DNA from: Paralichthys olivaceus | Taxonomy: Eukaryota > Chordata > Actinopteri > Pleuronectiformes > Paralichthyidae | Assembly: GCF_024713975.1 (NCBI RefSeq) | Contig: NC_091095.1 | Location: 8,261,501-8,325,500 of the forward strand | Length of the DNA: 64,000 nt | Direction: 5' to 3' | Shown here: positions 1-64,000 of the stretch, piece by piece | Layout: each line of letters starts with the position of its first letter | Numbering within the stretch: the first letter of the stretch is position 1 | Notes under the pieces: model-generated | Database searches by the model: none | What the model saw: the letters and a program-made list of their open reading frames with translations, nothing else | Told to the model about the DNA's origin: nothing | Position numbers and translations under genes: made by a program

Positions 1-17
1 TTGTGTGTTGTTCTTAC

Positions 18-3377
<3,360 letters not shown>

Positions 3378-3864
3378 CCTGGTGATGTTGCAGCAACAGA
3401 AGCTGTGGTGGTTCCTCCACTGGACACAAGTGAAGTGAGGATGAGAGATGACAACACAGAGGAAGCTACTGACCAATGCAGCCCACAAACATGAGGCCTG
3501 ACTGCTTCGAAGGTTCAGCTGAAGCGAAAAGTCCTGTAAGATAGAAGATAGTAAGCTGACTGGACTCGACTACACATGAAACATCGTCCATGATATATAA
3601 CAGAGTTGGGTAATTGGTGTTAGCGTGTGTCTTAGCATCGATCGGGTGTTTGAAGCTAACGCCTTCAGAGACCCCCCCCCCACCCCTCTTAAGAGCTAGC
3701 TTGTGGCTAACAGGAAGTGAGACGGTGAAGCTAACGCCCGGTGTCACTCTCTGAACGTCCCGGTCAGCAGCGATGAACACAACATGTGGTGTTTTACTGT
3801 CATAATAATGATGGAGGTACCTGTCGCAGCTGCTCGTGAGCTAGCTTCGTCTTCTCCGTAGATG

Positions 3865-3878
3865 GTCGCTATGGAAAC
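3865..3878. promoter_or_regulatory. X-box-like RFX site in the cluap1 promoter
   Basis: The 14-mer GTCGCTATGGAAAC differs at two positions from the near-palindromic X-box GTTGCCATGGAAAC bound by RFX factors, which activate ciliary genes. It lies upstream of the cluap1 start codon (3377) in a GC-richer patch likely to hold the transcription start. The role is inferred from motif plus gene identity. Confidence 0.6.
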
Positions 3879-4833
3879 ACTTTCTTGTACTACGGAAGCT
3901 CAACGCGGCCAAAAAAAAGCAGCAGCGTTTTTTTCTTCTTCGCGGTAAAAACAGTGGCGTTTGTTCCATGTGCTTTTTATCACGTGATGATTTGAGTAAA
4001 GAAAGAGTTTCTAAAGCTTCTGAGCAAAGCAATAAAAAAGTTGTGAATTGCCGTATTTGTAGAAAATACTGACTTTTTGAATTAAAAACAGACTCGTTTT
4101 GCTCACAAGCCTTTAACACAGATTTATCCAAATGTGTTTAGGGAAAATGTCCTTATTAAGATCAATCTTAAATGTGAATGAATGTTTCCTATAATTATTA
4201 AAGCTTAAGCAGCTAAAATCTAACTGAATTTAACGCCTTTCTTAACGGCTTCAAGAAAACAAACGTGTCGCTGAGAGGCTGAGGTCGGGCCTGATCGAAT
4301 AATCACTGAACTTGCACAAACTCATAGAGTAAAAGCAATCACAGTGATCAGATATGGCGTCCCCACTCACCCTGTCTCCGTCCCACAAAGAACAGGTCAT
4401 ATAAACTACAACCCCCACCCATGTCCAATGTGACCACTTCCGGCCATATTAATATGATCACAAAAACACAATAAATAACAAATAATACCAATAAACCCCC
4501 AAAATACAAACCTACTACACCATGTATCCTAACCAAAATAATGATAATAAAATTCCTCTTTGACTTATTCATGGCTCCTACACCTTTTATTTTATTTGAT
4601 TAGTGAAGCACTTTGTATTCTTTTTCAGATAACTGCTATACAAACAAAGTTATTATTAGGATTATTAGGATTATGTAACATTGTGCTTGCAGGACTCTCA
4701 CATATACCTGAGTGTTTTAAAGGGATCTCTAGCTGTTAGTAGTCCTTGGTGCGGCCACAGGGGGCGACACCTCTCAGACAATGCCGCAGAAGAGTCTTTA
4801 TATCTCCGGGCTGTCCTCCTGACGCAGAGCGTG
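3879..4833. other. Intergenic spacer between divergent genes
   Basis: An AT-rich spacer between the cluap1 promoter and the small plus-strand gene. No exon-like coding signal was seen in 3900-4680. From about 4740 the sequence becomes CpG-rich and probably forms the promoter and 5'UTR of the gene starting at 4834. Confidence 0.6.
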
Positions 4834-5316
4834 ATGGAGCCGGGGATCGAACCACCTCACAACAACAACACGCCAACTGGAAACGAGCCTCCTGCCCACG
4901 GCCTCCACAGCAAGCGCCTGAAGGAGCTGGAGAATGCCGCCCTGCAGACCACTCTGATCTCACAGATGGAGACGGAATCCGGGGCGGACGCCGGGAGCTG
5001 GACGGAGCAGCAGTCCGGGCGGGACGAGCAGTTGAACGGCTTGTCCTTGAACCAGCGGTCGGAGCCTCCGCAGCAGCCCGGCGCGGTGGACACCGAGGCG
5101 GCGGCGGCGGAGGAGCCGGAGGAGGCGGAAGTGGAGCCAAATGTTTCCAAGCAGCGTGCGGAAGAGGAACGGACCCTGACGGACCATTTAAACAAACGGC
5201 TGCTCTCCTCGTTTCTGGAGAAGCTTAACGAAAGGGACCTGGCGCTTCCCGGTGTTCAGCGCCTGGACTGCGCTGTAGCCGACGAGGACTCGAACAGGGC
5301 CGCAGATGAGTGGTGA
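4834..5316 (+). CDS. Unrecognised 160-aa acidic protein, apparently single-exon
   Basis: The open frame extends upstream to 4681, but the ATG at 4834 is the preferred start because it precedes the first low-complexity-free sequence (MEPGIEPPHNNN). The protein has a basic/leucine helix near residues 25-45 (HSKRLKELENAALQTTL), a Glu/Ala-rich acidic middle (about residues 85-105) and a second predicted helix near 110-140 (TLTDHLNKRLLSSFLEKLNE). There is no signal peptide, membrane segment or zinc-binding pattern. The GC-rich codon use differs strongly from the flanks, as for a CpG-island gene. AATAAA follows 194 bases after the stop. I do not recognise the family. A conserved vertebrate protein is likely because the two helices are not repetitive, but a chance frame in a CpG island cannot be fully excluded. 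Confidence 0.65.
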   Translation: MEPGIEPPHNNNTPTGNEPPAHGLHSKRLKELENAALQTTLISQMETESGADAGSWTEQQSGRDEQLNGLSLNQRSEPPQQPGAVDTEAAAAEEPEEAEVEPNVSKQRAEEERTLTDHLNKRLLSSFLEKLNERDLALPGVQRLDCAVADEDSNRAADEW

Positions 5317-5509
5317 AGCACCGGGCTGCGGCGCAGAGCGGCGGCGGTGCCACGGTGGGGTTCAGGACGCAGCGTGCACAGGAAGCACAACCCTGCTACT
5401 TCCAAGACAGACTTACATTTAGTCCCGTGTATCTATCCTGCAACGTGTGTGTCGAGAGGTTTCTGTTTTTTTTCAATGGTGAGAATGGGTGGAACATGTA
5501 AGAAAATGC

Positions 5510-5515
5510 AATAAA
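5510..5515 (+). terminator. Polyadenylation signal AATAAA
   Basis: A canonical AATAAA 194 bases downstream of the stop of the small gene, in an A-rich context and followed by T/G-rich sequence. It is consistent with a short 3'UTR. Confidence 0.6.
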
Positions 5516-5519
5516 TGAC

Positions 5520-8500
5520 CATGATATGAAGAGCTTTGTACTCACTGGTTACTCACATCTGGCAGCTGTGTGCACATCTGGATTTTGAAGTGACATTCAA
5601 TCCACAGCAGATGTCTCTACACACCAAAATATACAGCTTATATCTGGTGATATAAAGACTTTATACACTCTTATATCCTCAAGTCTCATTTGTAGGGCCT
5701 TAAAATAAACTGTAATTCAATTAGATGTGATAGAAGAATGGAGAGGAACTTAAGCAGAGTGTTCATAAGTCCCAAGATAAGTACATTTAACTAAAGGTGT
5801 TTCACTTCAAGTAAATGTCAATTTTAAATTCACATTTAAAACTATGATCTTGTCTATAAAAGCTACTCTTTAGCCCCTTTTCCACAGGACTAAAGCCCAC
5901 TAACACCAACCAATATCTGGCTTTTGTCTGCAATGAGAATAGATTTAATCAGCATTCACTCCGGAGTCAAATGACTCTGCAGTAAACACGGCAATTTCTT
6001 TCTTTCTTTCTTTTTGCACTCTAGACACTGCTTTGATTGCATATATATACTGATGTGGGCCACTTCAGATATTGATGCGGCACTTCTGGCCTTGTGGCCA
6101 AAATGTATGTAAGCCTAAAGTGGCACACTTGTAATGACAAATGTGGACTGATTATCCCAAAACAATTGTGGGCCTTTTTTGGCCAACACGTGGTGATCTC
6201 GGCACAATGTAATCTGGATTTGAACCTTAAGTGACCCATGAACTGAAAGGTCAAACTCCTGGCAATAGAAAAAAAGAAACATTTAGAAAGACAGACTTTC
6301 GACTGGGGATCAACATCTGGGCACTGCTATCTGACTGCAAACCTGCAGACCTGCATCATCACATTGACAGGATGATTTATTATCCAGCACATTAACAAAA
6401 TTAACTGCAGATATCCAGTATAGTGTAAAGTTTAATCACGGAGGTTGTCACAGACAGAAACGTGTAACCTAAGAATATATTTTGCTCATAAACATGTTCT
6501 TTAAAACTTATTTAAAATACAAAATGTTGAACAGAGACAACAACAATCTTTGTAAGAGAAACACAAAGTCACTTCAGAAGGTACCGAACCCATCAAGCGT
6601 TTCCTTGTATTCATTGTCTTTTCACTCATAAAGTAGGATTGTGTTATTTCTTACTTTAAAAGTGGCTCAGTTTCTCTTTAATGTTACAAATCCTTCATTG
6701 GAACCAGAGTCAACAACTGGTTTAACTGACAAATATGAACAGTAGAAAACATTGACATGGAGATGTGTCTCTGACTTTGTTACCTCCTCAAGGAGGTAAT
6801 GTTTTCATTGCTGTCTGTGTGTTGGCGAGACAATGCAAAAACCACTGAAGTGATTTCACTGAAACCTAATGGCAGGATGTGACATGGGCCGAGGAAGAGG
6901 AGCAGATTCATTTAAGGATTACGGTTTTTTGCTCTTTCTTTAACACTATGAGACAGGACTTCTTTTTTTTAAATTTTTGTGATTTTTCTCAAAAATAATG
7001 CAGAGAGCTTGATGTTAAAAAAATCTGACAGACTTGGAGGACTATATCTATGAGTTGGTGCAATTTGGTGCAGCATGAATAGATTTAAGGTAATCGTTGG
7101 GGCTAAGGTATGCGCTCTACTGAATGTGTTTCAGTTTGTTTTTTCCCCGTGCATCCACCCTAAAGTAATTGTTCTCATAGCTCATATTTGATATTCGTCC
7201 ACTAGGAGTCTCTCATTCTAAAAAACAAAAGACCCAGGGTGCATTCGAATAGTCAATTTTTCTTAGGAAGGTTCCTGAAGTATTTAAGCAGCAGACATAA
7301 TACAAGCTGAATTCTCTCTTAGAGTCTAAATGATGAGGAAAGGAACTTATCTCCTATAGCAAAGGAAACATTGGACCATCCTTTACGAAAGAAAAGGAGA
7401 AAGTGCCTGTCACATCTGTCCCATTGACAGATCCCAGTCACATTGAACAACAAGCGTACTGAATTTACAGTTCACAAAATCATCATCAGAACCAAATACA
7501 CATATAAAAGATTTAGATCCCTCGATTGCAGAATGCACAAAAATATTTTTCTCCACGTTTATTCCAACATTTCACTTCCTTTTAGTTTTATTTTCAATAA
7601 AATAAATGTTTTTGTTTATTTCCCTGAGTAACTGATCAGTTTAAACAGACAACATCATTTCTCAGGATGTGTCATTCTGTTTTGGACAGGAAACAATCAC
7701 TACGTACCTTTTTAAATAAGGTTGGTTGTATAAAGAACCTCTCACAGTAGGTCCTTCACGTCTCTCCTTGACCTTGTGACGTTTTCCACTGGGATCAAGG
7801 ACTAATGGCCAGGAGAGGAGATTATTAGGATTTTTCAAATGGGTTTTTGGAGATTGAAAATTGTTGGAAATATCTTTGGATTATATAAGTACACAAGTCA
7901 ATGAAATATATAAAACATAGGTCTTGTCATCGTGTGACATTTTAATAAAGAATTGTAAGACCTACATATTATATCATCTGAAGATGTTTGTTGTGGACTG
8001 CAGTGACCTTGGACCTCCTTAGATTTTTTAAAGACTGTCTGTCAATGCCTCTGATAGCATCACTGTGTTTTCTGCTGTTCACATTTATGCTGCAAAGCCA
8101 TAACTGGCCAAGAGATCTCACTTTTACAGGAAATTCACATGAAAATATTATTACCTGATACATAAAAAGAGGAAATTTGAAGGTGATTCTGATAATAAGT
8201 TGAATTACAATAAATGTGTCTGAATCCATTTTGTCTATAAGATGGACGATATGTCAGCTGCCCAAAAATGAAGCCATAGCATCTCAATCGCCACCTTGCG
8301 GTTGGTTGCAGTAAAGGTGATAAACCCTGCCTACTCTATGTTAATGGTTGGGACATGGACCAAACAAAAAGTCAAATTAATGTTTTCGAAGTTTCTGTAA
8401 TTTCAGAAAGTTCTTATCACACTGCTGTGAGTCTAGGTGTTAATAAATTAATTAAATCCTGTGTATCGGCAGGACGTCGCTACCGCAGCTATATCCCGCC

Positions 8501-9322
8501 ATCACTACAGCACTAACTCTGGCTCCAAATGCACAAAATGATGGCGTCTGTATCCTTGATATTTTGGCTTAATATCTGTCATCTGTCGTCTGTGGTCTGT
8601 TCACAAACCAGACTCTGTTTACCTCAGACTGTCACATATCCAGTAACCCTGGCTGAAGTAGCGGTGTGCTGTGATACAGATATGGAGCATTCCTGAATGA
8701 ATGTCCTGATGAAAGACACTTTCAACATTAAAGGAATTTAAATAACACCTGAGGACATTTGATTGCAGTCAATATGTTCCTCGGCACAATAATTAAATAT
8801 CTCCAGATGTAAAACCTTCAAAAAGTTTCAGAACAGAAAAAAGACCAGTACTATAAATGATTACTGCTACTAGAGAGGAAAGACCACTATTTGGATTAAA
8901 TCATTTTCAGTAGTTTCATGGTTTAAAGTGGTGAAGTATTATTCCCATCATCTGTCAGTTCTTTTTCATTTGCATCGTCTCTGTGCAGATTCCTTAAAGG
9001 CACAAGCTGTGGTTGAGTTGCTTTGTCTCCCTGGAAAAAAAAGACCAAAATATTGATTTCATGATATACTTTTTACATTTTAAAATCTGAATCCTAAACA
9101 TATTCTTGATTTATTAATTCTCAATATACTGAAATGTTGAAACTGCTTTTAGGCAGATGAGTGTAAGTTCAGGTTGAGACTCAGAGTTGTATTTGCTGTA
9201 TAGGTCATGCTATATGCATCATATGTATAATACAGTCATACCCTTAGTAAGCAGCTAAAATAGTGACAGCTAGACCTCTGATATCTTATTGATTAATAAT
9301 TGTCATTCATTTCTTTACCCTG
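5520..9322. other. Intergenic region with degenerate repeats, no gene seen
   Basis: About 3.8 kb with no coding exon recognised. It holds a short (TTTC)n run near 5998-6013, a degenerate repeat rich in GTGGGCCA-like words (about 6040-6245), a copy of a fish repeat starting with CCTCCTCAAGGAGGTAATG (about 6778-6920) and a MITE-like copy (about 8231-8600). The slc5a5 3'UTR must lie at the right end, because its stop is at 9323-9325 and a possible extra splice donor (GTAAAG) follows at 9314-9319. Confidence 0.6.
8231..8600. mobile_element. MITE-like repeat of the CTGTATATAAAGATGGA-end family
   Basis: A decayed copy sharing the motifs AAGATGGACGA, the block CCACCTTGCGGTTGGTTGCAG (compare CCCTAGTGGCTGGCTGCAG elsewhere) and GATATTTTGGCTTAA with other copies at 11925-12300, 12905-13320, 30825-31040 and 35111-35316. 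The best-preserved copy (35111-35316) shows the terminal inverted repeats. Confidence 0.55.
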
Positions 9323-12300
9323 TTAGCTCTGTTCAGGCTCACAGGCGTCGCCAGCATTTCCACAGATGCATGGTGCAGAAGACAGGGAAACACTCTGGAC
9401 AATATATCAGTCTTAGGACAAACACAGACATACAACACGTTCACATTTGTACATGAGTATCATGACAATTGTGTTCCAAATTGAAAAATACATAACTTAA
9501 TAAGATGACATTGAAAAGTGAAACTTTAGTGCTGCACAAAAGAGACACGTTCTTATTGAGTCTACAAAATTGACATTTTGAAGCTTTACCCTTCAGTTTG
9601 AGTTTGAGTCCATGTGAATTGTATGATTTAAAATTGTTGAACAAATAAAGAGCTCCTGGTATAAATCAGCATTATTATATAAGGAAAACCTGCACACATC
9701 TAGACCAGGGTGTCATCTAGTGTAAGATAATCAACAGATATATTTTAAGTTCATCTATGAGTCTTTATATTTCATCTATAAGTTTATGTCTATAGCCTCT
9801 GTCACAGAGGTTTTCATTCTGTCCATTTTATTGTTGGTTAGTTTCTATGTTTGCTTGTCTGTAAACAAGACACTAAAAGTTTGAACAGGCTTCCATGAAA
9901 ATTGATGGAAGGATGCGATAGAATGACACTCAGTAGAGCACAAACCACCACCAAGGCCCAACTGTCCCCTTATAGGATCCCTAAATGTGCCTGACTTTTT
10001 TTCATCCAGATCCATTATTATTCTCTAGGAAAACTCGCACAAAAATCCTGAATCCTCCCCATGATCCGGATCCCCATCAAAAATTAATGTTTGATTTTTT
10101 TACCCAAACCACATCCTTATTCTGAAAAAAATCAACTAGAGCTTTTGTCACAGTACTCACTCTGTGCTCTGAATGAACCTCCACTTGTTTTTTTTTCAGG
10201 TCCCACCACAATAAACCCTCTTTAATATGACTCCTCTCTGTCTGCCCTGTGTGGAGAGAGAAACATATTCTTATTATTGATTATTAATGATAAGGTTATA
10301 CAATTTCATTATAAACTCTCTAGTACAAACAACGTGGTATCAGTCCACATCATGGCACATCAGGTGTATTGGATTGTAAGTAAGTAAATGTCTGAACTGG
10401 CAGCTCAGTGTATTTTATTGGCTCTAATTCAAACAGAAGATCTCAACAAAGTTTCATCCTCAATCAGCAGTTTTCACTTCAGCCAAACTCAACAGAAGTT
10501 CATTGGTCTTTATCTTCTCACCTGTCGCATAACTCACTATCAGCCCGACTAGTACAACCGAACCTGTCGCCATAGCACCAAAGTAGAGGTAGGAGATGGA
10601 GTAGAAGTTAAGCAGGGCCCTAGTTTAGAAAAGGCAGGGTGAAGCGAATTAAAGCTTTTACAAAAAAAAGTACAGTTCTGTTTCAGTCGTTGCCGTTGAA
10701 CTCACTGACCCCTGATTATCCGGCTGTAGCAGTGTGGAGATGGAGAGCTGTTCCTGGTTGGGGCTGCTGTTCAGGGTGATGTTGCCACGTTGGCACTCAC
10801 CCGCGTAGCTTGGCAAGACACCCATCATCTCTTCACTGGGAGGATAGAGAGATGAACCAACAGCCAACCACAGAGAGATGCAAAAGCCCGATATCATTCC
10901 TGAGAATGCCCCCTGAGAGACAAGATAAGATGATCTTTTATTTTAGTTTACTGATCATCCTGAGGAAATGCAGCCCAAGTACAGAATGAATATGGACTAA
11001 AAGGAAATAGATGAAATTGGAATAAAATAAAATGAAGTATATAAGTACAATAAGACACAAAACACAGATTGGGGACATGATGATGAAGCATCTTTTAGTT
11101 CAGCTCAGTGCTGCTTTCATCCGAAGAGACAACACAATTTAAGGTGTGATTATGTTTTTCTGATAATCTGGATCACCAGCCACTCACCAGCCGGTTTGCT
11201 GCCGGAACAAACATCCCCAAAATGAATACACCTAGTAATGGCCCGCTGACCACACCCATGATGGTGAAGGATCCCTGAGGAGAGAAAATAAATGAAACTA
11301 ATAAAACAAATAGTGGAGTGTCAGTACAAATCTCATTGTGTAGTTCATCACCACCGTCTTTGATTTTAGATATTGTGTTATATCACTTGCTGTCTGTGAC
11401 TTTAAAGGACATTGTATTTATTTGCTTCTTGTCTTTTCTTGTTTGTTCGGCTGTGAGGATCCATAGCGTGTTCTTGTCGTGATGCATTTGAAAAAGTGCC
11501 TGGCCGTTTCATGTTGGATTATACATGATGTAATATGGCTATATTCATATATTACACCTGCAGAACTCCCCAGTCCAAGAGGGAGGAGAGAGCCGCCACG
11601 GTCATACAACCAAATCCATACAAGAAGGCTTCAAGAAAAAACAGAAGAGCAAAGACAGAAGTAATGTAGCAGAGGTGTGGACAATACGCACTTTAAATAC
11701 CCACAATATTAGAAGTGGTCAATGAGAATTAACCTACACAGTCCTTTAGAAATAAGAATTTGTTTCTTCTGGCTGATGTTGACCAGATGAGGTTGCAGCA
11801 GATCCTCCATCGTCACTGCTGCCATGGCGTTGATACTGGTGGAGACCGTGCTATTAAAAAGACATTTGGTATCACACATCAGCTCCCTACTGGCCATATT
11901 TATATACTGCTACAACATGGATGACACGAAGGCTACCAAAAAGTGACGCCACATCATCTTTATCACCCTTTGTGGCTGGCTGCTGTATTAATCATAAACA
12001 TTTGCTCCTGCCCACTTTAAAGGACAGTTTCTGAAACAGTGAAACTAAATCATCTTGATTGCCCCTAGTGGCTGGAAAACTCACCTCCTCCATGTTAGTA
12101 CACGTCAAATAAAAATATTTTTAATCAAAGATGGCTTCTGTCATTTTAGGTAGTTATATCACACTGATATATATATATATATATTTAATTTATATTTATA
12201 TTTTTTAAGTTTTTATTTTTCATTAGTTATTTAATGCTATAAAAACAGCATGAAACTTCATGATTGACAGTTGAGACTAACTTGTGATTGGTCAGGGACA

Positions 12301-15300
12301 AGTTTTTCACAGTAAATATTAATTGTGATAATGCACCAAACAATATTGCTGATACTAACTCTACATAATGTGGATTTAATGGGGAGATAATAAGATTCAA
12401 ATACCTCAGAGTGCCACTGTATGCACTGGCAAGGAACAGACCCGGGAAGCCTTGATGACTTCTGAATATGTCCAATACAAAGTACGGCATGTACTTTATC
12501 AGCGAGAGGGATAAAAGTGAAAAGTGAATATCAGTGTTAGAAAAAATGACATATTTCTGTTGCTCTTTATCAAATAAAATCAAAATGTGAAAATAATGAC
12601 ACAGATATTTTTTCATAACCACAGTCACAGTGGTGAAGTTAGTTCACCGCGCTTTGATTTAAGGAGCATCAGTAAATAACATTGTTTTTGACCGGTGTGT
12701 CATTGTTACCAGATCAGGGGAAGATATTTTCCCAGACTTCAGCGGATCGCAGTGGATGTAATATGCAAACATTACGATGCCGCAGGTCGCTGCACTGCTC
12801 ACAACGAGGAACAGACCCACCTGGTTCACAAACAGCGCCCTGCAATCAAAAGCACCCGTCCAGGTGACACCTGGTCTTCAGGTTTTACCGACGACAAACA
12901 GCTACCATCATTGACTATTATAAAGGTGGACGACATTTCGACAGTTCCTAAGGAAACTAAATCATCTTGATTGCCCCTAGTGGCTGGCTGCAGCAAAAGT
13001 TAGAAACCTCACCTCCTCCATGTTGGTACACGTTAAATACATTTTCTCGAAGATGGTTTCTGTCATTTTAGTAAAGTCTTTTGTTCCAGTAAGTTTGGTT
13101 TTAATTATCATTTGATGCTATAAGGGTAAAACATGATGATTGAAACTGACTCATGATTGGCCGAGCACGTGTATCGGCGGGGCCTTGCTACTGCAGCTTT
13201 GACTCCAAATGGCGTCCAAAGAACAAAATAGCGCGGATCTTATTTGGATGTTAGTTATATTTTTGTGCAATGGGAGTAAATGCAGACACGTCGTCCATCT
13301 TTACTTACAGTCTGTTGAGGAATTTTTGTATATCCTCACACATTACTGTATATGCCACTATATACCATATTATGTATATATAGTGTATATTACATTATAT
13401 CTGTGCACCATTAAGAGAAGATTGCCTGGCTAATTCCACAGATAATTATTTCTCTCTCTAAGCAGTACCAACCATCAGTGCATTGTAGTGTGGGACTTTC
13501 ATATCTAACTCAGATGCTCAGACAGAGAGGCACCAACTTCAACTCTTTTTGTGTATTACGTAAGATGTTCGGACACAATGTGTTTTAGGAACGCATATTT
13601 AGACTTAACTATCCAATAGGATGCAAACATCTACATGGAACACAGAGAGTGAGAGCAATTTTAGCCATTGATCTAGTCATTGATGTGCTGTTAGAATGGG
13701 TGAAGCAAGTAGAGGTAGATATATGGGGAGGCTGTGGGAGACAGTTTCAGACTTAGGGGTGACAATGACTCATGTGAGCATTTGTATATTGTTGAACCTT
13801 CTGGTCTCCTTGATGCATCAAGTCTACATTAAAATATATCCTTTCACCAGCCTCCGTAAAACCTTCATATCACAGTCTATGGTCTCCACTCACCACTGGG
13901 CGTCTCTCTCTGTCCTGCAGGAGACATAACGCTGCACTTGAGCTTGGTTCACTCCGTACATGGACAGCCAAACCATTGCACCACCAACAGAGAGGCTCCA
14001 GAAGGAATAGCGCTGCCGCGGGTCAACACCAAAACTGGAGCAAAACATTATCGAAAAAAATCAGCCACACTCCACTCACAACAGCCTCTGTCCAGTAAAA
14101 CACCAGCAGTTCACACTTACATTCTGGAAACATGTTGCAAGACCAGAGCACTTGACTGTGGTAATGTTTTCACCAAAAAGTACAAAATCTATAATTATAT
14201 GTAGTTATGCAGTACATCAAGGTCATTTACACCTCACTAATGCAAAGACCATCTTTGAACAAAGGATCTATTCTCATAAAAAGCCATTATCAGTCTGAGA
14301 TAACGTTAACCATCATGTATGAACGGTAGCTAAACTGTAATGAGATTATATGATGAGAGCGTCATGTGGTTGTTCAAATATTTCTGTGCTGAAATCAAAA
14401 TATTTTTACTCATTGAAATTAATGCGTGATCCATTCCTGGCGATCTCCAGCACCATGGCAGGACCACCAACTAGAACTGTGCCATAGATGAAAATGGCCA
14501 CAAAGCCGGACAACATGACAATGATCTGGAAGACGTCAGTCCAGATCACAGCTTTAATCCCACCCTGTGAAAAACATACAAAGACAGAAAGCGAGACAAC
14601 TGAGACTTATCATAACATATCATTTAAAATCTGGACACTTTTATTATTACCAGAATCAGAATCCAAGGTTTATTGCCAGGTAGGTTTACACATACAAAGA
14701 AAGTGCTGTGATGTATTAGAACAAGTATAAATATAAAAAATATACAAGTATACGAACAGTATGAAAATATTATAAACAATAGAAACTAGAAAAACATATG
14801 TGTGATATGAATGATAGATATTTAAAATGTGATGTGTGTTCAGTGTGCAGGTTATTGGCAATGGAAAGTTCAAGTGTAAGTATACATTTGTCTAAGTGAG
14901 GTTCAAAATAACAAAATATTTGTATATATATCAGAATTTGATTTTATTGGTTCGATGTGTAAACTTCCAAGTGTTCTTATTTTGTACTTGAATAGAAGGA
15001 AAGTAATAAAATATAAATTCCATATTCAATAGATGTATGTTTGTAGAATAAGGTAAGAGGGTTCCTGGTTTGAATCCTGACGTTAATCATCTGGATATGC
15101 CCTCTCATGTAATAACACACACACACACACAAACATAATTTTGAGTACATGGAAAACAATATGTTCTTGCCATTGTGGTGTACAGGGTGCAAATGATCCC
15201 AGTAGAAAAGAGAGATGCCCACATATTGAGTCCAGTAGCTGCAAGAAGAACAAAGGTGTCTGTGTTTGTTCACATGGAATATCCCTTCAAATTAAGTATA

Positions 15301-18300
15301 GTCACTGCTCATACTCTGTTTGTTTGAGGTCCCTTCCTGAATGAGACGATCCCATTAAACCACACAGACAGTAACAGGGCATGCACAGACTGAGGGGCGT
15401 TGCCTGGGGCTCCCAAACGTCATTGAAACGCTGCTGCACAGACAGATTCTGTGCGTCAATGTGCAGGTGGGGGGAAACCTTCTGGTTTCTATTTCTAGTT
15501 TGGCCAATCCCGTTTGAGCAGGCTTTTGCTGCCTGAAGATTGACATTTGAATGAATCTTCTTGCACATGTAGTTAGCTGTCATTAGTGATAAGTCAAAAT
15601 GATGTCTGGACCTAAAAGAACTCCAAAAAGTAACACTGTTTGTGTTTTGTGTGGTCACACATTCGACTTGTGTGACAAACAAAACCAGTCCGACTGCAAA
15701 CAGTGTAGTGTGAATGGAAAATGGAGTCTTGGCCTGACAAAATTATTGGCTGCTGCCCTCAGAGTTTAATTCATCATCAGAAGATAGTTGATGGGCTGAT
15801 ATTGTTGTTGCTCTAACCTGAAGCTGTTAAAAAGAGGCCAACTCATACCGTAAGCTTATGAGATTCTAAATCAGCGAACACCAGCTTTCTTTTAAAAAAA
15901 ATCCAAAGTTTAGTTCAGCTTGACTGACTGTGGTTTACCTAGCTAGTCAGCTGATGAGAAGATAAAAAACATTATTGTGCGATGTTATCCAGACGGGACG
16001 AGATGAGGATTGTTTTGCAACGTCAGATTTTTATTCAATGATTATACAATTCATTGAATCGTTTCCACAACTTTGTAAAAAATGTACAATTAAAATCTCA
16101 CTCAACGTAGCCAAACCAGACTCATGTAAACATCAGTTAGGACAAATATCACATACAGACAGCATCGCTTCATATCGGCATCTATGATTGAATGATATCA
16201 CAATTAATTTTGGTCAAACTTTCATAAAACTATTTTCTTATTCTCCAGAGGGGCAGCTGAGTCAAAGGTAAACAGGCAGTATCTTTAGCCCTGAGCTGTA
16301 CGCGTGGATGGCATCAGGTGATCTCTCCTACCTTGGTTGAGGATTAAGGCGGGGGCATAGATGACGATCCCAGTGTAAAGCAGCTGAGAAAAGTAAACAC
16401 AAAAAAAATCAGCAAACACTGTGAAGCGATGCATCAGGTTTAACCCTGTGGAAATGTTTGATGTTTGGTTATTGAGAAATGAATTAACTGGCCTGGAGTC
16501 TGATTCTGAGCCATGGCTAATCTTTATATTAAAAAAGGTTTTGGGAACATGACATCGTTTGAAGATTTTCTTTGACAACACTGAGTAACAGAGAGCACAA
16601 GGTCTGTCTTACCGTTGCAATAAGAAACTGGATGCTTCCGAACAGCTGCATCCCTCTGCCAAATCTCATCTTCAGATACTGTGACAGGCAGACAGCTGGA
16701 GTTAAAACACATCAGAGTATCTCTGCACACGTCCCTCCTCACCTCCTATATTCACATCCTCTGATGACCCACAGGTGCATTTCTACATTTTGTCCGATAA
16801 TCCTGTTTCTACTTCAATGCTGTGATGGCTCAGAAACATTTACTCTTACTGGAGGTATTTTGGGGCCTCATTAGTTTGTGTTTAGTTTGTTTAAAAACTC
16901 AATACCCCTTCACTTTGTTTAATTTTCCACTGCCTTCAAAAACATATTCTCTTATTCCTCTGATAATTCTGTAGAAGGCCATTCTTCAATCTTTGTAAAC
17001 ACTCAACCAAAATGTATATTTCTTCAGGGTTAAAGGTACTGTGTGTTATCTAGTATTAAAGTTGTATGTTGCAGCTGAACACCCCTCACCCTCTCCTTCC
17101 AAACATGAAAAAGAAACTGTGGTAGCTTCAGTTGTCATAAAAATTCAAAAGGTTTTAGTTTGTTCAGTCTGGACTAATGTAAAAAACATGGGGGCCTCCG
17201 TAGAGGGTCCCCTCGATGTAAATACAAAGTATTTGAATATAAAGGGCCTTTTCTGGGGTAAAGAAAATTACAATTCATACAATTTAGATGAATTGAACTA
17301 GTGAAAACATCATGAGAATTATTCTACATTCCATTTCTGCCAATAGTTCCCTTTCACCTAAATCTTACCTGCAGCCTTACGTTGCAATTTCCTGTGATGA
17401 TGATTTCATGACCTTATCAGTTCTTGGTCATGAGATTTAATGACTAAACTGATCATAATCATGATTGACATTCAAACCGATCATAATAGCGATCATAATT
17501 GATCATCATATTAATTTTAGATTTTGACATATGCATGCCATATTAATAGTCCTAATCATAGACAAGTAATGTTATTAAACTCTTAATAAAGTGAAAATGT
17601 TTCCTCATAATGCCGGGAATGCTCTTCGTGTAGTCTCTTAGTTTAAGACCAAGATTAATTTATGTCACCTTCAGATTTTGAAATGCTTTCACCTGTACTC
17701 GCACTCAAATAGCCCCCGCTTCTCCTTTGATTTGCTCTGCTTGTGCTCAAACTGTGCATTTGCACTCAGATAATTTGTTGCTTGGACAGATTCCCTGGGC
17801 TCCCGCCTTAGTTCTTCTTCAGCACAAGCAGAGCAAATCTGAGCACAAATGCCTGCACTCACACAAATTTGTGTGAGCCTGCACTCTTTCATAAAGATCA
17901 GTAAAAAAAAGTATTCTTTGTAATAGGCAGTGACAGTTTGACAATAACTGGAAGCTCATTAAGACCTGATTGGTGCTGGTGATGCCCAGTCGAAAGAAAA
18001 TGGGCAGGAAGAGGTACGCCGTCAGCAGGGAGTTGATACTTTGTCCGAGGCACATGTAGAGGAACTTGAAGCCATAGCGGGACGCCTCGGCAGGGACACC
18101 CAGAACCTGGACTGCTGACATAAAACTGGCGCAGAGTGACAGCCCCACAGGCACGGCTGGCATACTCCGACCACCGGTGAAGAACTCATCAGCACTCCTT
18201 GACCTCTTCCTCAAGGCCTGAAAGAGACCTATGGCCATAGAGATGAGCAACATGGTGGCAAAGACAGCGTAGTCCGCCAGGACAAAGTTGACTGGTTCAC

Positions 18301-18319
18301 TGGCAGACTGATCCTCCAT
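9323..18319 (-). CDS. slc5a5: Sodium/iodide cotransporter (NIS), complete
   Basis: Plasma-membrane Na+/I- symporter that feeds iodide into thyroid follicles. Fifteen coding exons: 17966-18319, 16613-16678, 16332-16383, 15171-15238, 14410-14564, 13894-14034, 12710-12839, 12405-12493, 11738-11850, 11558-11628, 11188-11274, 10710-10912, 10522-10619, 10161-10246, 9323-9394. They sum to 1785 bases, exactly 595 codons (594 aa; human 643). Diagnostic stretches: [87 protein letters not shown] and [18 protein letters not shown]. The Ser-Thr pair in SGTLST, in the region implicated in sodium binding, is conserved across the exon 8/9 junction. The tail ([11 protein letters not shown]) is recognisable but ends early. 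Intron 4 uses a GC donor. The exon 12 donor was chosen (GTCAGT) because the adjacent GTGAG breaks the frame. A noncoding first exon probably lies at 19042-19110. The gene is adjacent to jak3, as in human. Confidence 0.95.
9800..10060. repeat. Copy of the 'CCACCAAGGC...CTGTCCC' dispersed repeat
   Basis: Contains CACCACCAAGGCCCAACTGTCCCC preceded by a GATGGAAGGATG(C)GATAGAATG block. Related words occur at about 38300-38420 and 63400-63500, marking one decayed dispersed family. It lies between the last slc5a5 exons. Confidence 0.55.
11925..12300. mobile_element. MITE-like repeat in slc5a5 intron 8
   Basis: Shares CATCTTGATTGCCCCTAGTGG, CTCACCTCCTCCATGTTAGTACACGT and the downstream ATGATTGACAGTTGA...TTGTGATTGG block with the copy at 12905-13320. 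It is interrupted by an AT-dinucleotide stretch near 12167-12190. Confidence 0.6.
12905..13320. mobile_element. MITE-like repeat in slc5a5 intron 6, ends preserved
   Basis: The left end has TATTATAAAGGTGGACGAC and the right end is the imperfect reverse complement (CGTCGTCCATCTTTACTTACAG), so terminal inverted repeats are still visible. The interior carries CCCCTAGTGGCTGGCTGCAG and a GGCCGAGCACGTGTATCGGC block. It is non-coding. Confidence 0.65.
13440..13845. repeat. Unclassified ~400-bp dispersed repeat, copy A
   Basis: Matches the reverse complement of 24455-24840 over most of its length: GGACTTTCATATnTAACTCAGATGC, TTAACTATCCAATAGGATGC and GATGCATCAAGTCTACATTAAA are shared with small changes. 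There is no coding capacity and no obvious terminal repeats. It lies in slc5a5 intron 6, left of the MITE copy's far end. Confidence 0.65.
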
Positions 18320-18544
18320 TTGATGCCCTCTGCTTTGTTTGCTTCAGTTTGCAGGTGAATTCAAATGTTTGGTGGATCTGTCAGAGGGAATTAAAATCAA
18401 TTAGTCACCAAATGATCAATAGAAACACATGACACCGGCATATCCAGGTGATATCTGTAGTCATTTAGATTTACAAAAAAAATGTAACCATTTAAAATAT
18501 TAAAATTGTTTACATTTTTAAATGTCACAACTTTCCAGTCAGTA

Positions 18545-18650
18545 TCAACTGGGCCCGGATCTAGAAGTGGGCAGGAACCCAATTGGTCAACTTTATTCTG
18601 AGCCATATGAATCTGCCAATCGTGTTTATTTATTTCACCCCTGACAGAAT
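18545..18650 (+). repeat. Short dispersed repeat, copy A
   Basis: Shares GATCTAGAAGTGGGCAGG and TGAATCTGCCAATC...TTTATTT with the reverse complement of about 62265-62400. It is upstream of the first slc5a5 coding exon. Confidence 0.55.
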
Positions 18651-19041
18651 TTCCTGGTTTCTGTATTGCGACTGGACATTGGGTTTAAAAAAAAAAATTA
18701 TCTGATCAAAATGTGTCTTAATTTGAATGAGCTGACATGACACAGAGGACAACCAAGCCTAATTCTTCAGGTGTTCACAGCTCCATCTGTACAAAAGAAA
18801 ACCAGTTTATAAACTTGTATAACATCTTGAGCAGTCTGGATCCGGTCCAGGCATCAATATAGTTTTGTGGTAGGATATCATTGCAGCCAAAACTGGTCAA
18901 GTTATACATCAAGAATTTACAGATTAAACAAACCTTTGTGATTAAAATATAAGAAGGGAAATTAACCAGTTGCCAAAAGTGAATCAAATGACATAATCTT
19001 AGTTTTTTTTTCAGCAGACAATTGTAAAATAATTCACTCAC

Positions 19042-19110
19042 CAGTGCAGCTGCTTCTTCGTTCAACCAAGTTACAAAGGGAGAGAGGAATGTGCTGACTA
19101 CCTGCAGCGA
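19042..19110 (-). other. slc5a5: Probable noncoding first exon of slc5a5
   Basis: On the minus strand a good donor (CACTG followed by GTGAGT) ends at 19042. The first coding exon has a matching acceptor (CTGACAG) just 5' of 18377, giving a short 5'UTR before the ATG at 18319. The upstream limit is a guess. This is inferred from splice motifs only. Confidence 0.4.
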
Positions 19111-19379
19111 GCAAGTGTGTGATCAGCCAACGATCCCTCCCCTCGCCCTCTTCACCCAGTGCTGTAGTCATTAAAGCATTTTACACAAAGAACATGATTA
19201 ACGTTGAGGTGTCATTACACATACAGCGTATGATCCTTTTGTGTGTTCATTAGCACTCTGTCTCTGTGTGTGTGTGCTTATGATTGTTTTATCACATTGC
19301 TTTATCTTCTTCTGCAACAGTTTAAAGGCACCAAAACAGATAATTAGCTCCATCGACTGTTTATCTTAGTTAAGTGTAA

Positions 19380-19812
19380 TGGTTGGACAGGTGAACCCAG
19401 GTGCAGACACAGACAAGGAGACAGGAGTAGGGAAAGGTATTTTATTGCCAGGCTGAACTTTAGGCTGGAGTGATGGGGGGTAAAGGTGGCAGGTCCAGAA
19501 GCTTGTCCCAGGTAAGGGGTGTGAGGCAGGGTTATAGGATAGCAGGTTAGTAGCTAAGGGAAGGAGCAGGGACTGGAGCCAGAACAGGAGGAGCTAGAAG
19601 GGAAATGGAGAACAGGATGAGATCAGGCAATGGCTCAATTCTCTATAGTATACACAATAAATAGCTGGAAGCGTGGCAACACTAACTGGTAGCAGAGACT
19701 ACGGTCTGGCGACGTGGAGGTGGTCAGGAGGAGTATATGTAGATGCTTGATGATAGATGAGGTGCCGCTGGTGAGGCTCTGCTCTGACTCCGGTGCACCT
19801 GCAGGTAATCAC
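19380..19812. repeat. Probable dispersed repeat, GA-rich
   Basis: The stretch GGACAGGTGAACCCAGGTGCAGACAC...GGAGACAGGAGTAGGG...TTTTATTGCCAGGC resembles common fish interspersed sequence bordering the (GAATT)n repeat. A related phrase (GAGAACCCAGGCAGCAG) appears near 24425. The family is not identified. Confidence 0.4.
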
Positions 19813-20150
19813 ACTCAATTCAATTCAATTCAATTTTATTTATATAGCGCCAATTCATAATTTACATTATCTCAAGGCACTTTACATTTAAAGGTCAAGA
19901 CCTTAAAACAATATTAACATAGAGAAACCCAACAGTTCCCACAATGAGCAAGCACAGGCGACTGTGGAGAGGAAAAACTCCCTCATTAACAGGGAGAAAC
20001 CTCTGGCAGAACCAGGCTCAATGTGGGCGGTCATCTGCCTCGACCGGTTGGGGTGAGGAAAGAAAAGTAAGGGGGGAGGAAAGGAGAGATGGGTAGAGAG
20101 CGGGGGAGAGAAGAGAGAGATGAGGTGGAGAGAGAGAGACCGGTAACAAT
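19813..20150 (-). repeat. Dispersed teleost repeat with (GAATT)n tail, copy 2
   Basis: Begins with CAATTCAATTCAATTCAATT and TTTATATAGCGCCAATTCATAA, then CTCAAGGCACTTTACA and GGTCATCTGCCTCGACCGGTTGGGG. It is the inverse orientation of the copy at 1113-1320 and longer. It is followed by a purine-rich GAGAGA tract (about 20090-20140). Confidence 0.8.
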
Positions 20151-20621
20151 TTGGCACCATCAAAATCAAGGCTAACCATAACAATAACAATGTATAGATC
20201 TACAACATGACTAGATATATAAATAAATTGCTAAGTTCTTGTAATAAATGAAGACACTCAGGGAGTGGTAGCAGGTTAGTAGTTCCCAGAACTAGAGGTA
20301 GAGGGCATTGTAGGGGCAGTTCGAGGGGCAGATGTAACAATCTTGATGAATCAACTACTAATAGTTCCCCAAAGGTGGTGGACAGAAATGCATAACCATT
20401 CAATTACTTTCTCTTTAGAAATATTTTACATATCTAGTTAAAATGTTTGTGACTGTTACACTGATGGAAAACTGGCAACTGAAGATGGCAAACTAGTCGT
20501 CAGCTAATCATCAATGAGTACATTTTCATGTTTTCACCCCTGTCCATTTGTTTGTTGGTGCGGGTTACGGGTGGCACTGCTGTACAGTACTCAAAACCAT
20601 GTTCAGAGGCAAGTTCGTTTA

Positions 20622-20955
20622 CTAGAAAAAGGTCAGTACACAAAAAGGCATTTTGTTATACTTGGAGCATTTAGATATGATAGCTCCAATCCCAACACCA
20701 GTAGCATCAACTTCAACCACAAACTGGGACTGTGGATCAGGGAGCACCACAACAGGAGCAGAGACAAAACAATCCTTCGACGGCTTGAAGGTTTTGTCGG
20801 CTTGAGGGTCCACTGAAACGTGGAAGAAGGGGGAAGCTAAAGTCTCTAATAAAATGTCTGTAGAAGTTAACGAACCCCAAGAACCGTTGAACCTCCCTGC
20901 GGTTGGATGGGGATGGCCACTCTGACACGTGGACTTCGCATTTCTCTCCTTTCAC
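20622..20955 (-). mobile_element. Broken Ty3/gypsy-type LTR retrotransposon pol fragment
   Basis: Two overlapping minus-strand frames carry the end of a reverse transcriptase ([19 protein letters not shown], 20737-20955) and the start of the RNase H region (PQSQFVVEVDATGVGIGAI, 20622-20813). The frames are offset, so at least one frameshift separates them, and neither gag, protease, integrase nor LTRs are visible. This is a dead fragment about 330 bases long. Confidence 0.8.
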
Positions 20956-20959
20956 AAAT

Positions 20960-21660
20960 GGTTGATGGTCGAGGAGTCGCTGAAGGACCTGATGGACATT
21001 GACTGTTCGTCAGGAGAGAAGATTATCCAGGTTAACAAAGACAAAGATGTTGAATATTCAAGTGACGAGCTGCTAAGTAAATACCTCAGACAGCAGAAAC
21101 CCAATAATGATGAGTAGGAGAACCATCATTAATTTTGAAGGAGAAGCCCCTGACATGCATGTACCACTAAGGGATAGAGAAAGTGGCTGATATCAAGAAG
21201 TCTTACCAGCGTCTGGGAAGGCTGAAGTGATACAACTACACAAACACAGGTGCCGAGTATGGATAAGAACTACCCAAGTCTCGATTGAACATACCACCGA
21301 AGGTGGTTGAGGACAACAGAGCTAAGATCCTGTGGGAGTTCAGATTCCAGGACATAGTGGTGGTGGACAAAGAACAGAAGAGGGCAATAGTGACAGTAAG
21401 ATCAGGAAAAAGGAGCATGAGAAGTTTGAGAAGTACCAGGGGTTGAAAGAATAAGTAGAACAGGTGTGGAAGGTGAAATCCAACTTGATCCCAGTGGTAG
21501 CAGCTGCATTAGGGCCTGTTACCCCCAAACTGGGAGAGTGGCTCCGTTTCCCAGGTACAACATCTGATGGCTCTGTCAATAAGAGTGCAGTCCTAGGAAC
21601 AGTTAAGATGCTGCGCAGAACCCTCAAACTCCCAAGTCTCTGGTAGACGACCCCAGCTTG
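20960..21660 (+). mobile_element. Broken non-LTR retrotransposon (LINE) 3' coding fragment
   Basis: The most telling part is 21350-21646: a plus-strand frame with DKEQKRAIVTV shifts into KKEHEKFEKYQGLKE, hits a stop, then continues with LGPVTPKLGEWL and KSAVLGTVKMLRRTLKLPSLW before a stop. This resembles the C-terminal end of fish LINE polyproteins, possibly of the restriction-like-endonuclease type. Several stops and shifts show it is dead. The first part (20960-21117) is less certain. Confidence 0.6.
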
Positions 21661-23977
21661 AGAAAGACATACCAGCCCATGTGGGGTGCAAGGGAGATCT
21701 TTTTTTGTATATCCATAAAACAAGTTTAAAAACAACTAAGGATAAATAAAATAACATGAATAAAATAGTTAAACCTCAACTAGAGTCACTTTTTACAGTC
21801 ACTGAGCCTTTAATATATATGCAAAAAAATGTTCAGCATGCTCCTTTAAAACAAAAAAATATAGAAAACAAAAAACATGGAAAGAATAAACGTAAAGGAA
21901 TAAATATATAAATAAGACTGATGAAAGCAGAGTATTAGTAATTATTATAACACATATAGCCAAACATTAAAGTGTGTGCAGTTCAAACCTGATTGGTTTT
22001 CTTACAGCTACAACAGGAAACTGAAAAACCCTGAGCGCTGAACAGGGAAACCACAGATGTCAGCTGCTTCTCTTTTCCTGTCAGATGAGTTGATTTCTGT
22101 TTTTGCATTCACTTTAACAACAACCTACATTTAATGTGAACTAATGATCACATTTAATTCACAAAATCATAATAGCTTCTGCCCAGGAAGTTAAGTTTTC
22201 ATTTTGTTAGTAAGCAGAATTACGTAAAAAAAAAAAAAAACAACATATTTCTTGCAAGGGTAAGATGTGATGCACTATGTGGCTCCAGAAAACAGGCTGA
22301 GGATCCAGAAGTTATGATAAATGTTAAGTCACATTTCCTGTTAAATGGTTAATAGATCCATTTATTATTTCTAGTCGTTGATGTGTAGCATTTTGTAAAG
22401 TTCTTTTTTAGATGAAAATAAGTGGAAATGGTAGAAAGCATTTTGTTTAACACTTGTTCATGTGTTTGCTCTGTAACTGTGCATCAGTTCAGTCTGTGGG
22501 ATGAAAACGGTTGAACAGAGATGACGGGAAACTGTTGTTGCATCTGCTTGTGTAAATCAGGAAATTGAACTTCCTGTCAACACACACAGACACACACACA
22601 CACATACACACAGCGCAAACGCAGAAGTCAAAGAAAAATGCCTGGTTTACAGGAACAAATGATCGAGAGGACTTAAGCCATACAATTGTAAAGGTAACTT
22701 ATTGAAATCAATAACGCGTGATATTGATATACTGTTTAAACATCTATCATTTGAAAAGTGCAAAGCGGTTTTTATATGTCAGAGCGGCTAAGATATGTCA
22801 GAGTTCGATTTTATATTGACAAGAGCCACAATGCAATGTGAGTAATGTGTCGCTTCCATGTTTTAGTGACTGGATATGTTTTAAAAACTATGATGAAACC
22901 TTTGTTTCATAAAGACTTTGTTAAAACTTGTGATAGATGAGTTATATTTTTAACTGAGTTTTGTTTATTTAAATGATCATTTTCTTAGTGAAAATAAACA
23001 GATTGTCAGTTTTATCAAAGCAAACAATGCAAGGTGTTTTAAAATCAAACATGGAAATGTGGATTATGTTTCATTCTAGAGTCTTATGTGTTCCTCTGCC
23101 TGATGTAACTACAGGAACATGATGAGCAGTTCTGTGACACATCATGGAAACCCCCACAAATCTTCATTCAAACATTATTTAGTGTCACAGTGGGAGTTGT
23201 ACTCAATACAAAGTTTGCTGAAAGAAATTATACTTCATCATGACATCTTTATTATCTGTAAATGAGTTATGAAACAATCCCATAACAGTAACAGCCATGA
23301 TGAGTGCTGTGTATTTGCTGTGTAAGTTGGATTTTCTAGGCTCTCTCTATTGTGACTCTGGCTCCTCCTCCTAATGTGTTAGAACACATTTTTTGTGTCT
23401 AATTTTTAAAATCTAATTTGTCCAATTAACTCGTCACAACTTTTATGCATTCATGTCTAATTACAGTTTTATGTTTCATTTTAATGGTCCAAAGACAATT
23501 TATTTTAATTTATTTTATAAAATTTATAAAAATACTTGTCTTCACTGAAATAAAAGCACATCAAACAAATGTTCAATGTAGTGCCAATAGATAATATAAT
23601 ACAGCATATGAGATGATCTGAGAGGAGCCAAAATGTTATTATTTTTAAATCAAATTAAATCAAAAACTCACTTATTCAGGCTTATATGCCGTGTTTTATA
23701 ATTTAGATTTATTTTGTATCATTATTATTTATCTTATTATATTTAGTCAACAATTATATTATGTTGATTATATATCTAAACTCTTGAAAGTTTAACATGC
23801 ATTAGTCTCTAAATTTAAATGTTTAAATTTAAATCCATCTTGAACATTCTGTTTTGTCAATCACCTAAAACGTATTTTCAGTTGCCTTTAATTTGTTTGA
23901 AAGGTGCTCTTTAAATTTCTTTTTATTAATATCTCCTGTAGTTGTTGCTTGTGTTGATGTCGTCATCAGGAGTAACC
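21661..23977. other. jak3 upstream region, noncoding
   Basis: No coding exon is seen before the jak3 start. An interferon-response-like element is at 22017-22026 and a short CA tract lies near 22580-22612. A possible noncoding first exon could end at a GTAAAG|GTAACT donor near 22692, because the first coding exon has its own acceptor (ATCTCCTGTAG) at 23940. From 23440 to 23900 the sequence is very AT-rich. Confidence 0.5.
22017..22026 (+). promoter_or_regulatory. ISRE/IRF-type motif upstream of jak3
   Basis: GAAACTGAAA fits the GAAANNGAAA core bound by IRF proteins and ISGF3. It lies about 2 kb upstream of the jak3 start codon. Relevance is inferred; a single 10-mer can occur by chance. Confidence 0.35.
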
Positions 23978-37459
<13,482 letters not shown>

Positions 37460-38845
37460 CAAGGAGCCATGCTCACTATGAAATGACAAAGTGTCCTTCA
37501 CTGTTTGCCGTGGAAATTCTGTTCAACTATTGACTGGTGATCAGTGTTGGGACTCATAAATCTTCGATAGGCTACTTCCTTAACTCTCAGGTAAAGCTCT
37601 TTTTATGCAACATTTCCTGGTCCAATAAGAAACAAGTTGCTGAGGAAAGAGCATCATAAATTCCAAACTGTTGCATAGTAGGTTACAGAAACATAACCAT
37701 TTTTATTGTGGGTTTCTTAGGTCTTTTGTTGAGATGCTGAGCAAGACAAAGGTTTGACCAGTCACTCCATTGCCTCTTGACAGACATATCAGCCAAGGAC
37801 AAGTTACAACTTCTAATACTTACACAATACATACTTTCTAACAATTGAGTTTATAAATATATCCCCATATTGCCAGATGCAGATTTCTTCATCTGACTCA
37901 AAACTAATTTTGAACAATAGATATTTACCTGGAACTCTTTCTCACACTGGGATTATATCTAAATTATTGGCTGGTTTGTTGTGAAATCTGAATGTGGATA
38001 TTTGAGTGAACGTTTATCAAAAGATAGTTTTTTGTTTGTCTGGGCTCTTTAAACTGATTCATTTCTGTAAAAAAGCTTCAGCTACACTAAAGTTGACCAG
38101 TAAGTCCATAACCATTTAGGATTAAAGTCTTATAACTTATTTTTCATGTTGTTGTAATACATTGTTTTAAAATAACAAACTATTGAAAATATTCAAACTT
38201 TCTGTATTGCTGATAGATTTGCTTATACAATATGTTATATTGTATGTAGTAAAAAATTCCCAAGAACTAATTTTACGCAATCATATTTTCAGATACACAA
38301 AGTAACTAGAATGGCACTCAGTGAAAAGCAGACACCCACAAAGGCCAACAGTCCCCTTAAATTCAATCAAACTGTACCAAATAGCACACATTCATAGACA
38401 TCAGTTCCTCAAACATTCCTGATTTTTCATTACAATCCATTTATTTATTATCTGGCCAATCAGTGAAAATTAAATAAATAAATAAAATAAAAAACAACAC
38501 TATCATTACTATAATGAAGTAAAAAATGACCACTGACCAGGCTCTGCCCACTGACCAGGCTCTGCCCTAATATTTAATGGGTTCTTCCCTGAACCATTCT
38601 GCATCCTTCATAATCCTGCTTTCAAACCAAACTGCAAACAAATGAACAGAGGTTAAAACATTATCTCCTTTTCAGAGGGAACCATTGTGTAACTGGTGTG
38701 AACAAGCTGTGCACAGCTGACCAATCACACAACTCAGTAACTTTTAATTCTTACCCAAGTGAAGAACATTTCAAGTTCTTTTAGCACTGTCTCTAAAGGC
38801 TGTAGTTTGTATATATTCATACATCGTATAGTTGGAGGGAAATAA
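37460..38845. other. jak3 3'UTR and intergenic sequence
   Basis: No gene seen. It holds a decayed dispersed repeat at about 38300-38420, AAATAAA runs near 38466-38490, and a small tandem duplication of a 19-base unit CCACTGACCAGGCTCTGCC near 38529-38567. In human an insulin-like gene (INSL3) occupies the corresponding place next to JAK3; no relaxin-type cysteine pattern was found here. Confidence 0.5.
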
Positions 38846-39025
38846 AACCTTAAAGGGAATGTATGTTCATATTGGAAACGTCTTGCTGTGAATAGGCACA
38901 TCCCCATTGTTGTGTAAATTTGTAACATGTCAATAGGAAGCATGGTAAAGCACTAGGACATTTTGTATGTGGCCGAAGCTGTATAACTAGACAGGTGGAT
39001 GCAACCACCAGTAGGGGGCAGTAGG
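38846..39025 (-). pseudogene. Decayed third b3gnt3-like fragment
   Basis: The plus-strand text AGGACATTTTGTATGTGGCCGAAGCTGTATAACTAGACAGGTGGATG parallels 41301-41341 and 46805-46850 in the two intact genes. The flanking parts also align: AAAGGGAATGTATGTTCATATTGGAAAC with the segment encoding MYIP near 46690, and TGTGTAAAT...CAATAGGAAGC with 46770-46790. This covers the C-terminal region of the enzyme after the DDD motif. Indels destroy the frame, and no full catalytic region is seen. It shows that at least three gene copies once stood in tandem. Confidence 0.7.
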
Positions 39026-41038
39026 AACTTAATCTCTTGAGTGAAGAATGGGAGGCAGAGCACTTTGCTGCCAGGCTCCTCTCCAAGGAAATCAGTTCTC
39101 AATTGTGTTCAGGTCAGACTTAACAGTTCCTTCTTCTATGCTTATAATTAGGTTCGTCAATCAATGATAAAATCTCATCCATTAGTGATGCTGCTGTAGG
39201 CTAAGACTGCTGGGAGAATTCCCATCATGCATTGAGCACCCACCCCCTCATGTATTTTTTTATCACAGAGATATTTCGAAAATGCATCTTTTAACTATAC
39301 TTTATTTTTTGACTATACTATGCGTCATTTCCTGACTTCATGATGTCAATTATCATATGATATCATATGATGGCAAGAAACTTTAGATTGTCTCTATTAT
39401 TTGCTACGTTATCTTGGAAAATGTTTGTTTACCATATTTTTGTTGACCTTTGACCAATCAATTACAACAGTTTATTATCTAGAGATACCCTCTCAAAAAA
39501 TTTTCCACCAAGTTTGGTGAAAATCTGTCCATACTACGCCGGGTAATAGTTCTATCAACCAGCTACAGCAACCGATTTATGTGAATTAAAATGTTGTCTC
39601 TTTACAATAAATGTGATCGTAAATTCTAGACAGTGTCACATCTGCCGGTGATGTACCAGTATGTTGAAAAAAATTCTACTTTTTGGGGGATTTTAGACAG
39701 AACATGTACATTGTGCACCACGGGCAGATAGCATAAGACTTTCAAAAATGTTAGTTTGTTCAAAATATTGAATTCATGATAATATTCATACACATTCATT
39801 TGTTTAGTATGTATATGACAATATAAATTGACATAAATTATGTAATTTAACCAGCAATCTTAACATTAACATTTTCTGTCACAATATTGCTCGAGGTACT
39901 TTTTCACAAAGATGGGTGCTGAAAACCCGACAAAATTAGCTTCTCTCCCATGGCTGCAGTGGCATTTCTATCAATCCATAAAATAAATGCTTGTCCATGC
40001 ATTGAACACCGAGGAGGGGAGTCTGTACATGAAATGGAATTACAGACACAAAACAAAGCTGTGTGGAAATGAGGTGTGAACCTATTTTGATATCACTCAA
40101 TGGGGGCACTACCAGTGCATGTCCTTGGTGCTAATTTGGCAATAAATCAATGAGTTTCTAATCATTCCAAACGTTTTATTTTCTTCAACTGACTTTACGG
40201 CCTTACCACAGGGGGAGGGACCTTTTTCTTATCAAAGGCCAGTCTATTTACATAATATCCTTCATGAGTCATAGTAAATTATAAAACACATATTTTGTAC
40301 ATGTTTTGGTGTCTCAGCCAAAACAATTGATGTTGTTATTTTTAATAATGTTGAACAATGTATTTTTCATTGATGTAAACTTTGTGGTTCACTATCAGTG
40401 ATGTACCTAAATTTCACTTTGGCATAAAAATAAACTTACCTCTCTAAAGTAATGGCTGGAACTGCTTGTCTTTTGCGAGGCGTCTGATGTCAGATAACAG
40501 TGATGATGCTGCTAACATAAAGTTTTAGCCTGAAATTGTTCAAATAAGTCCTAACTTTTGGTGGTGACATGTTTTGCTAGCAGACCAAAGTTCTTGCTTA
40601 GTATTAATCTTGGCAGGAATCATGCAGAAAATGCCTAGTTTGGAAGGAAGTATACGAATTATAAAGTCTATTGTTGTCCCTATGTAAAATATGCTGTTGG
40701 TGTCTCAACCTTAACAGAATTAAACTAGCTGAGTTGATTGGTTGCTTGGCTCTGAAGCATGTAAACCCTGAGGCTTTACTTTTGGCAGATTAAGCTGCTT
40801 CTTTCTCTTGAGCACAAAGGGGTATAAACTGAAATTGCTGCTTGAATTTAATTTATTGTTGTTGCATTTTACATTTTTTGGACCAACAAATCAACTATAT
40901 AGTACTTGGACATCAACAAACATCATGCAAACTGGCAGTTGAAATCTTTTGCTGTGAGGCAAGTAAGATTACTTCTGCAGGTGATGGAAGCAAGGTGTGA
41001 ACATGTACATCACCACCAATAAATTCAACTTCTTACTA
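39026..41038. other. Intergenic sequence, repeats only
   Basis: No coding exon seen. A fragment of the dispersed repeat that contains TTTTCCACCAAGTTTGGTGAAAATCTGTCC lies at about 39420-39560. The rest is AT-rich and includes the 3'UTR of the gene at 41039-42178. Confidence 0.5.
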
Positions 41039-42178
41039 CTAAAGTGATTTCTTTTTGCGTTCACACTTCAGATTAGGGTCATGTATTCTGTGCCACATAA
41101 GATAAATCTGAAAAGGTAGGAATCTATGCACCAATAAAATCTCTTTGTAAAAACAAGGATCGCTATCATCTAGTTGTTGGGAGGGAATGTACATTCCTAA
41201 ACTCATCACGCCTATATGGGAAACAACACTAAGTCCTGCATACGACAGACACATCCCCATATAAGCATCATCGATAGGAATTAAGGTGACAAACTTGGAC
41301 ATTTTATGTATGACCATAGCTGTATAACCAGACAGGAGGAAGCCCCCACCACTACAGTAAGGGGGATATGCATTCATTTCCAGAACCTGAACTGGTACAT
41401 AGTACTTGCTCTCTATCCTTCGGTCTAGCCTTGTGTCCTTTACCGAAAAACCAGTAAAGAGGTGCTTGCTTCCATCATTGTCCCTGAGGCTTTGGAGATA
41501 CTCGACCATGTTGTCTGTGTTGGCAAAAACATCATCATCACCATTTAGCAAGAAACGAGCTTTCGGACAATTTCTTTCCATCCATTGTAGGAAGAGTACC
41601 TGCTTCAAGGTGAGGTTGTAGAACGTGTCTCTAAAGTCCCATTGAAGAATGTCATTGTATTCATTTTGTTCCAATTCAAGAAGCTTGTTCTGTCTTAGTT
41701 TTTCAAACCCAGAACCCGTCGTTCCTGAGAGGAAGATCCTCTGGATCCGAGCACCATTGTGCAACCTCTCTTTAGCCCAGGTTTTGCGCAGTACCTCTCG
41801 ACGTTCATAGTTCACAGGGGAGCTTTTAATGACCAGGAGGAGAAAGATGTCTGCAGTGTTATCAGCTCCTCCGCATTTGTCAGGAATGTCCAATAGCATG
41901 GGAAAATGTCGACAGTGTCGATAGTAGAGAAAATCTTGAACAAGAACAGGATGAGAGCTGAAACCGTCAACTTTGGCAGCAGAAGTGTTTTGCTGGCATT
42001 TCGGCCAGGAGTATGCATAGGAGTTGTTTGTGGTGGATTTTCTTACATCACTGCCCTCTTCTGTCACCTTTTTGTCAAGGCGGATGGTTACTTGATAGTT
42101 AAAGTCTTTACAGAGTTGAAGGAACAAGAGACCAAGAGATACCGCCAGCAATAATGTTCTTACTCTGATGTTTGTCAT
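41039..42178 (-). CDS. b3gnt3: Beta-1,3-N-acetylglucosaminyltransferase 3-like, copy 1
   Basis: Golgi type II membrane enzyme of glycosyltransferase family GT31, expected to transfer GlcNAc in beta-1,3 linkage and so extend O-glycan core 1 or poly-LacNAc chains. The coding sequence is one exon of 379 aa. The ATG at 42178 follows a splice acceptor (CATTGCAG) within about 16 bases, and translation upstream of it is intronic. A short cytoplasmic stub precedes one membrane segment (TLLLAVSLGLLFLQL). Then come RREVLRKTWAKE, FLLNGDDDVFANTDNMVEYL (the DDD metal/UDP site), YCSGGGFLLSG and DDAYMGMCL. Asn-X-Ser/Thr sites are visible in the stem (NNS, NTS) and the catalytic domain (NLT). The symbol relies on family match plus the JAK3-B3GNT3 neighbourhood of human 19p13.11; another B3GNT number is possible. 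Confidence 0.88.
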   Translation of the reverse strand: MTNIRVRTLLLAVSLGLLFLQLCKDFNYQVTIRLDKKVTEEGSDVRKSTTNNSYAYSWPKCQQNTSAAKVDGFSSHPVLVQDFLYYRHCRHFPMLLDIPDKCGGADNTADIFLLLVIKSSPVNYERREVLRKTWAKERLHNGARIQRIFLSGTTGSGFEKLRQNKLLELEQNEYNDILQWDFRDTFYNLTLKQVLFLQWMERNCPKARFLLNGDDDVFANTDNMVEYLQSLRDNDGSKHLFTGFSVKDTRLDRRIESKYYVPVQVLEMNAYPPYCSGGGFLLSGYTAMVIHKMSKFVTLIPIDDAYMGMCLSYAGLSVVSHIGVMSLGMYIPSQQLDDSDPCFYKEILLVHRFLPFQIYLMWHRIHDPNLKCERKKKSL

Positions 42179-42199
42179 CCTTGAAACTCTGCAATGACA

Positions 42200-43885
42200 A
42201 AACAAAAGGTTTCTTATTAAAATATCTCAGTCAACTCTGTTTACGTAATGTAAAAAAAGTATGTAATTAACAAATAAAGGTCATAATAAAGGTTTCTTTC
42301 TGACAAGAGTCAGTGCTGTATTGCTTTTCCAAGCCAGCTTTCAAATTTTGCTTTTGAAGCCATGTTTATTTACACACCCAGCAGTTACAGAGCAAATCTA
42401 TCATTCATTTTGAGTCATCCAATATTCACGCTGTCTTTTAGCTCTGCTTTTGGTCTCAAGCGACTTCTGAGGAAAATATCTCCCCTATGTTAACTCGCAC
42501 ATCAACATTGTCTGTGTGACATTTAGCTTTGAGTACTAAGAATTTAGTGTTCAACTGAATACTTAGTACTCCAAACAGGAGACAGCAGGAGGAGCTCTAC
42601 AGGTGAGGTGGTTTGCAAAATTAAATGCTGTACTTTTACATGGGGTGGGGGTTTCAACAAGTCAAATGTTGTCATGTCTCCTTGCTATAATTGGTTGAAT
42701 AAATTATTTCAGACACCAAGTCATTACAACAAACTCTGATACTAGTTTAATGACAAAGTGGAAATTCGGGAAACTCTCAACATGATTTTACATTTTTACA
42801 CAATTACCCTATAATGATGGAAATGAGCTGCCAAGACCTGACACTAACCCAACCTTGTTACCGAGCATGAAGAAAACAAGCAGCAAAACCCACAACTAAC
42901 TGATGCCATGAAACCTAAAAATCTACCATAACCAAGTAAGTCAGTCAGTCAGTAAGCTGGGAGCAGCTCAAGTGTATTTACATTATGATATTACTGAAAA
43001 CAACTAAATTTTACGGTTTGTTTTTTATTCATCCTCTCTGTTGTCTTAACATTACATAAGATGTTTCTCATTTAATGTTGAGGCCTACAATGAGCATTTG
43101 ACTTTATTGATTTCATGTCGAACATCGTATGTACAAAATATTGTAAGCCATGATGGGATCTGATTTGTTGTCACCACATGTTAAAATACAGAATTTGCTA
43201 AACAGCTCATGTCTGCTCTCTCATGTGCGATCCACTCCTTTTCTCACATCCTTACTGCCCAACAATTAATACAAAATAAATTGAAAGAAAAGCATTTCAA
43301 CTTTCATTGGATGCTTGTAAATCTGACACTTAAGGAACTTAAGATAAATTGCCAGCAAGCTTAATTCCGTTTTTTTCTAATAAATGTATGACTTTTACAC
43401 CTGAGTGTAAACACCTGAGTTTTATTCCTTATAAATGTCTCAGTCTCAACCTCATTTACACGGAATTTAAAGAAAATTATTTCAACTTGAATGACCTGAG
43501 TTGATAGCTTAGCCAGTGACTCATTGTTAGCAGTAGCGGTTCATAATAACGCATTCCGCCGCATTCACGCATTTTAACAATGTAGTGAAACATCCACAGG
43601 CATTGATTGCACAGAACCGTGTGTACGACACATTGAAAAAAGTGCTAATATACAGCTTTAAACACTGTTGATATACAGAGGGGCCATCTTGGATTTCGAA
43701 GTCGGGGGTGGTGAAGTTCCTCCGAACCTTCAAATCAAAATTCCGTGACTTCAGTAGCTAGCTTGAGAAGCCCCCTCATTGCGCCGAGCTAGCTGGCGTC
43801 ATGATGTTTGTCAGTGTTTAACGCGGTGAGGTGATAAAAGTCTCTGAACTACAACAGACGTCTGACAGTGACATTCTCTGCTTAC
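42200..43885. other. Probable 5' intron of b3gnt3 copy 1
   Basis: Noncoding sequence between the acceptor before the coding exon and the donor at 43881-43885 (minus strand GACAG|GTAAGC). No other gene is recognised in it. Confidence 0.45.
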
Positions 43886-43897
43886 CTGTCTCACGCT

Positions 43898-44090
43898 GCG
43901 GCCTCAGCTGTCTGTCTCTCTGTCTCTCTGCGTCCTCAGCTGTCTGTCTCTCTGTCTCTCTGCGGCCTCAGCTGTCTGTCTCTCTGTCTCTCTGCGGCCT
44001 CAGCTGTCTGTCTCTCTGTCTCTCTGCGGCCTCAGCTGTCTGTCTCTCTGTCTCTCTGCGGCCTCAGCTGTCTGTCTCTCTGTCTCTCTG
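43898..44090. repeat. 32-bp minisatellite, six units
   Basis: Units start at 43898, 43930, 43962, 43994, 44026 and 44058. Each reads GCGGCCTCAGCTGTCTGTCT plus a 12-base CTCTGTCTCTCT tail; unit 2 differs by one base (GCGTCC). Near-identity implies recent expansion. Confidence 0.95.
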
Positions 44091-44128
44091 TCTCTGTCCG
44101 TCCAGTTTGTTGCATGGAGCGACCACCG

Positions 44129-44136
44129 TGACGTCA
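44129..44136. promoter_or_regulatory. Perfect CRE palindrome TGACGTCA
   Basis: A full-length CREB/ATF site in the CpG-rich block, about 240 bases upstream of the inferred b3gnt3 5' splice donor. Function is inferred from motif and position. Confidence 0.45.
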
Positions 44137-44394
44137 CCCGCCGGTTTTCGAACTACGAGTCTGGCGGTTGCGACGTAACGAGAGGGAGGGGCTTGAAACG
44201 TGACGACACTACGCGCATCCACCTGCAGCCTGACGCCCCGCCCTCCTGACTGCTGCGTCAAGTAGCTCGTCAGCATCGATCGTTTGTGCATGGCCGCTAG
44301 AGGCCAGTCACAGTGCGCGTGTTTACTGTGAGTCGATGTCATGACGACACAGTGAACGCCACAACAGAGTATTGGGGGCTACTCACAGGGGAGG

Positions 44395-44655
44395 TTTCGA
44401 GAATTAAGTCGTAATACAACAACGATAAAGTCCGGGTGTAACGAGGATAAAGTTGTAATATTTCAAGGATAAAGTTTGGGTGTTATGACAATAAAATCAA
44501 TATATTCCCAAAATTAAATCGTTAATTTACAGGAATTAAGTCGGCATGTTACGATAATGACGTTGTATTTTTACCAGAATAAAATTGGGATATTACAAGA
44601 ATAAGTCGTAATGTAGTGAGGAAAGAAGTTGTATTACGAAAAAAAAGTGATAATA
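44395..44655. repeat. Degenerate ~22-bp tandem repeat (AATAAAGTCGTAATATTACGAG-like)
   Basis: Successive diverged units such as TTAAGTCGTAATACAACAACGA, TAAAGTTGTAATATTTCAAGGA and AATAAGTCGTAATGTAGTGAGG repeat the frame A(T)AAAGTCGTAATATTACGAG. It has no coding value. Confidence 0.75.
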
Positions 44656-44659
44656 TGCT

Positions 44660-46546
44660 CGAGCTGTTTCGTTGAAGAACCAGCAGATTATCTGATGGAA
44701 ATTAGCTCCTCTAAGTTTATGTTACACCACAGTACACATGTATTGATTTATGTGTTTTCTTCTCTTTAATGAATTAAATTACTTTTAATTTTTGCAAGGA
44801 TTTACAATTTCTCATTTAACTTTTGAAACAACGAACAAACATTTATTCTAACAGTACATAAACACACCGCTGCCATCACTGTTTTAATACAATGACATTT
44901 TTACAAATGTTTGACAATGAAACAAATGAAAAACCAACAATCAAAACCCCTGTTTAATAGTAACCATTGTGGCAGCTTTATTCCTGAACCCTGAGTTATA
45001 TTTCTCTTGTATTTACAACTATATTTAACATTTGTTTGACATAATTTGGTCGAGGCAAAGTGTTGCAAGTAGAACATATTGTTCAAACATAAATACACAG
45101 GATGTTCTACAAAAATAAAGAAAACTGTACATATATGAGCTTAAGCTGAAAATTAAATAACATCACAACATATGTTTTAAAAACCCTGAGCAATTATTTT
45201 TCAATATTTTTCAAGACTTTTTGGAGTACTGCAGTAGTAAAAGGTATTGTTCAAAAGATTGGAGTAAAGGTTTACAAAAAAGATTTCATGAAGTACAAAT
45301 GGTATAACTGAAATTACCACCTTATGTTTGTTATGCAGAATTTCTTCTTCCTCCCGGCCACTGTGTGGCACTATGCTAGGGTTATGGTCCCCTGATTGCT
45401 GGGTGGCGCCGGTCTGCTGTTTATAACCACCACACCACGCCGCTTCCTAGAATTGCGGACCAACACCAAGCCCCAGTCAAAACAAAATCCCACAGACACA
45501 CTAACCAAACTGACAAAAATTATATATAACACACAAAACACACACCCAGATGCAATCATCATTAGAGACCCACCCACAGATACAATGGTAAAATATGGGA
45601 TCTTCAACAAATTCTGTGTCAGAAACCACTTTCTATCATATATGTGATTATACTGCATCTACAAAAAAATAAAACAATGACAACAATTATTAAAAAGGCC
45701 ATCCACACTCATTCCAGTGCCGTACTGTAGGTCTATATTTGTTTTGCTGATTAGGCCTGTCCTGCATCTTCTCTACTCTTTACATTCATTGTGGGACGAC
45801 CTACAAACATAATGGGCATAACTTCCTCCATAAGAATTTTAAAGTCACCTGACTGGCTGTGCTTGTTATGCTATGGATAACTGCTATCAGGGGTGTAGTT
45901 AAGCTTTTCAATTTATGTTTGAATGGTTTTCACAAGTTTTCCAATGAATCTCAACTCATTATTGTCCCATTCTTTGGGTTCTGCCACTTTACAGCTTGAA
46001 GAAAGAACCCTAATGTCAAATGACAAAACTTGTAAGATTAATTTCATAACATTATTGTAACCATGTGTGTAAAACTCTCTTTAAATTGCTCAGTAGGGGA
46101 CAGCACATGTTTCCAACATGTGCTAGAACCAGGTGAAAATTGTGCCATATATCAAGTTTGTTCAATAAATCACTGTGTAGGCTGTCTGTCACATTGAGGT
46201 CAAGTTTGTTAAATAATCTTAAAATTGGCCAGTAGGGGGCACCACACACTTTTGTTTGGAGGCAAATTAAAAATTCTTCTTGAGAGTAGGTGCTGGATGC
46301 AAAGTGTTAAATTACGTATAAGTTAAAAATGAACCAACTTCAGTTCGCAAAGGCAACGTTGTTTCAGCGTTACACTATATTTTGGACAATAATTCTTGTG
46401 TTTCATACAAATATAACGTTTACATTGCAAATAAAAGTACTCTGTCTGGTTTAGGTGAAACCTCTACCAGTGACATAAGAAGTTGTTTCATAGACCTGCC
46501 ATCAAATGATCACAGGGTATTGTCACCACCAGTGAGATTAATGCTA
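44660..46546. other. Intergenic sequence between the two glycosyltransferase genes
   Basis: No gene recognised. A frame on either strand at 45371-45658 lacks family resemblance and lies in low-complexity A-rich sequence. The 3'UTR of the gene at 46547-47686 occupies the right end. The phrases CAGTAGGGGACAGCACA (46091) and CAGTAGGGGGCACCACAC (46230) are a short repeated motif pair. Confidence 0.5.
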
Positions 46547-47686
46547 CTAAAATGATTTCTTTGACGGTTCACATATTAGATTGGGGTCATTTACTCTTTG
46601 CCACATAAGATAGATGCCTGCTGGAAGGAATCTGTGCACCAGTAACATCTCTTTATAAAAGCAGGGATCAAATTCATCTAGTTTTTTAGAGGGAATGTAC
46701 ATTCCTGAGGTCCACACACCCATATGGGAAACAGGACTAAGTCCTGCTTTGGCCAAACACATTGCTATGTAAACATCATCCATAGGAAAAAAAGGGATGG
46801 ACTGGGACATATTGTATATGACCATAGCTGTATAGCCAGACAGGAGGATGCCCCCACCACCACAAAAAGGGGGATAAGAGTCTGACTCCTGTACTTGTAC
46901 TGGGACATAGTACTTGCTCTCTGGGTCTCTAATGGGCCCCGAGTTCTGGACCAAATTTCCAGTAAAGAGGTGCTTGCTTCCATCATTGTCCCTGAGGCCT
47001 TGGAGATACTCAACCATGTTGTCTGTGTGAGCAAAAACATCATCATCACCATTTAGCAAGAAGCGAGCTTGGGGACAATTTCTTTCCATCCATTCTAGGA
47101 AGAGTACCTGCTTCAAGGTGAGGTTGCAGTGCGTGTCTCTAAAGTCCCATTGAAGAATGTCATTGTGTTCATTTTGTTCCATTTCAAGAAGTTTGTTCTG
47201 TCTTAGTTTTTCAAACCCAGAACCCGTCACTCCTGAGAGGAAGATCCTCTTGATCTGCACACCATTGTGCAACCTCTCTTTAGCCCAGGTTTTGCGCAGT
47301 ACCTCTCGACGTTCATAGTTATCAGGGGGGCTTTTAATGACCAGGAGGAGGAAGACTTCTGCAGAATTTTCAGCTCCATCACATTTGTCAGGAGTGTCCA
47401 GTATCATGGGAAAATGTCGACAGTGTTTATTGTAGAGAAAGTCTTGTATATGTTGAGGAAAAGAGCTGAAGTCTTCGACATTTCCAGCAGACATGTTTGT
47501 TTGGCATTTCGGCCAGGAGTATACATAGGAGTTGTTTGAGGGGGACTTTCTTATTTTAGTGCCCTCCTCTCTTACATGTATGGGGCTGCAGATGGGGCTT
47601 TTGTCAGTAAACTCTTTAAAGAGATGGAAGACCAACAGACCAACAGCTGCTGCCAGCAAGAATGTCGTGATGCTGATTTTCCTCAT
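46547..47686 (-). CDS. b3gnt3: Beta-1,3-N-acetylglucosaminyltransferase 3-like, copy 2
   Basis: Tandem paralogue of the gene at 41039-42178, also exactly 379 aa in one coding exon after an acceptor (TCTCTGCAG). Same GT31 layout: membrane anchor (TTFLLAAAVGLLVFHLF), ERREVLRKTWAKE, FLLNGDDDVFAHTDNMVEYL, FCGGGGILLSG and a C-terminal IYLMWQRVNDPNL. The two proteins agree over long blocks and differ mostly in the stem and the acceptor-side loop after SKHLFTG. The conserved Gly of the D(D/V)xYxGMCL motif is Ala here (DDVYIAMCL), which could alter acceptor handling. Function is presumed as for copy 1; divergence may mean different acceptors or expression. Confidence 0.88.
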   Translation of the reverse strand: MRKISITTFLLAAAVGLLVFHLFKEFTDKSPICSPIHVREEGTKIRKSPSNNSYVYSWPKCQTNMSAGNVEDFSSFPQHIQDFLYNKHCRHFPMILDTPDKCDGAENSAEVFLLLVIKSPPDNYERREVLRKTWAKERLHNGVQIKRIFLSGVTGSGFEKLRQNKLLEMEQNEHNDILQWDFRDTHCNLTLKQVLFLEWMERNCPQARFLLNGDDDVFAHTDNMVEYLQGLRDNDGSKHLFTGNLVQNSGPIRDPESKYYVPVQVQESDSYPPFCGGGGILLSGYTAMVIYNMSQSIPFFPMDDVYIAMCLAKAGLSPVSHMGVWTSGMYIPSKKLDEFDPCFYKEMLLVHRFLPAGIYLMWQRVNDPNLICEPSKKSF

Positions 47687-47811
47687 CTTTAAAACTCTGC
47701 AGAGAAAAAAAAAAAATTTAATCAACACATCTCAGTCAGACATCAAATAATTCAAATGACTGATTAGAAATGAATTGCTTAGGTATGATAAAGATATCAG
47801 ACATGCACCTT

Positions 47812-47861
47812 CTGTCACACTACTTCAATAGTATATGAAGACTATTGAAGTAGTGTGACAG
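47812..47861. repeat. Perfect 20-bp inverted repeat, 10-base loop
   Basis: Arms 47812-47831 and 47842-47861 are exact reverse complements (CTGTCACACTACTTCAATAG) around TATATGAAGA. It lies just upstream of the second b3gnt3-like gene and has no coding context. Confidence 0.95.
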
Positions 47862-47943
47862 ACAAGATGTTGAGCCTGTCAGAAGCCTTAATATCAAATG
47901 TGGTAATTGATGTATATTACACACAGAACCACACACATGCATA

Positions 47944-47979
47944 CTCTTACCTTAACTATCGCACATTAATTGCTAAACT
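47944..47979 (+). repeat. 36-bp direct repeat, left copy
   Basis: Begins CTCTTACCTTAACTATCGCA and ends GCTAAACT. The partner at 49049-49084 differs at 3 of 36 positions. It abuts the left end of the hAT-like element with no spacer. Confidence 0.9.
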
Positions 47980-49048
47980 CAGTGGCGGTTGGTCAATAGA
48001 GGGCACTAGGGCGCACAAATCTAACATTAACTATGATAAATGATTCAAGTATTTATGTGTTTAAATTTCACAATAACGTGTGTTGTATAACATAAATCAA
48101 GTGGAAATGTGTGGGATATGAGTGTTCGAGCTCACAGTCAGTTCAGGGGTGCTGGAAAAGTCGCAAATTAAGCAGAGACAGGTAGCCAATAAGGGGCTGT
48201 TGCTGGGTAAGATACACGTACGGCAAAGTAAATTTGGCCAATCAACATTGTCAAAAATAATGCCCAAAGGGCGATTCTGATAGCGCCCCAAGCCCAGTCC
48301 CTCAGTGTCATGGTGGAGGAAATCAGACGGTACTTGTGACAATGACGGCCACAGGTACGCACAAAACAGCATCGCATCCACCAAATTTGATACAATCTGT
48401 TCTCCAACCTCCATTCCAGAAGAGAACTTTGGTTGAAAAACTGTGAATTAATGACATTGGATCAGTTTAACCTGATATTAAAATCAGCCAACAAGCCAGC
48501 GACAAAGGTAAAACGTACACCCGAGGGTTTTTCCGTCACTGGTACAGCAGAAAGGCTTGGCTTGCAGCATGTATAGAGTATGAGTCAGAAGATATCCAGC
48601 AGTTTATGACACATCTTTTTATTTTGTCTAAATAGTGTTTGTTAATAGCACTGTATATGTTTCAGGAAGGTGTACTCAGTAAACACTGGTAACCAGACTC
48701 AGTCTGTAGTCTAATGATGCATACTCTACTTACTATCTGAGCACAAGGGCAACAACTATTCATAATTTACATTATTTATCAATCGGCTGATTATTATTAT
48801 TTTTGTATATATTATTTTGTTTTAGTTTTTTTAATTTGTTTGTGCCGTATGCAGTATACTGTTAGCTATCTGTTTTTGTGTCAAAATGACTGACATGTTT
48901 ATTATTGTTTATTGATTAAATAATTACCTTCTATTTCACAAAGAACTGGTATCCTGCAGTTTGTGTTAAATTGTAGCGGGATGGTTACAGAAAACTGAGT
49001 ATGGCACGGCACAGCCCCACCAAGAATATTTTTCGCCAGCCACCACTG
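47980..49048. mobile_element. hAT-like non-autonomous element
   Basis: The left end starts CAGTGGCGGTTGG and the right end is CCAGCCACCACTG, the reverse complement pattern CAGTGGTGGCTGG: terminal inverted repeats of 13 bases with two mismatches and the CAGTGG(C/T)GG form of hAT elements. No transposase frame is seen in about 1.07 kb. The fragments REEIRRYL-like frames inside (48097-48414) are not recognisable. Confidence 0.6.
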
Positions 49049-49084
49049 CTCTTACCTTAATCATCGCACAGTAATTGCTAAACT
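49049..49084 (+). repeat. 36-bp direct repeat, right copy
   Basis: Begins CTCTTACCTTAATCATCGCA and ends GCTAAACT, immediately after the right terminal inverted repeat of the hAT-like element. Confidence 0.9.
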
Positions 49085-49482
49085 TAAGTCAAACTTCTTT
49101 GAAAACGTCTTCCAGCAGACCTTTGGAAAAATGAGGATCATTTCCTCACTTTGACAAAATGTCTTTACTCTGTAAGGTCTTTACTCAAAATGGTCCTCAA
49201 GTGTCACAAAGAAACAAACACAGCTTATTTATGAGTCCCAGAACCTGAGGGAAAAGTCACAGCACACACTGACTCCGCTGCGCTCTCTCTCTCTCTCTCA
49301 GCTGAACTTCTCTGACCACAGTTTAAATGTTGATTTGTTTAAAATGACACAATATTAACTCTGATCCTCACATAATGATCGATACGTTCTTCATTAGTTA
49401 AATCTTTCTTCAGAGCAGTGAGCGCATTCATCATCCGTCCAGCTACGCTTTCATCCTCCTGCTCTATCTCCCCCTCTCTCTG

Positions 49483-49495
49483 TCACACACACACA

Positions 49496-49559
<64 letters not shown>
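49483..49559. repeat. (CA)n microsatellite
   Basis: About 38 CA units interrupted near the start by one G (CACAGACAC). Confidence 0.98.
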
Positions 49560-49561
<2 letters not shown>

Positions 49562-52144
49562 GTTATAGGACAAGTGAAACTCAGACTGTGTCAAAACAAG
49601 ATCATTTTTAAACAGTCAATGTATGGCGGTGCGCTCGGTAAAAACTGTAAAACCTAACTTCTTTACTGTCCAAACGTATGAATAGAGCCAAAATAAACAC
49701 TTAGTGCAGCTGTGCATGTGCCTTCTTCCTGCACCCGTAGCCATGTGTAATCGTTTCAATAAAACCATGGAATGGAATTGAATGTGAATGTTGGAATGGA
49801 AATAATGCTTTTCTTTTTTTTTCAGTGTCTGCGTAGACCAATTAATGTATGGGGTTTATCGCAAGTCATAACATCATCAATAATGTGGAGCCCTATAAAC
49901 AATCTTACAAAATATTCCATGACATAAAAATGACCTTATTTCATCATTTCTGCCTGTTTAACTTAAATGTGGAAATTAGAAAACATTTTGAAATATGAAA
50001 TCAAAATAAGTAGGCTTACATTCAGTCGGTGGAAAAGCTGGCCGGCAGGCAAGAAGAAAACCTGAAGATACAAAAACCTCCAAAAAATTCAAATAGAAAC
50101 TTGATAAACTGGAGAACAAAAAGGAACTAAACCAGAGTGGAACAGAGCTGTGAAGTCCTGAGAATCTGAACTTAACCAGATCTGACAAAGCACAGATGAA
50201 CACAGAGATCAGACATCTCAAACACTGTGGGGTGGGGCAAAGAATCCCAACAGCAGGAGACGATGATGACAGGAGGTTGAGCAAGAATACATAATAAACA
50301 GGTTTGTTCAAGAGCCCTGTGGTGTTAAATCTGCTCTTGGAATTTACAAAACTGTTAACGCACGTCACACCTGAAACACACAATTCCCCAAACAGTTAAT
50401 TTCATGCTCAAAATCACGCAGTGTAACTAAACACAGACACACACTTCCAAAATACAATAACACACTAACACAATTCACCAAATCTACCAAAGCACTGACA
50501 CACGTTGTCTTCCAACAGAAACATTTAGTCAGTCACAGCACAGTGTCATAAAAAACACTGACAACTGGTGGAATAACACAAACTGAATCACTTTGCATGT
50601 GTCAAATCCACTTTTTTCCTTTTTCTTTTACAATCAACAGATAATTGTATTGGTCATACATGTAAATTAATGTTTGTGATGATGTTTTTCATTTTTCATT
50701 TGTTGGGCATGAATTTTGTTCCCTTTTTTTGTACAACACTCAGTACAAAAAGTGAACGACCCATGTCAGAGCAGCTTTGCAGAATGTTTATGAACGTAGA
50801 AGACAGTAAATGACAGGATTTGCAGTAAACACTTTACTGTATTGCAAATGAAAATGAATTTTTTTTTGCTGTCATTCATTACTGTATTGTTAAATACACA
50901 AAAAGAAAAAGGAGCAGAAGAAATCACTGTAAAAGAGGAAGATAAAAAAGCTAATCTAATAAGCTAATCAAGATACGCCTATAAATATAGGTGATGTGAT
51001 TGAAAAAAGCCCAGCACCTGAGCTGGGTGAGACGGGAATCAGCTGTGATCAGTGTAGTCTTCAATCCATTAGTTTTAAACATGAGGTTTTGTGTTTTGAC
51101 AAACCGTGTGAAAGCAATTGAAAATTCACCAGTTAACGTCTACTGTTTTGGTCTTGTTTGAGCTTGTGTGTAAAAGGAGTTAAAACTCATTCTAAACATG
51201 TTAAATGTGTGTATTTTGTGTCAAAAGAAGAAGAATTGTGTTCATTGTATAGCCCACACAAGCTGATGTTGTGGTAACTGTGTGAAGAGTTTTGAAAAAG
51301 CGTTAAAAGTATTGAACAACGGGTCATAGCGTTTGTAAAAAACTGTAACTTCATCTGAAGTTAAGTGTGTGTGTGTGTGTGTGTGTCTCTCTGTCAGAGT
51401 GCATGCTGGGAGTGAGTGTGGTGGGTGCTTTGGAGAATGTGTCAAATAGTTTTCTATCTTTTCTTCGCTCTTCTTTCTTTACTTATATTAGTAGTGTGTT
51501 TTTGTGTAGTAGTAGTACTGTGTTTCATCTAGTAGCCTCCACAAGCTAACACTCTGAAACGCCATCAAACTGTGTCCAGCTGTGGACTGCTCTGTAGAAG
51601 AGGTCAGTCTGGCTGTAGGTGAGGTTGTTTTCAGCCCCGTGTTGTCCCTGGTCATACATTCATCACTCAGTGACTGACTCGGTCTTGGAAAGGAGACTAC
51701 TTGTTGAAACTAACAAGAAACACACACTTGACTTGTACACTGATGTTACAGAGTGGAGGTTCCTACACAGCACCGTGCAGACAGCACACAAACTGACAAG
51801 CTTTATTCAGTAACTCATAGAATTAACTGAGATTCTTTGATGAATCAAAGCTGATTTGACCCATCCCTTTTAACGTGACACTTTAAATGTTTTCAGCCTA
51901 AATGTCTGCTTCTCGTTCATTCGTCAATTTCCACCAACACTGCATTAGTGTAAACCTCAAGTTCCTCTTCCTGCTCTCCTTCTCACCCTCTTGTTGTCTG
52001 GTCCTGTTATCTGCAGCTAACACAGGTACAGATAACTGAGGGTCATGCATGAAATTTACCGAGCAACACAATTAAGACACATCAATTGCACACATTATCA
52101 CGTGACTTTAAAAATCCCTTCATTTGGGCACTCGCAGCAGCTGT
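49560..52144. other. Intergenic region, possible decayed transposon
   Basis: No gene recognised. From about 50330 to 51350 the sequence is rich in CACA/TGTG words with words on the left (CACAATTCCCCAAACAGTTAA) loosely echoed in inverse form on the right (GTGTGAAAGCAATTG, GAATTGTGTTCATTG), suggesting an old inverted-repeat element; I cannot fix its ends. A (GT)n tract is at about 51365-51387. Confidence 0.4.
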
Positions 52145-53559
52145 CTAAAAACTGTTGTCCTCGTCAGAGTGATGAAAACACATGTCCATTCTTTGTCGGA
52201 GGCGCTTCTTAAGCTGAAAGTGTCTCTTCACTGAGGTAGTGTTGTACTCCTGGGCCTTTAGCTTGGCGTAGTAATCAGAGAACTTGTTAAACAGGAAGGA
52301 GATGGGCATGCCATTCAGGATGATACCAAAGGAGATGCAGCCAAAGGCCACGATACGGCCCAGGACGGTTTCAGGAACCACGTCCCCGTAGCCCACAGTC
52401 GAGATGCTGACCTGAGAGAGAAAAGTTGACATGAGAATCAGTTTTCATGAACATTTATTGTTCTGTACAAAATGAAACCTATTGACTATTGTCAGGTGAC
52501 CAGTTTTCTTGCTGTTGTCATGATGACGAGAACAGAGGAGATTAAGTTAAAGAGTTGTTATGTTAGGAGGAAGACTTTCATTTAATAGCCCTCTGATTAT
52601 TTGAAACCCATAGGTTATCATTATCCTTGTCTGCTCAACAACCATAACCGTGTCTTATCATTGTAACCATGGAGACGAAGGTCCTGTAATCTCAGGGGAG
52701 TACTTCTTTTAACATGTGTGGTACACCTGTCTTTGTATCCATGGGTAACTTACTGTAGGAGACCAATATGTTAAATTAAGTTAGATGACTTGTTCCTTTT
52801 CATCCCACAACTTTCAAGTTATGTACGGCTGGTAAGGTAGCATAGCAGACAGGATTTTATTATTGGTTTATAGGGAGGTCATGAACATGTGTACATGTGT
52901 TCTGTGGTGAAAGAGGTTGGAAGAAATGTATTCTATTTGTAACAAGTTTTTAAATCACTCTATTGTGGACTTTTTTTGCAAAAGCAGATTCTGCAACACA
53001 CATGCAGCTACACCCCTCAAATGGACTAATCTTGTTTGTTTGTTGCTATAGTCCAATGGTGATTCATGTTGCTCCAAACTGCTGAGTTTGATCCCTGCTT
53101 TAACAAGAAGCAGAAGGCTTTACTCACATACAGCAACTTGTTTGGACTTGTGATAAAGATGCAAAGGTTTAGGATATTGAAACTGAGACTTGGTTTACAG
53201 CAGGGTTTGCTTCTGGTATCATTTTCATTTTTATTGGTTAATCTAATTACATGTGCTGTGTATTTAGGGGGAAAATTCACTGTTGGATGAACATACACAC
53301 ACACAGACACACAAATGTACGACATTAGCTTGCTAAAGCTAGTTATCTAGACTGTTAAGCGATGAGCAAGGACTCCAGTACCAGCACACACACAATTTTG
53401 CACCAGAAATGTCATATGAAGTATAGAAGTATATTCTCATTTTCTGACACAGGCGATGTTCGGAGACAGCTAGGGCTAAAGCTAAATCTGAGGACCACGG
53501 TGGTCCTGAGCCATTTGATATGCTGGCACAGGCGGAAATCTCAATCTCAGGATCAAATG

Positions 53560-53595
<36 letters not shown>

Positions 53596-55344
53596 TAGAC
53601 AGCCAAGGGCCAGAAGATGAATGTTAGGCTTTGTGGTAGTTTAGGGGTTTAGTTTAAGCAGAGATGTGAAAATGAGAGCGGCTTTCGTAATTCCCATTAG
53701 GGACTGGTCGCTGGTGGCGGAGGGTGTTAATCTTTCATATATATTTAAATAATTTAGAGGCATCCAAAATGGTTGGCTCTATGTAAGCATTGGTCCTACA
53801 GGGTCCAAGATGGTTTCAATCACTGGCTGGCATTATGAGCCATGTTCCAACCACATCTTTTTTTATAAATGTGTAATAAATGTGATATTGAAACCAGCAT
53901 TAATGTATTTCATCTAAGAATAGTCATATAATTTAGTTTACAGCTCATAAAAGAATTGTTGTAAGACTATAAGACTTTTATCCTTCATATTTCCATATAG
54001 GTGATCGAGCACAACAAATGGAGACACCAGTGCAGCAACAAATCGCCAAACAAGGTCAAATTTACGATGATGGATACTCACTGCAGCCCACCACCAGGCA
54101 TATGGGATACTGCTGATGGGAGATCCCTCAGTCTCCCTCTCGGCTGAATGCAGAAGAGCAGAGAAAGTGAAGATTCCCATGGCGATAAAAAGGAAAATGC
54201 AAGATGCCTGCTGGTAACACTGCCGCAGAGTGAACCCAAATGCTCTCATGCCGGTTGAGTGTCGAGCCAACTTCAAGATCCGAAATACCCTCAGCAGCTT
54301 CACCACTTTGAGGACATGGCTGAGTCTGCTGACTCGAGCCATTGCCCTGACCTCTTTCTGTGCGCTCGTATCCTCTGTGTTATTGAAGCCTTCGAAGATG
54401 ATCTGGAAGAAATAAGGCATCACTGCCACCATGTCCACAAAGTTTAGTCCACTCTTCAAAAACATTATGATGTCTGGACTGCTTACAAGGCGAATTAAAT
54501 ATTCAAAGGTAAAGAAGACAATGGTGATAATCTCCACCCATTCCATGAGTGTTTTGCCTTTAATTGTATACTGTTGAATTTCCTCCACAGTGTTGAGAGC
54601 CATTGCCATGATAGAGAAGAGCACAAAAAGATTGGAAAGCACGTTGAAAGCCTTCGCCAGAGTTGAAGAGTACGGATCCTCTACAACGTTCCACAGACTC
54701 TTCCTTAGATCACCAAACATCATGTCCTGGAAGGACTCTTCATTGTACTTCACCTCAATCTCAGCCATCAGCTCCTTGTCCACCTTTAGGTTGTCCTTCA
54801 CCTCATCCACCTTCTCCTCAAACATCATCCAGCAGCAGCGCTGAGTGTCCTTCAGGCTCAGACCCCAGTATGCCATTTCCTCCTCAAAGTTGATGGGGCA
54901 CATTTCCTGTATGACCCACAACACTCCGCTTGTGTAGAAATGGCGGATGTGGTGGAAGAAGGCAGGGTCCCGATCGAAGAAGAACTCGTTCTTGCGTACG
55001 GAGTAGTCATCACAAAGTGTGCAGAGTTTTGCCCGGTCTCTGCATAGAGCCAAGGAGCCAATACGGGTACGAGGGTATTTGACGGCACACTGTGTAGGGA
55101 TGTGAAAAACCTTCCCTCCAACGTTAACACTGATGCTCTGCTGCAGCTTAGGTCTCTCCTCAGCTTTAGGACACTCTACTTCGATACCAGGACTGTCGAG
55201 ATCATCCAGCGAGCTCCATGCTTTGACCGTTTTCTCCTGAGAAAATGGGAATGTTTTGTGGTCGTCTGCACCATTTGAGAAATAATTAATAGTAGACCGG
55301 CGATTTTGTAAACATCTCTGAAGTTGAGCTTGTGCTGAAGCCAT
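52145..55344 (-). CDS. kcnv2: Kv8.2-like silent voltage-gated K+ channel subunit
   Basis: Modifier alpha subunit that co-assembles with Kv2-type channels; KCNV2 acts in photoreceptors. Two coding exons: 54082-55344 and 52145-52411, 509 aa (human KCNV2 545). The ATG at 55344 is the first in frame. T1 domain near residues 75-180 ([27 protein letters not shown], then [13 protein letters not shown]). S1 is [20 protein letters not shown]4 is [21 protein letters not shown], and the intron splits the pore just before [15 protein letters not shown] (filter GYG at 428-430). S6 holds [21 protein letters not shown], with NGMP instead of the PXP of ordinary Kv channels, a mark of silent subunits. Kv8.2 rather than KCNG is judged from the linker (NTVEEIQQ) and tail. 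Teleosts have two kcnv2 genes; which one this is cannot be told here. Confidence 0.88.
53562..53593. repeat. (GT)n microsatellite in the kcnv2 intron
   Basis: About 16 GT units in the single kcnv2 coding intron. It creates a spurious Val-Cys frame. Confidence 0.95.
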
Positions 55345-55347
55345 AGA

Positions 55348-55651
55348 AACTGTACTGTCAGCACAGAAGTGAAATTGAGCAAAAAGAAACAAGGAAATAC
55401 TTTCTAGCAATTTTTTCTAGCAACACATAGTATCTTGCTAAATCACCAGAAAGATTTCATCAGGTCCTGCAGGAAGCAAGACTCCAGAAACATCCTGTTT
55501 TGCTGCTTTGCTGTGAACCAGGTGGAGAGAAAAGATTGTATCTTACTGCAAATACTTAACAAAGGCAACTGATTCTAAGGAGGAGGAGAGCAGCAGGGAT
55601 TTCATCTGTTTAATCTCACTGGTGCCCTTCCAAGTCTCTTTAAGCAGTTGT

Positions 55652-55665
<14 letters not shown>
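55348..55665 (-). promoter_or_regulatory. kcnv2: kcnv2 5'UTR/promoter, source arm of an inverted duplication
   Basis: It ends about 4 bases before the kcnv2 ATG. The reverse complement of this stretch is found at 59690-60014 with scattered substitutions. It includes the words for CACTTCTGTGCTGACAGTAC, GATACTATGTGTTGCTAG and TTCACAGCAAAGCAGCAAAAC on the minus strand, and it is bounded on the far side by a GT microsatellite. Confidence 0.8.

Positions 55666-55707
<42 letters not shown>
55655..55707. repeat. (GT)n microsatellite
   Basis: About 25 GT units directly upstream of the kcnv2 promoter arm. The partner arm also begins next to a short CA/GT tract. Confidence 0.97.
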
Positions 55708-55708
<1 letters not shown>

Positions 55709-58700
55709 ATTAAGAAACAAGGTTGATTTAAGGATTTTTAAGTGACGGGGCAATGAGACAACTGGGGCTTTATATTGTATCTATTCTTATTCCTTTTAAA
55801 TCACTTTTTTCTATTCTATTCTTTCTTCGTACTGTTCTCACTCTGGTGATAAAATTATATTCATAATTATATTATATTGATTTTTTTTTTTTCAACAAAG
55901 CTGATTACAAATGTATCTTCTCGTAAAAAACCTGTAATGTGTGTAATTTTCTTTGTGGTTTTTCTACTACCTGGTAGTTGGTATTTAACCCATGAAGTCA
56001 AATATGAAATATTATACAGCTGTATACAGCGTCAACATACAGTTGGCAATTACATTCAAACATGGGGCCTTTTTTTTTTTTAAATTTGAGCCTATCAGAC
56101 ATATAAAAACAGCTTGATGGGGGTAATGGGTTCTATGTACAACCCGACATACTTTCTGTAACAGGGCCTTTGCAGTGAAAGACAAATCAGTCACTGTAGG
56201 ATTAGTGTCGGGGTATCGCGGTGGTCCCAGGGACCCCAGCAACACATTCCTCGTTGGCAAAGTTAAAGAACAAAGATATTTATAAGTAGCATGGTGGAGA
56301 TGCAGACCTGTATGGTTTTAATTGTTTAAGTGCTTTTTAAATTATTTTATTGGTCTCACTAGTGCTGGCCTCCTAACTGTATGTGTCAAAAGTAAATCTA
56401 GAGAAGTGGAATTCAGTAACTATGGTCCCTCTCTAGAACAAATCCTCAGATGATATAAGATGTAATAATAAAACCTGTTCTGCGTGTTTGTGTCTGTTTT
56501 TGTTCATTTCATCTTTGAGGGTAAGACAGTGGGTGTGTTGTCTAAACATATGTATCCTTGTCAGCTGCTAGAGCCGAACATAACCAACCTGACACGTAGG
56601 AGCAACGTGCTCACAGTTCCACAGACTCTGCATCACTCTACATTTCTTTACTTGTTGGAGTTACTGATATTGATGCACTGGGTGTTAGCAGTGAGATAAC
56701 TACACATAGTTGTATTATACTTCCCTTTCAGTAGGTTTATCCTGTGAAATTAAATATCTATTTTAAATGGGAGAGAGTTTACAGATGTACCTTGTGACCC
56801 CCACGCCACGGTGCAAGAAAACAGGACCATGTGTTTAAGTGATTGCAACGTTCCCACCAGTGTGTCGTCAGAGTCAGGTCAGACAGTGTGTCAAACTAAA
56901 GCTCATTATAGAGCGACATCATGTGATTAAGTGAAATGTTTCACCTCTCATCAGGAGGCTTTCTTCACTTCAGTTCCACAGGCCTTGTTCCTTAAAAGCA
57001 GATTCATATTTCGTGGCCCACACGTTATTATATCGTGTTTTATGTTATGTATTTTTGACCAAATGTCACCAGGGGCTCCTTAACTTACACAATCACACAA
57101 TCAGAGTTTTTTTTACCAGCATTTAGCAGCTGTAACTGTATTTCCACTGACTGAGGTCCTGTGTTCACTATTTACGAACACACAGTTTTACTTCTTGTGA
57201 AGCAAAAAAATATGATATTTAATGATTTTTAAAAAAGCTTGCAATGTTAAGTGCAGTGTAAAGTTAGCGTGTTAAATAATGAAGATTAAAATTATAAATT
57301 GATGTTTTTCTATCTTTCTATGTGACACAAAAATATTTTATTGTTTATAAACTTGCAGGAAAAAACATGAAATATTTTTGATATTTAATTCATGTTCATC
57401 ATTCAACCGAATCTCACGTGGCTCAAACACAGTTCAACAATGATTCTGAAGCCACCCACATATAAATAAAACTGTTCCTTACAAATAAATACCAACAACA
57501 AAACTCACACAGTTTGAGTTCGAGAAAAAAAGAACACAAGGAGACTGGACATCAGACAAGGCAAGTCGATCAAAACATTCACAAGTAAATCCAAACCTGT
57601 GGGAGACATCGAATAAAACCACACACACATTTGTTCCCATGGTTGCACCAGCGATTAGAAACCATCAAAACTTAAACCTGCAACCCAAGAAATCCTCTTT
57701 GTCTCTTTACTCACACTCTTAACACTGACTACATGTGCAGTGTTAATGTATCTGAACAAGCTACACTTCATTGTCTTTTATAATTGGACAGAGTCAGGTT
57801 CATTGCTTCAACCCTTTTCTTTCCAGTCTTCGTTATAAAGTGGAGATAACCAGCTGCTGGCTTCATGTTAATATCAGCATCAAACATTTCCCGACATTTA
57901 AAGACAAAACAAAAAGACAATATACCTTGATTTTCTGGCCATTCCTCTGCGTGATGGAGCTGACAAGCAGCAGCAGTTTCAGTAGTAATCAGTAAAAACT
58001 ATAAGAAAAGCTCTGTCATAACCTCCTCTGATGGATAAATTAAAGCTGAAGGATTTTAGTTTGCCATGACCCCAGATGAGGTCACTGTAAAAGACCCCAG
58101 TGAGAGTCAAACCCAGCGTTTTCATCTATTCACAGTTAAAAGGCCATTTTAAGTTCAGTTTGCATAAATAAATATGAATTGATGTATGAATATTGTAGAA
58201 ATGTAGCAGTTTGCACATATAATATTAAGGTCTTGTGTGAGATAAATAGACAGTATTCTTACACTGGAATAAAAATAAAAATCATTTTCTCAGTCCAGTA
58301 CACTTTTTGGAGTTTTAAACTGAGAGAACAGAATTAATTTCCTTCCTTTCACATTCTTCCTTGAATTTGAAGTGTTTAAAAGAATAAAGCATCTTTTTTA
58401 CCGTTACAGTATCTTAGAGAATTGCCCTCCTGGGACAAATAAAGTTGTTTTTAATTGAATTGAATACTGACAAACCTGAATGCCAAGAACTAAATATAAT
58501 TGTTGGAAGGAAAATCTACTATTCACAACACCTCCAATCCATCTATAATACTGGAAAAGTAAAGTTTTGTGACTAAAAATAAACTGGAATTGCAAAGACT
58601 CATTATTTTCTCAATGAATCTTTCTGTCTTTCAAATCCAAGATAACAGTGAAATCAATTTATCACCACTCTCCGCAGATCTCAAATAGTATGTTTTGTCT

Positions 58701-59230
58701 GATCAACAGTACAAAACCCAAAGACATTTTAATTTTACTGTCAAATTTGAAAGAAAACTAGAAAAATGTCATCTGAAACCAGCTAATCAATAATGAAAAT
58801 ATCCCAATTCATTTCAGTTTGGTCATTTCAAACTATCTTTCTCACGGTCATTTTGGAGAATTATAGTCTGTAACACAACTGGCAACTGTTGAGCAAAATG
58901 CTTGAAAACAGGAATTTAAAAAATTAAGCAAACTATTTCATCCATATTAATATTTAACACAAAAAAATAGATGAATGCTTATTGACCGGTTTCAGAATCA
59001 AACTTGACAATGGCCTTCATGAACAAGAAGAATAATCTACTGTAGAAGCACGAAGGCTGAATGTAATACTTCTCCAGAACTAAAGGTGTAACAGTAATGA
59101 CTGTTCAAAGGCCCTTTCCCCTCTCCGATCTCACTCATCTACCAGCTGGGTTTGCCGTCAATGTCGTTCAGTCTGGGGCTTGAGAAGCACCAGGTGAAGC
59201 CCAGTCAGCTGGACGTCTGTCACACTTTCT
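55708..59230. other. Intergenic region and 3'UTR of the LDLR-like gene
   Basis: No gene recognised in 55708-59100. A repeat tail ending GGGACAAATAAAGTTG...GAATTGAATA is at about 58425-58468, reminiscent of retroposed elements. The 3'UTR of the minus-strand receptor gene lies below 59231, and AATAAA-like signals for it could be near 58977 on the minus strand but are not certain. Confidence 0.45.
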
Positions 59231-62200
59231 TCATTCCGCGTCCAAGTCCAGCTTATGCAGTTTCCTGGCGACGGAGAAAACACACGGCTTAGTTGAAATA
59301 CTGCACACTGTAAGCCTTTAACCTGAGGAGAGCCGGTCAAGCTGTGTTTATCTGCGGAATGAGCAGAGTGCTTTTTAAGAAAAGTGACCTGCATTTAGAA
59401 CCAAGAGACCTAAATGAACAACAAACAGGCCTGACACTGGACTATTGAGACCAATATTGAAACTTCTATTAAAATAAAGAAGTATATATATAAGTCTATA
59501 TATAAATTGCTACATTGGGTTTGTCAATATTAACATTGAATATACAAGTACATGACAAATCCCTTAAGTAGGTCATAAAGGAATTTTAACTAAGTGCTGA
59601 ATGGGACACTTCACAGATTAAGATGGGGCTGCATCTAACATTTATTATTTGTTTATGATTATATCTTAAGTTAAATTTAATTACTTCTCCACACACACAC
59701 ACCACCCCCTACAACTGCTTAAAGAGACTTGGAAGGGCACCAGTGAGATTAAATAGATGAAATCCCTGCTGCTCTCCTCCTCCCGAGAATCAGTTGCCTT
59801 TGTTAAGTCTTTGCAGTAAGATACAATCTTTTCTCTCCACCTGGTTCACAGCAAAGCAGCAAAACAGGATGTTTCTTGGATATCGCTTCCTGCAGGACCC
59901 AATGAAATCTTTCTGGTGATTTAGCAAGATACTATGTGTTGCTAGAAAACATTGATAGAAAGTGTTTCCTCGCTTCTTTTTGCTCAATCTCACTTCTGTG
60001 CTGACAGTACAGTTGCCGGTCCAATCTGGAGGTGAATTAACGTGCCTGTCTTTGAGTGTTTGACTGTTTACTGACTTCTCTTACCTTGGCCCCTGGATGA
60101 TGATGAGCGGGTCCTGAGATTCTTTGAGGTAGAAACTCTGCACAGTGAGGGGCCTGGATGGCCTGAACTCCTCTCTCCACCACCATACAGCCATCCCCAC
60201 CAGCAGCAAACTGAGAAAAACTGTGAACAAAAAAAGTGTACACACACACACACACACACACACACCACACACACACACACACAAATGGCAAGTTAAGATG
60301 CTGCTGACAAGGTTCTGTATGATACCTCCACCATTCCCTCCTCTATACAGACAAACAAGTGGCCACTACGACCAAATAAATAAGGAAATTATAAGACAAT
60401 AAGAAAAAAGTGAAGTCTATCAGAATCAACAATGATTCATGCAAATAATTATTGAAATGAATGTTCCACTTAAACAAGTTTAATAATATATTTAACTGTT
60501 TAAGTCTCTACATTCAAACTCAAACACTTCACAATTCAAATCTAGTTCATGTAAACACATTCGAAAAAACCTGAGGACACAGACTGGTGTCTTAATTGCT
60601 GGTGCTCTATATTTGTAATTTCTGTGTTTTTTAGCAAAGCTTTTATTATTAATATCTGATTATGAGTCACTGTTACAATAAAACATTTGATATATGTAAT
60701 GACTGTTCAAACACACATTTGTACATGTTTTAGTAGCGATGACCTGGCCTGTGAGACAGGTCATCTTTCTTATTGACAGGTTCTGCTGTCAATAAGAAAG
60801 ACAGACTTTATTTGACCCAGGAAACTGAATCTTACTGATAAGAGAGAGGACTCCAATGAAGGTGGGATCAGATAATCTCGAGGCCCGAACAGCGATAGAA
60901 GGAGTTTCATGAGAATTTTGTTCAGTGTCTGGAAAAACACAGCTGAACTCTGGACTCTCAGACAGCAGGTCGACCACACACCCGTGGTGGCACGCTGTCC
61001 CAGGACGTCCACATACAGATGACCCTAAGAACCAACAGGATGTTGTGAGGTGGCCAAGTACACCCTGTTTTTATTAATCAAACCTAAACACAAACCTTAA
61101 CATATCATGAAATCTGAGACATATCATGTGCAGAAATGTCCTTGATCGTACCATCAGGCTGGAGGACGGGCTGAATGACGACCACACCACCTGGTGATGC
61201 TACATTTGTCAGCAGTATTTGAAGTTGGCTGCCATTGTGCTTGTTTGCTCTGCAGATGGAGCGCGTGACTTCTTCACTCCAATATACAAAACCCTGTTGA
61301 AACAGAGAGAGGGAGTAAGCATTATTTGATTGTGGGTTTTCTTAGGCTTCTTCCTACAGTTCAAATACATGCAGATCAGGATGAGGTTGATTGCAGACTC
61401 TAAATTGACTGCAGCTTTGAGTGTGAAGATTTATAGGCGCATCAGTACACCACCGGGCTGTAACATCTTTTTCACCTCAAACACAGCCAGTCCGAAGGGT
61501 CGGTCCAGATAACCATTAGATTCCACCACTGTTTTACGATCACGGCCTTTAAAATTTACTCTGGAGATGCTTCTCTGATCAGCCCAGTACAACAGCTGAC
61601 GAGGCATATCTAGGGGGAAAAAAACACATGAACACATAAATGGATGTGGTAAACAGCACTGCTCACACATATTGTTTTAAAGGGGAGGCCATTCCTTTTT
61701 TAAATTTCTTTAAACTTTCCAAAATCAATTCAGATACATTGCAAAATGAAAACATATGGAATATAGAGATTTTCCAAGTTTCCAAGTACAAAAACTTTCT
61801 TTGATAATTATCACAACATACCTACAGAGAGGGCAACAGGGCAGCGTATTGAGGAAGTGACTAGGGCCACAGTGTCTCGGCCGTCCAAGCCAGCACTCTC
61901 AATCTTTGGGAAACTGCCACATTGAGCCCAGAAGAGAAACCTGAGAAAACAAAATGCAGCAGAGTTCTGCGATAAGATTCTTGACTCATCCTATTTAATT
62001 GTTCTTTATGTTTGTACTTCTTGCATTCATGCTTTTTCCAATATTGTAAAAATTGTAATTGTGTAATTAAACACAACACTGAAAATATTTTTTTATGTCA
62101 TTCATTTAAAATATGTTACAAAAAAACTTCAACAGCCCGGTTTGGTTTAGACTTTGGCTAGGTTGTCCTCTGTGTAGTGTTTTTATGAATCAATGACACA

Positions 62201-62815
62201 TCATTCTAATGAAGATCAATCGTAATCAGAAAATAGTTTTTTGAAACCTCAACCTATGTCCAATCAGGCGGGGAGAATGAAATAAATGTGATTGGCAGAT
62301 TCAAATGGTATAGACTAAAGTTGACTATTGGGTGGGTAGAGTAGACATTTGGGTGGGTATTGCCCACCCCTGCCCACTTCTAGATCTGGGCCCCGTTAAC
62401 AAACTGTTGAGAAAGTGAAAGTCGAAAGAGAGAGAAAAATTATTCTGTATCAGCACACTGATGCAGTCCCCCACCAAAACTGAATGGGTGATTTTCTGAC
62501 CCAGACTGCATCCTTCTACCAAGTTTTGTGGGAATCTGTCTGACAGATGAAAACGTAACCTTGTTCCAGGTAAAAATGGAAATCTGTGTGTAGCTCTACC
62601 CTCTGAGAGGATCCACAGCCACTGCAGAAGGTTTGTCCAGCCCTGTGATGAGCTGACGCTGTATTGAACCGTCCAGCAGGCTGACGTTAATCGAACCACT
62701 CTCCACGCCGGTCCAGTAGAGGAGCTGGTGGATCCAGTCCACGGCCAGGCCCGACACTGTACCTTTTACTTTCAGCAGCAATGTGGCGTTATGTTGATTT
62801 CCATCCATGGAGACC
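59231..62815 (-). CDS. Divergent LDL-receptor-family protein, 3' part (5' end beyond window)
   Basis: Seven exons: 62600-62815, 61822-61940, 61476-61609, 61152-61293, 60836-61024, 60085-60220 and 59231-59264, phases all consistent. The first four match, exon by exon, the end of the six-bladed YWTD propeller of VLDLR/LDLR (SGLAVDWIHQLLYWTG, KPSAVAVDPLRG, LLYWADQRSISRVNFKG, DRPFGLAVFE, GFVYWSEEVTRSICRANK). The next encodes an EGF-like module (CGRPGTACHHGC) and a short linker. A membrane span crosses the following junction (IGVLSLIIFLSLLLVGMAVWWW). The cytoplasmic tail is about 40 aa (begins REEFRPSRPL, ends HKLDLDAE) and has no NPxY. Blade two is eroded (FLFWAQCG for YWSDWG). Order and direction relative to kcnv2 copy human VLDLR-KCNV2. 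It could be a lost-in-mammals VLDLR/LDLR ohnologue or the fish vitellogenin receptor Lrp13; I cannot decide, so no symbol is given. Confidence 0.82.
59690..60014 (+). repeat. Inverted copy of the kcnv2 promoter/5'UTR
   Basis: Lies in the last intron of the LDLR-like gene. From CCCTACAACTGCTTAAAGAG through GCTGACAGTACAGTT it follows the reverse complement of 55348-55665 with a few substitutions and small indels. Similarity stops at AGTT|GCCGG, where kcnv2 reads AGTT|TCTATGG, so the start codon is not included. Confidence 0.85.
60239..60283. repeat. (CA)n microsatellite
   Basis: Interrupted CA tract (one CACCACAC break) about 20 bases upstream, on the minus strand, of the receptor's transmembrane/tail exon. 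Its length could influence the polypyrimidine context of that acceptor. Confidence 0.95.
60764..60801. repeat. Perfect 16-bp inverted repeat, 6-base loop
   Basis: Arms 60764-60779 and 60786-60801 (TCTTTCTTATTGACAG and its exact complement) around GTTCTG. It lies in the intron about 35 bases past the 5' splice site at 60835 of the receptor's EGF/linker exon. A second small inverted pair GACCTG/CAGGTC lies just beside it (60741-60762). Confidence 0.95.
62265..62400 (-). repeat. Short dispersed repeat, copy B
   Basis: Contains GCCCACTTCTAGATCTGGGCCC and AATAAATGTGATTGGCAGATTCA, the inverse of 18545-18650. Intronic. Confidence 0.55.
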
Positions 62816-63049
62816 CTGAGAAACATCCACAGATGAAAAGGCATAACACTCACAATCCTTGTCTTTGTGAGCATGTGAGCCTGCTAATGTTGACACATAT
62901 CACACGTTAACAGGCAGGAAAGGATCAGAAGCATCTTTTTACTAATGATCCTTTTCTTCTTATTAACTGATTATTTTGATGTTTCTCCCTGAAATCCATT
63001 AGACTATATGAAATCAGCCTCTATGTTCAGCACAGGGAATTAAATACAC

Positions 63050-63235
63050 TTGTGCCAATCTAACTGTCTTTCCCATTACCTCTTTTTTGCACTGTTACCT
63101 TACCTCACTTTATGTCATATGTTTATATTGTTATATCTTTACACTGGTTGCACTGTTATTGGAGTGGTTTTTAAATCTCATTGTACATGTGTATAGTGAC
63201 AATAAAGGCATTCTATCTATCTAGTTGTAGAGGGA
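63050..63235 (+). repeat. Retroposon-like tail with (TCTA)n end
   Basis: TTTAAATCTCATTGTACATGTG, then GTGACAATAAAGGCATTC, then TATCTATCTA: a tail form common at the 3' ends of fish retroposons. Upstream limit uncertain. Confidence 0.6.
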
Positions 63236-63399
63236 CATTCTTTCAGTTCATTAAACTCAATCTATGATGGTTATCTCCCTATTCTTTATTTATCAGCACA
63301 TGTAATGTCACCAAACTGGATCAAGCTCAAGTCATTCATACTGAAGTGAAGCAACTGACGTAAAACTTTGGAACGTCGAGGACTGAATTATATGAGTCA

Positions 63400-63500
63400 T
63401 AGAATGGTAGAGCACATACCTCCACCAAGGCTGAACTGTCCCTTCAATTCAATCTGTACCAAATTACAGATTGAATTGATAATTTAATTATTTGGTACAT
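63400..63500. repeat. Dispersed repeat copy carrying a fold-back
   Basis: GCACATACCTCCACCAAGGCTGAACTGTCCC followed by CAATCTGTACCAAAT parallels 38310-38380. The copy contains a perfect 14-bp inverted repeat at 63445-63478 (loop CCAAAT) that its relative lacks. Confidence 0.7.
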
Positions 63501-63754
63501 ACACCTAAACTGGATGAGCTGAATTAATAAAATACACTTGAATACATTTAACAAACTTCTGACAGGGATTATACTTTGAAGGCTAGTGCTGCAGTGAGAA
63601 GAGGAAACCTCATTCTGAAGAACAGGTCAGGCTGCACGTTGCTGTTCTTCCTGTTGGTCTTGAAACAGCTCATACCCTACATTGCGAAACGTCTCTTTTA
63701 GAGCAGTGATAGTACAGATTTGGTCATCTTTGTCGTAACAAATCACTTTGAGCT

Positions 63755-63810
63755 GCATTTTATGTATGAAAGGTGCTGTATAAATAAAATGTATTATTAT
63801 AATAGTATTA
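63755..63810 (+). repeat. SINE-like tail
   Basis: GAAAGGTGCTGTATAAATAAAATGTATTATTATAATAG is a frequent 3' end of fish SINE-like repeats. No full element is seen. Confidence 0.5.
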
Positions 63811-64000
63811 TCTTGAAAGGTTTACATTTGGATCAGAGTGATTCAATTAATCTTGCTTTGGAAAACGCGGCATTAAAACATCCTGGAGAGCAAAGCAAGG
63901 GATTTCCAAATCTGATCATTGATGAACCACTGAGCCCTGGAGACAATGAATGTGTGTGTAACACTTCCTGACCTTCTATCCAAAGGTTGAGATATTTTGG

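Follow-up and report, generated by a model that had tools for sequence, protein, structure and literature searches.

A probable local inverted duplication shared by a kcnv2-type channel gene and the last intron of a neighbouring receptor gene

Inverted duplications belong to the MMBIR model, according to the excerpted account in PMC2621351. A fish example is provided by the LWS opsins of the guppy, for which the excerpt of PMC2527612 describes an inverted tandem duplication, with strand switching as one proposed cause. At the RNA level, inverted Alu repeats (IRAlus) form dsRNA that is edited by ADAR, as stated in the excerpt of PMC11263572. The locus described here shares features with each of these systems. 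Like the FoSTeS/MMBIR inverted duplications in the excerpts of PMC2621351 and PMC7954356, it has a nearby inverse copy, sharp edges and a spacer. It differs from the cases excerpted there in a jump on the kb scale and in an edge that lies in a microsatellite, and its mechanism is one that we infer. The resemblance to the guppy opsins lies in the host, a fish, and in inverted copies that are a few kb apart; the guppy spacer measures 3329 bp between the copies and likewise contains a microsatellite, following the same excerpt of PMC2527612. In the guppy, however, whole genes were duplicated, whereas here only a 326-bp non-coding upstream segment is involved. With the IRAlus of PMC11263572, as excerpted, the locus has in common that its arms are inverted, a few hundred bases long and able to form long dsRNA. 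In contrast to them, its arms lie in two genes, one in each, and have no known high copy number, they do not constitute two retroposons in a single transcript, and they are known from the DNA sequence alone.

The inverted repeat pair and its edges

Self-BLAST of the 64 kb window (the whole stretch of DNA that was analysed) revealed that positions 55348-55673 and 60014-59690 are reverse complements of each other, with 94.17% identity over 326 columns, 18 mismatches and one gap (411 bits, E 7.5e-115). The first segment, arm A (minus strand), lies directly upstream of the kcnv2 start codon and ends in a (CA)n/(TG)n array; the second, arm B (59690..60014, plus strand), is its inverted copy. When the window was shuffled 20 times (Markov-1), inverted self-matches reached at most 42.5 bits. 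This comparison confirms the inverted duplicate of about 320 bases with arms about 4 kb apart that was proposed in the first-pass annotation, and excludes that it consists of scattered short matches only. Alignment and a repeat search also recovered the pair, the latter as 312 ungapped nt at 94% identity with 4043 nt between them; the inner edges of the arms as delimited here are 4016 bases apart. Among the best 80 self-BLAST matches, the pair ranks second by score, behind one tandem gene pair (41010-42233 and 46523-47738, 80.7%), and no other of these matches with at least 300 columns exceeds its identity. The substitutions comprise 11 transitions and 7 transversions (K2P 0.058), and the longest perfect runs are 67, 48 and 47 nt.

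Hairpin reads and mis-joins can produce inverted duplicates, so that an assembly or library artefact had to be weighed. Such an origin is hardly credible for a pair whose arms are 94% identical with 19 differences, have distinct flanks and are separated by a 4-kb spacer, with open frames and splice signals that look intact on both sides. The inverted repeat is real and well defined and, with two high-identity inverse copies and sharp edges, is probably a local inverted duplication of an ordinary kind. This inverted repeat did not appear in the titles or abstract openings of the literature matches listed, which is no proof of its absence from print.

On the coding side, the edge of arm A at 55348 is separated by 3 bases from the kcnv2 ATG at 55344-55342; the earlier placement of this edge close to the start codon was borne out, but the distance is 3 bases and not about 4. 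The far edge of both arms meets a CA/TG microsatellite, in agreement with the first-pass annotation. At arm A this is a (TG)n array of 53 bp (55655..55707, from self-BLAST), and at arm B a (CA)n stub of 13 bp (59690-59702, read from the sequence). The discrepancy between the end of arm A reported earlier, 55665, and the end found here, 55673, falls wholly inside the microsatellite.

Beyond the edges, the alignment score of the coding-side flanks was reached by 407, 230 and 108 of 500 shuffles at 100, 300 and 600 bp, respectively, and that of the distal flanks by 495, 187 and 43 of 500. Flank similarity thus measured does not exceed that of shuffles on the coding side, nor clearly so on the distal side, where the 600-bp result is the least clear of the comparisons. 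A longer duplication masked by divergence was rejected, the flank scores being reached by shuffles. An inverted pair of 38 nt with 71% identity across the microsatellite was likewise not taken as an extension of the arms, because the flank alignments are not clearly above shuffles. A 19-nt direct repeat (16/19) links arm A with the sequence past its microsatellite and was equalled by 2 of 60 random 40-nt stretches. Further CA/TG arrays were found nearby by self-BLAST, for example at 49484-49559 and 60240-60283, the latter just upstream of the transmembrane-like exon of the receptor gene and some 230 bp beyond arm B.

The two host genes and the content of the arms

The channel gene, kcnv2 (52148..55344, minus strand), was delineated from Pfam, a PDB match and reading frames. 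Its exon 1 begins at the ATG mentioned above, within a minus-strand frame (55344-53938) that carries BTB_2 and Ion_trans and has Kv2.1 (KCNB1) as its best PDB match. The pore exon with the STVGYGD motif lies within 52148-52444 on the same strand, according to frames and Pfam. The name kcnv2 rests on the first-pass annotation and on synteny rather than on a library match, and synteny suggests that the gene is probably kcnv2b.

Arm A had been described as holding the whole proximal promoter and leader. This description could not be established, since arm A has no match to TATAWA, contains four upstream ATGs and has AGs that resemble acceptors of a possible 5' UTR intron. In the kcnv2 orientation, each of the four upstream ATGs, one of which is nested in the frame of another, meets a stop within the arm, and arm B retains all of them. 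The kcnv2 frame itself is open upstream of the ATG up to a TTG at 55410, with no in-frame ATG in that interval. On a crude acceptor score, the two AGs nearest the kcnv2 ATG fall at percentiles 0.886 and 0.812, and three AGs deeper in arm A at 0.988-0.996; for comparison, the AG at 59265 scores 0.974, and two close to where the kcnv2 pore exon begins score 0.988 and 0.974. From these acceptor-like AGs, part of arm A may be a 5' UTR intron.

kcnv2 has a role in the retina. We counted 11 motif patterns in the arms. TAATCY, TGCTGAC and CACCTG, which we take to be candidate photoreceptor motifs, occur once each in both arms, where mononucleotide shuffles give expectations of 0.46, 0.02 and 0.09, respectively. 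AGGTCA, AAGTCA, CCAAT, GGGCGG and CTAWWWWTAG are absent from arm A, in which GATTA occurs once (1.02 expected) and YYANWYY four times (7.0 expected). A promoter or antisense role of arm B is conceivable but unsupported. That arm B is in fact a working copy of a promoter or enhancer, firing rightward antisense to the receptor gene or coupling both genes, is very unlikely. Its orientation would fit, as the strand layout confirms the earlier statement that arm B points rightward, antisense to the receptor gene, and arm B would read in that direction if it acted as arm A does. The retention of the three candidate motifs in both arms also fits. However, with 11 patterns tried, single motif matches carry little weight; the remaining patterns are missing from arm A or occur there no more often than expected; motifs are common to both arms simply because the arms are 94% alike; and a long leader is unlikely given the four upstream ATGs.

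The predicted last intron of the receptor gene (59265..60084, minus strand, 820 bp) contains arm B, as previously claimed and now supported by splice signals (donor CCAAG/GTAAG, acceptor CGCCAG/GAAAC). Arm B fills 325 of the 820 bases, and 70 bp separate its outer edge from the donor. The receptor frame is kept across this intron into a short predicted last coding exon of an LDLR-family receptor (59231..59264, minus strand), which was recognised by eye from its acceptor context and frame. The first-pass annotation had also suggested that the arms could mediate an inversion of the kcnv2 5' region. Recombination between them is possible in principle, given the perfect run of 67 nt, but the present order bears no sign of such an event: the reading frame continues into the predicted last exon of the receptor.

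Upstream receptor exons and introns (60085..62883, minus strand), assigned from frames and PF00058, comprise a transmembrane-like exon ending at 60085 and LDL-receptor class B (YWTD) exons. PF00058 was found in two of the four receptor fragments given to Pfam, a result that fits any LDLR-family member. The receptor tail reads ..QSFYLKESQDPLIIIQGPR, followed by KLHKLDLDAE and a stop, and is presumably unlike that of VLDLR. The excerpt of PMC9935665 places kcnv2a next to vldlr, describes lrp13 expression as dominant in the ovary, and in its Fig. 2 legend names lrp13, smad2, susd1 and kcnv2b after the vldlr/kcnv2a/pum3 set. From the text of this legend we infer that lrp13 and kcnv2b are adjacent in teleosts. 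An identification as VLDLR was dropped in favour of an lrp13-like receptor because the tail does not resemble that of VLDLR and because kcnv2b is named together with lrp13 in the excerpted legend. By synteny, the receptor is probably lrp13. Visual inspection of the minus-strand frames did not reveal the unique C-terminal LDLa repeat of lrp13.

Origin of the duplication

The best explanation, which we hold with moderate confidence, is one local inverted duplication of the region upstream of kcnv2b into the receptor intron by template switching, leaving copies that are about 6% diverged and mostly neutral. A single local event would have copied a segment of about 326 bp, reaching from within the CA/TG microsatellite to a point 3 bp short of the kcnv2b ATG, and placed it in inverted orientation in the last intron of the neighbouring receptor gene. 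The likeliest mechanism would be replication-based template switching of the FoSTeS/MMBIR type, with the microsatellite perhaps serving as one switch point. Since CA/TG arrays are common nearby, the shared microsatellite edge is weak evidence for such a switch point. Junction microhomology is readable only with the empty site. The copies would since have diverged by about 6%, with arm B evolving as mostly neutral intronic sequence. If local inverted duplication is all that happened, the locus offers a clean, about 6% diverged example of gene-upstream DNA seeded into the intron of a neighbour.

Some observations count against this explanation. The mismatches between the arms form clusters (15 pairs within 8 bp, p about 0.011) that would not be expected under a simple neutral clock; gene conversion could be their source, as could small indels that were aligned as substitutions. 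In addition, it would be a remarkable coincidence for a random breakpoint to fall 3 bp from the ATG. The edge at this site would mark the insertion point if the direction were reversed and kcnv2b had acquired a new upstream region, copied from the receptor intron to a position immediately before its ATG. The event is not polarised by the sequence alone, and the direction from arm A to arm B is suggested by the adjacency of arm A to the gene, not by an outgroup. The reversed direction is nevertheless quite improbable, as the gene's own promoter would have had to be replaced or displaced without loss, which seems less parsimonious.

It is also rather unlikely, if less so than the reversed direction, that the unit is an interspersed repeat, for instance a short retroposon whose tail is a microsatellite, and that two of its copies happen to lie 4 kb apart in opposite orientation, one of them directly upstream of kcnv2b. 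The same microsatellite ends both arms, as would a retroposon tail, and a 6-base AGAAAC repeat flanks arm A together with its microsatellite array. Several results speak against such a unit. A search with a two-arm profile (nhmmer --max) detected no third copy within the 64 kb window, where the six further matches were weak (best E 0.24), which supports a single inverted pair there. ARAGORN, which seeks intact tRNAs and would miss a decayed tRNA-derived head, detected no tRNA gene in 55000-60500. Rfam gave no match at the gathering score in the window; a permissive scan of 55340-60020 gave four matches, each below its cut-off, of which the two in arm A were SCARNA7 (19.9 bits against a cut-off of 65, E 0.08) and mir-2985 (18.8 bits against 68). 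As for target-site duplications, the best candidate at arm A, of 6 bp, was equalled by 742 of 5000 random placements and is thus within chance, and none is apparent at arm B, where the score of 4 was reached by 3748 of 5000; an old target-site duplication could have decayed since. One 22-mer had no match in viral and prokaryote collections, which carries no weight for a fish repeat.

RNA complementarity and other features of the window

The kcnv2 and receptor genes are both on the minus strand and are transcribed leftward. With the arms inverted relative to each other, any kcnv2b RNA that contains arm A is therefore complementary, at 94%, to RNA of the receptor intron. This complementarity is real, is the main intrinsic property of the arrangement and was absent from the first-pass annotation. 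The predicted duplex between the RNAs of arm A and arm B has an energy of -576.6 kcal/mol, compared with -117.8 on average and -134.9 at the lowest when the partner was shuffled (20 shuffles). If paired, receptor intron RNA and kcnv2b RNA would be a potential dsRNA or ADAR substrate. Read-through of both arms in one transcript would give a hairpin of about 325 bp with a 4-kb loop, likewise a possible substrate of this kind. On the minus strand between the last receptor exon and arm A, there are two AATAAA-type signals (56346 and 57337) and several of the ATTAAA type; given these, receptor RNA probably ends before arm A and read-through is probably uncommon.

A regulatory consequence can be envisaged in which the spliced-out intron of the receptor, probably an ovary-dominant yolk receptor, acts as a trans-antisense RNA and forms about 325 nt of dsRNA that silences kcnv2b wherever the receptor is transcribed. 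The dsRNA would be edited, diced or kept in the nucleus, and one small inverted duplication would link the two neighbours. We regard both the silencing and these fates of the dsRNA as highly improbable. kcnv2b and the receptor are expected to be expressed in different tissues. If the RNAs truly paired, a small duplication would have coupled a receptor gene to a channel gene in antisense.

Several other features were observed in the window. Self-BLAST returned two inverted pairs with many gaps, 988-1320 / 20162-19818 (77%) and 13468-13833 / 24828-24463 (74%), which are perhaps copies of transposable elements, and a direct repeat at 43877-44090 with a spacing of about 98 bp and 93% identity. A fragment of a Sodium:solute symporter (PF00474) lies on the minus strand at 17819-18319. 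Pfam identified a fragment with protein-kinase similarity at 33687-34214, which resembles a JAK2 exon; JAK2 and KCNV2 are located on the same human chromosome arm. Finally, 41010-42233 and 46523-47738 contain tandem single-frame galactosyltransferase-like genes with 80.7% identical DNA and frames of 388 and 393 aa; Galactosyl_T was found in the former, the only one of the two that was given to Pfam.
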